From positions 1-64,000 of the forward strand of contig JAHFRP010000011.1 in assembly GCA_023266195.1 (NCBI GenBank): a DNA stretch of 64,000 bases, in the 5' to 3' direction. A program made the position numbers and the translations under genes. The stretch is from Sulfuricella sp. GTDB taxonomy: Bacteria > Pseudomonadota > Gammaproteobacteria > Burkholderiales > Sulfuricellaceae. The notes under the pieces were generated by a model, which was not told where the DNA came from, ran no database searches, and saw nothing but the letters and a program-made list of their open reading frames with translations. Shown piece by piece: positions 1 through 64,000 of the stretch (within the stretch, counting starts at the first letter, position 1; the number at the start of each line of letters is the position of its first letter).

Positions 1-114
1 AGAATGGACGTCCGGGCGGGTAACAGCAGGCATTTTTTACGAATTGTTGTCTAGACAACCGCAATTATATCAAATGCTTACAGTGTAATCCGCCCGCTTT
101 ATGCAAAATTCAGG

Positions 115-282
115 CTAGGAGCCTGTCGGACTTAAAGGAAATCGGCTGCAAATCCGCCTGACCGGTCCACATTTCGCCGCTTTTTTGGTCAATAGAATAA
201 CTATTGACCGGCAAAACCGGCAAAATCTGTCCTCGCCCAGCCGAATTTTCGCTTCGATTCTTCAAGTCCGACAGGCTCCTAG
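115..282 (+). mobile_element. MITE-like inverted-repeat element, copy 1
   Basis: A 168-base element that starts CTAG-GAGCCTGTCGGACTT and ends with its inverse AAGTCCGACAGGCTC-CTAG. Near-identical copies lie at 7534-7740 (inverted), 32766-32933, 34201-34413 and 36460-36628. Inside it is a second inverted repeat, GGTCAATAG/CTATTGACC (one imperfect arm in this copy). It is too short to code for a transposase. The flanking CTAG may be a 4-bp target duplication, as expected for a non-autonomous IS5-family derivative with YTAR target sites; that assignment is inference. Confidence 0.8.
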
Positions 283-330
283 TGCAGTGCTTCGTAATTA
301 AATAACAGTACTTGGCAACGCCATGTGCGT

Positions 331-383
331 CAGGCTGTTGTGCCCTTTAGGGCGCAGCCTGACATGTACGGCTGAAGCCGTAC
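331..383. repeat. Tandem intergenic hairpins
   Basis: Two adjacent palindromes. One has CAGGCTG/CAGCCTG arms enclosing GCCCTTTAGGGC (331-361), and the other is GTACGGC-TGAA-GCCGTAC (366-383). Parts recur near 18462-18515 and 24690-24725, so this is a repeat family. Apart from this and the element at 115-282, bases 1-426 show nothing gene-like. Confidence 0.5.
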
Positions 384-426
384 CCACAATAGCTCGCACT
401 TCCGTTTGTTTTACCTTGACTGACCA

Positions 427-1146
427 CTAGAACCGTTCGTGCGGCATCAGGTAACGCCACTGGCCCGGCTGCAGTTTGGCCATCGATACACGGCCGATCC
501 GGATTCGTTTCATGCCGAGCACCTGCAGCCCGACGCTGTTGCACAGGCGCGCGATCCGGCCGGGTTGCACCGCCTTCAGGGCAAAGCGCAGCCGGGTTTC
601 GTTTTGCCAGCTGACCTTGATCGAGGGCCGCGCCCTGCCGCTGGAATCGAGCCCGTGACTATTGAGGCGCGCGAGTCCGTCGGGGAGCAGTTCGCCCGCG
701 ACCTCCACGACATATTCCTGCTCAACCGTGGCTGCATCGTCGATCAGCTTGCGCGCCACGCGCCAATCCTGGGTAAACGCCAGCAATCCGTCGGCAGCCG
801 CCTCCAGCGGCGGGCACTCCGTCAGGCGGGAAAAATGGCGTTCGAGCACGCGGATGCCGGAAGCATCGTCGGTCGCCTGCGTATCGGCGCCTATCCGCGG
901 TGGCAGGGAGCCGTCTTCGACGCCCGTTGGCGGCGGCCGGTGAAACAGAATGGTCACCGGCGCAAGCGGGGTGAGACTGGCGTCCGGGTGGAGTTCGATT
1001 TTCTGCTGCGCTACCCTGAACTGGGGCTCTTCGATAATTTGTCCGTCAACCGTTACCCAGCCGCCCGCGATGTAAAGTTCGGCCTCGCGGCGAGAGCAGG
1101 ACACCAGTTCGGCAAGGCGTTTTGCGAGGCGGACGGAGTCGGTCAT
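427..1146 (-). CDS. RsuA/RluF-type pseudouridine synthase homologue with altered active site
   Basis: A 239-residue protein with an N-terminal S4 RNA-binding domain (about residues 4-50, including SCSRREAELYIAGGWVTVDG) followed by an RsuA-like synthase fold. Family members convert uridine to pseudouridine in rRNA. The expected catalytic loop GRLDxxTxGLLLLT appears here as SRLTECPPLEAAADGLLAFT, so the catalytic aspartate after Arg-Leu is not in its usual place. I chose the ATG at 1146 because homologues begin just before the S4 domain; an in-frame ATG at 1176 would add ten residues. Neither start has a strong Shine-Dalgarno. The gene is divergent from the VF530-like gene. It may act as an RNA-binding protein rather than an enzyme. 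Confidence 0.75.
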   Translation of the reverse strand: MTDSVRLAKRLAELVSCSRREAELYIAGGWVTVDGQIIEEPQFRVAQQKIELHPDASLTPLAPVTILFHRPPPTGVEDGSLPPRIGADTQATDDASGIRVLERHFSRLTECPPLEAAADGLLAFTQDWRVARKLIDDAATVEQEYVVEVAGELLPDGLARLNSHGLDSSGRARPSIKVSWQNETRLRFALKAVQPGRIARLCNSVGLQVLGMKRIRIGRVSMAKLQPGQWRYLMPHERF

Positions 1147-1218
1147 GACGAGTTCAACCTGAAAAAAAGACCCCATTGTAAACGCTCAAGCCGGGCTGTC
1201 ATCTGTAAAATAAAAACG

Positions 1219-1482
1219 ATGGACAACGTCAAAAAAACAGCCGGTCGCCCCAGCCTGGACGGCATCACCCTTGAAGCCATCGTCACGCGGCTATCCGGGA
1301 GCATGGGCTGGGAAGCGATGGGCGCGGCCGTTCCGGTGCGCTGCTTCACGCACGACCCCAGCATCAGGTCGAGCCTGAAATTTTTACGCCGAACGCCGTG
1401 GGCGCGCAAAAAGGTGGAACAACTCTATCTGCAGCAGGCGCTGGCCGGCTTTGAGTCCGCTTCCCCGCGCGGGGAACAGTGA
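1219..1482 (+). CDS. VF530-family small protein (DUF2132)
   Basis: An 87-residue protein. The core, GITLEAIVTRLSGSMGWEAM followed by VRCFTHDPSIRSSLKFLR and a TPWARKKVE motif, matches the VF530/DUF2132 family of small helical proteins proposed to bind DNA. The ATG at 1219 begins just upstream of the conserved block. A longer reading frame continues upstream but is antisense to the pseudouridine-synthase-like gene and is not coding. The cellular function is unknown. The family assignment is fairly firm. Confidence 0.8.
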   Translation: MDNVKKTAGRPSLDGITLEAIVTRLSGSMGWEAMGAAVPVRCFTHDPSIRSSLKFLRRTPWARKKVEQLYLQQALAGFESASPRGEQ

Positions 1483-1499
1483 CGCCGGGCCGATAGCGG

Positions 1500-1766
1500 T
1501 CAGAACGTCGTGCATTGCATGAAGCCGCGATGCCCGAAGCAATTGGTCGTGGCCGGATATCCGCGCTGGTAGCTGTCCTTTTCGCTGAGCCGCAATATGC
1601 ATTGCCGCCAGGGGTCGGAGTCCGCCTTGTATCCGAGCTTTTCGCAGGCGGGGCCGTAGACCTGGATCATCTCGTCGACTTCGCGCTGAACCTGAGCCGC
1701 CCTTTCGGCCGGAGTTGCACAGCCGGCCAATGCCGCGATGACGGCGAGAAACATGAGAATCCGCAT
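1500..1766 (-). CDS. Small lipoprotein of unknown function
   Basis: An 88-residue protein that begins MRILMFLAVIAALAGCATPA, a classical lipoprotein signal with lipobox LAGC, so it should be acylated and anchored in a membrane. The mature part contains four cysteines (in CEKLGY, QCIL, NCFGH and QCTTF) that could form disulfides in the periplasm. The ATG at 1766 has a strong Shine-Dalgarno (AAGGAGA, about 6 bases upstream). Longer versions run into the repeat at 1793-1865 and are artefacts. I do not recognise a family. Confidence 0.7.
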   Translation of the reverse strand: MRILMFLAVIAALAGCATPAERAAQVQREVDEMIQVYGPACEKLGYKADSDPWRQCILRLSEKDSYQRGYPATTNCFGHRGFMQCTTF

Positions 1767-1792
1767 GGCAATCTCCTTTCCTTCCTTCCAAT

Positions 1793-1865
1793 GTAGGTCG
1801 GGCACCCCGTGCCCGACGAACCCCGCTCGCCATCCGTCAAGCCGTCGGACACAGCGTGCCCGACC
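1793..1865. repeat. REPIN-like GTAG palindrome pair
   Basis: GTAGGTCGGGCACCCCGTGCCCGAC at one end faces a degenerate inverted copy (GTCGGACACAGCGTGCCCGACC) at the other. It is the first of about a dozen such loci in the window. The GTAG head followed by a palindrome matches the architecture of REP sequences mobilised by RAYT transposases. No RAYT gene is in this window. Confidence 0.7.
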
Positions 1866-1902
1866 GACGAGCCACATGAGCCTCCATATGACCCGGCGGG
1901 AA

Positions 1903-3852
1903 TTATTCCACTTTCAACCTTTCCAGCGGCAGGCGCAGGGAGCGCGCCGTTGCCGCCCGGCCTGCGCCGATCCGGCCCATGAATACCGCGTTTTCCGTGT
2001 CTTTCCCGATCAGCCGGGCGAGTCGGGTGGACAGGCGCCGTGCTTTGCCGAAACTGTCCGGCTTTTCTGAAAACTGGATGCGTTCGCGCGCATAGGCGGA
2101 AAAGATCAACGGCGTCATCTCGGGCTGCAATTGCAGCCCGAGCCGGGTGGCGGTGAGCCAGAAGCGCTGCATCGCGCGGCCGGCGGCGACATAATCGTCG
2201 ACGGATTCGGGGCGCTCGCGCGCGATCAGGACAAAGTGGGCGGCGCAGGCGACGGCCGGCACAAAATCGAGCTGGAGCTTCGGCATCATCGTGCCGGCGA
2301 GGTAAGCGTTGAAAAATGCGACGCGTGCCCAGCTCTGCATCGCCCAGCGCATCAGGCGCAAGGTCAGCTTGTCGAGACCGATGGCCTGGTCCGGTACGCG
2401 ATCCTCGCTGAAACTGGCGTTCCACTCGATGACGTCGCGATGCACCCGGTAGGCTTCCGGCAGGGTGAGGCGCAGTTCGGCGGCACGCGACATCAACGCG
2501 GCAACGTCGAGCTTGCGGGCGAAGCCTTCCAGCCAGACGATCCGGTAGGCGTCGCCCGCGGCGGATTCCAGCGCGGTTTTTTCGTGCTTGAGCAGCGGGC
2601 GCATGCGCATCGGGCGGCGCTGCACCGAGCGTATCGGGATGTAAGGCAGCAGCGGGTCGGGCTGGACGGTTGAATCAGGAATGAACTCCACGTCGAACAC
2701 CGGTTTGTCGTCCGGCTCGCCGCCGCGGCGCGCAATTTCCGCGCGCAGGCCGTGCGCGCTGGCGGCGATGCGGATGTTTTCGAGCAGCGTGCCGAGCGCG
2801 ATCTGGCTGGGGCGGCCGTTCACGTCGTAGATGCAGTGCTCGCGCGTGTCGAAGCCGTGCACCGCGATGCGGTGCTGGTCGAGGATTTCGAAGCGCCACA
2901 CCTGGGTGTTGTCGCCGCTCGGCGCCCAGCGCGCGACGTCGAGGATCTGCTCGATCACCGTAAAGGGTTTTTTCGGGATGTCCGGGGCGAAGGCCGGCAT
3001 CGCCGCCAGCCGCCGCCGCGCGATGGCGAGGCCGAGGCGCTGGAGCGGATTGGCGTTGCCCCACGGACGCCAGGTGTAGGCCAGCTTGCCGCGGTGGGCG
3101 TCGAAATGCAGCCCCCATGGCGCCGCCCGCACCTTGCCGCGATGCAGCAGCAGCTTCATCGCCTCGGTCGCGGCCAGGCCCGCGCACAACTGGCACGCCA
3201 TCACGGTGGACGGCCCCCGTTTTTCCGCCAGGTTGACCCGGCTTTTATCCACCAGGTAAGACATCTGCAGCATGGCGGGGGAGAGCCCGAGCAGGAAGCG
3301 GATGGCCTGTTCTTCTTCGGGCTGGCCCTGCACCCGGAAGTATTCCTCGAAGGTCATTTGCCCCGGCAGGAAGTTCAGGATCGCCGCGCCCATGCCGAGC
3401 GGCGCGGCGGTGACCGCCGGGATGCCTTTTTCCCCACAGGCGGCGAACACCGCCTGGCGGGCGGCGAAGGCAAAGAAATCCAGTCCGTCCACATACACGT
3501 CCACCCCGGCCAGGAACTCGTCCAAATTTTCTCCGGTGACGCCTTGGCGGAACACCTTGATTTCCAGCTCCGGGTTGATGTTCCGCGCCATCTCGGCGAG
3601 CACGTCGGCCTTGCGCCGCCCCAGGCTCGCCGTGGTCGCGCCGGCCTGGCGGTTGAAATTGGCGATGTCGAAAGTGTCGAAATCGGCGATGTGGAATGCC
3701 CCGATGCCCAGCCGCGCCAGGGTGAGCAGGTGGCTGCCGCCGACGCCGCCCAGGCCGGCGATGGCGACCCGTTTGGTGCGCAGGATTTCCTGCTCGTGCC
3801 GGGTCACCCAGCCCAGGTTGCGGGAGAAGGCATCGTGGTAGGAAAAAAACAT
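1903..3852 (-). CDS. ThiF/MoeB-type adenylyltransferase fused to nitroreductase (Rv1355c family)
   Basis: A 649-residue two-domain protein. The N-terminal half is an E1-like ThiF/MoeB/HesA domain with GLGGVGG (residues 33-39), ADFDTFD and NFNRQ motifs for ATP binding and carboxylate adenylation. The C-terminal half (from about residue 300, RWAPSGDNTQVWRFE) is a flavin nitroreductase fold. This order matches the mycobacterial Rv1355c/MoeY family. No clear E1 catalytic cysteine or CxxC zinc site is seen. The ATG at 3852 starts a typical N-terminus; an ATG at 3939 is possible but gives an unlikely leader. It lies 112 bases downstream of the FeeM-like gene on the same strand, so the two probably form one operon acting on an acyl-amino-acid or small peptide product. 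The substrate is unknown. Confidence 0.75.
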   Translation of the reverse strand: MFFSYHDAFSRNLGWVTRHEQEILRTKRVAIAGLGGVGGSHLLTLARLGIGAFHIADFDTFDIANFNRQAGATTASLGRRKADVLAEMARNINPELEIKVFRQGVTGENLDEFLAGVDVYVDGLDFFAFAARQAVFAACGEKGIPAVTAAPLGMGAAILNFLPGQMTFEEYFRVQGQPEEEQAIRFLLGLSPAMLQMSYLVDKSRVNLAEKRGPSTVMACQLCAGLAATEAMKLLLHRGKVRAAPWGLHFDAHRGKLAYTWRPWGNANPLQRLGLAIARRRLAAMPAFAPDIPKKPFTVIEQILDVARWAPSGDNTQVWRFEILDQHRIAVHGFDTREHCIYDVNGRPSQIALGTLLENIRIAASAHGLRAEIARRGGEPDDKPVFDVEFIPDSTVQPDPLLPYIPIRSVQRRPMRMRPLLKHEKTALESAAGDAYRIVWLEGFARKLDVAALMSRAAELRLTLPEAYRVHRDVIEWNASFSEDRVPDQAIGLDKLTLRLMRWAMQSWARVAFFNAYLAGTMMPKLQLDFVPAVACAAHFVLIARERPESVDDYVAAGRAMQRFWLTATRLGLQLQPEMTPLIFSAYARERIQFSEKPDSFGKARRLSTRLARLIGKDTENAVFMGRIGAGRAATARSLRLPLERLKVE

Positions 3853-3889
3853 ATGGAGTTGGATGATCCTGAAAAAGCGGTTGAGTCCA

Positions 3890-3957
3890 ATAAATGAATT
3901 TTGAATGCAGGTGTCGCTACGCGGTTTTTTAAAATTCAAAATTCAAAACTAAAAATT
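3890..3957. repeat. AT-rich inverted repeat between the two genes
   Basis: GAATTTTGAAT faces ATTCAAAATTC across a short GC-rich loop and is followed by another TTCAAAAC unit. It can form a hairpin between the FeeM-like gene and the ThiF fusion gene. It could reduce read-through or stabilise mRNA. No U-tract typical of an intrinsic terminator follows on the minus strand. Confidence 0.35.
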
Positions 3958-3964
3958 GCCTTGG

Positions 3965-4747
3965 TCATGTCAACTCGCGCAGCCGTGCGGTGATGACGTC
4001 TTCCACGGCCTGGGAGAAAAAATAGGGGTAGAGGGATTTTTCCGCGCCGACATGCTCGGTGTGTCCGCCCAGCTTCTGGATCTGGCGATGGGCGTAGTCG
4101 AGTTCGAGCCAAAGCAGCACCGCCGGCGCGTTCACCCGGGGACAGGTCTTTTCTCCGCCGTGTTGCCTGAAGCCGAGCATTCTTTCGTAGAATTTGACGT
4201 GGCGCGGGTTGACCTCGATGAACAGGTCGGTGTGTTGCTGGATGTTGCGCGCGTAGATGTAGGAAATGTGGTACAGCGCGGCTAGCACCCGTTTCGAGCG
4301 GACGGAGCTGTCCACGGCCAGCTTGGTGAACTCGCATAGTTTGCGCCCCTCTTTCCGCAAGGGGTCGATTTCGGCTTTGTAGAGTTCGTCGACCAGAAGC
4401 CCGATGGGCGAATCGAAGCCCATGCTGATGGTGCCGACGACCTGCTGGTCGTGGGATGCGGTCAGGGTGATCCGGTTGGGATGCGGGGCGGTGGCGGCGG
4501 AGGGGTCGTAGCCCCGCCAGGAGTACATCTTGTTGATCAGCATGCTGGCCGGGTTGCGCTTGTTGCGCAGGTCGGCCAGCCGGATCTTGAAGATATTGCG
4601 CTCTATTGCGAAATCGTGGATGCCCGGCACGTCCGGCTGATCCAGGCACAGCGAGCGCGGACTGCGGGGGGCGTCGACCGGCACCCCGATAATCGTCCTG
4701 CCAGCCCAGTCGTCGTCCGGTTCTCGAATCTTGGCCATTTTCGTCAT
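3965..4747 (-). CDS. FeeM-like N-acyl amino acid synthase / GNAT-fold acyltransferase
   Basis: A 260-residue protein. The block from IERNIFKIRLADLRNKRNPA through the GTISMGFDSPIGLLVDELY segment to FTKLAVDSS and IEVNPRHVKFYERMLGF resembles FeeM-type N-acyl amino acid synthases, relatives of GNAT and LuxI acyl-transferases. These enzymes transfer a fatty acyl chain from acyl-ACP to an amino acid. The ATG at 4747 is preceded by GAGGG at good spacing; the ATG at 4831 has none. It is directly upstream of the ThiF/nitroreductase fusion. A role in a signalling or lipid-amino-acid product is inference. A LuxI AHL synthase is less likely because the family's fixed residues are not evident. Confidence 0.65.
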   Translation of the reverse strand: MTKMAKIREPDDDWAGRTIIGVPVDAPRSPRSLCLDQPDVPGIHDFAIERNIFKIRLADLRNKRNPASMLINKMYSWRGYDPSAATAPHPNRITLTASHDQQVVGTISMGFDSPIGLLVDELYKAEIDPLRKEGRKLCEFTKLAVDSSVRSKRVLAALYHISYIYARNIQQHTDLFIEVNPRHVKFYERMLGFRQHGGEKTCPRVNAPAVLLWLELDYAHRQIQKLGGHTEHVGAEKSLYPYFFSQAVEDVITARLRELT

Positions 4748-5318
4748 CGCCACCCTCAATGTTAAGACGGCTTGCAGGCTGCCTCGGGAAATGCTTAGTC
4801 GGAACTCGGGAAAATCCCTGATTTTTGACATGGATCAACCATCCCTGGTTCCCCGGAAAAGTAGAACGGCTGCGAGGGGTATCGAACCCTACTCAGCAAG
4901 CCGAATGCCACTTTAGTAACAAACTGATTAATAAACGATTAATTGTCGTCCGGTTCGTGGATGCGTCGCACAGTGTAAAAAATTCCGACATCGGGCGGGC
5001 CGGCCGGCTCAAGTGCAGCGGAACCGGCGATCCATCTCTCAAGAAATACCGCACAACCCATTGATTCTGCGTGGCACGCCGTGCGCGACAGCGGGCGCAA
5101 ATCGGTGCGCATGGCGCACCCTGGCTCGTCACCGGCGTGTCGGCTCTGCCGGGCTTGGCCGACCTGCCCGTGGGTGACTCCACGTGACCGCGCTTTTCTC
5201 CCGCCAGGCCGCGAGGTTGACAACCCGATTCTTTAAACTAAATTGAATTTACAAAGCGGACCCGCCTGTTTTCAGCGGCCTGATGGCGCAAGACTAATAA
5301 TATTGGGAGTAATGCCAA
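4748..5318. other. Intergenic region upstream of the polysaccharide locus
   Basis: About 570 bases between the divergent FeeM-like gene and the first polysaccharide gene. No convincing ORF. It contains a small hairpin CGTGG-GTGACT-CCACG (about 5169-5184), a candidate sigma-70 promoter (5217-5244), and a weak TGGCAC-N7-GC match to sigma-54 sites at 5072-5086 (the TT before the GC is missing). A long, structured leader ahead of an EPS operon suggests regulation, but no known riboswitch core was recognised. Confidence 0.5.
5217..5244 (+). promoter_or_regulatory. Candidate sigma-70 promoter of the XrtA polysaccharide operon
   Basis: TTGACA at 5217-5222 and TAAATT at 5239-5244, separated by 16 bases, lie about 75 bases before the GTG start of the export lipoprotein gene. 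The -35 is perfect and the -10 matches four of six positions. Confidence 0.4.
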
Positions 5319-5945
5319 GTGAATACATCGCGATTCTTGACCTGGTGGCTGTCGGGTTCGATCCTCGTCCTTTCCGTTTTTCTCGGCGCCGGCTGCGCCA
5401 CTACGCACTATCCGCCGGCACCGCAATCCGTCGCTCCCCCTTCCCACGATTACCTGATCGGGCCGGGTGACAGCGTCAACCTCGTCGTCTGGCGCAATCC
5501 GGAGGTTTCCATGGTCGTGCCGGTGCGCCCGGACGGGAAAATTACCACGCCGCTGGTGGAAGACCTGCCGGCCAGCGGGAAAACGCCGACCCAGCTGGCG
5601 CGGGATGTCGAGAAAGCGCTGTCGAAATATATCCAGGAGCCGGTGGTGACGGTGATCGTCAACGGCTTCGTCGGCCCTTACAGCGAGCAGATTCGCGTCA
5701 TCGGCCAGGCGGCGAAACCGCAGGCCCTGCCTTACCGCCAGAACATGACCGTGCTTGACGTGCTGATCGCGGTGGGCGGCATCACCGAATTCGCCGACGG
5801 CAACAAGGCGAGCATCCTGCGCACCGCGGGCGGGAGCCAGCAGTTCAATGTCCGGCTGAGCGACCTGATCAAGGACGGCGATGTTTCCGCCAATGTGGAA
5901 ATGCGTCAGGGCGATGTGCTCATCATTCCCGAGAGCTGGTTCTGA
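5319..5945 (+). CDS. XrtA-associated polysaccharide export lipoprotein (Wza-like)
   Basis: A 208-residue protein. The N-terminus is a lipoprotein signal with lipobox LGAGC (Cys26). A polysaccharide export domain begins at DYLIGPGDSVNLVVWRNPEV (about residue 44) and is followed by an SLBB-like domain (about 125-205). Such proteins form or gate the outer-membrane channel for exopolysaccharide. The start is GTG at 5319 with GGGAG about 10 bases upstream. It is the first gene of the operon and is followed 50 bases later by the chain-length protein. It matches the short export protein type specific to PEP-CTERM loci. Confidence 0.9.
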   Translation: MNTSRFLTWWLSGSILVLSVFLGAGCATTHYPPAPQSVAPPSHDYLIGPGDSVNLVVWRNPEVSMVVPVRPDGKITTPLVEDLPASGKTPTQLARDVEKALSKYIQEPVVTVIVNGFVGPYSEQIRVIGQAAKPQALPYRQNMTVLDVLIAVGGITEFADGNKASILRTAGGSQQFNVRLSDLIKDGDVSANVEMRQGDVLIIPESWF

Positions 5946-5995
5946 GGTGTGAGCGGTGAGCGGCGCCATGTCGGAAGGTAGTCAGGAGGCTTTAC

Positions 5996-7537
5996 ATGCA
6001 TGAATTGATCACCCAGTTTTTGTCTTATCTGAAGGCGGCATGGCAGCATCGCTGGTACGCCATCGTTGCCGCCTGGGCCATCGCGGTGTCGGGCTGGATC
6101 GTGGTGGCCATGATGCCGGATCGGTACGAGGCGTCGGCGCGAGTCTACGTCGATACCCAGAGCATCCTCAAGCCTCTGCTGTCGGGGCTGGCGGTGCAGC
6201 CCAACCTGGATCAGAAGATCGTCATGATGAGCCGCACGCTGCTTAGCCGCCCCAACGTGGAACGGGTGGTGCGCATGGCGGATCTGGACATCAATGTCAA
6301 AACGGCGGAAGACAAGGAAAGCTTGATCAATTCGATGATTTCGAAAATCGAGATCAAGAATACCGGGCAGGACAATCTTTATACGCTGGCCTATCGCGAC
6401 CGGAAGCCGGAGGTCGCCAAGCGCGTGGTGCAGTCGCTGCTGACGATTTTCGTCGAGGGCAGCCTGGGCGACAAGCGGAAGGACGCCGATTCGGCCAAGC
6501 GCTTCATCGACGACCAGATCAAGGCTTACGAGCAGAAACTGGTTACCGCGGAAAACGCCCTGAAGGAATTCAAACGCCAGCACATGGACACGATGCCGGG
6601 CGAAGGCCGGGATTATTTCGCCAAGCTGTCGGAGACGATGGAAAACCTGAGTCAGGCCAGGCTCGCCCTGCGCGAAGCGGAAAACGGCCGCGACGCGATC
6701 AAGAAGCAGCTTGCCGGCGACGACCTGGTGGTGCTGGACGAAAAGGATGCGGGCGCATCGTCCAATCCGGAAATCGATTCCCGTATTCAGGCGCTGAAAA
6801 AGAATCTGGACAGCCTTCAACTCAACTATACCGACCGGCATCCGGACATCGTGGCAGCCAAGCGCATCATCGAGCAGCTCGAGGAGCAGAAGAAGCAGGA
6901 AGCCAAGGCGAGAAAAGGCATCCCGGCGGCGCAGGCGCAGAATCCGGTGACCCAGCAGCTGAGGGTTTCGCTTGCCGACGCGGAAGCCGGCGCGGCTTCG
7001 ATGCGGGCGCGGGTGGCAGAGTACGAAAGCCGCTATAACCGGCTGAAAGCGGCGGCGGACGCGATTCCGCAGGTGGAAGCCGATTATACCCAGCTCAACC
7101 GGGATTATGAGGTCAACAAGGCCAATTACGAGAAGCTGCTGGCCACGCGGGATTCCGCGCAGATGTCGGGGGACATGGACGCCAATTCCGGCATCATGAA
7201 TTTCCGCATCATCGATCCGCCTCGCGTCCCGCTGGTGCCGAGCGCGCCGAACCGCCCACTGCTGACTTCGCTGGTGCTGCTCGGCGCTCTGGTGGGTGGG
7301 ATCGTGGTGGCCTTCCTGGTCAGTCAGTTCAGGCCGACTTTCAACGACCGGTGGACGTTGCGCCATGCGACCGGGCTGCCGCTACTGGGAGCGGTGTCGC
7401 TGATCTGGACCGATACCCAGAAGAAAAGGCAAAGAAGCAGTTTGGTCGCGACGGCAACGTCCACGCTGGGCCTGTTCGGCTCCTACGGCATTGTCATGGC
7501 GATCCTGTTTTTCAAGGCGGCCAGCACCAGTGTCTAG
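5996..7537 (+). CDS. XrtA-associated chain-length determinant (Wzz/PCP family)
   Basis: A 513-residue inner-membrane protein. A transmembrane helix lies at about residues 18-41, followed by a Wzz domain, a long coiled-coil periplasmic region (about 165-395) and C-terminal membrane segments near 420-447 and 482-510. Such proteins set polymer length together with the tyrosine kinase. The ATG at 5996 has AGGAGG about 8 bases upstream. The stop codon TAG (7535-7537) lies within the CTAG at the edge of MITE copy 2, so the element abuts or slightly truncates the 3' end. The kinase gene follows only after a 385-base repeat-filled gap. Confidence 0.9.
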   Translation: MHELITQFLSYLKAAWQHRWYAIVAAWAIAVSGWIVVAMMPDRYEASARVYVDTQSILKPLLSGLAVQPNLDQKIVMMSRTLLSRPNVERVVRMADLDINVKTAEDKESLINSMISKIEIKNTGQDNLYTLAYRDRKPEVAKRVVQSLLTIFVEGSLGDKRKDADSAKRFIDDQIKAYEQKLVTAENALKEFKRQHMDTMPGEGRDYFAKLSETMENLSQARLALREAENGRDAIKKQLAGDDLVVLDEKDAGASSNPEIDSRIQALKKNLDSLQLNYTDRHPDIVAAKRIIEQLEEQKKQEAKARKGIPAAQAQNPVTQQLRVSLADAEAGAASMRARVAEYESRYNRLKAAADAIPQVEADYTQLNRDYEVNKANYEKLLATRDSAQMSGDMDANSGIMNFRIIDPPRVPLVPSAPNRPLLTSLVLLGALVGGIVVAFLVSQFRPTFNDRWTLRHATGLPLLGAVSLIWTDTQKKRQRSSLVATATSTLGLFGSYGIVMAILFFKAASTSV

Positions 7538-7740
7538 GAGCCTGTCGGACTTGAAGAATCGAAGCGCAGAGGGCCAAGCAGGCAAGCCGCGAAGCGGATG
7601 CTCGCAAAATTCGGCTGGGCGAGGACGGATTTTGCCGGTTTTGCAGGTCAATAGTTATTCTATTGACCAAAAAAGCGGCGAAATATGGACCGGCCAGGCG
7701 GATTTGCAGCCGATTTCCTTTAAGCCCGACAGGCTCCCAG
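7534..7740 (-). mobile_element. MITE-like element, copy 2 (inverted, long form)
   Basis: The same family as 115-282 but in inverse orientation and about 40 bases longer, with an extra segment next to one terminus (GAAGCGCAGAGGGCCAAGCA and on). The left flank is CTAG, the right CCAG. The TAG of the left CTAG is the stop codon of the chain-length gene. It separates two genes that are normally adjacent in XrtA operons. Confidence 0.8.
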
Positions 7741-7850
7741 GGAAACGCCGATAAGTCGTCATCCTCGCGAAATCAGGGATCCAGGCGGTTGATTCGACTG
7801 GATTCCCGGCTTCGCGGGAACGACAAAAATAGGCTTGATCGGTGTTTCCC
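7741..7850. repeat. Second short inverted-repeat element
   Basis: It begins GGGAAACGCCGATAAG and ends CTTGATCGGTGTTTCCC, imperfect terminal inverted repeats. Inside are inverted GTCATCCTCGCG and CGCGGGAACGAC stretches. A related unit starting AGGGAAACGCTGAATAA lies at 14944-15045. It sits directly beside MITE copy 2. Confidence 0.5.
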
Positions 7851-7922
7851 TTGCAGCTCGTAGGTCGTTCGCGGTTTGTGGGCGCAGCGCGTGTTTTTTC
7901 CACCAGCTTGATGGGAGGTTGA

Positions 7923-8840
7923 GTGAGCATTATTGAAAAAGCGATGACTCGGCATGGACCGTTGGAGCCTGGCGGCCTGACTTTGATGCCGATCGAGCAC
8001 GAGGCGGCCGCTTCCGCCGAAAGTTTGATCGAGAAAGCCGCTAAAAAACAAAGCAGTGCAGAGGCGGACCGCGTTCCCGTGGCTGAGGATGCGCCGGCGG
8101 AAGCGCGCGCGGGCGACAGGTATTCACAGCTCGGTCAGATCAACCTGGTGAAGCTGCACAAGGCGGGCATGATCACGCCGGACGGCGAGAAATCGCAGAT
8201 CGCCGAGGAATTCCGGCTGATCAAGCGGCCCCTGATCACCAACGTGTTCAACCGGGCTGCGCCGGTAAAGAACGCCAACCTGATCATGGTCACCAGTTCC
8301 CTGCCGGGGGAAGGAAAGAGCTTTTGCGCCATCAACCTGGCAATGAGCATCGCCATGGAAATGGACCACACGGTTTTGCTGGTGGACGCCGACGTGGCGA
8401 AGCCGTCGCTGCCCGGATTCCTCGGCCTGAAGGCGGAAAAGGGGCTGATGGACGTCCTCCTCGACAACGAGCTGCAACTGTGCGACGTCATGATCAAGAC
8501 CAATGTCGAGAAACTTACCCTTCTTCCCGCCGGCCGGGGGAACCGCTACGCGACCGAGATGCTGGCGAGCGAGGCGATGAGCCGCCTGCTGCAGGAAATG
8601 GCGAACCGCTACCGCGACCGGGTCATCATTTTCGATTCCCCGCCTTTGCTGGCGACCACCGAGGCCCGCGTCCTGGCTACGCACATGGGCCAGATCGTCA
8701 TGGTGGTGGAGGCGGAAAAAACCACCGAGGATCAGCTTCAGGACGCGCTCGCCCAGATCGAATCCTGCGACGTGGTCGGCCTGGTGCTGAACAAAGGCAA
8801 GGCGCTGCTCGGCACGGACTATCCCCTGTACGGATACTGA
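7923..8840 (+). CDS. XrtA-associated tyrosine autokinase (BY-kinase)
   Basis: A 305-residue cytoplasmic kinase domain. Walker A is at SSLPGEGKS (about 125-133) and the bacterial tyrosine kinase Walker A' at VLLVDADVAKP (about 151-161). The Walker B region is VIIFDSPPLLAT. The C-terminus ends in a short tyrosine cluster, YPLYGY, the likely autophosphorylation site. It partners with the upstream Wzz-like protein to control polymerisation. The start is GTG at 7923 with GGGAGG about 6 bases upstream. No membrane segment is present, which fits the split kinase type of Gram-negative PEP-CTERM loci. Confidence 0.9.
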   Translation: MSIIEKAMTRHGPLEPGGLTLMPIEHEAAASAESLIEKAAKKQSSAEADRVPVAEDAPAEARAGDRYSQLGQINLVKLHKAGMITPDGEKSQIAEEFRLIKRPLITNVFNRAAPVKNANLIMVTSSLPGEGKSFCAINLAMSIAMEMDHTVLLVDADVAKPSLPGFLGLKAEKGLMDVLLDNELQLCDVMIKTNVEKLTLLPAGRGNRYATEMLASEAMSRLLQEMANRYRDRVIIFDSPPLLATTEARVLATHMGQIVMVVEAEKTTEDQLQDALAQIESCDVVGLVLNKGKALLGTDYPLYGY

Positions 8841-8850
8841 AAAAAAACCT

Positions 8851-10575
8851 GTGGATGCCATGAAAAAAAACAAGAAATCCAATTGCGCCCAGACTGTCAG
8901 ATCGTCCATCCGGAAAACGGCAATCGACCGCCGATGGGCACCGATTAACGCGGGTAAACACCATGAGACATCGGCGTTCAACCGCGTTGATCGGCGGTTA
9001 AGCCGGTTTTCACGGCCGGTCGCTCCACCGCCTCCGCTCGACCGGCCCATGTCCCCTTTGCCGCTCGCCTGTTCGGCGGCCTCGCTGCTGTTGCTGCTCT
9101 CGGGCAGTGCCGGCGCCGTCGAATGGACGCTCACCCCCAATCTGATGCTGGGCGAAAGCTATACCGACAATGTCGGGCTGGCGGCTCGCGGGCAGGAGCG
9201 GAGCGAATTCATCAGCCAGATCAACCCCGGCATTTCCCTGCGCGGGATGGGGCCGAGGCTGAACCTGGCCGCCAACTACCACCTGCAAACCCTGTTCTAT
9301 GCGAACGACAGCCGCAACAACACTTTCAACCATATGCTGGATGCGGCCGGCAATGCCGAGCTGGTGGACAACCTTTTTTACCTTGACGCCAGTGCCGGCA
9401 TTTCCCAGCAGAATCTTTCGCTGCTGGGGGCGCAGGCCGCGGACAACGGCAATGTCACCGGGAACCGCACGGAGGTGAAAACCCTCTCCCTCAGCCCCTA
9501 CCTGCACAAGAATTTCGGCATTATGGCCACGGGCGAGGCCCGCTACACCCACGAGATTGTGGATACGACGGCGGGAGGCTTCAACAGCCAGACCGATCGC
9601 GTCAATCTGCGGCTCAGCAGCGGCCCGGCTTACCGCCGGTTCGGCTGGGGGCTGGATTACTACAAGGACAGGGTGGATTTTTCCGGCATCCAGGAAAATA
9701 CCGAGCGGGAGACTTACACTGGCCGCCTGAGTTATCTGTTGAGGCCTGGGTTGAGTGTGCTGGGCACAGCGGGCCACGAAAAAAACAATTATCTGTTCAC
9801 CGGCCCCGCGCCGGAAGGCTCATTCTGGACTGCCGGCTTTTCCTGGGCGATCACGCCCCGCACCGAGCTCGACGCCTCGGTCGGCCACCGCTTTTTCGGC
9901 AACACCCATTCTCTCGCCTTCAGCCACCGGAGCCGGCATGCGGTCTGGAGCGTGAACTACAGCCAGGACATCGTAAACTCCCAGTCGCGGTTTTTCGTGC
10001 CCACTTCGCTGGACACAGCCAGCTATTTGAGCCAGCTGTTCGCGTCTTCCATTCCGGATCCCGTTCTGCGTCAGCAGTTTGTGGCAAATTTCATGCTCCA
10101 GACCGGGATACCTCTTAGCCTGTTCAATCCGCTCAATTTTCTTACCGATCAGACGTTCCTGGAAAAAAATCTGGCCGCCACGGTGGCGCTGACCGGGGTC
10201 AGGAACACGGTGGTGCTCCACTTGTTCGACCAGATCCGCGATGCCGCAACCATCGGCAACATCACCAGCGTTTTCCTCGGCAGCAACGATTTCACGCAGA
10301 GCGCCCACATCGAACAGCGGGGCGGCAGCGCGCTATGGAGCCTCCGCTTCGCGCCCCGCACCAGCCTGAATGCGAGCGGGGGGTATTCGCGCAATATCTT
10401 CCGCGACATCGGCCGCGAGGATCGCGACAAGTACCTGAAAGTCGGCGTGACCCGGCAAATCGAGCCCAAGATGACCGCATCGCTGGATTTTCGCCGGTTG
10501 CAGCGCGGCTCCAGCGTGAGCGGAGGAGATTACATCGAGAACGCGGTCTTGCTGACGCTTTACATGACATTTTGA
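8851..10575 (+). CDS. PEP-CTERM-associated outer-membrane beta-barrel protein (TIGR03016 type)
   Basis: The reading frame codes for 574 residues from ATG 8851. A secretory signal is visible only from the internal ATG at 9049 (MSPLPLACSAASLLLLLSGS, cleavage after AGA). The mature protein is rich in alternating aromatic/polar beta strands and ends in VLLTLYMTF, a terminal-phenylalanine outer-membrane signature. From 9049 it would have 508 residues. Neither start has a clear Shine-Dalgarno, and the sequence between 8870 and 9048 looks like spacer. It is probably a large outer-membrane barrel serving polysaccharide export; its exact role is unknown. It lies 10 bases after the kinase. Confidence 0.8.
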   Translation: MDAMKKNKKSNCAQTVRSSIRKTAIDRRWAPINAGKHHETSAFNRVDRRLSRFSRPVAPPPPLDRPMSPLPLACSAASLLLLLSGSAGAVEWTLTPNLMLGESYTDNVGLAARGQERSEFISQINPGISLRGMGPRLNLAANYHLQTLFYANDSRNNTFNHMLDAAGNAELVDNLFYLDASAGISQQNLSLLGAQAADNGNVTGNRTEVKTLSLSPYLHKNFGIMATGEARYTHEIVDTTAGGFNSQTDRVNLRLSSGPAYRRFGWGLDYYKDRVDFSGIQENTERETYTGRLSYLLRPGLSVLGTAGHEKNNYLFTGPAPEGSFWTAGFSWAITPRTELDASVGHRFFGNTHSLAFSHRSRHAVWSVNYSQDIVNSQSRFFVPTSLDTASYLSQLFASSIPDPVLRQQFVANFMLQTGIPLSLFNPLNFLTDQTFLEKNLAATVALTGVRNTVVLHLFDQIRDAATIGNITSVFLGSNDFTQSAHIEQRGGSALWSLRFAPRTSLNASGGYSRNIFRDIGREDRDKYLKVGVTRQIEPKMTASLDFRRLQRGSSVSGGDYIENAVLLTLYMTF

Positions 10576-10587
10576 TGGGGGCGAACA

Positions 10588-11601
10588 ATGTACGCAGCGT
10601 TTTATCACCTACGCGCCAAGCCATTCCAGCTCAGTCCCGATCCGGGGTTCTTTTTTGGCAGCAAGGGGCATCGGCGCGCCATGTCCTACCTGGAATACGG
10701 CCTGCACCAGGGCGAGGGTTTCATCGTGATCACCGGCGAGATCGGCGCCGGCAAGACCACGCTGGTGCGCAATCTGTTCAGCCGGCTGGAGACCGAACAC
10801 CTGGTTGCGGCCCAGCTGGTCAGCACCCAACTGGACGCGGAAGACACCTTGCGGATGGTGGCGGCGGCTTTCGGCCTGCCGCACGAACAAGCCAGCAAGG
10901 CGGTTTTGCTGCAAAAGCTGGAATGGTTCCTGGCTTCGTGCAAGGCGCAGGGTAAACGCGCGCTCCTGGTGGTGGACGAGGCGCAGAACCTGACGCCGAG
11001 GGCGGTGGAAGAGCTGCGCATGCTGTCCAACTTCCAGAGCGGGGACAAGTCGCTGCTGCAAAGCTTCCTGCTCGGCCAGCCCGAGTTCCGCTACACCATG
11101 CAGGGCGAGGGCATGCAGCAGCTGCGCCAGCGCGTGATCGCCTCCTATCACCTGGGGCCGATGGACGGCGACGAAACCCGCGCCTATATCGAGCACCGCC
11201 TGCACCGCGCCGGCTGGGACGGCGATCCGGTATTCAGCGAGGAAGCCTTTGGCGCAATTTATGCGAACACCGACGGCATTCCGCGGAAAATCAACGTGCT
11301 GTGCGACCGCCTGATGCTGATGGGCTACCTGGAGGAGATGCATGCGTTCGACGGCGCGGCCGTCAACGAGGTCAGCCGCGACATGCAGAAGGAAATGTCC
11401 ATTCCGCCGGCGCAAACCGGCCTCATCGCCGCGCCTGACCTGGAGGGGGCCTACGAGCGCGAGCTGGAAGCCCAGCTCGGACTGGCCAAGCTGAACGAGC
11501 GGATTTCCCAAATGGAACAGTCGGTATCCAACGTATTGAAGCTGCTGCGGGAGGTGCTGTCGCTCGCCCGCGTGCGGCGTCTTAGAGGGGAGGAAGAATA
11601 A
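10588..11601 (+). CDS. XrtA-associated ExeA-type ATPase
   Basis: A 337-residue AAA ATPase. Walker A is GEIGAGKTT (50-58) and Walker B is LLVVDEAQNL. The sensor/arginine region GIPRKINVLCDRLML is followed by a helical C-terminus. It resembles ExeA/GspA general secretion ATPases and the PEP-CTERM locus ATPase. It may energise or organise polymer export. Its last base overlaps the next start (TAATG at 11599-11603), which implies translational coupling to the epimerase gene. Confidence 0.88.
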   Translation: MYAAFYHLRAKPFQLSPDPGFFFGSKGHRRAMSYLEYGLHQGEGFIVITGEIGAGKTTLVRNLFSRLETEHLVAAQLVSTQLDAEDTLRMVAAAFGLPHEQASKAVLLQKLEWFLASCKAQGKRALLVVDEAQNLTPRAVEELRMLSNFQSGDKSLLQSFLLGQPEFRYTMQGEGMQQLRQRVIASYHLGPMDGDETRAYIEHRLHRAGWDGDPVFSEEAFGAIYANTDGIPRKINVLCDRLMLMGYLEEMHAFDGAAVNEVSRDMQKEMSIPPAQTGLIAAPDLEGAYERELEAQLGLAKLNERISQMEQSVSNVLKLLREVLSLARVRRLRGEEE

Positions 11602-12764
11602 TGCGGAGCACCGATTCCAGTTGCATGGCGCACAGCATCCTGTGCGTGGTGGGCGCCCGCCCGAATTTCATGAAAATCGCCCCGGTGATCGCCGCGCTGA
11701 ACAGCGCCTCGCCGCATTTTTTCGTGCGTCTGGTGCATACCGGGCAGCATTACGATGCGGCGATGAACCACCAGCACTTCGACGCGCTCGGCCTGCCGGC
11801 GCCGGACGTCAACCTGGAGGTCGGCTCCGCCAGCCATGCGGTGCAGACCGCCGAGATCATGCGCCGCTTCGAGCCGGTGCTGGACGAGGAACAGCCTTCG
11901 GCCGTGCTGGTGGTGGGCGACGTGAACTCGACCCTGGCCTGCGCCCTGGTGGCGGTGAAGAAGGGGGTGCCCGTGGTGCACGTCGAGGCCGGCCTGCGCA
12001 GCGGCGACCGTACCATGCCGGAAGAGATCAACCGCATCCTCACCGACCAGATTTCCGACCTGCTCTTCACCACCGAGCGCGATGCCCGCGCCAACCTGCT
12101 GCGCGAGGGCATCGGCGACGAGCGCATCCACTTCGTCGGCAACGTGATGATCGACACCCTGCACCACAACCTGAAGAAAGCCGTTCCCGTCGCCTGGACC
12201 ATGCGGCAGGCGGGGCTGGCGGATTGGGACCGGACCGGCGCCGGCTATGCGCTGCTGACCCTGCACCGCCCTTCCAACGTGGACGACCCCGACACGTTCA
12301 AATCCCTGCTCGAAAGCATCGCCGACCTCAGCCGCCGGCTGCCGGTGATCTTCCCGGTGCATCCGCGCACCCGGTCGCGGATGGAACAATACGGCCTCGC
12401 CCGCTTCATCGAAAACTTTCCGATCATGCAGATACCGCCGGTGGGCTACCTGGAAATGCTCGGCCTGATGAAGGACGCACGGCTGGTGCTCACGGATTCC
12501 GGCGGCATCCAGGAAGAAACCACCGCGCTCGGGGTGCCGTGCGTGACCCTGCGCAACAACACCGAGCGCCCGATCACGGTGAACGAGGGCACCAACGTCC
12601 TCGCCGGCAACGATCCGGGCCGCGTGCTCGCGGCCTGCGAAGAGATCCTGCAGAGCGGCGGCCGGGCGGGGCGAATACCGGAACTGTGGGACGGCCGGGC
12701 GTCGGAGCGGATCGCGGGAATCATGCAGGAATGGCTGGGCAACGGGCGGCGCATGGTGGCGTGA
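11601..12764 (+). CDS. wecB: UDP-N-acetylglucosamine 2-epimerase (non-hydrolysing)
   Basis: A 387-residue WecB/MnaA-type enzyme that interconverts UDP-GlcNAc and UDP-ManNAc. Motifs include VVGARPNFMKIAPV near the N-terminus, HVEAGLRSGDRTMPEEINR, LTLHRPSNVD and TDSGGIQEETTALGVP. It provides ManNAc-type precursors for the polymer. The start overlaps the upstream stop by one base. A slightly later ATG (at MAHSILCVVGARP) is a possible alternative. Confidence 0.92.
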   Translation: MRSTDSSCMAHSILCVVGARPNFMKIAPVIAALNSASPHFFVRLVHTGQHYDAAMNHQHFDALGLPAPDVNLEVGSASHAVQTAEIMRRFEPVLDEEQPSAVLVVGDVNSTLACALVAVKKGVPVVHVEAGLRSGDRTMPEEINRILTDQISDLLFTTERDARANLLREGIGDERIHFVGNVMIDTLHHNLKKAVPVAWTMRQAGLADWDRTGAGYALLTLHRPSNVDDPDTFKSLLESIADLSRRLPVIFPVHPRTRSRMEQYGLARFIENFPIMQIPPVGYLEMLGLMKDARLVLTDSGGIQEETTALGVPCVTLRNNTERPITVNEGTNVLAGNDPGRVLAACEEILQSGGRAGRIPELWDGRASERIAGIMQEWLGNGRRMVA

Positions 12765-12841
12765 GCCGATCATGTCGAAATCGCACGATGACCTCGTGGG
12801 CACGGCTTCGGATTGACGACAGCCGTCACCAGGAACGCGAC

Positions 12842-13696
12842 ATGACCACGCCCCCAATCAAAAACGCGATGACCATCGACGTGGAGGATTATTTCCAGGT
12901 TTCCGCCCTGGCGCCCTATATCCCCCGCGACAGCTGGGAGTTTCAGCCTTGCCGGGTGGAGCGCAACGTGGATGCGATCCTCGCCATGCTGGCGGAGCAC
13001 CGGACGCATGCCACCTTCTTCACCCTCGGCTGGATCGCCGAACGGTATCCGTCGGTGGTGCGCCGCATCGTCGCCGAGGGGCACGAACTGGCGAGCCACG
13101 GCTATGCCCACCAGCGCGTGTCGGAGCAGAGCCGGGCGGAATTCGCAGACGACGTCCGCCGGGCGAAAGACGTCCTGGAGCAGATCGGAGGCGTGCGGGT
13201 GAACGGCTATCGGGCGCCCAGTTTCTCCATCGGCCGGCGCAACCTGTGGGCGCTGGAATGCCTGCGGGAAGCGGGCTACCGCTACAGCTCCAGCATTTAC
13301 CCGATCCGCCACGACCACTACGGCATGCCCGACGCCCCGCGCTTCCCGCACCATCCCGCCGGCCGGGGCGGCGTGCTGGAGATTCCCATCACCACCGCCA
13401 AATTGTTCAACCGCAATATGCCGGCCGGCGGCGGAGGCTATTTTCGGCTGCTCCCGTACCGCTTTTCGCGCTGGTGCCTGGAGCGCGTCAACCGGGATGA
13501 CGGGCAGCCCTGCATGTTCTATTTCCATCCCTGGGAAATCGATCCCGATCAGCCGCGGCAGAGCGGCGTCGGCCTGAAAACGCGGTTTCGCCATTATCTC
13601 AACCTGGCGAAGATGGAAACGCGCTTGCGGTCGCTGCTGGCGGATTTCGAGTGGGATCGGGCGGACAGGGTTTTTTTGAGGGGAGATGCAAGATGA
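12842..13696 (+). CDS. XrtA-associated polysaccharide deacetylase
   Basis: A 284-residue NodB-type deacetylase with TIDVEDYFQV (metal-binding aspartates), SHGYAHQRV (metal-binding histidine), YRAPSFSIG and FYFHPWEID. It should remove N-acetyl groups from the growing or exported sugar chain. The ATG at 12842 has AGGAA about 6 bases upstream; the same frame is open far upstream but that part is antisense-type noise over the epimerase gene. The end overlaps the FemAB start by four bases (ATGA). Confidence 0.9.
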   Translation: MTTPPIKNAMTIDVEDYFQVSALAPYIPRDSWEFQPCRVERNVDAILAMLAEHRTHATFFTLGWIAERYPSVVRRIVAEGHELASHGYAHQRVSEQSRAEFADDVRRAKDVLEQIGGVRVNGYRAPSFSIGRRNLWALECLREAGYRYSSSIYPIRHDHYGMPDAPRFPHHPAGRGGVLEIPITTAKLFNRNMPAGGGGYFRLLPYRFSRWCLERVNRDDGQPCMFYFHPWEIDPDQPRQSGVGLKTRFRHYLNLAKMETRLRSLLADFEWDRADRVFLRGDAR

Positions 13697-14742
13697 ACGC
13701 CGCCGCGCCTTTCGGCATCGTCGTGCGCGAGCTCGAACCTTTCGATTTCGGCCGCTGGGACGCTTTCGTCGCCGATTGCGACGAGGCCACGTTCTTCCAC
13801 CGGGCAGGCTGGAAAAGCGTGATCGAGCGGGCGTTCGGGCATCGCACCCATTTTCTCTACGCCGAGGCCGACGGCCAGATCGAGGGCATCCTGCCGCTGG
13901 CCGAAGTGCGCAGCCGGCTGTTCGGCCACGGGCTGGTGGCCCTGCCGTTTTGCGTCTACGGCGGCATCGCGGCAGAGTCCGCGCCGGCGCGCCTGCTGCT
14001 CGACCAGGCGGCGCAGGAACTGGCGGCGAAGCTCGGCGTCGGCCACCTGGAATATCGCAACCTGGCGCCGCGAAACACGGACTGGCACGGCAAGGATCTG
14101 TACGTCACGTTTCGCAAGGCGCTCGACCCACAGGTCGAACAAAACCTGGCCAACATTCCCCGCAAGCAGCGCGCCATGGTGCGCAAGGGGGTCAAGGCGG
14201 GGCTGGTCAGCGAGACGGACGAAACCGGCGTGGATCGGTTTTTCCCGGTCTATGCGGCGAGCGTCCACCGGCTCGGCACGCCGGTGTTCTCGCAACGTTA
14301 TTTCCGGATCTTGCGCGAGGTGTTCGGCGCCGATTGCGAGGTGATGACGGTCACCAAGGACGGCCGGCCGGTTTCCAGCGTGATGAGCTTTTATTTCCGC
14401 GACGAGGTGCTGCCTTACTACGGCGGCAGCACCGGGGAGGCGCGCGAGACGGCCGGCAACGATTTCATGTACTGGGAGCTGATGCGGCGCGCCTGCGAAC
14501 GCGGCTGCAAGGTGTTCGACTACGGCCGCAGCAAGCGCGGCAGCGGCTCGTTCGATTTCAAGAAGAACTGGGGGTTCGAGCCGCAGCCCCTGCACTACGA
14601 ATACAAGCTGTATCGGGCCAAGGGCGTGCCCGACCACAACCCGATGAGCCCGAAGTACCAGCTGTTCATCCGGTTGTGGCAAAAAATGCCGCTCGCGCTG
14701 GCCAACCTGATCGGGCCGCATATAGTGAAGAATCTGGGTTGA
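13693..14742 (+). CDS. XrtA-associated FemAB/GNAT-like protein
   Basis: A 349-residue protein with FemAB-like tandem acyltransferase architecture. Motifs include DEATFFHRAGWKSVIERAFG near the N-terminus and YYGGSTGEARETAGNDFMYW plus KNWGFEPQPLHYEY in the C-terminal half. FemAB relatives transfer aminoacyl groups from tRNA to an amino group; here the acceptor may be a deacetylated sugar, made free by the deacetylase just upstream. That link is inference. The start overlaps the upstream stop (ATGA), with GGGGAGA ahead. Confidence 0.85.
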   Translation: MNAAAPFGIVVRELEPFDFGRWDAFVADCDEATFFHRAGWKSVIERAFGHRTHFLYAEADGQIEGILPLAEVRSRLFGHGLVALPFCVYGGIAAESAPARLLLDQAAQELAAKLGVGHLEYRNLAPRNTDWHGKDLYVTFRKALDPQVEQNLANIPRKQRAMVRKGVKAGLVSETDETGVDRFFPVYAASVHRLGTPVFSQRYFRILREVFGADCEVMTVTKDGRPVSSVMSFYFRDEVLPYYGGSTGEARETAGNDFMYWELMRRACERGCKVFDYGRSKRGSGSFDFKKNWGFEPQPLHYEYKLYRAKGVPDHNPMSPKYQLFIRLWQKMPLALANLIGPHIVKNLG

Positions 14743-14756
14743 ACGGGCGGTTGACC

Positions 14757-15048
14757 GCCTCCCCCTTTGAAAAAGGGGGGATTGAGGGGGATTTATCGGG
14801 GGTGGCTAGTTGTGACTTTGCTAAATCCCCCCTAACCCTCCTTTTTCACCCGCGAGGAGTGTCCCCGCCGGGTTCCCGCCGCTTCGCGGCGACCACGGCG
14901 AGACAAAGGGGGGAATGCCCTTGTTTCATATTGACTGTCTACTAGGGAAACGCTGAATAAATCAAAAATCGTCATTCCGGCGAAAGCCGGAATCCAGGTT
15001 TATCAGTGGATTACTGGATACCGGCTTTCGCCGGAATGACGAATCCAG
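14757..15048. repeat. Composite intergenic repeats
   Basis: This is a CCCCCTTT-GAAA-AAGGGGG hairpin with matching CCCCC/GGGGG stretches to 14923, then TTGACTGTCTACTAG. After that comes an element beginning AGGGAAACGCTGAATAA with GTCATTCCGGCGAAAGCCGG opposed by CCGGCTTTCGCCGGAATGAC. Similar pieces occur at 7741-7850, 32553-32620, 32682-32757 and 35030-35090. No gene is seen from 14743 to 15242. Confidence 0.6.
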
Positions 15049-15107
15049 CAAGTAGCCCGGGTTCCGTTGCGCTGCATCCGGGGCCGGCTGGTTTTTCGGA
15101 TTCACCG

Positions 15108-15154
15108 TAGGGCGGGCTCTGCCCGCCATGTCGGGCACGGGGTGCCCGACCTAC
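15108..15154. repeat. REP-like GTAG palindromes
   Basis: A GTAGGGCGGGCTCTGCCCGCC hairpin abuts the inverted unit GTCGGGCACGGGGTGCCCGACCTAC. It combines two stem sequences of the same GTAG-headed repeat class. It lies about 90 bases before the exosortase gene. Confidence 0.7.
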
Positions 15155-15242
15155 ATGATTTTCCTCGCGCTTTTCGCTGTTCAAAAGTTAGGGACAAAGC
15201 CATGGAACACCTGCTTTTCGTCATCTCGATGGAGCGCCTGCC

Positions 15243-16811
15243 ATGACACAGGAACAAGCCGCCCTGGCGGCGGGCCGGCGCTACGCCGCCGCGGCCGACC
15301 GCGACTGGCTCTACGCGGCCGCGTTGGCGGCGGGTTCGATCGTCTGGCTGCTGGCCTGGTATTGGCCGGCAGCCTGGTCGATCGTTTCCATCTGGATGCG
15401 CTCCGAGACCTTCGCCCACGGCTTCCTGATTTTTCCCGTCAGCGCCTACCTGGTCTGGAGCCGGCGGCGCGAGCTGGCGGCGCTCGTTCCGCAACCGGAC
15501 TACCGGGTGCTGCCGCTGTTGGCGGCGGCCGGGTTCGGCTGGATGCTCGCAAACCTGGCCGGTGTGCTCATCGTGCAGCAATACAGCCTGGTGATCATGA
15601 TCCCGCTGCTGGTGTGGCTGGTTCTCGGCAAGGAAGTGGCGCGCACGCTGGCTTTCCCGCTCCTGTTCCTGCTCTTCGCCGTGCCGGTGGGGGATTTCCT
15701 GCTGCCGCCGCTGATGGCCTACACCGCCGATTTCACCGTATTCGCGCTGCAGCTGACGGGCATCCCGGTTTACCGGGACGGGCTATTTTTCGCCATACCC
15801 AGCGGGCAATGGTCGGTGATCGAGGCGTGCAGCGGCCTGCGCTACCTCATTTCCTCCGTCACGCTGGGCTGGCTTTACGCCTACCTGACCTACCGCAGCA
15901 CCTGGCGGCGGGCGGTGTTCATCGTATTGTCGATGGTGGTGCCGATCGTCGCCAACGGGCTGCGCGCCTACATGATCGTGATGATCGGCCATCTGAGCGG
16001 GATGAAGCTCGCCACCGGGATCGACCACGTCATCTACGGCTGGGTATTTTTCAGCCTGGTCACGCTGATGCTGTTCTGGATCGGCTCGTTCTGGCGCGAG
16101 CAAGGCGATGCGGACACCGCGCAGCAGACAGCTCGACGGGTAGCGGCGGCGCAGCCGGCGCCGATGGCGCGGATCGCGCTGGCCACCCTGGCGGCCGGCG
16201 CCATGCTGGCGGTCTGGCCGCTCTACGCCGCCCGGCTGGAGACGGTCGGTTCACCCAAGCCGCCGCCGTTGGAGACACCCGCCGGCGGCGGTGGATGGCA
16301 GGCCGTGCCGGGAAAAATGACCGACTGGGCGCCGCATTTTCTCGGCCCGCGCGCCGAGGTCAACCAGGTTTACATCAAGGACGGGCGCCGGGTGGGGCTG
16401 TACATCGGCTACTACAATTACCAGCGCCAGGGGGTCGAGCTGATCAACTCCGAGAACGTTCTCGTCCCCACCGGCGATAAATCTTGGGCCAAATCCGGTG
16501 AGAGCCTGCGCGACTTCCGCCTTGGCGGGCGGCGGATAGCGGCCGTTCAGACGCGGCTGCGCGGGGTTCACGGCCACCTTCTGACCTGGAGCTGGTATTG
16601 GATCGAGGGCCAGCGTACCGTCAGTCCCTATTTTGGCAAGCTGCTGGAAGCCGTGGCCAAACTGTTCGCCACCGGGGACGATGCCGCCGTGGTGATCGTC
16701 TATGCCCCTTACGACGACCGCCCGGCAGAGGCCGAAGCGCCGATGCAGGACTTTGTCGAGCAGATGCTGCCGGCAACCGAAAGGAGTCTGGATGCGGCGA
16801 ATCGAGGCTGA
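15243..16811 (+). CDS. xrtA: Exosortase A fused to EpsI domain
   Basis: A 522-residue protein. The N-terminal half is a polytopic exosortase (transpeptidase-like membrane protease) with the family triad visible: Cys196 in IEACSGLRYL, Arg241 in NGLRAYMIV and His262 in GIDHVIYGW. It cuts C-terminal PEP-CTERM sorting signals on exported proteins. The C-terminal part (about 300-522) is an EpsI domain with a membrane segment and a periplasmic region. Fusion of XrtA to EpsI is known in betaproteobacteria. The ATG at 15243 has GGAG about 10 bases upstream. The next gene overlaps its 3' end by 20 bases. Confidence 0.93.
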   Translation: MTQEQAALAAGRRYAAAADRDWLYAAALAAGSIVWLLAWYWPAAWSIVSIWMRSETFAHGFLIFPVSAYLVWSRRRELAALVPQPDYRVLPLLAAAGFGWMLANLAGVLIVQQYSLVIMIPLLVWLVLGKEVARTLAFPLLFLLFAVPVGDFLLPPLMAYTADFTVFALQLTGIPVYRDGLFFAIPSGQWSVIEACSGLRYLISSVTLGWLYAYLTYRSTWRRAVFIVLSMVVPIVANGLRAYMIVMIGHLSGMKLATGIDHVIYGWVFFSLVTLMLFWIGSFWREQGDADTAQQTARRVAAAQPAPMARIALATLAAGAMLAVWPLYAARLETVGSPKPPPLETPAGGGGWQAVPGKMTDWAPHFLGPRAEVNQVYIKDGRRVGLYIGYYNYQRQGVELINSENVLVPTGDKSWAKSGESLRDFRLGGRRIAAVQTRLRGVHGHLLTWSWYWIEGQRTVSPYFGKLLEAVAKLFATGDDAAVVIVYAPYDDRPAEAEAPMQDFVEQMLPATERSLDAANRG

Positions 16812-17979
16812 CGCGCTGTTTCCCCGCAGCATGCCGGAACAGCCGCCGCTGGTGGCGCATGTCATCTACAGCCTGGCCGTGGGCGGCCTGGAAAACGGGG
16901 TGGTGAACCTGATCAACCATATCCCGCAGGACCGCTTTCGCCACGCCGTCATCTGTTTGGCCGACTATTCCGATTTCAGCCTGCGCATCCGCCGCAGCGA
17001 CGTGCAGCTTTATGCCCTCGACAAGCCCGCCGGCAAGAACTTCGGCGTGCACGTCAGGCTTTGGCGGCTGCTGCAGCGGCTGCGGCCGGACATCGTCCAC
17101 ACCCGCAACCTGGCTGCCCTGGAAAGCCTGCTGCCGGCGGCCCTGGCCGGGGTACCGGCACGGGTGCACAGCGAGCACGGCTGGGACATCGGCAACCTGG
17201 ACGGCGGCAACCGCCGCCATCGCCGGCTGCGCCGCCTGTTCCGGCCGCTGGCCCATCGCTACATTGCCCTGTCGAGGCATCTGGAGGCGTATTTGCGCGA
17301 GCAGGTCGGCGTCGCGCCGGAGCGGATCGTACAGATATACAACGGCGTCGATGCCGCGCTGTTCCGCCCGGCACAAGGCATGCGCCGTCCGCTGCCGTGC
17401 CGCGGCTTCGACGGCCCCGGCCGCTTCGTCGTCGGCACCGTGGGCCGGATGCAGGCGGTCAAGGACCAGCTGATCCTGGTGCGCGCGTTCATCCGGCTGC
17501 TGCAGACCGTGCCCGATGCGCACCGGTTGTTGCGCCTGGCGGTCATCGGCGACGGCCCGCTACGGCAGGAATCAATTCTCCTGCTGCGCCAGGCGGGGGC
17601 GCTGGACCTGGCCTGGCTGCCGGGGAATCGGGAAGATATTCCCGTCCTGATGCGCGGATTCGACCTGTTCGCCCTGCCGTCCCTGGCCGAGGGTATTTCC
17701 AACACCATCCTCGAAGCCATGGCGAGCGGATTGCCGGTGGTCGCGACCGATGTCGGCGGCAACCGGGAACTGGTGGAGCACGGACGCACCGGGCGCCTGG
17801 TGCCTCCCGGCGACCCGGAAGGCATGGCGGACGCGATTCGCCTCTACCTCAGCGACCGCGACCTGGGCGCAATGCATGGCCGCGAGGCGCGTCGCACCGT
17901 GGAGAGGCGATTTAGCCTGGAGACGATGGTGGCCGGCTACATGGATGTTTACCAGCGCGCACTGCAAGGCAAACGGTGA
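16792..17979 (+). CDS. XrtA-associated glycosyltransferase family 4 (TIGR03088 type)
   Basis: A 395-residue GT-B sugar transferase. The N-terminal domain begins VAHVIYSLAVGGLENGVVNL, and the C-terminal nucleotide-sugar site has FALPSLAEGISNTILEAMAS plus GLPVVATDVGGN. It adds a sugar to the lipid-linked repeat unit. The ATG at 16792 has AAGGAG seven bases upstream and lies inside the end of the xrtA gene, so the two are co-translated. It is the last gene of the core plus-strand operon. Confidence 0.88.
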   Translation: MRRIEADALFPRSMPEQPPLVAHVIYSLAVGGLENGVVNLINHIPQDRFRHAVICLADYSDFSLRIRRSDVQLYALDKPAGKNFGVHVRLWRLLQRLRPDIVHTRNLAALESLLPAALAGVPARVHSEHGWDIGNLDGGNRRHRRLRRLFRPLAHRYIALSRHLEAYLREQVGVAPERIVQIYNGVDAALFRPAQGMRRPLPCRGFDGPGRFVVGTVGRMQAVKDQLILVRAFIRLLQTVPDAHRLLRLAVIGDGPLRQESILLLRQAGALDLAWLPGNREDIPVLMRGFDLFALPSLAEGISNTILEAMASGLPVVATDVGGNRELVEHGRTGRLVPPGDPEGMADAIRLYLSDRDLGAMHGREARRTVERRFSLETMVAGYMDVYQRALQGKR

Positions 17980-18024
17980 ACTATAGTGAGTTAGGCGGAC
18001 AAGACATACAGAAAGAAGGCGGCG

Positions 18025-18375
18025 ATGAGTAACGAACAGGCGGCACCCGAGACGAAAGGCGTTACGGTGAAGCTACTTGCAGCGCTTGACCTTGGCCCTG
18101 AAATCGAGGGCATGGCCGGGCGCCAACTTCGAATGCGTATGGTGACCATCGAACCTGGAGGCGTCTTCGGCCCGATCCACGACCATAAAGACAGGCCGGG
18201 CATGGTCTATATGCTGCAAGGAAAGATAACTGACCATCGAAATGGAGTGGCTACGGATTATGGGCCGGGAGTGGGCTGGCCCGAGGACAGGAGCACCACG
18301 CACTGGCTTGAAAACAGAGGAACGACGCCGGCGGTGGAGATCTCCGTCGATATAGTTCAGGCAACAGTAAGTTAA
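18025..18375 (+). CDS. Cupin-domain protein
   Basis: A 116-residue single cupin barrel. Metal-ligand-like residues lie in PIHDHKDRPGMVYMLQGKI and the second cupin motif is near STTHWLENRG. The function cannot be deduced; small cupins bind metals or sugars. It has a good Shine-Dalgarno (AGAAGGCGGCG before ATG). It sits between the core XrtA operon and the amidotransferase and need not belong to the polysaccharide pathway. Confidence 0.75.
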   Translation: MSNEQAAPETKGVTVKLLAALDLGPEIEGMAGRQLRMRMVTIEPGGVFGPIHDHKDRPGMVYMLQGKITDHRNGVATDYGPGVGWPEDRSTTHWLENRGTTPAVEISVDIVQATVS

Positions 18376-18419
18376 GTGCCGACATTTACCCCGGCCGCCG
18401 CCTGACAATCCGCTCCAGT

Positions 18420-18515
18420 GGGACGCTCTGCCGGCAAGCCGGCTCCGCGTCCCTGAGCTGGTGTAGTGCTTTGAAATTAAATTAAGGCTGCGCCCTGAAG
18501 GGCAAAAGAGCCTGA
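18420..18515. repeat. Intergenic hairpins
   Basis: A GGGACGC...CCGGC-AA-GCCGG...GCGTCCC palindrome (18420-18453) is followed by TAGTGCTTTGAAATTAAAT and GCGCCCTGAAGGGC. The latter two are related to the sequence around 285-355. The first hairpin could terminate cupin transcription but lacks a T tract. Confidence 0.45.
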
Positions 18516-18562
18516 TCCACCGGCGTTACGCCATCTTGGGAAATTCTAAACGCGGGGCAATC

Positions 18563-20548
18563 ATGTGCGGAATCGTTGGCATTTTCGATACTTTGGCGAA
18601 GCGCGACATCGACGGCGCGCTGCTCGACCGGATGAACCAGTCGCAGCTTCATCGCGGGCCGGACGAAGGCGGTTTGCATTTCGAACCTGGGCTGGGGATG
18701 GGGCATCGGCGGCTCTCGATCATCGATCTGTCCTCCGGCCAGCAGCCGCTGTTCAATGAAGACGGCAGCGTGGTGGTGGTGTTCAACGGCGAGATTTACA
18801 ACTTTCCCGAGCTGATGCGCGAACTCGTTCAGCGCGGCCACACCTTCCGCACCCGCTGCGACACCGAGGTCATCGTGCACGCCTGGGAAGAGTGGGGCGA
18901 GGCGTGCGTCGAGCGGTTCCGCGGCATGTTCGCCTTCGGCCTGTGGGATCGCAAGCGCGAGGTGCTGTTCCTCGCCCGCGACCGGCTCGGCGTGAAGCCG
19001 CTTCATTACGCCCGCCTGCCCGACGGCACGCTGATCTTCGGTTCCGAACTGAAGGCGCTGCTCGCCCATCCGGGGCTTGCCCGCGAGATCGATCCCTATG
19101 CGGTGGAAGACTATTTCGCCTACGGCTACGTCCCCGAGCCGCGCACCATCTTCAAGCGCGTGCTGAAGCTGCCGCCCGGCCATACCCTCGCCGTCTGGCG
19201 CGGCAAGGCCTTCCCCCAGCCGCGCGAGTACTGGGACGTGCCGTTCCAGGCCGGCCCCAGGATGACCGAGCAGGAGGCGGCCGACGAGCTCGTCGTGCGC
19301 CTGCGCGAGGCGGTGAAAATCCGGATGGTGGCGGAAGTGCCTCTCGGCGCCTTCCTTTCCGGCGGGGTGGATTCCAGCGCGGTGGTGGCGATGATGGCTG
19401 GGCTGTCCGACGAGCCGGTCAATACTTGTTCGATTTCCTTCGGCGATCCGGCCTTCAACGAGTCGGCGCATGCCCAGGCGGTGGCGGACCGCTACCGGAC
19501 CCGCCACCGCGTGGAGCAGGTGGAGCAGGACGATTTCGGCCTGCTGGACAAGCTGGCGAGGATGTACGACGAGCCCTACGCCGACAGTTCGGCGCTGCCC
19601 ACCTACCGGGTGTGCGGGCTGGCGAGGAAGTCCGTCACGGTGGCCCTGTCGGGCGACGGCGGCGACGAGAACTTTGCCGGCTATCGCCGCTATCGCTGGC
19701 ATATGCACGAGGAGCGGATGCGTGCGCTGCTGCCGCTGCCGGTGCGCAAGCCCCTGTTCGGGCTGCTCGGCAGCATTTATCCCAAGGCCGACTGGGCACC
19801 CAGGGTGCTGCGCGCCAAGTCCACGTTCGAGGCGCTCGCCCGCGATTCGGTCGAAGGCTATTTTCACGGCGTTTCGATCATCGCCGATAGCCAGCGGCGG
19901 CGGCTGTTTTCGCCGGTTCTGCGCCGCGAGCTGCAGGGATACCGCGCGGTCGAGGTGCTGCATCGCCACGCCGCCCGCGCGCCGACCGACGATCCGCTGG
20001 CGCTGGTGCAATACCTGGACCTGAAAACCTACCTCGCCGGCGATATCCTGACCAAGGTGGACCGCGCCAGCATGGCGCATGCGCTGGAAGTGCGCGTGCC
20101 GATGCTGGACCACCCGCTGGTGGAATGGCTGTCCGGCCTGCCCAACCCGATGAAGCTCAATGGCGGCGAGGGCAAGTACCTGCTCAAGAAGTCGCTGCAC
20201 TCCTTCCTGCCGGATGAAATCCTGTACCGGCCCAAGATGGGTTTCGCAGTGCCGCTGGCATCGTGGTTCCGCGGCCCGTTGCGCCAGAAGCTGGCGGATG
20301 CCGTGCTGGGGCCCGTGCTGGCCGGCAGCGGCCTGTTCGACCGGGCCTACCTGCGCCATCTGGTGGAGCAGCACCAGTCCGGGCTGCGCGATTACAGCGC
20401 GCCGCTGTGGTCGCTGCTGATGTTCGAATCGTTCCTGCGCAACGTCATGGGCGAGGAAGTGCCGGCCAAGGTGTGGGCGGCGGCCGGTCGGCAGGCCGCA
20501 CCCGAGCCTGTCAGGCAGCCGGTTGGCGCTCGCGTCCCGAGGAAGTAG
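18563..20548 (+). CDS. XrtA-associated amidotransferase (asparagine synthase family)
   Basis: A 661-residue protein with an N-terminal class II glutaminase beginning MCGIVGIFDT (nucleophile Cys2) and a C-terminal synthetase domain with the pyrophosphate loop LSGGVDSS (about residue 265) and LSGDGGDENFAGYRRY. It should transfer ammonia from glutamine to an adenylated carboxylate, perhaps a uronic acid in the polymer, forming an amide. The ATG at 18563 is fixed by the need for Cys2. This is the typical exosortase A amidotransferase. It is followed three bases later by the GtrA gene. Confidence 0.9.
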   Translation: MCGIVGIFDTLAKRDIDGALLDRMNQSQLHRGPDEGGLHFEPGLGMGHRRLSIIDLSSGQQPLFNEDGSVVVVFNGEIYNFPELMRELVQRGHTFRTRCDTEVIVHAWEEWGEACVERFRGMFAFGLWDRKREVLFLARDRLGVKPLHYARLPDGTLIFGSELKALLAHPGLAREIDPYAVEDYFAYGYVPEPRTIFKRVLKLPPGHTLAVWRGKAFPQPREYWDVPFQAGPRMTEQEAADELVVRLREAVKIRMVAEVPLGAFLSGGVDSSAVVAMMAGLSDEPVNTCSISFGDPAFNESAHAQAVADRYRTRHRVEQVEQDDFGLLDKLARMYDEPYADSSALPTYRVCGLARKSVTVALSGDGGDENFAGYRRYRWHMHEERMRALLPLPVRKPLFGLLGSIYPKADWAPRVLRAKSTFEALARDSVEGYFHGVSIIADSQRRRLFSPVLRRELQGYRAVEVLHRHAARAPTDDPLALVQYLDLKTYLAGDILTKVDRASMAHALEVRVPMLDHPLVEWLSGLPNPMKLNGGEGKYLLKKSLHSFLPDEILYRPKMGFAVPLASWFRGPLRQKLADAVLGPVLAGSGLFDRAYLRHLVEQHQSGLRDYSAPLWSLLMFESFLRNVMGEEVPAKVWAAAGRQAAPEPVRQPVGARVPRK

Positions 20549-20551
20549 CCG

Positions 20552-20947
20552 TTGTTCCGCCAATTTCTGCATTTTGCGGCGATCGGCGCAGTTGGCACGG
20601 CAGTTCAGTATGCCGTGCTGATGGCGCTGGTGCGGGGCTCTGGCGTCTACGCAGTGACGGCTTCGGCGGTGGGGTTTGTCGCCGGTGCCCTGATGAACTA
20701 TACATTGAATTACCGTTTTACTTTCCGTAGCCGAAAATGCCATCGCGAAGCCATGGCGAAATTTTTTTCTGTCGCCCTGATCGGTCTCGGCTTCAATACG
20801 CTGGTGATGGGGCTGGCGATGAATTTTGCAGGATTGCATTACCTGGCGAGCCAGCTCGCCGCCACCGGACTGGTGCTGTTGTGGAATTTTGCGGGAAATC
20901 GCTATTGGACTTTCAGGGAGGTTGCCCATGCAGAACCCAGATCATGA
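20552..20947 (+). CDS. GtrA-family membrane protein
   Basis: A 131-residue protein with four predicted transmembrane helices, beginning FRQFLHFAAIGAVGTAVQYA and containing the GtrA signature ALMNYTLNYRFTF and NFAGNRYWTF. GtrA proteins are thought to flip polyprenyl-phosphate sugars across the inner membrane. The start is TTG at 20552, preceded by GAGGAAG. It overlaps the next gene, a GtrB-like transferase, by 20 bases, giving the classic GtrA/GtrB pair. Confidence 0.85.
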   Translation: MFRQFLHFAAIGAVGTAVQYAVLMALVRGSGVYAVTASAVGFVAGALMNYTLNYRFTFRSRKCHREAMAKFFSVALIGLGFNTLVMGLAMNFAGLHYLASQLAATGLVLLWNFAGNRYWTFREVAHAEPRS

Positions 20948-21944
20948 TCCTGCGGGCCGATTCGCTCCGCGGGTACTATCGGTGATCGTTCCTGCCTACA
21001 ACGAGCAGGAAGTGCTCCCCGAGTTTCATCGGCGTTTGTCGGAGGTGATCGCCCTGTTGCCGATGTCGGCGGAGATCGTGTATGTCAACGACGGCAGCAC
21101 GGACGGCACCTTGCAGGTCATCCAAGACCTCCGCAAGCATGATGCGAGGGTGACGATCATCGACCTGAGCCGCAATTTCGGCAAGGAAATTGCGCTGACA
21201 GCCGGGCTCGACCATGCCCAGGGCGATGCCGTGGTAGTCATCGATGCCGATTTGCAGGATCCGCCCGAGGTGATCCCGGAACTGATCCGCCATTGGGAAA
21301 AAGGCTACGACGTGGTCTATGCGAAGCGCACCGCGCGGGAAGGGGAAACCTTCATGAAGAAGGCGACCGCGCATGTTTTCTATGTCGTGATGCAAAGCCT
21401 GGCGCGGGTGAAAATCCCCGCCGATACGGGCGATTTCCGCCTGCTCAGCCGGCGCGCCGTGGATTCGCTCAAACAGATCAGGGAGCAACACCGTTTCATG
21501 AAAGGGCTGTTTGCCTGGATCGGCTATCCGCAGATGGCCGTGCCATACCGGCGCGATCCGCGCTTTGCCGGTGAAACCAAGTGGAACTACTGGAGATTGT
21601 GGAATTTTGCGCTCGAAGGGTTTACCTCCTTCACTATCGCGCCACTCAAGGCGGCCGGTTACATGGGCATGCTGATTGCCATGGCGGCTTTTTTTTACGC
21701 GGCGATTATCGTTTTCAAGACACTCATGTTCGGCGACCCGGTGCGCGGCTATCCTACCATGATGGTCACCATGCTCTTTCTTGGCGGTGTCCAGCTCCTT
21801 GCTATCGGCATTCTTGGGGAATATGTCGGACGCATGTTCAATGAATCCAAGAATCGTCCGCTGTATCTCACCAACAGCTACTCCCCTGCCAAGTCCATCC
21901 TGGAATATGAAGAACGGGATAAGCGCGTTTCGCTTGGCCTCTAA
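20928..21944 (+). CDS. Polyprenyl-phosphate glycosyltransferase (GT2, GtrB/DPM1-like)
   Basis: A 338-residue GT-A transferase with SVIVPAYNEQEVLPEF, the metal-binding VIDADLQDPPEV, DTGDFRLLSRRAV and two C-terminal transmembrane helices (about 240-310). It loads a sugar onto polyprenyl phosphate at the cytoplasmic face for flipping by GtrA. The ATG at 20928 has GGGAGG about 6 bases upstream. Confidence 0.88.
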   Translation: MQNPDHDPAGRFAPRVLSVIVPAYNEQEVLPEFHRRLSEVIALLPMSAEIVYVNDGSTDGTLQVIQDLRKHDARVTIIDLSRNFGKEIALTAGLDHAQGDAVVVIDADLQDPPEVIPELIRHWEKGYDVVYAKRTAREGETFMKKATAHVFYVVMQSLARVKIPADTGDFRLLSRRAVDSLKQIREQHRFMKGLFAWIGYPQMAVPYRRDPRFAGETKWNYWRLWNFALEGFTSFTIAPLKAAGYMGMLIAMAAFFYAAIIVFKTLMFGDPVRGYPTMMVTMLFLGGVQLLAIGILGEYVGRMFNESKNRPLYLTNSYSPAKSILEYEERDKRVSLGL

Positions 21945-22030
21945 GCCGCATCGCGGCAGGGCGCAAAACATGGAAACAGCCACAACAAACTGAATCTGCC
22001 TGCATTCGGGCCAAGCTGCGCTGGGGGTAT

Positions 22031-23548
22031 ATGAAAGCCATGCCGGAAGAAAACATATTGGGAAAGCGGTTCGGGATACTAGTATCTTTATCCTATATTA
22101 CAAGCCATATTGAATACGCGCTGGTTCTGGCGATTCTTGCGACAATCCCGCTCGCCGCCGGTTACCTTTACATCAACCTGCCTGGGACGGGGGGTGTTGG
22201 CGCGTCGATAACCTTGTTGGCTGGGGCGGTTGTCGGCAGCGGCCTGTTTTTCGCCGTCCCTCGTGCCGCGGCGTTCTTCAAACGGACAATAAACGTAAAT
22301 TTAACTCTATGGGCTATCGTCCTTGCGGGCGTTGTTTTCCAGGTGTTCGTTGCAGTTCTGACATCGCCATCGCCTACTCACGATGCGGCCGCCTATCTCC
22401 ATCTGGCGCAAGAACTCGCGTCGGGTCTTGATTACGTCGATGCCCAAGGTTTCCGCGCTTTCTTTCCACCGGGCCTGCCATTATTTCTCACGCCATTTAT
22501 CTGGCTTTTCAAGACGCCTTTGCTCGCCGTAGTCATCGCCAATCTCCTGCTATATATTTTGGGCGCCATGTCGATATGGTATCTGGCCAGGCATTTAATA
22601 AGCGCCAAGGCAGCTGTAATCGCCACGGTGCTGTTTACGGCATGGCCAAGCCGTTTGCTGCTGGCTGGCGTGGCAGCCAAGGAACTGCTCACGCTCACGG
22701 CGATACTTGCGTTCATATTGTTTGCGCTCAAGTCGCTTGATGGTAATGAAAGACGCTATCGTCGGCACGCAGCATTGAGCGGCGTTTCAGTCGGCATGGC
22801 TGGGCTTGCACAGCCGGGCTTGATGCTGCTGGCCGTTGTCTTTCCCTTGATGTTCCGACATGTTTTGCTTCAAATGCCGATAAAAAAGGCATTGACCTGC
22901 ATTGCGCTTGTGGTGCTTGCGGCGTTTGCGGTGATGAGCACTTGGAGTGCCAGGAATTTTCTCCTGTTCGACGGGCAGTTCTATGGGATTTCCACGAATG
23001 GCGGAAGCGTTTTCTATCGGGCGAACAACGAGAAAGCAACTGGTTTGTGGGTTGGCGATGGCGCTGTACCCATTTCCCGGTTGCCTGAGGTACAGCAGGA
23101 TAAGGTTGGCTTCGTTCTTGGAAAGAAATGGATATTCGAGCACCCGGCTCAGGCCGCCATGCTGTCCATAAGAAAGCTTTTCTATTTTCTCGGGGAAGAT
23201 GACCAGGGGGTTTACAGTTCTGTTTTTAACGGAGACGGCGAAACGCGCGCAGCGCTTTCCGGGCGCCAAAAACAGATATTCGAGTCTCTCAACGCACTAA
23301 GTCTTTTGTATTGGCTGGCATTGACGACAATGTGCATGCGGGGGGTGCTTGCCTATGGAAAACGATCTGGAGGTGAATTTTCAGCAATAACCCCGCTGCT
23401 GTATCCGCTGCTGTATGGCGCGGCGATATTCTCGATTTTCGAGAGCGGTTCGCGGCAGCATATGTTCGCTGTAGGCCCATTGTTCCTGATCGCCATAATC
23501 TGGCTGTTTCAAAAAAGGCCTCGCACCGGTACGCTGCCGAATCCATGA
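22031..23548 (+). CDS. Polytopic GT-C (ArnT/PMT-like) glycosyltransferase
   Basis: A 505-residue protein with about ten or more membrane segments. The first periplasmic loop carries THDAAAYLHLAQELASG, the acidic motif typical of GT-C/family 39 enzymes that use lipid-linked sugars in the periplasm. It follows GtrA/GtrB, so it is a plausible acceptor-side partner that transfers the flipped sugar onto the polymer or a protein. Its end overlaps the next start (ATGA). Codon use is less GC-biased than in region B. Confidence 0.7.
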   Translation: MKAMPEENILGKRFGILVSLSYITSHIEYALVLAILATIPLAAGYLYINLPGTGGVGASITLLAGAVVGSGLFFAVPRAAAFFKRTINVNLTLWAIVLAGVVFQVFVAVLTSPSPTHDAAAYLHLAQELASGLDYVDAQGFRAFFPPGLPLFLTPFIWLFKTPLLAVVIANLLLYILGAMSIWYLARHLISAKAAVIATVLFTAWPSRLLLAGVAAKELLTLTAILAFILFALKSLDGNERRYRRHAALSGVSVGMAGLAQPGLMLLAVVFPLMFRHVLLQMPIKKALTCIALVVLAAFAVMSTWSARNFLLFDGQFYGISTNGGSVFYRANNEKATGLWVGDGAVPISRLPEVQQDKVGFVLGKKWIFEHPAQAAMLSIRKLFYFLGEDDQGVYSSVFNGDGETRAALSGRQKQIFESLNALSLLYWLALTTMCMRGVLAYGKRSGGEFSAITPLLYPLLYGAAIFSIFESGSRQHMFAVGPLFLIAIIWLFQKRPRTGTLPNP

Positions 23549-24645
23549 AGGAAAGCGGAGTGGAGGCGCAGAACCTGCGGGTCGGCCTGATCGGACCCTT
23601 GCCGCCGCCGGCCGGAGGCATGGCCAACCAGACGCGGCAGTTGAAGGAGCTTCTGGAGCGGGAGGGGGTGACGGTGGCCCTGGTCCAGGTCAATCCGCCC
23701 TGCCGCCCAGCCTGGATCGGCCGAATCCGCGGACTGCGCGCGGTGTTTCGCCTCATCCCTTATCTAGCGGCTCTCTGGCGTTGCGCGGGCCAAGTCAGCC
23801 TGTTCCACGTCATGGCGAATTCCGGCTGGGCCTGGCACCTGTTCGCGGCCCCCGCCGTCTGGATCGCCCGCCTGAGAGGCATTCCGGCGGTAGTGAATTA
23901 TCGGGGCGGTGAGGCGCAGGGTTTTCTGTCGCGTTCGAGGCGCTGGGTGGTGCCGACGTTGCTGCGTGCGAGTGCCGTAATCGTCCCTTCCGGCTTCCTG
24001 CGCGACGTCTTTGCGCCGTTCGGCGTGCATGCCCGGGTGGTGCCGAATGTGGTGGATCTGACGCGCTTCCGCCCGGCGGTGCTGTCGGGGGGGCAATGCA
24101 TTCCACGAGTCGTGGTGGCGCGCAATCTCGAGCCGATTTACGACGTCGCCACAGCCATCCGCGCTTTTTCATCGGTGCGGCGTGCCGTGCCCGGCGTCCT
24201 GATGACCATCGCCGGTACCGGGCCGGAAAGGCGGCGCCTGGAGATGCTGGCGAGGCAACTCGGCCTTGCGGAAGCGGTGACATTTGCCGGCCGGCTGGAC
24301 CGCGACGGCATGGCGGAATTGTACCGGAGCGCCTCGGTCATGGTGAATTCGAGCCTGGTGGATAACACGCCGAACTCGATCCTGGAGGCGCTGGCCAGCG
24401 GCGTGCCGGTTGTCAGCACACGGGTCGGTGGGGTGCCGTATCTGGTGGCGGACGAGGTGACGGCCCTGCTCGTGCCGCCGGGCGATGCCGAAGCCATGTC
24501 GGTGGCCGTGGTGCGGGTGCTGCAGGATCGAGTCCTGACGGATTCTCTGAGGCAGGCCGGCCTGCTGGAGGTGCGGCGATATGCCTGGCAGTCGGTGCGC
24601 AGCGATCTGCTCGATCTGTATGCGTGGACTCTTGAGACACCCTGA
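23545..24645 (+). CDS. Glycosyltransferase family 4
   Basis: A 366-residue GT-B transferase with LRVGLIGPLPPPAGGMANQT near the N-terminus and MVNSSLVDNTPNSILEALAS plus GVPVVSTRVGG in the nucleotide-sugar site. Donor and linkage are unknown. It is translationally coupled to the upstream GT-C gene by a 4-base overlap. Confidence 0.85.
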   Translation: MKESGVEAQNLRVGLIGPLPPPAGGMANQTRQLKELLEREGVTVALVQVNPPCRPAWIGRIRGLRAVFRLIPYLAALWRCAGQVSLFHVMANSGWAWHLFAAPAVWIARLRGIPAVVNYRGGEAQGFLSRSRRWVVPTLLRASAVIVPSGFLRDVFAPFGVHARVVPNVVDLTRFRPAVLSGGQCIPRVVVARNLEPIYDVATAIRAFSSVRRAVPGVLMTIAGTGPERRRLEMLARQLGLAEAVTFAGRLDRDGMAELYRSASVMVNSSLVDNTPNSILEALASGVPVVSTRVGGVPYLVADEVTALLVPPGDAEAMSVAVVRVLQDRVLTDSLRQAGLLEVRRYAWQSVRSDLLDLYAWTLETP

Positions 24646-24730
24646 TCAATGCCCTCTTCCCGGTAATACGGATGACATGCGGGTGTGACTTCAGCCTGAC
24701 AGGTACGGCCGAAACTATACCCGCAAACCC

Positions 24731-25048
24731 TTGCATCCGGTCGAACATGCGGCCCTTCGTGGCCATGTGACCTCCACTGTCTTTTTGTGCCGACGACTCC
24801 CGCCGCGATATCGTCCCGGCAAACGGCTTGGGCTGGTCGTCGGTTCGCTCTCCGGTATGGCCGGCGCGGTGGGCTTTGCCGCCCAGGCCGCCGTGATCCA
24901 TACCTTGCGAGATCACATGGCCTATGCGGCGGAAAATTCCTGGGACGAGCGGGTGGCGCTGCTGGTCGAAGAATACAAGCGGGTTGCCGGGGAAGGCTGT
25001 GGGCGCAAAGCGGCACCTCTGGGCAGAAAGATGGGCGCAACCCGCTAA
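24731..25048 (+). pseudogene. Possible decayed gene fragment
   Basis: An open frame of 105 codons in a 714-base gap (24646-25359). The part from about residue 33 (LGLVVGSLSGMAGAVGFAAQ) to ENSWDERVALLVEEYKRVAG has protein-like composition and its end resembles the C-terminus of a GT4 glycosyltransferase. The first 30 residues overlap repeat-like sequence. There is no convincing Shine-Dalgarno. I read it as a possible remnant of a lost gene; chance coding potential is not excluded. The rest of the gap (25049-25359) shows nothing gene-like. Confidence 0.3.
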
Positions 25049-25359
25049 ACCGAACGGTGGAATTCGGGCCGGGAAAGTTAAATCGATTTCTGTACTAATA
25101 TGAATTGGGGTGTGCCTGTCCGGCCCGGTGAATTTGCGGTCATTCGTTTAACGCAAAATTTGCGAAGCGGGGTCTTGTCCCCTTTCCCGTCTCGCCAGAG
25201 CGTGCGGCCTTGCCATCGCTTCCGGCGGGAGCGGGGAAACGGTCGTGGCGCATCTTCGTTTCAATATTCGGGGCGGCGGCTCGCCATGAGCGTTAGTTCG
25301 GCAGGCCCCCAGAGCGCCTGATTCCGGCAACTGTTATTGAGTCTTACAAGGATCAAATA

Positions 25360-26739
25360 ATGCACCACTTGGTACATAAGGCCCTGATCCGCGTCGCCGC
25401 TCCTACCCGGCTTCGCCTGCTGCGGCAAATCAGAAGTTGCGAGGGGTGGGGCGAAGAGCGTATCCGCTTTTACCAGCAGGAACGCTTGCGGGAATTGGTC
25501 CGCTATTGCTGGGAGCATGTTCCTTTTTATCGCTCGCGCTGGCGCGGACATATCGGCGGACCGGCGGACATCGGTACCATCGAGGATATGGAGCAACTGC
25601 CCATTCTTTCCAAGGACGAACTGCGGGAAGAACTGGGGGCGCTCACCACCACCGCTCCGTGGATCAAGAGCGAGCCGGCGCGCACTGGCGGCAGCACCGG
25701 CCGGCCGACTGTTTTCCGTATGACCAGGTTCGATCAGGAGGCGATGTGGGCGCAGATGTACACCGGCTGGCAATGGGCCGGGTACCGGGTGGGCGATCCC
25801 TTTCTGGCGGTAGGCGGAGAGTCCATCGGCGTGGGGTCGGGCGACCGTCGCGGGTGGAAGGACAAGATCATGCACCGCTGGTCTACCAGCGCTTCCAACC
25901 TGACACTGGAGCGGGCCAAAACATTGGCGCAATCGCCCCATTTTCAGCATATCCGCCTGATGCTGGGCTACCCCAATGCCATCCGTGAGTTAGGCGAGTT
26001 GCTGCATCAGTCTGGCGCGCGTCTCCCCTGCCTCAAGGGTATCGTGTGTACTGCGGAGGTGATGCGCACCGAGGTGCGCGAACGCATCTCAGCGCTTTTC
26101 GGCGGGGTTGCGGTGTTCGATCAGTACGGCTTGAACGACGGCGGGTTGCTGGCGGTCGAGGGACCGGAGCATGACGGTCTGCATCTTTTTTTCCATCGCG
26201 GAATTCTTGAGATACTGGACGACGACAATCGCCAGATCAGCGAACTGAAGCGGCCGGGGCGGGCGGTGGCCACCTGCTTCACCAATCTGGCCACCCCTTT
26301 TGTCCGCTACGAAACCGGTGACAATGTGCATTGGCACTCCAGGAACCCCGTGCCATCCGGCATCGGCTGGCCTCGCATCGGACCGGTGGACGGGCGCACC
26401 GGCGATCTTATTTTTCTTCCATCCGGGCGCAGTATCGCCATGCCTGGCCTTACCCTCGTGATGCGCTGGATGGATGGGCTGCGCCAGTATCAGTTCATCC
26501 AGACCGGCCCCAATGCGGTCACCGTCCGTCTCGATCGTGGCGGGAGTTTCCGGATGAGCGAGGAAGAGACGCGGGCGTTCCTGAAACAGCGTATCGCCCA
26601 GGAGATCGATTGGAATGTTGCCTGGGTTCCGCCTGAACTCACCGGCAACGGCAAGGTTCTGCTGATCCGAAATGACTGGCTGCGCAGCCAGGGACTCACT
26701 CGGCCGCAGTCCGCCGCTTTCGATCCGGCTCGCCCATGA
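25360..26739 (+). CDS. PaaK/CapK-like adenylate-forming enzyme
   Basis: A 459-residue protein of the phenylacetate-CoA ligase/CapK family found in capsule and EPS clusters. The ATP-binding loop is RTGGSTGRPTVFRMT (about residue 110), with YGLNDGG and later RTGDLIFLPSGR motifs. CapK-type proteins are thought to activate an acyl group for sugar decoration, but biochemical proof is thin. The ATG at 25360 has AAGGAT upstream. The end overlaps the flippase start (ATGA). Confidence 0.8.
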   Translation: MHHLVHKALIRVAAPTRLRLLRQIRSCEGWGEERIRFYQQERLRELVRYCWEHVPFYRSRWRGHIGGPADIGTIEDMEQLPILSKDELREELGALTTTAPWIKSEPARTGGSTGRPTVFRMTRFDQEAMWAQMYTGWQWAGYRVGDPFLAVGGESIGVGSGDRRGWKDKIMHRWSTSASNLTLERAKTLAQSPHFQHIRLMLGYPNAIRELGELLHQSGARLPCLKGIVCTAEVMRTEVRERISALFGGVAVFDQYGLNDGGLLAVEGPEHDGLHLFFHRGILEILDDDNRQISELKRPGRAVATCFTNLATPFVRYETGDNVHWHSRNPVPSGIGWPRIGPVDGRTGDLIFLPSGRSIAMPGLTLVMRWMDGLRQYQFIQTGPNAVTVRLDRGGSFRMSEEETRAFLKQRIAQEIDWNVAWVPPELTGNGKVLLIRNDWLRSQGLTRPQSAAFDPARP

Positions 26740-28310
26740 CCTGCCTTTTTTTCGGCAAGCGGGAGAAACATCGTACCGTTCGCGAGGCGCTGGTGTTGCG
26801 TGGCGACGATCTTGGCCATCGGGTGGTGCGTGGCGCCAGCTTTACATTGCTGGGAATCTCTTTGCGCACGCTGATTACTCTTTGCTCCATATCCATTCTT
26901 GCGCACCTCCTTTCTCCCACGGATTTCGGGCATCTTGCGATGGCGACTGTCATCACGGAACTGGCCGCCTTGTTCGGAAATATGGGGTTTTCCTCCGTAT
27001 TGATACAAAAACGCGTCATTACGCGCCTGCAAATGGATACGGTGTTCTGGGCGTCGGTGCTGCTCGGCCTTTGTCTGACGGTAGCCGTATTCCTTCTTTC
27101 TTACGTTGCCATCTGGCTCTATCACGAACCCATCGTTGGCGAGTTGATGCGCATAATGTGTCTGGTATTCGTTATTGAAGAGCTTGCAGTGATTCACGGT
27201 GTCTTGATATCCCGCCTCATGCGATTCCATGCCGATTTCTGGATACAGATACTTCCCCTATTATGCCGTGCAACAGTAGCAATCGTTTTCGCGTGGCAAG
27301 GTTTCGGCGTCTGGAGCCTTGTTGCCGGTGCGCTGGCAGGGTCGTTGTCCCGCGTATTTTTGAGCATACTGGTAATCCCCTATTGGCCACGCTGGAGATT
27401 TAATTTCCGCTACCTGCAATCGACATGGAAAACCAATTCCGGTTATTTTGCCGGCGGCATTCTCTTTTACGCCAATTCGAATTTCGATCTGTTTCTCATT
27501 GGCCGGCTTCTTGGCGCCTCGGCACTAGGTTATTACCAGAATGCGCGCTCGCTTACCGATGAGGTGCGTTACCGTATGGCAGTGCCCCTGCAACGGGTGC
27601 TGTTTCCCGCTTTTTCCACGTTGCAGGAAAACACTGGCTGGCTCCAGTCTTCGGTGTTGCGAAGCGGAAGGCTGCTTGCAGCCATTGTCTTTCCCGTGGG
27701 GATCGGCATCGCGGCAATCGCGGACGAATTGGTTCCCGTTCTGTATGGCGCGAAATGGCTCGCCATGGTGCCGGTACTGAAGCTGTTGGGGATCAGGACA
27801 GCCGTTGCAGCAAGCACGGTCATTGCCTCCCCCTTGTTCCACTCCAGGAACAGGGTCGGGTTGGCGCTTCGCTACAACGCCGTCGGTAGCGTCATCGTTC
27901 TCCTTTCCGTGGCGGTGGCGAGCACTTGGGGCATGAATGCGGTTGCCGGGGCCATAGCGCTATCTTCACTTTATTCGTTAGTCGGATATCGGGTCGGGCT
28001 GGGGCTTATCGGGTTGTCATGGAAGGATGTCTGGTCTATGTGCGCTCCCCCCGCCTGTGCTTCCACGGTGATGTGGCTTTCAATAGAAATCTCACGCGCG
28101 TTCTTGGTGGGCGCGATTGAGGGAGGGATGGGGGAGTTGACATTACATATCGCGCTAGGGGCGATTGTGTATCCCCTTGTTCTTATCGTTGTCTCGCCGA
28201 TGCTTCTTGACGATGTGAAAACGGTCATCGCCAAAATGCGGCCGACCGCCAAGGAAACGCTGATTTATTCCCCGCCGTTGCCACAAGAAAATAGCGGCAT
28301 TGGATCGTGA
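26736..28310 (+). CDS. Oligosaccharide flippase (Wzx/PST family)
   Basis: A 524-residue polytopic membrane protein with about 12-14 helices. It includes GASFTLLGISLRTLITLCSI near the N-terminus, the FNFRYLQSTWKTNSGYFAGG segment typical of PST exporters, and a conserved SLTDEVRY-type loop. It should flip the lipid-linked repeat unit to the periplasm. The start overlaps the CapK-like gene by four bases. Confidence 0.82.
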   Translation: MTCLFFGKREKHRTVREALVLRGDDLGHRVVRGASFTLLGISLRTLITLCSISILAHLLSPTDFGHLAMATVITELAALFGNMGFSSVLIQKRVITRLQMDTVFWASVLLGLCLTVAVFLLSYVAIWLYHEPIVGELMRIMCLVFVIEELAVIHGVLISRLMRFHADFWIQILPLLCRATVAIVFAWQGFGVWSLVAGALAGSLSRVFLSILVIPYWPRWRFNFRYLQSTWKTNSGYFAGGILFYANSNFDLFLIGRLLGASALGYYQNARSLTDEVRYRMAVPLQRVLFPAFSTLQENTGWLQSSVLRSGRLLAAIVFPVGIGIAAIADELVPVLYGAKWLAMVPVLKLLGIRTAVAASTVIASPLFHSRNRVGLALRYNAVGSVIVLLSVAVASTWGMNAVAGAIALSSLYSLVGYRVGLGLIGLSWKDVWSMCAPPACASTVMWLSIEISRAFLVGAIEGGMGELTLHIALGAIVYPLVLIVVSPMLLDDVKTVIAKMRPTAKETLIYSPPLPQENSGIGS

Positions 28311-28488
28311 AGGAAGCCAAGATGCCGTTGCAGGGCAATTCTGCCGAGCCGGGATATGCCGGCAAGAAGTGCAGGGCGTGCAGGGGAGGTTTTCTCGTTG
28401 CAATGGAAAATCTTGTGCCGCAGACGGACCCGACCTTTCCCGCGTTGTTTTACGTTGAAAAAGCGCACTGAGAATACGGACACCATAT

Positions 28489-29667
28489 ATGCCTTGCCCA
28501 ACCCCCTTGCCCTGGCAAAGTTCGATCGACCGATTCGACGTCTCCATCATTGTGCCCACTTACAACCGGGCGCATTACATTGAGGAATGCCTGGATAGCC
28601 TGATCGATCAGACACAGGCGGCTATCGAAATCATCGTGGTTGACGATGGTTCGGAGGACGACACGGCGGAACGGGTACGCCGCTACGGCAACAAGGTCCG
28701 GTATGTAAGGAAGGGAAATGGGGGCAAACCGAGCGCCGTCAATCTGGGGCTCGGTCTTGCACAAGGAAATCTCGTCTGGCTGTTTGACGATGATGACGTT
28801 GCGCTGCCGCATGCCATCGAGCTGCGTGTTGCGGCATTAAAACGTAGGCCGGATGCCGGTTTTGTCTATACACCCTACTATTGGGGCTCGAATGGAGCGG
28901 ATGGGCGAATCGTGAAAGGACGTGTGAATAATGCGCCGCGTTACGATGACGAAACGTTGTTCAGCGAACTGCTCAAAGGGTGCTTCTTTCATCTTGCCAG
29001 CGCGTTGGTGCGTATTGAGGCGTACCGGATGGTTGGAGACTTCGATGCCGGCTTGCTCAGCTCCGAAGATTATGACATGCAAATTCGCGTTGCTCGAATA
29101 TTCAATGCTGTTTACTCACCAACTCCCAGTTTTGTTTTTAGGCAGCACATGGAATATCGGGGAGCCCGAAGCATTCGTTATGCGGGGCACGAAAGAAGCA
29201 AGGTATTCCAAAAATACGACAGAAAGATTGGGTTGAAGCTCAGGTCGGCCTTATCGTTAGGAGAATATCTTGTTCCGCGAACAAGTAATGTGGCCTCGAT
29301 TGAACTGACACGGCAAGCGCTGCTGTCTCGCATGGTGGTGATGGCCAGCAAAGCCTGCATGGCGGAAATGTTCGAAGACCTGAAAGCCGCTCTGGAAACC
29401 CTTCAGCCAGGCCAGCGCCTCGACAATGATGAAACCGGTCTGATCAGCTCGGCCATCTGTACCGGCTATGCATATGCGGCCAGTCGAGCCGACTGGCCGG
29501 CATTCAAGGCGGGCGCCGTCAAAATTGCCGAAGATAACGTGGGCAGGCAGGCTATGCGAGCGTTAGCCAAAGGTTTTTACCGCCTCGCAAAATCTTACCC
29601 AGGTAGCGTGACCGAGAGAGCGCATCAGCTTCTTACAAGCTTTTTATTGCGATTGCAATGTGGATAG
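28489..29667 (+). CDS. Glycosyltransferase family 2
   Basis: A 392-residue GT-A enzyme with VSIIVPTYNRAHYIEECLDS, IIVVDDGSEDDT and LFDDDDVALP. The DxD-type metal site is in the FDDDD run. The C-terminal 150 residues are helical and not recognised. Donor and acceptor are unknown. A 178-base spacer separates it from the flippase. It overlaps the beginning of the open frame of the next gene but not its chosen start. Confidence 0.82.
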   Translation: MPCPTPLPWQSSIDRFDVSIIVPTYNRAHYIEECLDSLIDQTQAAIEIIVVDDGSEDDTAERVRRYGNKVRYVRKGNGGKPSAVNLGLGLAQGNLVWLFDDDDVALPHAIELRVAALKRRPDAGFVYTPYYWGSNGADGRIVKGRVNNAPRYDDETLFSELLKGCFFHLASALVRIEAYRMVGDFDAGLLSSEDYDMQIRVARIFNAVYSPTPSFVFRQHMEYRGARSIRYAGHERSKVFQKYDRKIGLKLRSALSLGEYLVPRTSNVASIELTRQALLSRMVVMASKACMAEMFEDLKAALETLQPGQRLDNDETGLISSAICTGYAYAASRADWPAFKAGAVKIAEDNVGRQAMRALAKGFYRLAKSYPGSVTERAHQLLTSFLLRLQCG

Positions 29668-29690
29668 GGGTTTATACGCAGGGAGACAAC

Positions 29691-30506
29691 ATGGCCTCAC
29701 TTGAAACCATCGCTCTATTGGCAGCGGCGCTCGTGGGCGGGCTTTACGTCGCTGCGTGCCTGATTTATTACAAGCTCTCGTGGGCGATCTGCCGATTGGA
29801 AAGGCAAACGACCAACCAGGCCAACAACGTCATTTCACAAATCGAGGCTCTTCTCTCGCTCTATGCAGAGATACGGCCAACACACGGCCTTCCGCCGACT
29901 CGCGGCTGGGCGGCCTCGCCGGATTTTTTGCGCCTGCTGACTCGGTTTGTTTCCGAAACCCAGCCTATGACCGTGGTGGAGTGCAGCAGCGGTTTGAGCA
30001 CACTTGTTCTGGCCGCATGCATGAGGAGTCAGGGGCAAGGTCATGTGTATAGCCTGGAACATGAGCCCGAGTTCGCTGCAAAGACGCGAGATTTGATTCG
30101 CCTGCACGACCTTGGCGAATGGGCAACCATCGTAGATGCGCCATTGCAGGAACTGTCGCTCCCGAATTGGGAGGGCCCATGGTACGACACCACCGGCTTG
30201 CCGTCAGATATCGCAATCGATATGTTGGTCATAGACGGCCCGCCACAATCCACCGCTCCCTTGGCACGCTATCCGGCGCTGCCTGTGCTTGGGAAAAGAA
30301 TGCGACCGGGCGGCATCGTCTTGCTCGATGATGCGGATAGGGCAGATGAAAGACTCATCACAGCCGCCTGGAAAAAAGAATGCCCGTCATTATCTGACAT
30401 TCCCTTTGTATCGGCGGAAAAGGGGGTGGCTTGCCTGAAACAACAAATCCAATCATTGGCTTGCGCCATGTCGCCTGACGTTGAACCCCGGTATCTCCAA
30501 GTGTGA
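29691..30506 (+). CDS. Membrane-anchored class I SAM-methyltransferase-like protein
   Basis: A 271-residue protein. An N-terminal membrane helix (about residues 5-28) is followed by a short helical linker and a Rossmann domain, TVVECSSGLSTLVLAACMRS, VYSLEHEPEF and IDMLVIDGPPQ, like SAM-dependent methyltransferases. The first glycine motif is ECSSGLST rather than ExGxGxG. The ATG at 29691 has GGGAG six bases upstream and is preferred over an upstream in-frame start at 29658. It may modify a sugar at the membrane. Confidence 0.65.
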   Translation: MASLETIALLAAALVGGLYVAACLIYYKLSWAICRLERQTTNQANNVISQIEALLSLYAEIRPTHGLPPTRGWAASPDFLRLLTRFVSETQPMTVVECSSGLSTLVLAACMRSQGQGHVYSLEHEPEFAAKTRDLIRLHDLGEWATIVDAPLQELSLPNWEGPWYDTTGLPSDIAIDMLVIDGPPQSTAPLARYPALPVLGKRMRPGGIVLLDDADRADERLITAAWKKECPSLSDIPFVSAEKGVACLKQQIQSLACAMSPDVEPRYLQV

Positions 30507-30515
30507 GGGTGCCAA

Positions 30516-31502
30516 ATGAGTGAATTTGCCAATAACAAAATGATTCACTTGGTTAATCCAATGACCAATCCAAATGGCGGTTCGGAAAAACGAACCATGG
30601 ACTTAAAAATACTGCTATCAAAAACCTGCCAAGTAAAATTATGGTCTGATAGAAAGTATTCTCCCTTCCTAAAAAGGAACGTGAACATACACCGCGTGAG
30701 ATGGCCGTTTTTGATTCCCAGGGGCGGTACCCTAGTATTTGTTGGCGCATATTTTACCGTTGGTAGGTGGCTTGGAAGTTGCAACCCTTCAAGGGTGATA
30801 GTGATATTTAACACGCCGGAGGCGGAAAATTTATATCGGCTATTAAATACTTTAAAGAAAAACGGATTAGATACGAAAGTGGACATCGTTTATGCATCTA
30901 ACTATTTAAAAAGCATGATCGATTTGCCCGGCGTTATACATCGATCCCCTATAGATATTTCGCGGTTTGCGCCAAAAACCATAACAAAGAGAAATCAGAT
31001 ATTTACTGTAGGGCGCCTAAGCCGTGATGAGATTAACAAACATCACCCCGATGATGTTTTGATGTGGAAACATTTGGCCGACCTTGGGATTAAGGTGAGA
31101 TTGATGGGGGCAACCTGTTTAGAGCACCAAATCCCCAAAAACGAATTAATTGAAATCCTTCCCGCGGGCGCGGAGGACCCCAGAGAATTCTTGCACACAC
31201 TGGATGTCCTGGTTTATAGGTCGTCCCCTGTGTTTCTCGAGGCATTTGGAAGGGTTGTATTTGAAGCAATGGCTTGCGGTCTTCCTGTGGTCTGTGGGAA
31301 TCAAGGAGGCTATACGGAAGAAATAGAAAATGGTGTGAATGGATTTTTATTTGATTCAACCTGTTCAGCTATCGACATGGTTATAAAATTGAAAGCTGAT
31401 CCGGCATTGGTTTGTCAAATAGGCAAAGCCGCTCGACAAACAACTGAAAACATGTATTCCGCGGAGGAAATGGAGAGAATGCGGGAATTTTACACATCGT
31501 AG
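30516..31502 (+). CDS. Glycosyltransferase family 4, AT-rich
   Basis: A 328-residue GT-B transferase. The C-terminal domain has SSPVFLEAFGRVVFEAMACG and LPVVCGNQGGYTEEIENG, the nucleotide-sugar site; the N-terminal part is short. Its base composition is clearly richer in A and T than neighbours, with many AAA, ATT and ATA codons, which suggests recent transfer. It follows the methyltransferase-like gene by nine bases. Confidence 0.82.
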   Translation: MSEFANNKMIHLVNPMTNPNGGSEKRTMDLKILLSKTCQVKLWSDRKYSPFLKRNVNIHRVRWPFLIPRGGTLVFVGAYFTVGRWLGSCNPSRVIVIFNTPEAENLYRLLNTLKKNGLDTKVDIVYASNYLKSMIDLPGVIHRSPIDISRFAPKTITKRNQIFTVGRLSRDEINKHHPDDVLMWKHLADLGIKVRLMGATCLEHQIPKNELIEILPAGAEDPREFLHTLDVLVYRSSPVFLEAFGRVVFEAMACGLPVVCGNQGGYTEEIENGVNGFLFDSTCSAIDMVIKLKADPALVCQIGKAARQTTENMYSAEEMERMREFYTS

Positions 31503-31577
31503 CAATTGGGCTTCCTTTCAGAAGGGTGCGCTTATTAACTCACTCTTAGCTCCATTTGAGACATTGACGCCGACAGT

Positions 31578-32549
31578 ATGGATATAACCAATTGCGGACC
31601 CTTGGTTTCTGTAATCGTGCCCGCCCATAACTGCGCGGCGTATCTGCCTGCGGCTCTGGACAGCATCCTTACCCAGCAATACCCCAATCTGGAAGTTATC
31701 GTGGTCGATGACGGTTCCAGCGATGGCAGCGCTGAAATCGCAGAACGTTATGGGCCACCCGTGAAGGTGGTCCGGCAGAAAAACCAGGGGCCGGCTGCCG
31801 CGCGGAATCGCGGCGCAACAGAAGCGCAGGGCCAATATCTTGCCTTTCTGGATGGCGATGACCTCTGGCTGCCGGGCAAACTTGTTGCACAGATGAAACA
31901 TCTGCTTGCCCATCCTGAGATTGGTATCGTTTACGGTGGCTTTCAATGCTGGCATGCAAATAAAGACGGCACGTATCCGCCGCCCGAGTGTTTCTTTCCG
32001 GACCGGCAGCGGGACGGCCTGGATATGGGGTTGTCCGGCTGGATTTACCACCGGCAGCTTCTGGACAGCTATATTTGCATTATCACGGCCGTTATTCCTC
32101 GCCGCTTATTTGAAACCCTGGGGGGGTTCGATGAATCCTTGCGCGTCGGCGAGGATTACGACTTCTGGCTGCGGGCATCGCAAATTGTGCCGGCGCATAA
32201 ATTGTCCAGAAATGTCTCGCTGTACCGTGCAAACCCCGCAAGCACGACCCATATCCTGCGCCCGGTCAATAATGAGCAGGTTGTGCTGCTACGCGCAGTG
32301 GAAAAATATGGGCTCGCCTCTCCTGATGGTGCGGCGATAACTTCAGCGCAACTGGAGGACCGCTTGTTCAAGCTTGCCTTCGGCCATGGCTATATGCATT
32401 TTTGGGGCGGCTCTCCGTGCGTAGCGCTTGTGGCTTTTAGAGATGCCCTAGGCCACAAGAGGAAGCGACTGAGGACCGTTGCGTATTTACTGTTGGCATA
32501 CGTGCGATGCGCACTGTTTGGCGGCAAGGCGGCGCCCATCGATAAATAA
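31578..32549 (+). CDS. Glycosyltransferase family 2
   Basis: A 323-residue GT-A transferase with VSVIVPAHNCAAYLPAALDS, VIVVDDGSSDGS, FLDGDDLWLPGK and a GGFDESLRVGEDYDFWLR catalytic segment. It is the last gene of the plus-strand variable block. Its GC content returns to that of the flanks. The specific sugar is unknown. Confidence 0.87.
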   Translation: MDITNCGPLVSVIVPAHNCAAYLPAALDSILTQQYPNLEVIVVDDGSSDGSAEIAERYGPPVKVVRQKNQGPAAARNRGATEAQGQYLAFLDGDDLWLPGKLVAQMKHLLAHPEIGIVYGGFQCWHANKDGTYPPPECFFPDRQRDGLDMGLSGWIYHRQLLDSYICIITAVIPRRLFETLGGFDESLRVGEDYDFWLRASQIVPAHKLSRNVSLYRANPASTTHILRPVNNEQVVLLRAVEKYGLASPDGAAITSAQLEDRLFKLAFGHGYMHFWGGSPCVALVAFRDALGHKRKRLRTVAYLLLAYVRCALFGGKAAPIDK

Positions 32550-32552
32550 CAG

Positions 32553-32760
32553 TCGCTCTTTTTCAAAGGGGGAGGCGGCCGTGCCGCATCCTGGTAATTC
32601 AACGTGACTGACTACTAGCCTGGAATGTCGGGTAGCCGATACGCGGCCGGTGAACCACTTATTGATTCGGCCATTAAATGGTGTCATTCCGGGCTTGACC
32701 CGGAATTCAGGAGCCTTGTCGATAATGGATTTCCGCCTGCGCGGGGAATGACGGAGTTTC
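32553..32760. repeat. Composite intergenic repeats
   Basis: CTTTTTCAAAGGGGGAGGCGG and TGACTGACTACTAG (to about 32617) echo the repeat at 14757-14945. Then GTCATTCCGGGCTTGACCC and GCGCGGGGAATGACG (32682-32753) form the ends of another palindrome. These pieces and MITE copy 3 fill the gap between 32549 and 33092 together with about 150 bases (32934-33091) in which I see nothing. Confidence 0.5.
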
Positions 32761-32765
32761 AACAT

Positions 32766-32933
32766 CTAGGAGCCTGTCGGACTTAAAGGAAATCGGCTGC
32801 AAATCCGCCTGACCGGTCCATATTTCGCCGCTTTTTTGGTCAATAGAACGACTATTGACCTGCAAAACCGGCAAAATCTGTCCTCGCCCAGCCGAATTTT
32901 CGCTTCGATTCTTCAAGTCCGACAGGCTCCTAG
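32766..32933 (+). mobile_element. MITE-like element, copy 3
   Basis: A short-form copy, nearly identical to 115-282, with CTAG on both sides, the best-preserved candidate target duplication. The internal GGTCAATAG/CTATTGACC hairpin is intact. It marks the left edge of the minus-strand segment 33092-36359. Confidence 0.8.
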
Positions 32934-33091
32934 CGGCTGTTCCTATAACTAAGCGCTCCAGGCCCGGATCGGCCCGGGCCGACCCGCACGGACCCTGCGC
33001 ATGCTCCATCACCGGGGACGGGGTATTTTTTACGGCGCCCGGCGAGGCGATCGAGCCGCCGTTGAAGATGAAGCTGCCGGGGCAAAAAGGC

Positions 33092-33835
33092 TCAGGGCGA
33101 GGAAGGGGCGGCGCGGCCCACCATGTGCATGCGCCAGCGGATCGGGGGTTGCGCAAAAAGCCATCCGGCGGGCGCGGTGCCGGCCGCCAAAACCTCCCGT
33201 AGCCCTGCGTCCGCCCCGTGCCTCATGGCTTGAGCAGCCTGGAAGTCGGCGCGCAGTTCGAAGAACCAATGGATGGCCAGCCAACCTGCGAGGAATCCGG
33301 CTACGCTGAGCCATGCGACCGGGCCCGTGGGCGTGTCCGGAAGCATTACCGTCAACCCCACCACCGGCAATACCGCCGCCAGGCGCTGGGGCAGGCCGCC
33401 ATGCACCAGGGCGCGCGCTAGGAGAAAGCGCAGGCCATGTTCTCCCAGACGTCCCGCCAGAGCGGATGAGAGAAACACCTGACTGTGCCGGGGCAGCAGC
33501 CCGGCGGTGACGACGAACGGGGCTGAATGCTCCGCCAGGGTGACCGGTATCCCGGCTGGCCGGGAATGTTCCCCGTTCGCGCGCAGCTCCGCCAAAGTCC
33601 GGTCCACCGCCTGGCGCAACGGCCCGGCGACGACTTCCCGCAAAACTAGTGCCCGGCAGATAGCGGGGCCGTACCAGAAGCCCGCCACCACCAGCGCGCC
33701 CTGGTAGAAATCGGAAAGCAGGAGGTAGGCCGCGGTCTTGTCCCAGGCGGCGGGAACCAGTAGTCCCGGCACGAAATACGCCAGGGAGCTGACTAGCAGG
33801 AACGTCCACGTGCGCCGTGGGGAAGAGGGGATCAT
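33092..33835 (-). CDS. Membrane protein related to M48 peptidases, active site lost
   Basis: A 247-residue protein. Two N-terminal transmembrane helices (about 9-30 and 38-60) precede a domain arranged like M48/HtpX-type peptidases. The zinc motif HExxH is replaced by ARALVHGGLP, while the downstream WFFELRADFQAAQAM keeps the ExxxD third-ligand pattern. A further helix pair lies at about 150-195. It is probably a non-catalytic homologue. The ATG at 33835 has AGGA upstream; a TTG at 33859 would overlap the YkgJ-like gene. The YkgJ-like gene ends four bases before this start, so the two are coupled. Confidence 0.55.
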   Translation of the reverse strand: MIPSSPRRTWTFLLVSSLAYFVPGLLVPAAWDKTAAYLLLSDFYQGALVVAGFWYGPAICRALVLREVVAGPLRQAVDRTLAELRANGEHSRPAGIPVTLAEHSAPFVVTAGLLPRHSQVFLSSALAGRLGEHGLRFLLARALVHGGLPQRLAAVLPVVGLTVMLPDTPTGPVAWLSVAGFLAGWLAIHWFFELRADFQAAQAMRHGADAGLREVLAAGTAPAGWLFAQPPIRWRMHMVGRAAPSSP

Positions 33836-33839
33836 TGCG

Positions 33840-34187
33840 CTATTTTCCTGCGAGCTCAACTGGGCTCAAGCGCCGATGCGGCTGTCGCGCGGCAAACAGG
33901 GCACGCTCTTCCACGCAATCGCTTTCGCCCATCTCGTAGTCGCGGCATATCGCCGGCCGGCGCCGGTAGATGGTGCACCGCATGGTGGCTCGGTCCAGCG
34001 CCGCGCACCAGCCATCGCCGAGGCGGCACATCGTCCATCCGCCCCATCGATTCCGCGCGGTCAATTCGGGCGGTATGCCGTTGTCGCCGATCAAGAGCAC
34101 CTCCAGTCGGCAACAGCAGGCCGCGCAGGAGGCGCACGATATGGCCAGGTCATCTTCCGCGTCGCCCCTATCGTTTTTTGCATTCAA
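33840..34187 (-). CDS. YkgJ-family cysteine cluster protein, 5' end touching a MITE
   Basis: About 115 residues. The cysteine pattern SCASCAACCC near the N-terminus and later CRLGDGWCAAL, CTIYRRRPAICRDYE match the YkgJ/UPF0153 family, which binds a metal or Fe-S cluster. The only in-frame ATG (34256) lies inside MITE copy 4 and would add repeat-encoded residues. I therefore chose TTG 34187, which sits in a 20-base MITE remnant and is preceded by GGGAG also from the repeat. The original start was probably lost or replaced by the insertion. Confidence 0.6.
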   Translation of the reverse strand: MNAKNDRGDAEDDLAISCASCAACCCRLEVLLIGDNGIPPELTARNRWGGWTMCRLGDGWCAALDRATMRCTIYRRRPAICRDYEMGESDCVEERALFAARQPHRRLSPVELAGK

Positions 34188-34200
34188 GTCAGACAGGCTC

Positions 34201-34413
34201 CCAGGAGCCTGTCTGACTTGAAGGGAATCAGCTGCAAATCCGCCTGGCCGGTCCATATTTCACCGCTTTTTTGGTCGATAGAACGGCTATTGACTTGCAA
34301 AGCCGGCCAAAAACACCCTCGCCCAACCGGATTTTGCGAGCATCCGCTTCGTGTTCGTGGCTTGCCTGCTTGACCCTCTGCGCTTCGATTCTTCAAGTCC
34401 GACTGGCTCCTAG
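34201..34413 (+). mobile_element. MITE-like element, copy 4 (long form), with abutting remnant
   Basis: A long-form copy with the extra roughly 40 bases also seen in copy 2. To its left, 34182-34200 carries the inverse terminus of a second element, so AAGTCAGACAGGCTC and GAGCCTGTCTGACTT form a 40-base perfect hairpin around CCAG. Its right-hand CTAG contains the stop codon of the glycine-zipper gene. Confidence 0.8.
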
Positions 34414-34856
34414 TAACCGGCGTGGGCGATATTTCGTCCAACCTCCGCGCCGATGACCGCGCCTATCGCGGTGGCGGCGACGCGCCCGTTGCCTCCGCCG
34501 ACCTGATTCCCGATGATGCCGCCGGCGACCGCGCCGATGGCCTGGCCGACCACCCGATTCGAGTTCATCGGATAAGGCGCGGGCCGCTCATACACCGGAT
34601 AGGCGGTTTGCCGCTCATAGTAGCGCGGTGCGGATTCATAATAGACGGGGCGGTCGCGGTAGACGATCTGCTCGCGATAAACCACCTGCGGCGCTTGGTA
34701 AATTACGGTGGGTTCCTGGTAGAACTGGCGTACCACCACTTGCTCCCCACGATGATGGCGGTGTTCCCAGTGGCCTTCGTCCCAGTCGCCGTGCGCGAAG
34801 GCGCCGGCGCTGAAAACCGATGTTGCGATCAATGCCGGAATCAAAAGCTTGTTCAT
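34410..34856 (-). CDS. Glycine-zipper 2TM-domain envelope protein
   Basis: A 148-residue exported protein. The signal peptide is MNKLLIPALIATSVFSAGAFA, followed by a His- and Tyr-rich central region (HRHHRG, repeated VYRE/VYRDRPVYYE) and a C-terminal glycine zipper VVGQAIGAVAGGIIGNQVGG of the Rick-17kDa type that inserts in the outer envelope. Its stop TAG (34410-34412) is part of the CTAG at the MITE edge, so the last residues may be altered. A Shine-Dalgarno GGGAGAAAACC precedes the ATG at 34856. Confidence 0.8.
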   Translation of the reverse strand: MNKLLIPALIATSVFSAGAFAHGDWDEGHWEHRHHRGEQVVVRQFYQEPTVIYQAPQVVYREQIVYRDRPVYYESAPRYYERQTAYPVYERPAPYPMNSNRVVGQAIGAVAGGIIGNQVGGGNGRVAATAIGAVIGAEVGRNIAHAGY

Positions 34857-35108
34857 GGTTTTCTCCCTACAAGTGTGCGTTGACTAAAATAACGCTATCC
34901 ACTCGATTCCGTGCACCGGAAAATATTAATAAATTGTAAGCATGTGCATCGGAGCTCCGGGCATGGCGCCGACATCGCTGCCAGTAGTCGGTCGCGGGGA
35001 AACCCATGGATGCGGCTGGACTGGCCGCAGCTCCCTTTTCAAAGGAGGCCTCCCGTTGTTTAAAATTGACTGGTTACTCGGGCCCACTCAGCTTTTCATG
35101 CCGGTAAG

Positions 35109-36359
35109 CTATTGCTTCTCCGCATAATATGCAGTTCGCATCCTCGGGTTGAGGTGCGTAACGATATCCTGGTCCATGGTCTGCGGTTTTAGGGTGAATT
35201 CGATCTTGACGTCGGATGCGTTATTCAAGTCCACGATCAGCGATTCTGCACGGCGAACGCCCGGCTCGTACACCATCACGCCTGGCTTGAGCGAATCCGC
35301 CGCGTTGACGCTGATCACCATGCCGATCGCGCCATTGGAAAGCTGCACGAAGGAGCCGGGAGGGTAGATACCCATCTGCTTGATGAACAGCGCCAGCAGC
35401 CTGGGGTCGAACGCGGCTGTTTCCTTGGCGAACATGCGTGACAAGGCTTCGGCCGGCGTCAGCGCTTCAGTGATCCGGTGCGGGTTGCACAGGTTGTCAT
35501 AGCGGTTGGCAATGGCCACGATCCTGGCCAAGATGGATATCTGGTCGAGTGCGCGTTTTTCCGGGAAGCCTTTCCCGTCCGCGCGCTCGTGGTGCTGCCT
35601 GATGCAGGCCAGAACCTCGTCGGCCGCTCCTTGTTTCAGCAAATCCGCCCCATACTCCACATGCATCTGGTAGAACTTATCTTCGGCGGGATTGCGCTGT
35701 CCGTTGTGTAAAACAGCCGGTGCCACCTTGATCTTCCCGATATCGTGCAGCATTGCGCCCAGGCCCAGCGATTCCATCTGGAATTTGTCCAGGCCGGCGG
35801 CCTTGCCCAGGGTCAAGGACAGGATCATGACATTGGTGGCGTGCTGGAACGAGGGGGAGTCGAGACGATCCATCGCGATGAAAGTCAAGGTTATGCCTCC
35901 GTCCCCTGTAAACGTCGAGGCCACTTTCCGCACTAGCTGCGTCGCCTCGTGACGGGCCTTGACCGGATCGCGCAGCATTCCCTCGATTGCCGAACGCGTG
36001 GATCCGATTGCCGCCCGATAATCTTTTTCTCCCTGGGCCAGGCTGTTGCGATGGCGCAGGACCAGGGCCATGCGCTCTTGTTTTTCCAGAATGTTCGCGG
36101 CATCCTCGGCGGACAAGGTTGGCGATGGAGGAACCGGCTCGGATTCCACTTCCAGCGGCAGCGGCGCAACGGTGCTGCGCGTGGGGTCGTAGGAGATTGA
36201 GCGGATTCCCATTTCGAGCAGCGTCTTTATCTGCTTTTCGCTGGTCAGCCGGAAAGAGTTGAACAGGAAAGGATGGTCCAGCCAATTCGTGTCTGGAATG
36301 TGCACGAAAAGCCCGGGTTTGAGCTGGTCGATATGAAGAATAGGCAGATTTTTTGTCAT
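35109..36359 (-). CDS. HD-GYP domain protein, probable c-di-GMP phosphodiesterase
   Basis: A 416-residue protein. An N-terminal DUF3391-like domain (about 5-65, LKPGLFVHIPDTNWLDHPFL) is followed by a coiled region and an HD-GYP domain: His173, HD at 205-206, His233, His256-His257 and DGKGFP at 261-266. The GYP motif is GKGFP rather than GSGYP, a mild variation. HD-GYP proteins hydrolyse c-di-GMP, the main switch for exopolysaccharide production. The ATG at 36359 starts the conserved N-terminus; an ATG at 36428 is less likely. It is divergent from the O-ligase gene. Confidence 0.85.
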   Translation of the reverse strand: MTKNLPILHIDQLKPGLFVHIPDTNWLDHPFLFNSFRLTSEKQIKTLLEMGIRSISYDPTRSTVAPLPLEVESEPVPPSPTLSAEDAANILEKQERMALVLRHRNSLAQGEKDYRAAIGSTRSAIEGMLRDPVKARHEATQLVRKVASTFTGDGGITLTFIAMDRLDSPSFQHATNVMILSLTLGKAAGLDKFQMESLGLGAMLHDIGKIKVAPAVLHNGQRNPAEDKFYQMHVEYGADLLKQGAADEVLACIRQHHERADGKGFPEKRALDQISILARIVAIANRYDNLCNPHRITEALTPAEALSRMFAKETAAFDPRLLALFIKQMGIYPPGSFVQLSNGAIGMVISVNAADSLKPGVMVYEPGVRRAESLIVDLNNASDVKIEFTLKPQTMDQDIVTHLNPRMRTAYYAEKQ

Positions 36360-36459
36360 CGTCGTTAACTTGGTAATAACACGTTTAAAGCGTGTCCGTT
36401 GGGTATTCCACATGGGACTCAGCCGCAAGCCCTGCGCCGTTTATTCTAGCCTAATTGGC

Positions 36460-36628
36460 CTGGGAGCCTGTCGAACTTAAAGGAAATCGGCTGCGAATCC
36501 GCCTGGGCGGTCCGCGGATTCGCCGCTTTGTTGGTCGATAGGACGGCTATTGACCCGCAAAACCGGCAAAAACCGCCCTCGCCCAGCCGAATTTTCGCTT
36601 CGATTCTTCAAGTCCGACAGGCTCCTAG
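36460..36628 (+). mobile_element. MITE-like element, copy 5
   Basis: A short-form copy with several substitutions (for example TCGAACTT at the left end and CTGG instead of CTAG on the left). It lies between the divergent HD-GYP and O-ligase genes. The rest of 36360-36917 shows no gene or clear promoter. Confidence 0.78.
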
Positions 36629-36917
36629 GCGGCACCATCGACCAGGCCGTGTCGGCTGCCGGAAACTCGGGCCGCGACTTTGGCCCGGCCGGGGGCCATT
36701 TGTTTTTCCGGTCTTCCTCAAAGCGGGTTTTTATCGGCCAAATCTAGCGCTAGACATGCGTGGCTTTCAAATTGGTGCGAACGCACTATATTGAAGAATC
36801 ACTCGTCCTGGGCGAATCCCTTCCGGTCCCCCCAAGTGTGCGGGAAGCAGGCGGGCGCAGGTTGATTCATTCGATAGCAGACCCTATGTCGTGGCAAAAG
36901 CAGGAGAGCAGCAGGTT

Positions 36918-38243
36918 ATGCGGGATTATCTGGTAGCGCTGATCGTTTTCGGGACATTGCCTTTCGTTCTCACCCGCCCACATCTGGGTGTGCTGCTCTG
37001 GACCTGGCTGGGGATCATGAATCCGCACCGGCTGGGCTGGGGGTTCGCCAACGATTTGCCGTTTGCCGCCATTGCCGGGGGCGTCACCCTGCTCAGTTTC
37101 ATGATTTCGAAGGAACCCAAGCGCATTCCCTGGGTGCCCACCACCATCTTTCTGGTGTTGTTCATCCTGTGGATGAACGTCACCACCGTTTTTGCCCTGG
37201 TACCTGATCCGGCCATGCTGCAATGGGCCAAAGTGATGAAAATCCAGTTGATGATCCTGCTCACCATGATGCTGATGTATGACCGGGCGCGGCTGCATCA
37301 TCTGGCATGGGTGATTGTCATCTCGCTCGGTTTCTACGGAGTGAAGGGTGGCATCTTCACCCTTCTGAACGGTGGCCAGTACATGGTGCTGGGGCCGGAA
37401 GGATCATTCATTTCCGGCAATACGGAAATCTCCCTGGCGCTGACCATGGTGCTGCCCCTGATGCGCTATCTACAGGCGACGAGCGAGAACAAATGGATAC
37501 GCCGCGGCCTGGTGGCGGCGATGCTGCTGACCGCGCTGGCCATCATCGGCTCCTATTCGCGCGGCGCGTTCCTCGCGGGCGGCGCGATGGGACTGTTCCT
37601 GCTGCTCAAGAGCCGCAAGAAGGGGGCGCTGGCCGCCGTGCTGGTGCTGGCGGTTCCGCTCATGCTGGCGACGATGCCGGACAAGTATCTCGGCAAGATG
37701 TCCACCATCGAGACCTACGAGCAGGACGGTTCCGCCATGGGCCGCATCAATGCCTGGCATTTCGCCGTCAACCTGGCGAATCATCGGCCGGTGATCGGGG
37801 GCGGATTCGATCCATTTACTCCGGAACTGTTCCGAGTTTACGCTCCAAATCCATTGGATTTTCATGCCGCACACAGCATTTATTTCAGCGTGCTGGCGGA
37901 CCACGGCTACGTCGGGCTCGCGCTGTTCCTGGGCATCATGTTTTCCGCATGGCGCGCCGGCAATCGGGTCATCCGGCAGAGCAAGGGGCGGCAGGACCTT
38001 TTGTGGGCCTGGGAGCTGGCTTCCATGACCCAGGCCAGTCTGGTCGGCTTCGCCGTGGGCGGTGCGTTCCTCGGGCTGGCTTACTTCGACGTGTTTTACC
38101 TGCTGGTGGCGATCCTGGTGCTCACCGAGGCCGCCGTCGGTAAAATTCTGCTGCTGGAGGCCGGGGTGCGGCGCCCCGGTTGGCGGCGCATTGGGGCCGC
38201 CGCTCTGGCGGGCGTTGCCAGGAGGAGCGGCGGCGGTGCATGA
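36918..38243 (+). CDS. XrtA-associated O-glycosylation ligase (Wzy/WaaL-like)
   Basis: A 441-residue protein with about 11 membrane helices of the O-antigen ligase/polymerase superfamily. The large periplasmic loop (about 270-315) contains GRINAWHFAVNLANHRPVIG and DFHAAHSIYFSVLADHGYVG, the region that holds catalytic Arg and His in the family. It is the PEP-CTERM-locus ligase proposed to link glycan to protein or lipid. The ATG at 36918 has AGGAG about 11 bases upstream; a GTG at 36891 is an alternative. Confidence 0.88.
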   Translation: MRDYLVALIVFGTLPFVLTRPHLGVLLWTWLGIMNPHRLGWGFANDLPFAAIAGGVTLLSFMISKEPKRIPWVPTTIFLVLFILWMNVTTVFALVPDPAMLQWAKVMKIQLMILLTMMLMYDRARLHHLAWVIVISLGFYGVKGGIFTLLNGGQYMVLGPEGSFISGNTEISLALTMVLPLMRYLQATSENKWIRRGLVAAMLLTALAIIGSYSRGAFLAGGAMGLFLLLKSRKKGALAAVLVLAVPLMLATMPDKYLGKMSTIETYEQDGSAMGRINAWHFAVNLANHRPVIGGGFDPFTPELFRVYAPNPLDFHAAHSIYFSVLADHGYVGLALFLGIMFSAWRAGNRVIRQSKGRQDLLWAWELASMTQASLVGFAVGGAFLGLAYFDVFYLLVAILVLTEAAVGKILLLEAGVRRPGWRRIGAAALAGVARRSGGGA

Positions 38244-39006
38244 AGCGCGCAACGGCATCCGGCCGGAGTTCGAAGAGGGCTGGCGCAGGAGGTTCTTGCG
38301 CTTCGCCAGCGGCGAAGACGATGCGGAAATCGCCGGCTGGAGCCAGACCGGCCTGCAGGCGCGTCTGCGCCATTTCTTGTCGGTCTGGCCGGGCGATGCC
38401 GCCGGCGCGGTGTGGCTGGACGCGGGCTGCGGCGCGGGCACCTATTCGCGCTTCCTGGCCGAACGCGGGCTTACCGTGCTGGGGCTGGACTACTCCCTGC
38501 CCACGGTGGTCAAGGCCCGCCAGCGCGGCCTGAACGGCTGCCGCTGGGGCGCAGCCGACGTTACCCGCCTGCCGGTGCGGCTCGGCAGCTGCGACGGCAT
38601 CCTGTGCTTCGGTGTGATGCAGGCTTTGGCGAGGCCTGAGCCGGCGCTGCGCGAACTCTCCATTTCGACCCGGCCCGGCGGGCAGGTCTGGGTGGACGCC
38701 CTGAACGGCTGGTGCCTGCCGCACTTGATCGAGGGATTCTATCGCCGTCTGCGCAAGCGTCCGCCGCACCTGCGCTACCATTCCCCCGCCGCCTTGCGGC
38801 GGCTGATGCAGGCCCACGACCTGGTGGATGTCAAACTGCACTGGCTGCCGATCATGCCCCAGCGCTGGCAGCGCTTCCAGTGGCTGCTGGAAGCCCCCCA
38901 AGGGCGCTGGGTTTTCCGCCACCTGCCGGGAATCGGCTTGCTGTTCAGCCATTCGATGGTGCTGAGTGCGGTGCGTGCGCCCAGGGCGGCTCACCATGCC
39001 GCATGA
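38236..39006 (+). CDS. Class I SAM-dependent methyltransferase
   Basis: A 256-residue protein. The SAM-binding motif VWLDAGCGAGTYSRFLAERG is followed by LGLDYSLPTV and CDGILCFGVMQALARPEPAL. It probably methylates a sugar, lipid or small acceptor. The start is GTG at 38236, overlapping the O-ligase stop by eight bases, with GGAGG upstream. Its end overlaps the deacetylase gene. The three genes form an operon. Confidence 0.8.
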   Translation: MHEARNGIRPEFEEGWRRRFLRFASGEDDAEIAGWSQTGLQARLRHFLSVWPGDAAGAVWLDAGCGAGTYSRFLAERGLTVLGLDYSLPTVVKARQRGLNGCRWGAADVTRLPVRLGSCDGILCFGVMQALARPEPALRELSISTRPGGQVWVDALNGWCLPHLIEGFYRRLRKRPPHLRYHSPAALRRLMQAHDLVDVKLHWLPIMPQRWQRFQWLLEAPQGRWVFRHLPGIGLLFSHSMVLSAVRAPRAAHHAA

Positions 39007-40000
39007 ACTGGGCAGCCTGGCTTCCTTTGCGCTGCGCGGCGCCGAATCGCTGATCGCGCGGAGCGGTGGGGGCGGGCGCCTGTCGATCCTGGTATATCAC
39101 CGGGTGCTGGCCCGCGCCGATGCGATGTTTGCGGGCGAAGTGGATGCCGCCGCGTTCGACTGGCAAATGGCGCTCCTGGCAGAACATTTTCAGGTGCTGC
39201 CGTTATTGGAGGCGGTGCGCCGCCTGCGCGACGGCACCCTGCCGCCGTGGGCCGCCTGCGTGACTTTCGACGACGGTTATGCCGACAATTACGACGTCGC
39301 CCTGCCGATCCTGCAAAAATGGCAGGTGCCGGCCACCTTCTTCGTCGCCACCGCCTACCTTGATGGCGGCTGGATGTGGAACGACGCCGTGATCGAAGCG
39401 GTGCGCCAAGCCCCTGGAGAAACCCTGAACCTGACCCCGCTGGGGCTGTCCTGCCACTCCCTGGCTACTCCACGTCTACGTCGAAAGGCTGCGGCCACCA
39501 TCATCGCGTGCCTGAAATACCTGCCGCCGGAACAGCGCCGGACCGCGGTGTGGCGGGTGCTCCATCGTGCCTCGGCCAAATTGCCCGATAGCCCGATGAT
39601 GAGCTCCGGCCAGGTGCGCGCGCTGCACAACGCCGGCATGGAAATCGGCGGCCATACTGTCAGCCATCCGATACTGGCGGGCCTCGATCAGGCGGCGGCC
39701 TACGCCGAGATCGCCGATGGCAAGGAACAGCTGGAACGGATCGGCGCCGGCGCCGTGCGCCTGTTTGCCTATCCTAACGGCAAACCGGGTAGGGATTACC
39801 GGCACGAGCACGTGGAAATGGTAAAGCGCTGCGGGTTCGCGGCGGCGGTGTCCACCGCCTGGGGCGCGGCCGGTGCCGCCGGCGACTCGTTCCAGCTGCC
39901 GCGCTTTACGCCGTGGGATGGAACCCCGCTGCGCTTCGGCCTGCGGCTATTGCAAAACGCCCGGCGGGAAGGGCAGCTGGCAGGGATTCCTGCGGGGTAG
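38996..40000 (+). CDS. Polysaccharide deacetylase family protein
   Basis: A 334-residue NodB-fold protein: ILVYHRVL, the metal/catalytic CVTFDDGYADNYD, GGHTVSHP and LFAYPNGKPGRDY. It is a second deacetylase, distinct from the one at 12842. The ATG at 38996 overlaps the methyltransferase end by 11 bases. Its stop TAG (39998-40000) lies inside the GTAG head of the REP-like repeat that follows. Confidence 0.87.
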   Translation: MPHELGSLASFALRGAESLIARSGGGGRLSILVYHRVLARADAMFAGEVDAAAFDWQMALLAEHFQVLPLLEAVRRLRDGTLPPWAACVTFDDGYADNYDVALPILQKWQVPATFFVATAYLDGGWMWNDAVIEAVRQAPGETLNLTPLGLSCHSLATPRLRRKAAATIIACLKYLPPEQRRTAVWRVLHRASAKLPDSPMMSSGQVRALHNAGMEIGGHTVSHPILAGLDQAAAYAEIADGKEQLERIGAGAVRLFAYPNGKPGRDYRHEHVEMVKRCGFAAAVSTAWGAAGAAGDSFQLPRFTPWDGTPLRFGLRLLQNARREGQLAGIPAG

Positions 40001-40078
40001 GTCGGGCACTCTGTGCCCGACGTTGTCGAGGCAGGATTCGCCGTGTGGAATTTGTCGGGCACAGGGTGCCCGACCTAC
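39997..40078. repeat. REPIN-like GTAG palindrome pair
   Basis: GTAGGTCGGGCACTCTGTGCCCGAC and the inverted GTCGGGCACAGGGTGCCCGACCTAC enclose 32 bases. The left GTAG supplies the stop codon of the deacetylase gene. Confidence 0.75.
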
Positions 40079-40092
40079 GGGCCGAGGAAAAC

Positions 40093-40464
40093 ATGAAGGA
40101 AATCACGTTGGGCCTGCTGGGGTTGGCGATCGCCGCGCTGCTGGCGGCCCTTGTCTACCAGAACCAGCGCCGCTTCCACCAGCCCTTGGTCACCACGCCC
40201 TTCCAGGCCGTGGCGCTGCAGAACGGCGCCGTGTTTTACGGCCGGATCGACCACCTCGGCACCGATTATCCGGTATTGCGCGACGCCTTCACCGTGCGGC
40301 GCGAATCCGGCCCGGACACGCAGGCGCCGCACTATGTGCTGGTCAAGCGCAGCGATGAACCGAACGGCGCCGACCATATCATCTTTCCCGCCGCCGCCAT
40401 CGCTTTCATCGAACCGGTGCGGCCGGATTCGGAAGTCGGCAGGCTGATGGCGGGCGAGCGGTAA
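40093..40464 (+). CDS. Small single-pass membrane protein, unknown
   Basis: A 123-residue protein. One N-terminal membrane helix (ITLGLLGLAIAALLAALVYQ) precedes a soluble domain of about 95 residues with YGRIDHLGTDYPVLRD and HIIFPAAAIAFIEPV that looks like a small beta-barrel. I do not recognise a family. The ATG at 40093 has GAGGAAA upstream. It is the last gene of the O-ligase group. Confidence 0.65.
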   Translation: MKEITLGLLGLAIAALLAALVYQNQRRFHQPLVTTPFQAVALQNGAVFYGRIDHLGTDYPVLRDAFTVRRESGPDTQAPHYVLVKRSDEPNGADHIIFPAAAIAFIEPVRPDSEVGRLMAGER

Positions 40465-40476
40465 GCGGTGAGCCGT

Positions 40477-40552
40477 GTAGGTCGGTTCAAGCGAAGCGGA
40501 ACCGACACTTCTCGCACCGCATGTCGGTTCCGCTTCGCTTGAACCGACCTAC
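40477..40552. repeat. REPIN-like GTAG palindrome pair, second stem type
   Basis: GTAG plus GTCGGTTCAAGCGAAGC faces its exact inverse ending CCTAC. It shares the GTAG head but has a different stem from the GGGCAC type. Confidence 0.7.
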
Positions 40553-40568
40553 GTATTGGCGCATCCCC

Positions 40569-40631
40569 GTAGATGCGGTCGAACCGCATCGTTCGGGACC
40601 GATGCGGTTCGCTGCGCTCACCACATCCTAC
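40569..40631. repeat. REP-like GTAG palindromes, third stem type
   Basis: GTAGATGCGGTCGAACCGCATC opposes CGATGCGGTTCGCTGCGCTC and ends CCTAC. On the minus strand its GTAG holds the stop codon of the glycosyltransferase gene at 40628. Confidence 0.65.
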
Positions 40632-41842
40632 GACCCCGCCTTCATCATGCAGCTTTCATACACCTGCCGGTAGCGTGCCACGCTGGACGGCCAGCTGCGT
40701 TCGCGGATGACGAAGCGGCGGACGGTGCTGCGCAAGGCCGGCCAGAGCGTCGGGCTTTGCAGCAAGGCCAGGGCGCTGCGCGCCAGATCCTGCGCGTCGC
40801 CGGCCTGGAACAGCGAATTGGCGAGGCAGTTTTTGATCAGTTCCCGGTGTCCGCCGACGTCGGAGGCGATCAGCAGCTTTCCCATCGCCATCGCCTCCAG
40901 CGGTTTCATCGGCGTCACCAGTTCGGTGAGCCGGTTGGAGTGGCGGGGGTAGACCAGCAGGTCGATGAGGTCGTAGTGGCGCTGAACGTCGGCATGCGGC
41001 ACGCGCCCGGCAAAAACGATCTTGCCTTCGAGCCCCAGTTGGGCGGCTTGCCGCTTGAGCGCGGCTTCATGCGGTCCGCCGCCGGCCAGCAGCAGGCGCA
41101 CGTCGGGGGCGCGCTCCAGGATTCGGGGCAGGGCGGCGATCAGGGTGTCCAGGCCCTCGTAGGCGTAGAACGAGCCGATATAACCGATCACCCGCGCGCC
41201 GCGCAAACCGAGCCGCAATTTCAGCGCAGCGTCCGCCACGCCGTCGGGCGAAAAATCGTTCACGTCCACGCCGTTGGGAATCACGGTCACTTTGTCGGCC
41301 GGGATTCCCCGCGCCACGATGTCGTCGCGCAGGCCTTCGCAGATGGTGGTGATCGCATCCACGCGCTTCAGTGCATAGGTTTCCAGGCCGCGCGTCAGGC
41401 GGTAGCGCAGGCTGCCTTCGGTGGTGGTGCCGTGATCGACCGCGCCGTCCTCCCAGAAGGCGCGCACTTCGTAGACCACCGGCAAGCCGGTGCGGCGGCC
41501 GATCCACAAGGCGGGGAGGGCGTTGAGCACGGGCGAGTGGACGTGCAGCACGTCCGGCCTGACCTGGTCCACCACCTGTCCGAGCCGCCGGGTCGTCTCG
41601 CGCATCAGCTCGATTTCTCCGAACCCCGGAATGAGTGACAGGACGCCGCGCGCCGGGGCGGTCCGGTAGAAGCGGAAGCCGTCCACCGTTTCTTCCGGCG
41701 CGGTCGCCGCGCCCTGTTTGGGGCTGGTGAGATGGCTGGTTTCCCAGCCCAACGCGCGCTGCTCGCGCAGGATCGACAGCGTGCGGAAGCTGTAGCCGCT
41801 GTGCAGCGGGATGGAATGGTCGAGCAGATGGAGGACGCGCAT
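40628..41842 (-). CDS. XrtA-associated glycosyltransferase (Daro_2409-type GT4)
   Basis: A 404-residue GT-B transferase: MRVLHLLDHSIPLHSGYSFR, HVHSPVLNALPALWIGRR, VIPNGVDVNDFSPDG, VIGYIGSFYAYEGLDTLI and LVYPRHSNRLTELVTPMKPL plus EAMAMGKLLIASDVGGH. The N-terminal motif and order match the exosortase A transferase subfamily. The ATG at 41842 overlaps the upstream stop by one base. Its stop (40628-40630) lies in a GTAG repeat head. Confidence 0.87.
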   Translation of the reverse strand: MRVLHLLDHSIPLHSGYSFRTLSILREQRALGWETSHLTSPKQGAATAPEETVDGFRFYRTAPARGVLSLIPGFGEIELMRETTRRLGQVVDQVRPDVLHVHSPVLNALPALWIGRRTGLPVVYEVRAFWEDGAVDHGTTTEGSLRYRLTRGLETYALKRVDAITTICEGLRDDIVARGIPADKVTVIPNGVDVNDFSPDGVADAALKLRLGLRGARVIGYIGSFYAYEGLDTLIAALPRILERAPDVRLLLAGGGPHEAALKRQAAQLGLEGKIVFAGRVPHADVQRHYDLIDLLVYPRHSNRLTELVTPMKPLEAMAMGKLLIASDVGGHRELIKNCLANSLFQAGDAQDLARSALALLQSPTLWPALRSTVRRFVIRERSWPSSVARYRQVYESCMMKAGS

Positions 41843-43158
41843 TACCAGCACAGGCCCGCGACTTGCCCCCGCAGCTTGACGCCGGCGGGGAGGCGCACCA
41901 GATCGAGGACGATCTGATCCGGGCGCACGTGGCGTTCGAGCGATTCGAAGATCCGCGCATCGTCCAGGCCCACCACCAGCAGGTCCGATTCGGCGATGAC
42001 GCTCTCGATGTCGCTGCGCAGGTGCGCGCCGATGTGCGGCACGTGTTCCTCGATGAAACGGCTGTTCGCGCCGAGCAGGCGCGACAGGTGCACCTCCGGA
42101 TCGTACACCAGCAGGCTCAGCCCCTTGCCGATGAACTGCTCGGCAAGCAATACCAGCGGGCTTTCGCGCAGATCGTCGGTGCCTGGCTTGAAGGACAGCC
42201 CGATCATGCCGATGCGGCGTTTTCCGCTGGCGAGCACCTTGGCGATGGCGTGGTCGGCGTGGACCCGGTTGGACGGCAGGATGCCGCCCAGCAGCGGCAG
42301 TTCCACGTCTTTCATCTTGGCCATGTACATGGTCGCGCGCAGATCCTTGGGCAGGCACGAGCCGCCGAACGCGAAGCCCGGCTTGAGGTAGGCGGCGGAA
42401 ATGTTGAGCTGGCGATCCTTGCACACCAGGTCCATCACTTCGAGCGCATCGACCCCGAGCGCCTCGCACAGCCGGGCCGATTCGTTGGCGAAGGTGATTT
42501 TCATGGCGTGGAAGTTGTTGCAGCAGTACTTGACCATCTCCGCCGCGCGGACCGAAGTGACGTGGAACTCGCACGGCAGATGGCCGAACAGGTCGCGCAG
42601 GACCGCCACCGGCGCCTCGCCGTTGGCGCCGACGATGGTGAACGGCGGCTTGTCGTAGTCGCGGATCGACGAGCCTTCGCGCAGGAACTCGGGCTGGAAG
42701 CACAGGTGAAAATCGACGCCGTCGCGCTTGCCCGATTCGCGCTCGATGATCGGCCGCAGGACTTCCTCCACCGATCCCGGCATCAGCGTCGAACGGAACA
42801 CGAACACGTGCGGCTTGCGCTTTTCGCGCATCGCCAGGCCGAGGTCGCGGCAGATGCGCAGAATGGCGCTCTGGTCCTGGCTGCCGTTGGGCGCGGAGGG
42901 CGTCCCGACGCAGATCAGCGAAATATCCGTGTCGAGCACCGCGCGGTAGATATCGGTGGTGACCGAAACCTTGCCGCCGGCGACCACCTTGGCCATCAGC
43001 TCGACCATGCCTTCCTCGACCACCGGCGTCTTGCCGGCGCGGATCAGGTCGAGCTTCGCCGGGTCGATGTCGATCCCGACCACGTCATGCCCGTCGCGCG
43101 CGAGGCAGGCCAGAGACACCGCGCCGACATACCCCAGTCCAAAGATGCTTATCTTCAC
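41842..43158 (-). CDS. GDP-mannose/UDP-glucose 6-dehydrogenase family, AlgD-like
   Basis: A 438-residue NAD-dependent sugar dehydrogenase that oxidises a nucleotide hexose to a uronic acid. The Rossmann motif is FGLGYVGAV (residues 6-14), and the catalytic cysteine is Cys268 in FGGSCLPKD, the same number as in Pseudomonas AlgD. TFANESARLCEALGVD, GTDDLRESPLV and the C-terminal GLCW also resemble AlgD (which ends GICW). GDP-mannose is therefore the best substrate guess, with UDP-glucose possible. It supplies a uronic acid for the polymer. Confidence 0.88.
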   Translation of the reverse strand: MKISIFGLGYVGAVSLACLARDGHDVVGIDIDPAKLDLIRAGKTPVVEEGMVELMAKVVAGGKVSVTTDIYRAVLDTDISLICVGTPSAPNGSQDQSAILRICRDLGLAMREKRKPHVFVFRSTLMPGSVEEVLRPIIERESGKRDGVDFHLCFQPEFLREGSSIRDYDKPPFTIVGANGEAPVAVLRDLFGHLPCEFHVTSVRAAEMVKYCCNNFHAMKITFANESARLCEALGVDALEVMDLVCKDRQLNISAAYLKPGFAFGGSCLPKDLRATMYMAKMKDVELPLLGGILPSNRVHADHAIAKVLASGKRRIGMIGLSFKPGTDDLRESPLVLLAEQFIGKGLSLLVYDPEVHLSRLLGANSRFIEEHVPHIGAHLRSDIESVIAESDLLVVGLDDARIFESLERHVRPDQIVLDLVRLPAGVKLRGQVAGLCW

Positions 43159-43206
43159 GTGATCTCCTCTTTCATAAACCTTGAAAATTTATTTGGCCGC
43201 CGATAT

Positions 43207-43283
43207 GTAGGTCGGGCACCCCGTGCCCGACAAACTCCACGCAGGGAATAACCGCACCGTCGGGCACGGGGTGCCCGACCTAC
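43207..43283. repeat. REPIN-like GTAG palindrome pair
   Basis: GTAGGTCGGGCACCCCGTGCCCGAC and its inverse ending GACCTAC. The right-hand unit, read on the minus strand, starts GTAG, whose TAG is the stop codon of the sugar transferase gene at 43280. Confidence 0.75.
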
Positions 43284-44470
43284 AGGGTCAATCCCAGCCC
43301 GCGTCCGATAATCTTGTCCAGCCGCTGCATCGAGCTTTCCCAGTTGTGGTGCGACAGCATGCGCTCCCGTCCGGCCAGCGCCAGGCGCTGTCTTTCGGCC
43401 GGGTGGTCGAGAATGCGCAGCGCCGCTTCGGCGTGCTCGCGCGGGGTGGACGCGACCAGGAAATGCCTGTCCGCCTCGGCATCGACGCCGCCCGCCGCGG
43501 CCTTGCTGGTGACCACCGGCACGCCGGCCGCCATGGCTTCGAGGATCTTGTTCTGCGTGCCGCGCGCGATGGCGAGCGGCGCCACCGACAGGGCGGCGCG
43601 ATGCAGGTAGGGGCGCACGTCCGGCACCTGGCCGGTGACGCTGACGCCGGGCAGATCGGCAAGGCGCCGCACCGCCGGCGACGGGTTGGCGCCGACGATC
43701 TGCAATTTCACGTTCGGCCGGCACGCGCGGATTTGCGGCAGCACGTTGGCGCAGTAGTCGAACATGCACTGCTGGTTCGGGTAGTAGTCCATGCGGCCGA
43801 GAAAGCAGATCGTGTCCGGGTCGTAGGGCTCTTCCGCCGGCGCGAAATAGGCGCTGTCCACGCCGTTGGGAAACCAGTCGCCGGACACGTCCACGCCGTA
43901 GCCGTTGAGCGTTTCCCACTCGGCGCGGGTCGTCGCCGTGCACAGGTCGAATTTGGCGGCCAGCCGCTTTTCCGCGCGCAGCATCTTGGCTCCTTCGAGC
44001 CGGTAGCCGACGGAAAGGGGGAGCGGCTTGTGGCCGGCGTATTCCAGCCACTTCTGCGAATCCATGTCGCCGAAATCGAGAATTTTCGGAATGCCCCGCA
44101 CGTCTTCCACGTACTGCGCGACCGATGAGCAGTGCACGAAAATCAGGTCGAATTTCTGGCTTTGCAGCAGCGAGTCGATCCGCCGTGCCAGCGATGGCGA
44201 ATAGAAAAATCCCATGGAAGAAGGCCGCGTGGTGGGCAGGTGCGCGGCCATGCGCATCACCTGGACCGGGTTGCTGACCCGCGCCATCTCGTAGGCGGCG
44301 CAGTGCGGTGCGATGCCCTCGCCCTCGCGCGCCTCCTCGTCCGAGCGCGCCAGCGAAGCCACCGTCACGCGATGCGTCGCGGACAAGTGCTTGATCATGT
44401 GGAACGGTCGAATCTTTCCGCCGCGCTTGGGCGGGAAAGGAAAACGGTGGCAGATGAACAGGATGTTCAC
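43280..44470 (-). CDS. XrtA-associated sugar transferase (TIGR03087 type, GT4)
   Basis: A 396-residue GT-B transferase: MNILFICHRFPFPPKRGGKI, LIFVHCSSVAQYV, ILDFGDMDSQKWLEYAG, WFPNGVDSAYFAP, ICFLGRMDYYPNQQ and LAIARGTQNKILEAMAAG plus VPVVTSKAAAGG. It is a typical exosortase A locus transferase. Its stop TAG (43280-43282) comes from the repeat at 43207-43283. Confidence 0.88.
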   Translation of the reverse strand: MNILFICHRFPFPPKRGGKIRPFHMIKHLSATHRVTVASLARSDEEAREGEGIAPHCAAYEMARVSNPVQVMRMAAHLPTTRPSSMGFFYSPSLARRIDSLLQSQKFDLIFVHCSSVAQYVEDVRGIPKILDFGDMDSQKWLEYAGHKPLPLSVGYRLEGAKMLRAEKRLAAKFDLCTATTRAEWETLNGYGVDVSGDWFPNGVDSAYFAPAEEPYDPDTICFLGRMDYYPNQQCMFDYCANVLPQIRACRPNVKLQIVGANPSPAVRRLADLPGVSVTGQVPDVRPYLHRAALSVAPLAIARGTQNKILEAMAAGVPVVTSKAAAGGVDAEADRHFLVASTPREHAEAALRILDHPAERQRLALAGRERMLSHHNWESSMQRLDKIIGRGLGLTL

Positions 44471-44670
44471 GCGGTGGTCTTCCTCGATTCACCGGCTAAA
44501 TTCGTCGGCGCGCGCCGGCTGGTCTTTTTGCGGTGCGGGATATTCAAAAGTCGGGGTTCCTGAGTCGTGACGTTGTTAAGCGGGCGGCCACGCGGGCCTC
44601 GCGTGGAGCCGCCGGACAGCATGTTTAAATAAAATATAGCAGCTAAATTTTTTAGTTAAAGGCGGGGGCT

Positions 44671-44747
44671 GTAGGTCGGGCACGCTGTGCCCGACGATTT
44701 GGTGGATGGTGAGTGGAGGTTTGTCGGGCACGGGGTGCCCGACCTAC
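44671..44747. repeat. REPIN-like GTAG palindrome pair
   Basis: GTAGGTCGGGCACGCTGTGCCCGAC and the inverted GTCGGGCACGGGGTGCCCGACCTAC. Its right-hand GTAG supplies the stop codon of the methyltransferase gene at 44744. Confidence 0.75.
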
Positions 44748-45565
44748 GGGCTGACCACGGCCGCTTTCCGGCAAACGTAAATGATCACGTGCGGGCCGAT
44801 CAAAGGCGCTTCCGGTGTGTTTTCCCTGTGAATCACTTCGGACACGATGAATCCGCTTTTTTCCAGGCAGGCCTTCGCGCCGGCGGCCGTGAACTTGTTC
44901 TGCACCGGCTGCCGGATCGGTTTGTGGATTTTTCCGAGAAGCCACCTGGCGAGCCGGATCGGATGAGGGCGGGGAAAGAGATACTCCGAAGTTTTTTGCC
45001 GCAGACTTTGCCACGCGGTCAGGTGCTCATGGATCAGGACGACGTAATGGCCGCCGTCTTCGAGCACCCGGCAGATTTCGCGCGAGGCGGCATGGTCGTC
45101 GATGAAGTGTTCCATGACGCCGACGCTCGCGACCAGGTCGAAGTGCTTGTCGGGAAACGGCAGTAGCTCGCCGAGCGCGATGGCGAGCCGTGCCGGCGTT
45201 TGTTTCAGGGTCTTTTCGAGCGCCTGGACGGACAGCTCCGTGCCGTGCTTTTCGCCCGCCGCGACGGCGGCCAGCAGCACGCCTTCGCCGCAGCCGACCT
45301 CGAGCAGGCGCCGCGGCGAAAACCGGGCCAGCAGCCCGGCGAAAAAGCGGATGAATTCCGGCGTGCGGCCCTGGTTCTCCCAGACGTTCGTGTGCTCGGC
45401 ATAAATCGAATCGTAGGTCTCGACGAGTTTCCGCGACGACTGAAACCGCGCGTCGTTCGGCAGCAGCACCGGGAATCCCCTGGACCGGGCGAATTGGTGG
45501 GCGCACGGCGCGCAATGCAGATCGACGAGCGGCGTCTTGCAATCCGGGCAAACATAGGAGGTCAT
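44744..45565 (-). CDS. Class I SAM methyltransferase with N-terminal zinc ribbon
   Basis: A 273-residue protein. The N-terminus has two CxxC pairs (YVCPDCKTPLVDLHCAPCAH) likely to bind zinc. The methyltransferase domain follows with LLEVGCGEGVLLAAVAAGEK, GTELSVQ and LVASVGVMEHFIDDHAA. The acceptor is unknown; similar proteins occur in sugar-modification clusters. The stop codon (44744-44746) lies in the repeat. It follows the PLP decarboxylase gene after a repeat-filled 95-base gap. Confidence 0.8.
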   Translation of the reverse strand: MTSYVCPDCKTPLVDLHCAPCAHQFARSRGFPVLLPNDARFQSSRKLVETYDSIYAEHTNVWENQGRTPEFIRFFAGLLARFSPRRLLEVGCGEGVLLAAVAAGEKHGTELSVQALEKTLKQTPARLAIALGELLPFPDKHFDLVASVGVMEHFIDDHAASREICRVLEDGGHYVVLIHEHLTAWQSLRQKTSEYLFPRPHPIRLARWLLGKIHKPIRQPVQNKFTAAGAKACLEKSGFIVSEVIHRENTPEAPLIGPHVIIYVCRKAAVVSP

Positions 45566-45584
45566 GGGTTATTCTCCGTGTCGC

Positions 45585-45659
45585 GTGGGTCGGGCATCGG
45601 GTGCCCGACGATTGTGGGTGAATCGTCTTGGTTTGTCGGGCACGGGGTGCCCGACCTAC
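45585..45659. repeat. REPIN-like palindrome pair
   Basis: GTGGGTCGGGCATCGGGTGCCCGAC and the inverted GTCGGGCACGGGGTGCCCGACCTAC. It lies between the PLP decarboxylase and methyltransferase genes. Confidence 0.7.
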
Positions 45660-45660
45660 G

Positions 45661-46896
45661 TCAAACCAGCACCTCCAGCGGGGCCGGATGGCCGAGGAAC
45701 GCGGTCGGGCTCGCGGTCAGCCCGTAGGCGCCGGACTGGAATACGACGACCAGGTCGCCGGGCTCAGCCCTGGCCATTTCCATCTGGTCAGCCAGCACAT
45801 CCAGCGGCGTGCAAAGCGGCCCGACCACCGAGGCGGTTTCCCGCTCGCCGCTTTCCACTTTGTTGCCGACGACGACGGGGTAATTCTTCCGGATCACCTG
45901 GCCGAAATTGCCGGAGGCGGCGAGGTGGTGGTGCAGCCCGCCGTCGGTCACCAGGAACACTTGTCCGCGCGAAATTTTTCGCTCCAGCACGCGGCATACG
46001 TAGATGCCGGCTTCGGCCGCCAGGTAGCGGCCGAGTTCGATCACGACCTGGGCTTCGGGAAGGCGTTTCCTCAGTTCCGGCAGCAGCCGCAGCAGGTTTT
46101 GGCCGACGATGGCCAGCCCCAGCGGCTCCTCGCCCGGAAAATAGGGCACGCCGAAGCCGCCGCCGATGTTGAGCAGGCGCACCGGGGACGGGGTGTGCCG
46201 GGCCAGGCGCATCGCCAGCTGCAAGGTTTTTTCGTGCGCCTCCTCGATGGCGCCGGCCTTCAGGTTCTGCGATCCGCTGAAAATGTGGAATCCCTGGAAA
46301 TCCAGGCCCAGCACGCCGATCCGATCCAGCAGGTCGGGCACCAGCTCGGCGTCCACCCCGAACTGCTTCGGTCCGCCGCCCATTTTCATGCCGGAGGACT
46401 TGAGCTCGAAATCCGGGTTGACGCGGACCGCAACCCTGGGACGCACGCCCAGGTGTCCGCCCAGTGCCGCGATGCGCTCGGTTTCCTGGGCGGATTCCAT
46501 GTTGACGACCACGCCCGCGGCGATGGCGCGGGAAAGTTCGCCGTCGCTCTTGCCAGGCCCGGCGAAGCTGATCCGGTGCGGCGGCATCGGGGTATCCAGG
46601 GCGACTTTCAGCTCCCCGCCGGACGCCACGTCGAATCCGTCCACCAGGCCCGCCATCAGCTGCACCAAGGCCGGCATCGGGTTGGCCTTCATCGCGTAAT
46701 GGAGGTGCACTTCGGCGGGCAGATGGCGCCGCAGCAAGGCGACGCGATCCGCGATCCGCTGGCGGTCGTAGGCGTAAAACGGCGTGCTGCCCACCCGCTG
46801 CGCCAGCCTGGTCAGCGGCATGCCGCCGATCTGGAGGCAGTCGTCGCACACCGGGAACTGAGTCAGCGGGGCGTGCGTCGGGCGCGGATGGTTCAT
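45661..46896 (-). CDS. XrtA-associated PLP-dependent decarboxylase (fold III)
   Basis: A 411-residue protein of the ornithine/diaminopimelate decarboxylase family. The PLP lysine is Lys70 in LHYAMKANPMPAL, the phosphate loop is NIGGGFGVPY, and the second-subunit catalytic cysteine lies in VVGPLCTPLDVL. The substrate is unknown; it could act on an amino acid bound to the small carrier protein encoded nearby. It is a standard exosortase A companion (TIGR03099 type). It is immediately downstream of the acyl-CoA ligase gene (61-base gap), so the two probably work in sequence. Confidence 0.88.
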   Translation of the reverse strand: MNHPRPTHAPLTQFPVCDDCLQIGGMPLTRLAQRVGSTPFYAYDRQRIADRVALLRRHLPAEVHLHYAMKANPMPALVQLMAGLVDGFDVASGGELKVALDTPMPPHRISFAGPGKSDGELSRAIAAGVVVNMESAQETERIAALGGHLGVRPRVAVRVNPDFELKSSGMKMGGGPKQFGVDAELVPDLLDRIGVLGLDFQGFHIFSGSQNLKAGAIEEAHEKTLQLAMRLARHTPSPVRLLNIGGGFGVPYFPGEEPLGLAIVGQNLLRLLPELRKRLPEAQVVIELGRYLAAEAGIYVCRVLERKISRGQVFLVTDGGLHHHLAASGNFGQVIRKNYPVVVGNKVESGERETASVVGPLCTPLDVLADQMEMARAEPGDLVVVFQSGAYGLTASPTAFLGHPAPLEVLV

Positions 46897-46957
46897 GCTG
46901 GCAACCTCTGTTCCAACTGCAAAAACTTATTGGCCGCGAAAAGGCTATCGATCTGTT

Positions 46958-48544
46958 TCATTTTGCCGCTCCCGTGAATGCATCCTGAAGTTCCTGGGCC
47001 AGCAGCTTGCGGTCGATCTTGCCGTTGGGGTTGCGCGGCAGGCTGCCTTGCCGGATCTCGATCCGGGCGGGCAGCATGTAGGCGGGGAGGTGGGGCCGGC
47101 ACGCCGCCAGCAGCGTTTCGGCATCGAACTCGGCGCCGTTGCGCGGAGTCGCGGCCACGACGATGGCCTGGCCGAGCTCGGGGTGGGGAACGCCGATGGC
47201 GGCGGCCTCGTTGACCTGCCCGGTGGCATAGACGACTTCTTCCACCTCGGAGGGGCTGACCCGATAGCCCGAGGTCTTGATCATTTCGTCCTTGCGGCTG
47301 ATGAAGTAGAGATAGCCCTCGTCGTCCATGCGCACGGTGTCGCCCGACCAGACCGCCAGTTCCGGAATCGGCAGGCCGGGGTGGGCTGGCGACACCGGCT
47401 TGAAGCGTTCGGCGGTCTTCTCCGGGTCGTTCCAGTAGCCCATCGATACCAGCGCGCCGCGATGCACCAGCTCTCCCGGTTCGCCGGGCGCGCAGGGCGT
47501 GCCGTCCGCGCGCAGCACCAGCACCTCGGCGTTGGGGATGGCTTTCCCCATCGAATCCGGGCGCCGGTCCAGCTCGGCCGGCGGCAGGAAGGTGGAGCGG
47601 AACGCTTCGGTCAGGCCGTACATCAGGTACACCTTGGTCCTGGGCAGCGCGCCGCGCAGCACGTCGAGCGTGGTTCGCTGCATCGCCCCGCCGGAATTGG
47701 TGATGTAGCGCAGCGGCGCATCCTCCGGCCAGCGCAGCTGGGCCAGCTGGATCCACAGCGGCGGCACCGCCGCCAGGCCGGTGATGCGCGCATCCTCGAC
47801 CGCCTTGACGATGTCCCGCGGCAGCAGGTAATTCATCAGGACGGCGGCGGCCCCGGTGTGGAACGCGGTGGTGAGCTGGCTGAGGCCGTAGTCGAAGCTC
47901 AGCGGCAGTACGGCGAGAATCCGGTCGTCCGGCGTGTTTTCCAGGTAGCCGGCCACGCTCTTCGCCCCGGCCACCATGTTGCGGTGGGACAGCACCACGC
48001 CCTTGGGCCGGCCGGTGCTGCCGGAGGTGTAGAGAATCGCGGCCATGTCGCTGTCGATGGCGCGGTGCGGCCGGGCCGTTCCGGCGGCAGCGGCCGCTTC
48101 GTCCCAGAGCACGATCTCCACGCCCGGAATGGCTGGCAGCGAATCCGCCGGGCCCGCCGCCACCACGGTGCGGAGGTCGGGGCATTGCGGCAGGACGGCG
48201 GCCAGCAGCCTGAGCCGATCGGCCGAGGTCACCAGTATCCGCACGTTGCAGTCGCCCAGGATGTAGGCGACCTGTTCCGGCTTGAGCAGCGGATTGACCG
48301 GCACGAACACCCCACCCGCAGCGGCGGCTCCGAACAGGGCCGCCACCGTTTCCACCCGTTTTTCAAGCCAGACCGCCACCCGCTCGCCGCGGCCGAGGCC
48401 CAGCGCCAGCATCGCAGCCGCCGTCGATTCGACTTCCCCGGCCAAGGCGGCGTAGTCCAGCCGTCGTTCCCTGTAGGTCAACGCTTCTTCGTTCGGAGTG
48501 CGGTCGGCGGAGCGGAAAATGAATTCGTGAATCAAAGCGGCCAT
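46958..48544 (-). CDS. XrtA-associated AMP-forming acyl-CoA/ACP ligase
   Basis: A 528-residue ANL-superfamily enzyme. The ATP loop is ILYTSGSTGRPKGVVLSHRN (about residue 155), with YGLTEAFRSTFL, WSGDTVRMDDEGYLYFISRK and a C-terminal catalytic lysine region GSLPRNPNGKIDRK. It adenylates a carboxylate and transfers it to a thiol (CoA or the carrier protein at 51273). TIGR03098 type. The ATG at 48544 gives the family N-terminus; an ATG at 48619 would read through a repeat. Confidence 0.88.
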   Translation of the reverse strand: MAALIHEFIFRSADRTPNEEALTYRERRLDYAALAGEVESTAAAMLALGLGRGERVAVWLEKRVETVAALFGAAAAGGVFVPVNPLLKPEQVAYILGDCNVRILVTSADRLRLLAAVLPQCPDLRTVVAAGPADSLPAIPGVEIVLWDEAAAAAGTARPHRAIDSDMAAILYTSGSTGRPKGVVLSHRNMVAGAKSVAGYLENTPDDRILAVLPLSFDYGLSQLTTAFHTGAAAVLMNYLLPRDIVKAVEDARITGLAAVPPLWIQLAQLRWPEDAPLRYITNSGGAMQRTTLDVLRGALPRTKVYLMYGLTEAFRSTFLPPAELDRRPDSMGKAIPNAEVLVLRADGTPCAPGEPGELVHRGALVSMGYWNDPEKTAERFKPVSPAHPGLPIPELAVWSGDTVRMDDEGYLYFISRKDEMIKTSGYRVSPSEVEEVVYATGQVNEAAAIGVPHPELGQAIVVAATPRNGAEFDAETLLAACRPHLPAYMLPARIEIRQGSLPRNPNGKIDRKLLAQELQDAFTGAAK

Positions 48545-48592
48545 TTGTATAACCTGTTCGTTATTGTGTTGGATCGACGGGTCGATGGACGG

Positions 48593-48671
48593 GTAGGTCG
48601 CGCACCCCGTGCCCGACAAATTTCATAAATTGCCCACCAATAAACCGTCGGGCACGGGGTGCCCGCCCTAC
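48593..48671. repeat. REPIN-like GTAG palindrome pair
   Basis: GTAGGTCGCGCACCCCGTGCCCGAC and the inverted GTCGGGCACGGGGTGCCCGCCCTAC. The right-hand GTAG, read on the minus strand, contains the stop codon of the tetratricopeptide gene at 48668. Confidence 0.72.
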
Positions 48672-49291
48672 TCGGCCCACTTCCCCGCTGCGGTCAATTT
48701 GTCCTTGAGGCCGGACAAGGGAAATCCCAGTTCGTAAGCTTTTTTTGCGTAGGTTCTTGCGTGCTCGTAATCCTTTTCCTGGAAATAGATCAGGCCGAGG
48801 TTGTAGTTGATGTTGGCGTTGTCCGGCTCCAGCCGGATTGCCTCGTTGAATTGCTCGGTTACCGCGGCTTTGCTGGCAGGATTGCCCAATTTGGACAGGT
48901 AAATGCCGTAAATCATGTGCGCCACGCCGTCGTCAGGCATAAAGCGAAAAGCTCGGTCGAAATAGCATTGGACCGAGTAGGACGCATTGCTTGCACGTGG
49001 GGATTTTTCCCTTAGAGCCAGTTTCGCCATGGACATCAAGGCACGATGGTGATTCGGGAAGCGATACAGCGTGTAGGAAAGATCCCCCCCGATGTATGCC
49101 GTGTTGCCTTTGACCAGGTTTTCCACATCACGAGTGAAATGGAACCGTTCGACAAGCTCTAGCATGCCCTTGTTGTCGCTGTTTCGGTAATCGCCGTAGG
49201 TCTCCCCCAAAGCTCCGCAAATTTCGGCCGCCTGAAGATTTGCTGACACGGCAACGATCGTTGCCGCGGCAATGGCTGAAATGAAATTCAT
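48668..49291 (-). CDS. Exported tetratricopeptide-repeat protein
   Basis: A 207-residue protein with signal peptide MNFISAIAAATIVAVSANLQ cleaved near QAA. The C-terminal part holds TPR units (AVTEQFNEAIRLEPDNANIN and NLGLIYFQEKDYEHARTYAK). It is probably periplasmic and may scaffold envelope complexes. It does not match the named exosortase families that I know. Its stop (48668-48670) lies in a repeat. Confidence 0.75.
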   Translation of the reverse strand: MNFISAIAAATIVAVSANLQAAEICGALGETYGDYRNSDNKGMLELVERFHFTRDVENLVKGNTAYIGGDLSYTLYRFPNHHRALMSMAKLALREKSPRASNASYSVQCYFDRAFRFMPDDGVAHMIYGIYLSKLGNPASKAAVTEQFNEAIRLEPDNANINYNLGLIYFQEKDYEHARTYAKKAYELGFPLSGLKDKLTAAGKWAE

Positions 49292-49454
49292 GGCATCTCC
49301 TCGTGGTGGTGTTCATCCCCTTGGCTGAGTATAGTCGGTCAAAAACCACATCATGATCTCCCCGTTGCCTGTTCAAGAATGGTCGCACGGCTTTGCATGC
49401 CTGAACCTTCTGGATTTGCCGGCGCTCTCCCCGACGATGAAAAATGACATGCGA

Positions 49455-50309
49455 TCACCATGATCGCACCCAGTCGCTGGTCCAGTCGGCTACCTGGTCG
49501 CGCCATTCGCGCCGGGAGAAAGTGTGGTTGGCTTCCGGCAAGTCGCGGCGGGTTACGCCGGGGGAATTCAGCAGCTTCCGCCATTTGGAGGACGCGCTGG
49601 TCAGGTCGGAAAACTCGCGCGCGGTGAGGTCGTTGCCGCTCATGATCAGGAGCGTCCTTCCCTTGAAGCGGCTGAGGCCATGGAACATCCGTTCCGGCAG
49701 GGGACTTGGACCGCACGGTTCGGCCGGTGCGGCCTGCTTGATCGTCGGCAAGACCTTGCCGACCAGTCCGGCCAGGGAGCGGGCGGCCGCGGCGTAATCG
49801 AAGCGGCCGTGGCGTATCTTGTCCCACAGCTCGGGCTCGAACAGGCGGGCCAGGTAGTAATGTTTCAGCGTGGCCTTGGCGATCCCGGCTTCCGTCCTGA
49901 TCCAGGGATTCAGCAATACCAGGCCGGTTACGCGGCGATCCTGCGCGGCATAGAAAATGGCGGCCGACGCGGCATCGCACAGCCCCCAGATCGCTGCTTC
50001 CCGAAGGGCGGGAACCTCCGCGAAAAATCGGTCTATCGCATGGCGAATGTCGTCGTCCACCGCCTCGAAGGTCCGCGCGTCGCCTTCGCCGTCGCCCATG
50101 CCGCGGTAGTCGAAGCGCATCGCGGCGACGCCGTGGGCCGCGAGGTGGCGGGCCAGCAGCGTGAACTGGCGGTGGCTCCCCGCCCGATACTGCGGCCCGC
50201 CGACCACGATCAGCACGCCTCGGGAAATTGCCTGCTCGGGCAGGCTCACAATTCCATACAGCCAGGAATCGCGGCAGGAGAAGGCGGTGGCGCGTTCCGT
50301 GAAGTTCAT
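49455..50309 (-). CDS. XrtA-associated hydrolase 1 (alpha/beta hydrolase, Cys nucleophile)
   Basis: A 284-residue alpha/beta hydrolase. The oxyanion region is VVGGPQYRAGSHRQ; the nucleophile elbow is GLCDAAS with Cys111 instead of serine; the acid is in LIMSGNDLTAREF and the histidine in PEANHTFSRREW. TIGR03100 type. The Cys substitution fits acyl-transfer or thioesterase chemistry. The ATG at 50309 overlaps the hydrolase 2 stop by four bases, so the two are co-translated. Confidence 0.88.
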   Translation of the reverse strand: MNFTERATAFSCRDSWLYGIVSLPEQAISRGVLIVVGGPQYRAGSHRQFTLLARHLAAHGVAAMRFDYRGMGDGEGDARTFEAVDDDIRHAIDRFFAEVPALREAAIWGLCDAASAAIFYAAQDRRVTGLVLLNPWIRTEAGIAKATLKHYYLARLFEPELWDKIRHGRFDYAAAARSLAGLVGKVLPTIKQAAPAEPCGPSPLPERMFHGLSRFKGRTLLIMSGNDLTAREFSDLTSASSKWRKLLNSPGVTRRDLPEANHTFSRREWRDQVADWTSDWVRSW

Positions 50310-51151
50310 GGCGCCGCCAGGGCGAAAAGCCCCGCCGTAGCGGCTACCAGCCCAGGACATTCCGAGATTTCCTGGGTTGCCCAGAACGGCGGGCCGGGTA
50401 TCGCCTGTATTCGCAAATCGGTCCCGCATTGCGCCCAGGCGTCCGCCACTCGTGCCGCCGCCGGCGGTATGGAACGGCCCGCTTCGGGCACGATTTCGAG
50501 CCAGTGGACCGGGCATGTCGTCGGCGCAAGCTCGGCCGCGCTCAGGCGGTCGATGGCGGCTGCCAGGTCGGGCGTCAATGCGTAGCCGGCCACTTCGAGG
50601 GTTTCGCCGGCGGCCAGGGCGCCGCGCATGGCCTGGGTTCCCGCGGGTTTTTCCGTGTCTCCGGCGAGCATTTCGTTGGCCAGGCGCAGGCGCAAAAACC
50701 GGGTCAGAAAAGATGCGCCGCCAATCACCGGTTGCCACAGGACGACCTGGTCGATGGCGCGCTCCGTGCCGCCGACGAAATCCAGCGCGAGCAGCGCCCC
50801 CAGCCGCAGCCCCCACAGGCCGATCGGCCCTGGGGCGCGGTCTTCCAGCCATTCCCGCGCAACGGCCAGGTCCTGTTTCCAGATATCCCAGCGCGCTTCG
50901 GAGAATTCGCCGCTGCTGTCGCCGCAGCCGAAAAGGTCCATCTGCAGCACGCCGAAACCCATGGCGGAAAAAATCCTCGCCTGCAACGCCGCCATGCGCC
51001 GGGACTTGTTCATTTCGTCGCCGAACGGGTGGACGTAGATGAATGCCCCAGCCCGCCTCTTATCCGCATGGGGCGCGTGGTACATGCAAAAACGTGTTCC
51101 TGGCGCGGCGTCCAGGAAGAACGCCTCGGCGGGCGGGTGTTCTCTTGTCAT
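50306..51151 (-). CDS. XrtA-associated hydrolase 2 (alpha/beta fold, nucleophile replaced)
   Basis: A 281-residue alpha/beta hydrolase-fold protein: FIYVHPFGDEMNKSRR, MDLFGCGDSSGEF and WGLRLGALLALDF. In the nucleophile elbow Arg116 occupies the usual serine place (GLRLGA), so hydrolysis by the normal route looks impossible. TIGR03101 type. It is the partner of hydrolase 1, perhaps as an inactive subunit. The C-terminal half is variable. Confidence 0.85.
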   Translation of the reverse strand: MTREHPPAEAFFLDAAPGTRFCMYHAPHADKRRAGAFIYVHPFGDEMNKSRRMAALQARIFSAMGFGVLQMDLFGCGDSSGEFSEARWDIWKQDLAVAREWLEDRAPGPIGLWGLRLGALLALDFVGGTERAIDQVVLWQPVIGGASFLTRFLRLRLANEMLAGDTEKPAGTQAMRGALAAGETLEVAGYALTPDLAAAIDRLSAAELAPTTCPVHWLEIVPEAGRSIPPAAARVADAWAQCGTDLRIQAIPGPPFWATQEISECPGLVAATAGLFALAAP

Positions 51152-51206
51152 AAAAAACGCCGTCGGCGTGAAATGTCCATATGTTCCAGCGTGTCTGCGC
51201 TGGGCT

Positions 51207-51264
51207 GTAGGTGCGAATTCATTCGCACATAGGCGATGGATTGTGCGAATGAATTCGCACCCAC
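51207..51264. repeat. REPIN-like GTAG palindrome pair, GAATTC stem type
   Basis: GTAGGTGCGAATTCATTCGCAC faces GTGCGAATGAATTCGCACCCAC. The same stem type occurs at 54403-54460. It lies between the hydrolase 2 and carrier-protein genes. Confidence 0.7.
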
Positions 51265-51272
51265 AAGAACGA

Positions 51273-51524
51273 TCATCCAGCCAATTTCTGGCCGAAGAAG
51301 CGGGTCAGGCTTCCCAGGCTCTCGAAGGTCGCGGCGCTGATTTCGTCGTCGTCAACGGTCACGCCGAAGTGTTCTTCCAGCGCGGTGATCACGTTGACGA
51401 CCGCCATCGAATCCAGCTCCGGGATGCTCCCCAGCAAGGCGGAATCCTCCTTGAGGGAATGCTTGTGTTCGCCGAGGCTCAATACGTCGGACAGGATGGT
51501 TTTTACTGCTTCGAGATGCTGCAT
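51273..51524 (-). CDS. Acyl carrier protein
   Basis: An 83-residue four-helix carrier protein. The phosphopantetheine attachment serine is Ser39 in PELDSMAVVNVI. It would carry the acyl or aminoacyl group activated by the ligase at 46958. The ATG at 51524 is preceded by GGAG. It is 14 bases downstream of the GNAT-like gene and belongs to the same operon. Confidence 0.88.
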   Translation of the reverse strand: MQHLEAVKTILSDVLSLGEHKHSLKEDSALLGSIPELDSMAVVNVITALEEHFGVTVDDDEISAATFESLGSLTRFFGQKLAG

Positions 51525-51538
51525 GATCGCTCCGTTGG

Positions 51539-52279
51539 TTATGCGCCGCGGGGCGAGACGGGCTCGCCCGATTTCCCGGCGTCGAGGCGGAATTCGGGAA
51601 ATGCGGCGGGGTGGGGGGACAGGTGAAAATATGGCGGCAGGGTGGCGAGCATGGCCTGCCACCGGCCCGCGCGCAGGAAAACCGCACTGCCCAGGGACAC
51701 CGTTCCCAGGCGCGCATGGACATCGCGCGAACCGGCGTTGAAGGCGGAAATCCGGCTGCACGACCAGCGGATGTCGTTGTCGGCGAGGAGGCGGTTCGCC
51801 TCGTCCCACAGGCGCAGAAAGGCGAAGCCGAGGCGACAGTCGGGCGCCACGTAGACGTCGAAATCCCAGGCGGCGCCGGGCGCCGGCGTAAAGCGGGCGC
51901 GCACCTCGTCCTCCTGGTAGCCGTCCAGACTCAGCCACAAATAGCCGATGAATCGATCATCCCTGAAGGCGGCCAGACAGCGCGCGCCTTGCGCATACCG
52001 CGCCTCGATCGCGGCGGCGGGGCGGGGAAATTGTTTGGCGCCGGCGTCTTGCGCGCCAATCGGCCGAACTTGTATTTGCGCGCCCCGGCCCGGCGGCAGC
52101 AGGGAGGCCTTCGCCACCGGCTGCGCGACCAGGTAATACTTGTATAAACGCGTGCCCCCCTTCGAAACCTTGTTCAGCAACCGGTCGAGCGCGTAAAGGC
52201 CAGTATCGAGCCAGCCCATCTGCCGCAACGTCTGGCCGATTTGTTTCCTTTTCCCGTTATAGAGCTCGGACGCGCCCAT
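51539..52279 (-). CDS. GNAT-like acyltransferase of the XrtA module
   Basis: A 246-residue protein. An N-terminal helical part of about 60 residues is followed by a GNAT-type fold (CLAAFRDDRFIGYLWLSLDG, WDFDVYVAPDCRLGFAFLRL and ISAFNAGSRDVHARLG). It probably acylates an amine using the acyl-ACP from the adjacent gene. The ATG at 52279 has GGGGG about 5 bases upstream; longer starts (52309, 52414) seem unlikely. The specific substrate is unknown. Confidence 0.7.
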   Translation of the reverse strand: MGASELYNGKRKQIGQTLRQMGWLDTGLYALDRLLNKVSKGGTRLYKYYLVAQPVAKASLLPPGRGAQIQVRPIGAQDAGAKQFPRPAAAIEARYAQGARCLAAFRDDRFIGYLWLSLDGYQEDEVRARFTPAPGAAWDFDVYVAPDCRLGFAFLRLWDEANRLLADNDIRWSCSRISAFNAGSRDVHARLGTVSLGSAVFLRAGRWQAMLATLPPYFHLSPHPAAFPEFRLDAGKSGEPVSPRGA

Positions 52280-52536
52280 AATCCCCCGTTTCCTTGTTCG
52301 GTCTCGCATGCCTGATCGATAGACGCCGCGTTCCTCTATGTATAGTACATATCCGGCGAGCGCGGTAACGGTGCCTGTTTGTGGAGCGACAACCGCCGCC
52401 TCTGGGTCGAACAAGGGGCATGAGCGGGGTGTTGAAAAAACGTGGCGAGAGGGGCGTTTTTCAACACCCTGTTGGAATCCGCCTGTTCGCGAATTTCACG
52501 CTAAAGCCGGATCCGCAATGGCACAAATCCAATCCT

Positions 52537-54381
52537 CTACTGTGCCGCCATCCCCGCCGGTTTCCTTTCGTACCACAACTCCAGCATCATCAACACCCAG
52601 ATCAGCGTTCCGTAATACTCCGCATGTCCGTTGCGATGGGTGTCGATCAGCTCGTCCACGAATCCCGGCCGGACGATGCCGCGCGGCTTGAGGCTTGCCA
52701 GGCTGTCGTAGGCCATTTCGCGCAGGCCCCGATGAGTCTGCATCCACAAGCCGAACGGCAGGCCGAAGCCGTGCTTTTTCTTGTCGATGATTTCCTGCGG
52801 CAGGAAGTCGCGCAGCGCCTGTTTGAAGAAGTAGCGCAGCTTCGTTCCCTTGAGCTTGAGATGAGGGGCGAGGCGGGCGGAGAAGGCGACGATTTCGTCG
52901 TCGAGCAGGGGATAGGCGACCTCGACGCCGGCCAGTTCGCACATCCGGCCGACCTTGGGGAGGTCGTTGTCGGCCAGGGTGAATCTCAGATCGAGCGCCA
53001 GCATCCGGTTGATCTGGGTGCCGGCGCGGGCGTTGTTCCATTGCCCGGCGAGCAGGGCAATGGGCTGGCCGGGGTCCACCTGGGCCAGGAACTCCGGCTC
53101 GCACACGCGGGCGACGCCCAGGCGGGTGAGCAGGTTGTAGGCTTCGGTCCGTTCGGGCATGGGTTGCGAAGCTTGCTCCACGTAGCTGCGAGCCTTGCGC
53201 AGCGGGGTAATCCAGCTGCCGCCCGGCAGCGCATAGAGGATGGGCTCGATCAGTGCCTTGCGCACGCCCGCCGGCAGGGCGCCATAAAGCGAGAAGATCC
53301 GCTGTTTCGCGTAGCGCGAATTGCCGCCGAACAGTTCGTCGCCGCCGTCCCCGGCCAGCATCAGCCCGACGCCGTCGTTTTTCGCCAGCCGGGCGCAGTA
53401 GTAGGCCGGCACGGCCGAGGCGTTGCCGAAAGGGGCGTCGTACGCGGCGGCGACGTCCCTTGCCGCGCCGACCACGTCCTCCGGCGTGACGTAATAATCG
53501 TGCAGGTCGCTGCCGAAATGGTCCGCCGCCAGGCGGGCGTAGGCCATTTCGTTGTAACCTTCGGCGTCGAAGCCGATGGAGTAGGTGCGGGCGGGTTTGC
53601 CGGTAAGCGTGCCGAGCATGCCGGAAACCGTGGAGCTGTCGGTGCCGCCGCTGAGAAAGGCGCCCACTGGTCGGTTCATCTGCGTTTCTTGCGCCGAAGC
53701 GCCGACCGCCTTGCGCAGCAGGGCGACGAATTCCTCCTTCAGGGCGGCGAAGCCGAGGTTTTCCCCTTCGCTGAACGTCATTTCCCAATAGCGCCCGGTG
53801 CTGATCCGTCCGTTTTTGAATCGCAGCCAGCTGCCGGGCAGCAGCCGCTGCTGCCCGCGGTAGATCGTGCCGGGGCCGGGAACCATGTGGAAATAGAGGT
53901 AATTGAAAATGCCCTGGGGGTCGATCTCGGGCGCGGCCAGCGGATGGACGTTGAGCGCGTCGGCGCTGGAGCCGAAAATCAGGCTGCTTTTCCGTTGCAG
54001 GTAAGTCAGCGACGAAATCCCCATGCGGTCGATCGCCAAAAACACTTCGTCCGCGTACACCAGCGCTACCGCGAACGAGCCGCCCAGGGCGCGGAGGATG
54101 TCCGGGCCGGTTTCGAGGTAGCCTTCGGCGACGAAGCGGGCGAGCTGCCCGGCGCCGCCGGAAATCGGCGCCGCGCACCGGGCCGACCCGAATACCGCCG
54201 CCATCACCCGGTCGTCCCGGTACGTGTCGCAGCGCCCGCTGCCGGCCAGCCCGCCATGTTCTTCGGACAATGCGGCGATCCGTTCTTCATGGCGGCGTAG
54301 AGGGGCCGCCATGGCTTCGACCAGGCGGAGGTTGTCGGCCTCGCTTCGGTGCTTTCCCCACCAGCCGCACAGCCCGCTCAT
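52537..54381 (-). CDS. Asparagine-synthetase-like amidotransferase with Ser in place of Cys2
   Basis: A 614-residue protein. The N-terminal glutaminase-like domain starts MSGLCGWWG: the invariant Cys2 of class II amidotransferases is Ser, and the cysteine sits at position 5. The synthetase domain is well preserved, with FLSGGTDSSTVSGML (about residue 240) and LAGDGGDELFGGNSRY. It likely adenylates a carboxylate and couples it to an amine or ammonia. It opens the operon with the GNAT-like and carrier-protein genes. It could be an amide ligase like beta-lactam or lasso-peptide synthetases. Confidence 0.83.
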   Translation of the reverse strand: MSGLCGWWGKHRSEADNLRLVEAMAAPLRRHEERIAALSEEHGGLAGSGRCDTYRDDRVMAAVFGSARCAAPISGGAGQLARFVAEGYLETGPDILRALGGSFAVALVYADEVFLAIDRMGISSLTYLQRKSSLIFGSSADALNVHPLAAPEIDPQGIFNYLYFHMVPGPGTIYRGQQRLLPGSWLRFKNGRISTGRYWEMTFSEGENLGFAALKEEFVALLRKAVGASAQETQMNRPVGAFLSGGTDSSTVSGMLGTLTGKPARTYSIGFDAEGYNEMAYARLAADHFGSDLHDYYVTPEDVVGAARDVAAAYDAPFGNASAVPAYYCARLAKNDGVGLMLAGDGGDELFGGNSRYAKQRIFSLYGALPAGVRKALIEPILYALPGGSWITPLRKARSYVEQASQPMPERTEAYNLLTRLGVARVCEPEFLAQVDPGQPIALLAGQWNNARAGTQINRMLALDLRFTLADNDLPKVGRMCELAGVEVAYPLLDDEIVAFSARLAPHLKLKGTKLRYFFKQALRDFLPQEIIDKKKHGFGLPFGLWMQTHRGLREMAYDSLASLKPRGIVRPGFVDELIDTHRNGHAEYYGTLIWVLMMLELWYERKPAGMAAQ

Positions 54382-54402
54382 GCCGCTTGCCCCGGCCGCT
54401 CT

Positions 54403-54460
54403 GTAGGTGCGAATTCGTTCGCACGAAACCGGTTGACGGCGCGAATGAATTCGCATCTAC
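54403..54460. repeat. REPIN-like GTAG palindrome pair, GAATTC stem type
   Basis: GTAGGTGCGAATTCGTTCGCAC faces GCGCGAATGAATTCGCATCTAC. It starts 21 bases upstream of the amidotransferase start codon. Confidence 0.7.
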
Positions 54461-54605
54461 CAGCCGCTGTTTCCAGGGTAGAGGGAAAACAAATGCTTTT
54501 GACGTAAATGGAAGGCTTGCTGAACTGTGCCATGGGACTCCTCACGTGGCGGCAGGCCGGGTCGTCCGGCTGCCGTGTCCTCAGTATAGGACACCGTGGG
54601 AGGGT

Positions 54606-54736
54606 GTAGGTCGGGCACCCTGTGCCCGACGATTTGATCGGAATTTGTCGGGTACGGGCACATGCCCGACCAGTCCCGCCGGATAATGGTAGAGCGGGCT
54701 CTGCCCGCCATGTCGGGCACGGGGTGCCCGACCTAC
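54606..54736. repeat. Two REP-like GTAG palindrome units
   Basis: The first unit (54606-54671) pairs GTAGGTCGGGCACCCTGTGCCCGAC with a degenerate inverse. The second (54689-54736) is GTAGAGCGGGCTCTGCCCGCC joined to GTCGGGCACGGGGTGCCCGACCTAC, almost the same composite as at 15108-15154. No gene is seen from 54382 to 54737. Confidence 0.7.
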
Positions 54737-54737
54737 G

Positions 54738-55529
54738 CTATTTCTGTTTGGCTAAATGCGGGGCGATGACCTGCAGCATCTGGCCGAAAATGCGCGGGTT
54801 GCCGGCGATGATGTTGCCGCTTTGCATATAGCCGGATTCACCCTGGAAATCGCCCACCAGTCCGCCGGCTTCCTGCACCAGCAGCGCGCCGGCGGCGATG
54901 TCCCAGGGCTTGAGGTTGAACTCCCAGAAGCCGTCGAAGCGGCCGGCGGCGCAGTAGGCGAGGTCGAGCGCGGCCGAGCCGGGGCGGCGCAGTCCGGCGG
55001 TCTTTTGCATCAGGTCGCGGAAAATGCCCATGTAGGCGTCGATGTAGCTGAAGTCGTAGTACGGAAAGCCGGTGCCGACCAGGGCGTCGCCGAGCTGTTC
55101 GCGCCGGCTGACGCGGATGCGGCGGTCGTTGAGGAAGGCGCCGCCGCCGCGCGTGGCGGTGAACAGGTCGTTGCGGCAGGGGTCGTAGATCACGGCATGG
55201 TTCAGCACGCCCTTGTGCTGCAGCGCGATCGATACCGCATATTGCGGGAAACCATGGAGAAAGTTGGTGGTGCCGTCGAGCGGGTCGATGATCCACTGGA
55301 ATTCCGAGTCGCCCTGAGCGCCGCTTTCTTCTGCTAAAATCGCGTGTTTTGGGTAGGCATCGAGCAGGATTCCCTTGATCGCATCTTCGGCGTCGCGGTC
55401 CACTTCGCTGACGAAATCGTTGTGGTTTTTGTGCGTGACCGTGAGCTTGTCCAGGTTGAGGGAGGCGCGGTTGATGATCTGGCCGGCGCGACGCGCGGCC
55501 TTGACCGCGGTGTTGAGCATGGGATGCAT
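54738..55529 (-). CDS. suhB: Inositol-1-monophosphatase SuhB
   Basis: A 263-residue magnesium-dependent phosphatase. Metal site motifs are [24 protein letters not shown] and the C-terminal [17 protein letters not shown]. It hydrolyses inositol monophosphate; in bacteria SuhB also takes part in rRNA antitermination. It is divergent from trmJ across a repeat element. The ATG at 55529 begins the family N-terminus ([16 protein letters not shown]). Confidence 0.93.
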
Positions 55530-55547
55530 GGGTTATCCTGAAAAAAT

Positions 55548-55697
55548 TAAGAAGCTGTTTAAAAAATTGCTGCGCGGCCGCGATGCGGGGTCGGGCGGTG
55601 CTCGGAATCCCCATGTACTTGATGTACATTCCGGTTCCTCTGCTCCGGCCTCCCCCGCCTCACAGCCGCTCGCTACATTTTTTAAAACAGTTTCGAA
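55548..55697. repeat. Inverted-repeat element between suhB and trmJ
   Basis: GAAGCTGTTTAAAAAAT at the left faces ATTTTTTAAAACAGTTTC at the right. In between lies a palindromic GGAATCCCCATGTACTTGATGTACATTCC. It looks like another MITE-type element, about 150 bases, unrelated to the CTAG family. Confidence 0.55.
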
Positions 55698-55744
55698 GAG
55701 CGGGGCGGCGAGCGCCAAGTCGCTATTTTAAAGGTAATTCCGCA

Positions 55745-56479
55745 ATGAATAAACCCGATATCCTGAATAATGTCCGCGTCGTGCTCAGCCACCCCAGCCA
55801 TCCGGGTAATATCGGCGCGGCGGCGCGGGCGATCAGGACGATGGGTTTGAGCCGGCTTTACCTGGTCAACCCCAAGTGTTTTCCCGATCCGGCGGCGGTC
55901 GCGCGCGCGGCCGGCGCATCGGACGTGCTGGACAATGCCGTGGTTTGCGCCACGCTGGACGAGGCCCTGGCCGGCACTTCGCTCGCGGTGGCGGTGACGG
56001 CGCGGCGGCGCGATCTGTCCCACGAAATGCTGCCGGCGCGCGGGGCGGCTTCGCGCATGCTCGAGTTCGCGGCCCAGGGCGAAGTGGCGCTGGTGTTCGG
56101 CACCGAGATGTCGGGGCTGTCAAACGCCGAGCTGGACAAGTGCCAGCTGCTCGCCACGATCGCCGCCAACCCGGAGTTTTCGTCGCTGAACCTGGCCGCT
56201 GCGGTGCAGATTCTGGCCTACGAGCTGCGCATGGCGTGGCTCGACGAGGCCGCGCTGCCGGCCGCGAAGGCGATGGAGGCGGCGAGTTTCGAGGAGGTGG
56301 AGAATTTCTACGGGCATCTGGAGCGAGCCATGATCGCTACCGAATTCCTCAATCCGGCCAGCCCCGGGCGCCTGATGCAGCGTCTGCGCAGGCTGTTCGC
56401 GCGGGCGCGCCTGGAAAAAGTCGAGGTCGATATCCTGCGCGGGATTTTGACTTCCGTGGAAAAATTCAGCAAAAAGTAG
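55745..56479 (+). CDS. trmJ: tRNA (cytidine/uridine-2'-O-)-methyltransferase TrmJ
   Basis: A 244-residue SPOUT methyltransferase that 2'-O-methylates position 32 of tRNAs. Motifs: VVLSHPSHPGNIGAAARAIR, LVFGTEMSGLSN and SLNLAAAVQILAYE (the knot). The ATG at 55745 starts the family N-terminus; the frame is open upstream across the repeat but that is not coding. It is upstream of cysE and iscR, a common order in proteobacteria. Confidence 0.93.
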   Translation: MNKPDILNNVRVVLSHPSHPGNIGAAARAIRTMGLSRLYLVNPKCFPDPAAVARAAGASDVLDNAVVCATLDEALAGTSLAVAVTARRRDLSHEMLPARGAASRMLEFAAQGEVALVFGTEMSGLSNAELDKCQLLATIAANPEFSSLNLAAAVQILAYELRMAWLDEAALPAAKAMEAASFEEVENFYGHLERAMIATEFLNPASPGRLMQRLRRLFARARLEKVEVDILRGILTSVEKFSKK

Positions 56480-56555
56480 AAAAATCCGGAAAAATCCATA
56501 GTTGAGTAAAGGAGTCTGGAATATAATATTTCGCTTATATTTTCGGTAAAGACCA

Positions 56556-57305
56556 ATGTTCGAGCGTTTGCGTGAAAACATAGCTGTCGTGTTCGAGCGG
56601 GATCCGGCGGCGCGCACCACCTGGGAAGTGCTGACCACCTATCCGGGCCTGCACGCCTTGCTGGTGCATCGCCTGTCGCAGCGCCTGTGGCGCTGGCGGC
56701 TGAAGTGGCTGGCGCGCTTCGTGTCTTATCTGGGGCGCTGGTTTACCGGCATCGAGATTCATCCCGGCGCGACCATCGGGCGGCGGGTGTTCATCGATCA
56801 CGGCATGGGCGTGGTGGTCGGCGAGACGGCCGAGATCGGCGACGATTGCACGCTGTACCACGGCGTCACGCTGGGCGGCACGTCGTGGAATAAGGGCAAG
56901 CGCCATCCCACGCTGGGCAAGGGCGTGGTGATCGGCGCCGGCGCCAAGATCCTCGGCCCGATTTTCCTGGGGGACGGCGCCAAGGTGGGCTCCAACGCGG
57001 TGGTGGTGAAGGATGTGCCGGCGGGCGCGACCGCAGTGGGCATCCCGGCGCGCATCCTGGATTCGACCGCCGAGGCGCGCGAGGACAAGGCCCGGAAAAT
57101 GGGATTTTCCGCCTACGCCATCAGCGCCGACATGAACGACCCGGTGATCAAGGCGATCCACGGCTTGCTCGACCACACCGTGGTGATGGACCAGCGCATC
57201 GAGCAGCTCATCGCCCAACTGAAGAAAATGGGCATCGAGGCCGAGCCGCCGGTTCCGGCCCAGGATGCATTCGACGCCGGCTACCTGAATAAAATAGTTG
57301 ACTAA
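56556..57305 (+). CDS. cysE: Serine O-acetyltransferase
   Basis: A 249-residue enzyme with a helical N-terminus and a left-handed beta-helix made of hexapeptide repeats ([40 protein letters not shown]). It makes O-acetylserine for cysteine synthesis, supplying the sulfur donor for the ISC operon that follows. A TATAAT box lies at 56522-56527 without a well-spaced -35. Its stop codon (57303-57305) is inside the IscR box. Confidence 0.94.
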
Positions 57306-57327
57306 AACAGTATAGTATTGCTATAGT
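57294..57327 (+). promoter_or_regulatory. IscR type 1 box and isc promoter
   Basis: A 25-base site (57294-57318) matches the type 1 IscR consensus ATASYYGACTRWWWYAGTCRRSTAT at 23 of 25 positions; the mismatches are AT for CR in the right arm. It overlaps a promoter with -35 TTGACT (57298-57303) and -10 TATAGT (57322-57327), spacer 18. [2Fe-2S]-IscR bound here would block the polymerase, giving the usual feedback control. Confidence 0.85.
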
Positions 57328-57362
57328 TGCTGCGTAACTTAAAATGGGAAGGAAGCATAACC

Positions 57363-57851
57363 ATGCGATTGACGACCAAAGGACGGTTTGCCGTAACCGC
57401 GATGCTGGATCTGGCCCTGCGCCAGGGTGAAGGGCCGGTGACTCTGGCCGGCATCAGCGAGCGTCAGAAAATTTCCCTGTCTTATCTGGAGCAGCTGTTC
57501 GGCAAGCTGCGCCGCCATGCGCTGGTGGAAAGCGTGCGCGGGCCGGGTGGCGGTTATTATCTGGCCAAGAGCCTGGACGAGGTCGCGGTTGCCGATATCA
57601 TCAAGGCGGTGGACGAGCCGCTCGATGCGACCCAGTGCGGCGGGCTGGGTAATTGCCACGACGAACACGAATGCATGACCCATGAATTGTGGATCACTCT
57701 CAACGCGAAGATTTACGAATACCTGGCTTCCGTCAAGCTGTCCCATCTGGTGGCGAAGCAGCGCGGCGTGGGGGTGGCTCAGCTGCCCGATATGAAACCT
57801 GCCCAGCGGCGGCGCGGCGTGGCGAAGGCGGATGTCGCCAGCGTACTTTGA
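57363..57851 (+). CDS. iscR: Fe-S cluster assembly transcription factor IscR
   Basis: A 162-residue Rrf2-family regulator. The winged helix covers about residues 1-80 (MRLTTKGRFAVTAMLDLALR). Cluster ligands are Cys92, Cys98, Cys104 and His107, the same numbers as in E. coli. It represses its own operon when loaded with [2Fe-2S]. A strong Shine-Dalgarno (GGGAAGGAAG) precedes the ATG. Its end overlaps the next gene by 20 bases. Confidence 0.95.
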   Translation: MRLTTKGRFAVTAMLDLALRQGEGPVTLAGISERQKISLSYLEQLFGKLRRHALVESVRGPGGGYYLAKSLDEVAVADIIKAVDEPLDATQCGGLGNCHDEHECMTHELWITLNAKIYEYLASVKLSHLVAKQRGVGVAQLPDMKPAQRRRGVAKADVASVL

Positions 57852-58977
57852 CCATAACGCCACCACGCCGCTCGACGAGCGCGTGCTGGCGGCGATGCTG
57901 CCGTATTTCCGGGAGCATTACGGCAACCCTTCGAGCCGTCATGCGTTCGGCCGCGAAGCGCGCCGCGCGGTCGATGCCGCCCGCGAACAGGTGGCGCACG
58001 CAATTGGCGCATATCCTACACAGGTCTCGTTTGTCAGTGGCGGAACCGAAGGCAACAATCTGCTGATCCGGGGCGCCGCGGCCCGCCTCAAGCCCGGCCA
58101 GATCGCGGTGAGCGCGGTGGAGCACCCGTGCGTGACGAAGCCGGCACAAGAATTGCTCGAACAGGGCTGGAGGCTCAGGAAGCTGACAGTCGACCGCACC
58201 GGCAGGCTGGACATGGCGGACCTGGACGATGCGCTGCGCGAGCCGACCCGGCTGGTGTCGGTGATGCTGGCGAACAACGAGACCGGCGTGGTGCAGGACG
58301 TCGCGGCGGTGGCGGAAAAGGCGCGCGGTGCGGGCGCGCTGGTGCATACCGATGCGGTGCAGGCGCTGGGCAAGATGGCGGTTGGCTTCGCCGATTTGAA
58401 TGTGCATGCGATGACGCTTTCCGCGCACAAGGTTTATGGCCCGAAAGGCATCGGCGCGCTGGTTCTCGACAAGCGCCTGGACATCAAGCCGCAGATCACC
58501 GGCGGCGGGCACGAGCGGGGTTTGCGCGCGGGCACGGAAAACGTGGCGGCGATCGTCGGCTTCGGCGCCGCCTGCGAACTGGCGGCGCGTCGGCTGGAGG
58601 AATTCGCGGCGCAGGCGCGGCCGATGCGGGAGCGCCTCGACCAAGGGCTGCGCGAGCTGGGAGCGACGGTGTTCGGCGACGGCGCGCGGCGCCTGCCCAA
58701 TACCAGCTACTTCGCCGTGCCGGGGATCGACGGCGAGACCCTGGTGATGGCGCTGGACCGCGCCGGTTTCGCGGTGGCGAGCGGGGCGGCCTGTTCCAGC
58801 GGCGCCGCGGAGGCGAGCCCGGTGCTGCTGGCGATGGGCGTGGAGCGCGAACTGGCGCGCGGCGCGGTACGCGTCAGCCTGGGATGGAGCAACGGCATGG
58901 GCCAGGTCGAGCAATTCCTGCTGGCCCTGCGGAACGAGATTTTGAAGTTGAAAAAGATGGCGGCGGTTGCGGCATGA
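57832..58977 (+). CDS. Cysteine desulfurase, NifS/IscS-like (first of two)
   Basis: A 381-residue class V aminotransferase fold. The PLP lysine lies in [14 protein letters not shown], and the catalytic cysteine in [16 protein letters not shown]. It takes sulfur from cysteine to form persulfide. It is shorter than IscS (next gene, 403 residues) and clearly divergent from it (compare [19 protein letters not shown] with [15 protein letters not shown]). The start lies 20 bases inside iscR, so it is translationally coupled. Two tandem desulfurases in one isc operon occur in some betaproteobacteria; the division of labour is unknown. Confidence 0.9.
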
Positions 58978-59053
58978 CGGTTTCAGCCGCACATGTCGGC
59001 GGGTCGTGTTGGCCGGCCGCCAGCAGGTAATTTGGAAATTGGAGAAACAACAA

Positions 59054-60265
59054 ATGGTCAAGACCCCGATCTATCTGGATTATTCCGCCACCACCCCGGT
59101 GGACCCGCGGGTGGCGGAGCAAATGATTCCCTACCTGACCGAGAAATTCGGCAACCCGGCGAGCCGTTCCCACGAATTCGGCTGGGATGCGGAAAAGGCG
59201 GTGGAAGAAGCGCGCGAGCAGGTCGCCGCGCTGGTCAACGCCGATCCCAAGGAAATCGTGTGGACCTCGGGCGCGACCGAATCGAACAACCTCGCGATCA
59301 AGGGCGCCGCGCATTTCTACCAGGGCAAGGGCAAGCACATCGTCACCGTGATGACGGAGCACAAGGCCGTGCTCGACACTGTGCGCCATCTCGAAAGCGA
59401 AGGCTTCGAAGCCACTTATCTCAAGCCCGAACCGAACGGGCTGGTGGACATCGACCAATTTACCGCCGCCCTGCGCCCCGACACCATCGTCGTTTCGGTC
59501 ATGCTGGTCAACAACGAGATCGGCGTGGTGCAGGATATCGCGGCGATGGGGGAAATCTGCCGCGCGCGGGGAATCATTTTCCATGTCGATGCCGCTCAGG
59601 CCACCGGCAAGGTCGCCATCGACCTGTCCAAGCTGAAGGTCGATCTGATGTCCTTCTCCGCGCACAAAACCTACGGGCCGAAAGGTATCGGCGCGCTGTA
59701 TGTGAGAAGAAAGCCGCGCGTGCGCCTGGAGGCGCAGATGCACGGCGGCGGACATGAGCGGGGCATGCGCTCGGGCACGCTGGCGACGCACCAGATCGTC
59801 GGCATGGGCGAAGCCTTCCGCATCGCGCGGGAAGAGATGGCCGCCGAGAACGAACACGTCCGCGCCCTGCGCGACCGGCTCTACGCCGGGCTGTCGCAAA
59901 TCGAGGAAGTGCACGTCAATGGCGACATGGAAAACCGCGTGCCGCATAATCTCAACATCAGCTTCAGCTTCGTCGAAGGCGAATCGCTGATCATGGCGAT
60001 CCGCGATCTGGCGGTCTCCAGCGGCTCCGCCTGCACCTCGGCCAGCCTGGAGCCGTCCTACGTCCTGCGCGCCCTGGGGCGTAGCGACGAACTGGCGCAC
60101 AGCTCGATCCGCTTCACCATCGGCCGCTTCACCACCGAGGCCGAGATCGATTACGCCATCGATCTGGTCAAAGCCAAGATCGGGCGCCTGCGCGAACTGT
60201 CGCCGCTGTGGGACATGTTCAAGGAAGGGATCGATTTGAGCACCGTGAAATGGGCGGCGCATTGA
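59054..60265 (+). CDS. iscS: Cysteine desulfurase IscS
   Basis: A 403-residue PLP enzyme, matching the usual IscS length. The PLP lysine is in [20 protein letters not shown], and the mobile catalytic loop [20 protein letters not shown] carries the cysteine. The C-terminus (LYPLWDM-like [18 protein letters not shown]) is the IscU-docking tail seen in true IscS. It delivers sulfur to IscU and to tRNA thiolation. GGAG lies about 10 bases before the ATG. Confidence 0.95.
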
Positions 60266-60267
60266 TA

Positions 60268-60356
60268 GGAGCTTGTGGCCGGTAGCCAGCAGCTTGTAGC
60301 AGACCCGCGCTCAGCGCGCAAACCGGCTACGAGCAACTGGCTACGAGCTGCCAGCT
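60268..60356. repeat. Palindromic spacer repeat
   Basis: Inverted AGCTTGTGGCCGGTAGCCAG and CTGGCTACGAGCTGCC stretches around a GCGC stem. The same kind of GTAGC-rich inverted repeat lies at 61228-61318. It separates iscS from iscU. Confidence 0.5.
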
Positions 60357-60375
60357 AAATACGAGGAGAGAAAAA

Positions 60376-60786
60376 ATGTCTTACAGCACCAAAGTACTGG
60401 ATCACTACGAAAACCCGCGCAACGTCGGCACCTTCGGCAGCGAAGACGAGGGCGTCGCCACCGGCATGGTGGGTGCGCCGGCCTGCGGCGACGTGATGAA
60501 GCTGCAGATCAAGGTGAACAAGGACGGCGTCATCGAGGATGCCAAGTTCAAGACCTACGGCTGCGGTTCGGCGATCGCTTCGAGCTCGCTGGTGACCGAA
60601 TGGGTCAAGGGCAAGACCCTGGACGAGGCGCTTTCCATCAAGAATACCCAGATCGCCGAGGAACTGGCGCTGCCGCCGGTGAAGATCCACTGTTCGGTGC
60701 TGGCGGAAGATGCGATCAAGGCCGCCGTCGCCGATTACAAGGCGAAGCATGGTGCAATGGTCGAGACCGCAGCCTGCAAGGGTTGA
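60376..60786 (+). CDS. iscU: Fe-S cluster scaffold IscU
   Basis: A 136-residue scaffold. Cluster-binding cysteines are Cys37 (GAPACGDV), Cys63 (TYGCGSA) and Cys106 (KIHCSVLA), at the standard positions. The LPPVK motif (99-103) binds HscA. It assembles [2Fe-2S] and [4Fe-4S] clusters with sulfur from IscS. GAGGAG precedes the ATG. Confidence 0.96.
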   Translation: MSYSTKVLDHYENPRNVGTFGSEDEGVATGMVGAPACGDVMKLQIKVNKDGVIEDAKFKTYGCGSAIASSSLVTEWVKGKTLDEALSIKNTQIAEELALPPVKIHCSVLAEDAIKAAVADYKAKHGAMVETAACKG

Positions 60787-60792
60787 GTCGGT

Positions 60793-60865
60793 AAGTTGTG
60801 AGCGGTGAGCAGGAAGCGGTGAGTTGGGTTGGTTTTTTCCGTTCACCGCTTTCCGTTCACCGCTA
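60793..60865. repeat. Palindromic spacer repeat
   Basis: AGCGGTGAGCAGGAAGCGGTGA is matched in inverse by TTCACCGCTTTCCGTTCACCGCT. Related GTGAGCGGTGAG pieces occur at about 5948-5962 and 40461-40474. It separates iscU from iscA. Confidence 0.5.
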
Positions 60866-60901
60866 ATCAGTTTGTTAGTTTGTTAGTAGGAGGAATAAAA
60901 C

Positions 60902-61225
60902 ATGGCAGTTACCCTGACTGAAAAAGCCGCCACCCACGTCAAGAACTACATCGCCAAGCGGGGCAAGGGCGTCGGACTGCGCCTGGGCGTGCGCACCAGC
61001 GGCTGCTCCGGCATGTCGTACACCCTGGAATTCGCCGACGAGATGAACGACACCGACAGCCGGTTCGACAGCCACGGCGTGACGGTGCTGGTGGATCCGA
61101 AAAGCCTGACCTATCTCGACGGCACCGAACTCGATTTCGTGCGCGAAGGGCTGACCGAAGGCTTCAAGTTCAATAACCCCAACATCAAGAGCCAGTGCGG
61201 CTGCGGCGAAAGCTTCGGGGTGTGA
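60902..61225 (+). CDS. iscA: A-type Fe-S carrier IscA
   Basis: A 107-residue carrier with Cys35, Cys99 and Cys101 (TSGCSGMSY and QCGCGESF), the three ligands of A-type proteins. It receives clusters or iron and passes clusters to apoproteins. AGGAGG is about 8 bases before the ATG. Confidence 0.95.
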
Positions 61226-61227
61226 CT

Positions 61228-61318
61228 CAAGCTAGTAGCGTGTAGCTAGTAGCTTGTAGCTAAGAAGCGCGCGTAGCGCGCCCGATTTGCTACCCGCTAC
61301 AGGCTACCAGTTACAAGC
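61228..61318. repeat. Palindromic spacer repeat
   Basis: AAGCTAGTAGC...AGCTTGTAGC opposes GCTACAGGCTACCAGTTACAAGCT around GCGCGCGTAGCGCGC. It separates iscA from hscB. Confidence 0.5.
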
Positions 61319-61329
61319 TGCCCAACAAT

Positions 61330-61857
61330 ATGGATTTCAACCAGAACTTTTTCGAGCTGTTCGGCATCGCGCCGGCTTACCGGGTCGATCCGATTCGGCT
61401 GGAACAGGCTTTTCGCGACATCCAGGCCCAGGTGCACCCCGACAAGTTCGCGCATGCGAGCGATGCCGAGCGGCGGTTGTCGATGCAGTGGGCAACCCAG
61501 GCCAATGAGGCTTACCAGACCCTGAAGCAGCCGCTGGGCCGAGCCCGTTACCTTCTTCATCTCAACGGGGTCGAGCTGCACGAGGAAACCAATACCGCGA
61601 TGTCTCCCGCTTTCCTCATGCAGCAAATGGAATGGCGCGAGGCGATCGGCGAGGCCAAGGCCGCCGGAGACGTTCCCGGCCTGGAGCATTTGAGCGCCAA
61701 GCTGCGCGCCGAGATCGCGGCGCAGCAACAGCAGCTGGCGGAGTTGCTGGATAATGACAAGAATTTCCAGCGCGCCGCGGAGGTTGTGCGCGAGCTTAAA
61801 TTCATGGAAAAATTGCGCGAGGAAATCAACCACGCGCTGGAGGCGTTGGACGCATAA
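61330..61857 (+). CDS. hscB: Fe-S co-chaperone HscB
   Basis: A 175-residue J-domain protein. The HPD motif is in [12 protein letters not shown] (about residues 35-45), and the C-terminal three-helix bundle binds IscU. It stimulates HscA ATPase and recruits IscU. No clear Shine-Dalgarno lies before ATG 61330. Its stop overlaps the hscA start by one base (TAATG). Confidence 0.93.
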
Positions 61858-63725
61858 TGGCTTTGTTGCAGATCGCAGAACCCGGCATGAGCGCCGCGCC
61901 GCACCAGCATCGGCTGGCGGTGGGCATTGACCTGGGCACGACCAATTCTTTGGTGGCGACGGTGAGGAGCGGCCTGAGCGTGGTGTTGCACGACGAAAAC
62001 GGCCGGCCGCTGCTGCCTTCCGTGGTGCGCTACCATGGCGACGGTTCCACCGATGTCGGCTATCCGGCGCAGGCGATGCAAAGCCGCGACCCCCACAACA
62101 CCATCGTTTCGGTGAAGCGCTTCATGGGGCGCGGCCTGCGCGACTTGCCCGACGCCGGCAACACGGCCTACCAGTTCGTCGATTCGCCCGGCATGGTGCA
62201 GTTGAAAACCGTAGCCGGGGTGAAAAGCCCGGTCGAAGTTTCCGCCGATATCCTCCGGGTGTTGCGCGATCGCGCCGAGACGGCGTTGGGCGGCGAACTG
62301 GTCGGTGCGGTGATCACGGTGCCGGCCTATTTCGACGACGCGCAGCGCCAAGCCACCAAGGACGCGGCACGGCTGGCCGGCCTCAACGTGCTGCGCCTGC
62401 TCAACGAACCCACCGCGGCGGCGGTCGCCTACGGGCTGGACAACGCGGCGGAAGGCGTCTACGCCGTCTACGACCTGGGCGGCGGCACTTTCGATATTTC
62501 CATCCTGCGCCTGTCCAAGGGCGTGTTCGAGGTGCTCGCGACCAACGGCGACTCCGCCCTGGGCGGCGACGATTTCGACCACCGCATCTATTGCTGGATA
62601 CTGGAACAGGCCAAGCTGTCGGCGCTCAAGCCGCAGGATGCGCGCCTGCTCCTGACCCGCGCGCGGGAGGCCAAGGAAGACCTGACGACCCATCCCGAAG
62701 TACGCGTCACCGCCGTGCTCGGCGCCGGGCAGTTGGTCGATCTGCTGTTGACCACCGAGACGTTTGCCGAAATCACCCGCAGTCTGGTCAACAAGACCCT
62801 GGCGCCCACCAAAAAGGCGTTGCGCGACGCCGGGCTGGAGCCCGAGGACGTGAAGGGCGTGGTGATGGTGGGCGGTTCCACGCGCATGCCGCAAATCCAG
62901 CGCGCGGTCGGAAAGTTTTTCGGCCAGGAACCGCTCAACAACCTCGACCCGGACCGGGTGGTGGCCTTGGGCGCGGCGATCCAGGCCAACGTGCTGGCCG
63001 GCAACCGGTCGGACGACGAGTGGCTGCTGCTCGACGTGATCCCGCTTTCGCTCGGGCTGGAAACCATGGGCGGACTGGTGGAGAAAGTCATTCCGCGCAA
63101 CTCCACCATTCCCGTGGCGCGTGCCCAGGAATTCACCACCTACAAGGACGGCCAGACCGCGATGAGCATCCACGTGGTGCAGGGCGAGCGCGAACTGGTG
63201 AGCGATTGCCGCAGCCTGGCCAAGTTCGAGCTGCGGGGCATTCCGCCGATGGTGGCGGGGGCGGCGCGTATCCGCGTCACTTTCCAGGTCGATGCGGACG
63301 GCCTGCTCAGCGTTTCGGCGCGCGAAAAGAATTGCGGCGTGGAAGCCTCGGTAGTGGTGAAACCTTCCTACGGCCTGACCGACGACGAAATCACCCGGAT
63401 GCTGCGCACCTCGCAGGAAAACGCGCAATCCGACATGGAGGCGCGCGCGTTGCGCGAGCAGCAAGTCGAAGCCGGGCGCCTGATCGAAGCGATCGAAGCG
63501 GCGCTCGGCGAAGACGGCGACACGCTGCTGAACGCATCCGAACGGGCCGAGATCGATGGCGGGATCGCCGAATTGCGGAACGTTCTGCAAGGGCAAAACC
63601 ATATGTCGATCAAGGACCAGATCGAAAAACTCAACCATATTTCCGGCACGTTCGCCGCGCGGCGCATGGACAAGAGCGTGAAGCGGGCGCTGACCGGCCA
63701 TAAACTCGAAGAACTTGAAACCTGA
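61857..63725 (+). CDS. hscA: Fe-S chaperone HscA
   Basis: A 622-residue Hsp70 relative. The ATPase domain begins [17 protein letters not shown] and includes [14 protein letters not shown] and [14 protein letters not shown]. The substrate domain follows from about residue 390. It binds the LPPVK motif of IscU and drives cluster release. It is translationally coupled to hscB. Confidence 0.95.
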
Positions 63726-63734
63726 AAGCCTGAC

Positions 63735-64000
63735 ATGCCCCAACTGATTGTTTTACCGCATGAACACCTTTGCCCGGAAGGTGCCGCGATCGATGTCGAG
63801 CCGGGCGTTTCGATCTGCGATGCGCTGCTCGACAACGACATCGAGATCGAGCACGCCTGCGAGAAATCCTGCGCCTGCACCACTTGCCACGTCGTGATCC
63901 GGGAAGGTTACGAATCGCTCGATTCCGCCGATGAACTGGAGGACGACATGCTCGACAAGGCATGGGGGCTGGAGCCGACTTCGCGGCTTTCCTGCCAGGC
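63735..64000 (+). CDS. fdx: [2Fe-2S] ferredoxin Fdx, cut by window end
   Basis: The first 88 codons of an adrenodoxin-type ferredoxin. Ligands are visible in CEKSCACTTCHVV, and the fourth cysteine is in SRLSCQA at the window edge. It supplies electrons for cluster assembly. It starts nine bases after hscA, completing the ISC operon order. The 3' end lies beyond the window. Confidence 0.93.
   Translation, partial: MPQLIVLPHEHLCPEGAAIDVEPGVSICDALLDNDIEIEHACEKSCACTTCHVVIREGYESLDSADELEDDMLDKAWGLEPTSRLSCQ

Follow-up and report, generated by a model that had tools for sequence, protein, structure and literature searches.

Two neighbouring genes on the minus strand of the window, which denotes the whole 64,000-nucleotide stretch of Sulfuricella sp. 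DNA analysed here, encode a FeeM-family N-acyltransferase (3965..4831; ORF of 288 aa) and, separated from it by 112 nt, a ThiF-nitroreductase fusion (1903..3852; 649 aa from ATG), which Pfam, NCBIfam and AlphaFold2 results mark as an OxzB/TrzS-like, predicted oxazolone synthetase. Pfam matches bear out the initial annotation, which had put a FeeM-like acyltransferase and an adenylating/flavin fusion next to each other at this position. Its boundary at 1903 is indeed the end of the fusion gene; the start that it gave at 4747 is a later in-frame ATG and was replaced by 4831, a start that is kept in the genome of the sister species (G001), where the acyltransferase aligned over residues 1-288 (92%).

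The acyltransferase matched the Pfam family FeeM (PF21926) with an E-value of 4.5e-57 and 192.7 bits, above the cut-off of 27, and the FeeM structure 2g0b at the sequence level with an E-value of 5.2e-14. Its conserved acidic residue Glu167 aligned to a Glu of FeeM (2g0b) and is probably the Glu that was mutated in Nas354 (PMC4897644); of 20 aligned rows, 17 have E at this position and 3 have D. A structure model computed from the single sequence had a pLDDT of 33.6. The possibility that the genome has a second FeeM gene was set aside because the whole-genome search gave one match only.

In the fusion protein, Pfam detected ThiF (PF00899; E 1.5e-43) and nitroreductase (PF00881; E 2.1e-10) domains. 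VIA-align and invariant residues delimit a ThiF/E1-like adenylation (cyclase) domain (approximately residues 1-285; 2998..3852, minus strand) and a flavin-dependent oxidase domain with a nitroreductase fold (approximately residues 296-649; 1906..2967, minus strand). The ThiF part exceeded the cut-off of NCBIfam PRK08223 (445.7 versus 266 bits). An AlphaFold2 model based on a 48-row alignment had a pLDDT of 90.7 and matched ThiF folds (VIA-align; 1zud, Z 27.1; 1zfn, Z 26.8) and the Acg homologue 2ymv (Z 29.5, rmsd 2.7 over 294 residues), and the matches to ThiF and to the Acg-type flavin fold extended over whole domains. MoeB is also among the fold matches. The adenylation residues G32, G34, G37, N64, R67, Q68, K80 and D124 (648-residue numbering) were invariant in all 48 rows, as were W308, S311, D313, N314 and Q316 of the oxidase domain. 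D124 aligned to an Asp of Escherichia coli ThiF and, by way of ThiF, is probably equivalent to D217 of TrzS. R460 and Q575 were likewise invariant (48/48), and their spacing resembles that of R540/Q651 in TrzS, the two pairs having been set side by side by spacing alone.

The gene pair recurs widely. A strong FeeM match and the ThiF occurred together in 17 of 100 genomes (own genome counted); the two genes lay within 300 bp of each other in 13 of these, the acyltransferase adjoined the oxidase-bearing ORF instead in three, and the two were 5 kb apart in one (G070). Among the 80 named loci, which are the best 80 of at least 510 confirmed and include near-copies (several Janthinobacterium; L066 and L067; L064, which is the sister species), an acyltransferase of either type was found within 1.5 kb in 55. 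The check set in advance by the initial annotation, namely that the two families be neighbours in other genomes, thus holds, and the pairing, which recurs in many genomes, is not a matter of chance. Gene arrangements vary: Nitratidesulfovibrio vulgaris has a one-gene triple fusion, two Massilia loci (L113, L117) have three genes in the order acyltransferase, ThiF, oxidase, and a match on a Rhodococcus plasmid has a ThiF gene of 840 bases, which is too short for a fused oxidase.

Related pathways have been characterized, and N-acyl oxazolone products have been demonstrated for OxzAB, TyzACB and TrzAS (PMC12856293, PMC10404671). OxzAB of Pseudoalteromonas rubra yields N-acyl tyrazolones and phenazolones (de Rond et al. 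2021, via PMC10404671 and PMC12856293) and, as described in these two papers rather than as compared by sequence, shares with the present locus the two-gene arrangement of an acyltransferase and a ThiF-oxidase fusion. Among the matches listed, the fusions of Rheinheimera, Pseudocolwellia and Alteromonas were 47-51% identical to that of the window; their loci have a TIGR03694-type acyltransferase, whereas that of the window is of the FeeM type and gave no TIGR03694 match at E <= 1e-3. TrzAS of mycobacteria likewise consists of an acyltransferase followed by a single ThiF-oxidase fusion. It corresponds to Rv1356c/Rv1355c and produces N-acyl tryptazolones, and Rv1355c was demonstrated in December 2025 to be TrzS, a cyclase/desaturase (PMC12856293), so that the Rv1355c family can no longer be called one without established function, as it had been in the initial annotation. 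Unlike TrzS, the fusion of the window falls below the cut-off of the Rv1355c/TrzS family (NCBIfam NF005901; 194.5 versus 476 bits), whose model matched its oxidase domain (residues 297-644). The setting also differs: TrzAS belongs to mycolic-acid bacteria, with cyclic-di-GMP genes adjoining the locus of M. tuberculosis (PMC12856293), whereas the pair of the window adjoins an XrtA locus. TyzACB of Mycobacterium tuberculosis, which makes C12:0-tyrazolone, has the same three predicted activities, distributed over three separate genes, whereas cyclase and oxidase are fused in the window.

The clusters for stieleriacine, kyonggic acid and thalassotalic acid, as far as they are covered by the available descriptions, also combine a NAS-type acyltransferase with ThiF and nitroreductase, and that of Stieleria maiorica contains a PEP-CTERM gene as well (PMC7293339). 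In contrast to the window, ThiF and nitroreductase are separate in these clusters, methyltransferases are present in Stieleria, and the same descriptions report no regulatory element. The outline proposed in the initial annotation, carboxylate activation and flavin chemistry acting on an N-acyl amino acid, therefore stands, whereas its novelty does not, since the architecture is that of OxzAB, TyzACB and TrzAS. Acyl amino acid synthases (NAS) are said to have been linked to exosortase since Craig et al. 2011. The present locus resembles this link in tying an acyl amino acid synthase to an exosortase system and differs in that the TIGR03694 acyltransferases belong to another subfamily than that of the window; in the portions of the literature available, we found no report of a ThiF-oxidase partner belonging to it.

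The large exopolysaccharide locus that had been noted next to the pair was found on the plus strand, divergent, from position 5319, and proved to be an exosortase A (XrtA) locus. Its first part (5319..12764) encodes an export protein, a chain-length determinant, a tyrosine autokinase, an outer-membrane protein (TIGR03016), an ATPase (TIGR03015) and a UDP-GlcNAc 2-epimerase, each over its NCBIfam cut-off. It is followed on the same strand by exosortase A with a C-terminal EpsI domain (15243..16811; TIGR03109, E 7.3e-107; TIGR02914, E 1.5e-39) and a glycosyltransferase of the PEP-CTERM/XrtA system (16702..17979; TIGR03088, E 2.3e-158), the longest start of whose ORF overlaps XrtA.

Upstream of the pair, also on the minus strand, lies a sigma-54 promoter-like site, TGGCATTCGGCTTGCT (4895..4910; TGGCAYN5TTGCW), 63 nt before the ATG of the acyltransferase, and 63 nt further upstream a PEP-CTERM box, TGTCGGAATTTTTTACA (4974..4990), which is a predicted PrsR site. 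The pattern TGGCAYN5TTGCW had a single exact match in the window; with one mismatch there were four matches, which is not above chance. The composite element of box, spacer and sigma-54 promoter occurred as an exact pattern at three places genome-wide, namely before two PEP-CTERM genes and this operon, and a reversed-pattern control at none; the exact letters of the box are post hoc, since it was picked out by visual inspection of three upstream regions before being searched genome-wide. The published PEP-CTERM element consists of a 17-nt motif ending in TTTACA, a spacer of 32-92 nt, a sigma-54 site and the ATG, with means of 62.8 and 71 nt (PMC1569441), and the element of the operon, with 63 nt for the spacer and 63 nt to the ATG, agrees with it in a comparison by layout, not by sequence logo. 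One PEP-CTERM gene of the genome has a spacer of 96 nt, above the maximum of 92 published in 2006; spacing and promoter type otherwise agree with that publication. The genome encodes PrsR (TIGR02915, E 1.2e-223) together with XrtA and PEP-CTERM proteins. From these cis-elements we infer that the operon would be controlled by PrsR and sigma-54 together with the PEP-CTERM genes of the genome, a regulatory link that is absent from the initial annotation.

Among 64 other operons, a box and sigma-54 site directly before the acyltransferase were found in three under a loose rule; the match was clean in the sister species only and weak in L049 and L041, and elsewhere the element is carried by the neighbouring PEP-CTERM gene. 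Sigma-54 sites with 10 of 11 matches were present in 7 of 66 upstream regions (window and sister species included); the reverse strand gave 1 of 66, and mononucleotide shuffles reached this score in 1.1% of cases. Because the signal is confined to this subset, we do not claim that sigma-54 sites precede these operons in general.

Co-occurrence extends the link to other genomes. Among 100 genomes, exosortase was present in 20 of the 21 with ThiF and in 10 of the other 79 (Fisher p 1e-12); among 148 genomes of the order of Rheinheimera, it was present in all 22 strong ThiF carriers and in 23 of the remaining 126 (Fisher p 4e-14), p-values that overstate independence because the genomes are related. 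The latter count leaves out two weak ThiF matches (G236 and G252; 35-39% identity), in which neither exosortase nor TIGR03694 was found; with these added, it becomes 22/24 versus 23/124. XrtA was above its cut-off in 8 of the 22 carriers of this order, and the other 14 carry an exosortase that falls short of it. TIGR03694 was present in every ThiF carrier of the order and itself confined to exosortase genomes (34/34), so that the ThiF link there may run via the acyltransferase. An oxidase of this family was not found at E <= 1e-40 in 18 of the 22 strong carriers, a threshold that weaker ones could escape, and of these 18 carriers, the 10 examined had none next to ThiF. Among genomes holding named loci (50 of the 80 tested), XrtA was above cut-off in 39 and an exosortase match was absent in four, including Undibacterium pigrum. 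The exosortase link is not universal: exosortase and PEP-CTERM also go unmentioned in the two mycobacterial papers, PMC12856293 included.

Related ThiF genes often have an exosortase-associated acyltransferase nearby and, often too, a PEP-CTERM gene next to them; several of these PEP-CTERM genes belong to the flocculation protein PepA family. PEP-CTERM-like ORFs were found in 45 of the 80 named loci (best 80 of at least 510), at a density of 0.138 per kb within 1.5 kb of the enzyme versus 0.020 beyond (approximately seven-fold); the regular expression used picks up a small number of spurious frames (e.g., L110 3272 and L117 14388), and its reversed-C-terminus control gave one ORF.

With ThiF and flavin-oxidase domains encoded next to its acyltransferase gene, the locus has the layout of an OxzAB/TrzAS-type pathway, and the pair very probably yields a fatty-acyl, amino-acid-derived oxazolone by chemistry known from other bacteria. 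We consider it likely that the pair constitutes an operon that is co-expressed with PEP-CTERM matrix proteins and directs the synthesis of an N-acyl oxazolone (azlactone) or of the N-acyl dehydro-amino acid to which this hydrolyses. The domains, the invariant adenylation residues and the confident model argue for placing the pair with OxzAB, TyzACB and TrzAS, the product being a predicted one. PrsR and sigma-54 would turn the operon on alongside the PEP-CTERM genes, and by homology the FeeM-family enzyme would acylate an amino acid, tyrosine or phenylalanine being the likeliest, with a fatty acyl chain donated by acyl-ACP or acyl-CoA. The ThiF domain, which has the active-site motif, would then adenylate the carboxylate, and the amide oxygen would close the five-membered oxazolone ring, as in TrzS, TyzB and OxzB. 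The flavin oxidase domain, the fold of which is seen in the model, would desaturate the C-alpha/C-beta bond using O2, and the product may act within or at the exopolysaccharide/PEP-CTERM matrix, whether as a signal, a surfactant, an antibiotic or an acyl donor. An O2-dependent step is odd for the triple fusion in N. vulgaris, a sulfate reducer and an anaerobe.

The end product might instead be an open-chain N-acyl dehydrotyrosine of the kyonggic acid, thalassotalic acid or stieleriacine type, with the oxazolone as a short-lived intermediate that hydrolyses, a reading that we hold possible though somewhat doubtful. Producers of N-acyl dehydrotyrosines have clusters of NasY, ThiF and nitroreductase in which oxazolone was not seen (PMC12479983), acid hydrolyses and alcohols cleave oxazolones (PMC12856293), and the three-gene order of the Massilia loci also favours it; yet oxazolones are reported for OxzAB and are recovered from TyzACB and TrzAS by mild quenching and extraction (PMC12856293, PMC10404671), and the extraction procedure may account for their absence elsewhere. 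That the ThiF domain performs classic E1 chemistry, activating a protein or small sulfur carrier, with a separate oxidase and the acyltransferase as a bystander, would suit the fold matches to ThiF and MoeB and the genomes in which the partners lie apart (G070, G053, G097). It is scarcely credible, since all three domains recur side by side or fused, in one case as the one-gene triple fusion, and since characterized homologues use N-acyl amino acids (PMC12856293).

An ordinary secondary-metabolite pair for a surfactant or antibiotic, near exosortase loci only since both are frequent in biofilm-living Proteobacteria, is unlikely. N-acyltyrosine biosurfactants are also made by synthases in other settings (PMC4897644), and exosortase was undetectable in the four carriers mentioned above; however, a control element shared by only three sites in the genome, the density of PEP-CTERM genes beside the enzyme and the 22/22 co-occurrence in a second order together exceed what a shared lifestyle would suggest. 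With still less probability, the pair in exosortase-bearing bacteria might make an activated lipid, the azlactone being an electrophile that acylates amines or hydroxyls of exopolysaccharide, of a PEP-CTERM protein or of the exosortase acceptor, with ThiF (with or without oxidase) as the core and the flavin domain for tuning; exosortase cargo or matrix sugar would then bear an acyl (dehydro)aminoacyl group.

The oxazolone-type chemistry of the pair is already known, and what is added is its exosortase/PEP-CTERM context. Given the rare composite element, the co-occurrence, and the acyltransferase and PEP-CTERM neighbours, it looks as if many oxazolone-type pathways of proteobacteria serve the exosortase/PEP-CTERM matrix system as accessories. 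Reportedly, no mechanism has been offered for the NAS-exosortase link in the years since Craig et al. 2011. The authors who described both mycobacterial pathways count the physiological function of bacterial oxazolones among the major unresolved questions (PMC12856293). The rare common control element and the common neighbours connect these two questions, and the exosortase/PEP-CTERM context provides a testable lead on the purpose of oxazolone compounds.

The N-acyltransferase gene (3965-4831, minus strand), which matches the FeeM structure 2g0b (E 5.2e-14, sequence comparison), is separated by 112 nt from a gene (1903-3852, minus strand) encoding a 649-aa fusion whose N-terminal ThiF/E1 domain is followed by a C-terminal domain of the nitroreductase type. 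The large EPS locus noticed beside the pair in the initial annotation is an exosortase A exopolysaccharide locus, which begins at 5319 on the plus strand, divergent from the pair, and encodes an export protein, a chain-length determinant, an autokinase, TIGR03016, TIGR03015, an epimerase, XrtA and a TIGR03088 glycosyltransferase, all above cut-off. Three long ORFs in or near this locus (13686-14945, 18482-20929 and 22031-23548) gave no NCBIfam match at E <= 1e-15 and no Pfam match at E <= 1e-6; some of them may be wrong frames. A predicted lipoprotein of 88 aa (1500-1766, minus strand; LAGC lipobox identified by eye) is encoded immediately 3' of the fusion gene, and the sister species was the sole other carrier in the 100 regions searched.

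The structure of the fusion was modelled on an alignment of 48 fusions (pLDDT 90.7). The N-terminal part resembled Escherichia coli ThiF (1zud; Z 27.1, rmsd 2.4, 229 residues) and the C-terminal part the Acg homologue of Mycobacterium smegmatis (2ymv; Z 29.5, rmsd 2.7, 294 residues), which the accessible text of PMC12856293 also names as the closest solved oxidase for TrzS. The adenylation residues G32, G34, G37, D58, N64, R67, Q68, K80 and D124 and the flavin-site region W308, S311, D313, N314 and Q316 (648-residue numbering; +1 in the full protein) were invariant in 48/48 fusions. The fusion has an intact-looking E1-type ATP site and an Acg-type flavin fold, and we infer that it is enzymatically active. 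The ThiF part exceeded the PRK08223 cut-off of NCBIfam; membership of the fusion in the NCBIfam Rv1355c family was ruled out by a score below the cut-off (194.5 vs 476 bits).

According to the accessible text of PMC10404671 and PMC12856293, N-acyl oxazolones are made by OxzAB (Pseudoalteromonas rubra), TyzACB and TrzAS, each of which combines an N-acyltransferase with a ThiF cyclase and a flavin-dependent oxidase; the pair can be likened to these systems. The latter source equates Rv1355c with TrzS, so that the initial annotation erred in regarding the Rv1355c family as lacking an established function; its suggestion of adenylation plus flavin chemistry was right, though already described for these three systems. 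Related clusters of NasY, ThiF and nitroreductase are carried by producers of N-acyl dehydrotyrosines, as stated in the accessible text of PMC12479983. By homology, the pair appears to be a well-formed member of the oxazolone kind of pathway, and its chemistry is predicted with high confidence.

Among 100 genomes (own and 99 relatives), the specific ThiF (E < 1e-40) and a strong FeeM match (E < 1e-20) each occurred in 21 and both together in 17 (Fisher p 4e-12), and XrtA exceeded its cut-off in 20/21 genomes with ThiF vs 10/79 without (p 1e-12), both p-values being inflated by the kinship of the genomes. The adjacency of the two families is conserved, with distances of <=300 bp in 13 of the 17 genomes; in three further ones the acyltransferase adjoins an oxidase-bearing ORF, and in genome G070 FeeM and ThiF lie 5 kb apart. 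The window arrangement recurs in genomes G001 (sister species), G052, G065 and G096, the three domains are encoded by separate genes in G005, G010, G011, G034 and G048, and a single 974-aa gene for acyltransferase, ThiF and oxidase is present on plasmid pDsulf-L2-1 of Nitratidesulfovibrio vulgaris (locus L041:11077-14001), a sulfate reducer in which an O2-dependent oxidase is unexpected. In a ThiF tree of 115 rows, the fused state requires 12 changes, at least four of them forced by well-supported branches.

Among 80 named loci (the best 80 of at least 510 confirmed, near-copies included), an acyltransferase was present within 1.5 kb in 55 (17 of FeeM type, 38 of a second type, by profiles made for this analysis) and not found within this distance in 25, where some contigs end close by. 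Ten upstream genes scanned comprised six TIGR03694 members (the exosortase-associated acyltransferase family), one chemoreceptor and three without match. Five loci (L049, L050, L051, L060 and L112) have two acyltransferase genes at or near ThiF, which suggests two or more acyl amino acid products; in L163 (Rhodococcus qingshengii plasmid pN9T4-3), an IS256-family transposase separates a GNAT N-acyltransferase and the ThiF gene, possibly an interrupted pair.

Fifty genomes holding loci from these best 80 of at least 510 showed XrtA above cut-off in 39, a weaker match in seven and no detectable exosortase in four, including Undibacterium pigrum. A second set comprised 148 genomes from the order that includes Rheinheimera. 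With exosortases called at E <= 1e-30 against the XrtA model, one was present in 22/22 strong ThiF carriers (above the XrtA cut-off in eight) vs 23/126 others, and TIGR03694 in 22/22 vs 12/126. The TIGR03694 gene lay within 5 kb of ThiF in 20 of the 22 carriers and within 300 bp in nine. Because ThiF occurred in 22/34 of the 45 exosortase genomes of this order with TIGR03694 and in 0/11 without, the link between ThiF and exosortase may run through the acyltransferase. A flavin oxidase of this family (E <= 1e-40) was not found in 18 of the 22 carriers, nor one beside ThiF in the ten of these 18 that were examined, so that the constant part in this order is acyltransferase plus ThiF, not desaturation. 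Ten loci of this order (L144-L147, L149-L151 and L153-L155) combine a TIGR03694-type acyltransferase with a stand-alone PRK08223-like ThiF (54-64% identity to the window domain) and no flavin oxidase nearby; in L149, two PEP-CTERM genes separate the two. A more distant ThiF (42-47% identity) is encoded in loci L044, L045, L046 and L047 of four XrtA genomes (G019, G017, G069 and G020) that have no PF21926 match, and in L044 it adjoins a PEP-CTERM gene with box and sigma-54 promoter.

PEP-CTERM-like ORFs were present in 45 and composites of PEP-CTERM box (predicted PrsR site), spacer and sigma-54 site in 44 of the best 80 of at least 510 loci (51 composites in total; none in 5 x 80 Markov controls). 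Such ORFs were about seven times as dense up to 1.5 kb from the enzyme (31 in 225 kb) as at greater distances (21 in 1042 kb). Six of ten scanned neighbours exceeded the PepA-family cut-off, two fell just below, one was EDSAP-1 and one unmatched; PepA is a flocculation-associated family, and in Aquincola, pepA depends on sigma-54 and has a role in flocs (PMC9850573, accessible text). The N. vulgaris triple fusion has XrtA exopolysaccharide genes on one side and, on the other, two PEP-CTERM genes of the THxN family.

Proteobacterial PEP-CTERM genes are preceded by a 17-nt motif ending in TTTACA; a spacer of 62.8 nt on average (32-92) leads to a sigma-54 site, which lies on average 71 nt before the ATG, and a few additional sites precede other genes (Haft et al. 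2006; PMC1569441, accessible text). Upstream of the window acyltransferase gene, we found TGTCGGAATTTTTTACA, 63 nt, TGGCATTCGGCTTGCT, 63 nt and the ATG. PF07589 identified two PEP-CTERM genes in the genome (3.12 Mb, 36 contigs), both with the same elements (spacers 63 and 96 nt); further ones may exist because, as of 2006, this model missed some PEP-CTERM proteins (PMC1569441, accessible text). A genome-wide search placed the composite pattern at three sites, before the operon and before both PEP-CTERM genes (four matches, two overlapping), and the reversed pattern at none. The predicted activator PrsR is encoded about 3.6 kb from one PEP-CTERM gene (E 1.2e-223, above cut-off), and in the sister species the element is retained, its spacer being 52 nt long. 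Among 64 other operons tested, an element directly 5' of the biosynthetic operon was clean in this genus only; in other genomes, the adjacent PEP-CTERM gene has it instead. Strong sequence evidence argues for a control element common to the operon and the PEP-CTERM genes of this genome.

Acyl amino acid synthases were reportedly linked to PEP-CTERM/exosortase by Craig et al. in 2011. The stieleriacine cluster contains a PEP-CTERM gene (PMC7293339, accessible text). Our search of the accessible literature yielded no statement placing an oxazolone synthetase in the PEP-CTERM system, though de Rond 2021 may comment on the link; exosortase and PEP-CTERM are unmentioned in the accessible text of the two mycobacterial oxazolone papers (PMC10404671, PMC12856293), and both terms are absent from that of PMC12479983. 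Oxazolone-type chemistry itself is already described; the assignment of an oxazolone-type pair to the exosortase/PEP-CTERM system, as proposed here from genomic context, would be new and testable. It would also offer a lead on what the molecule does.
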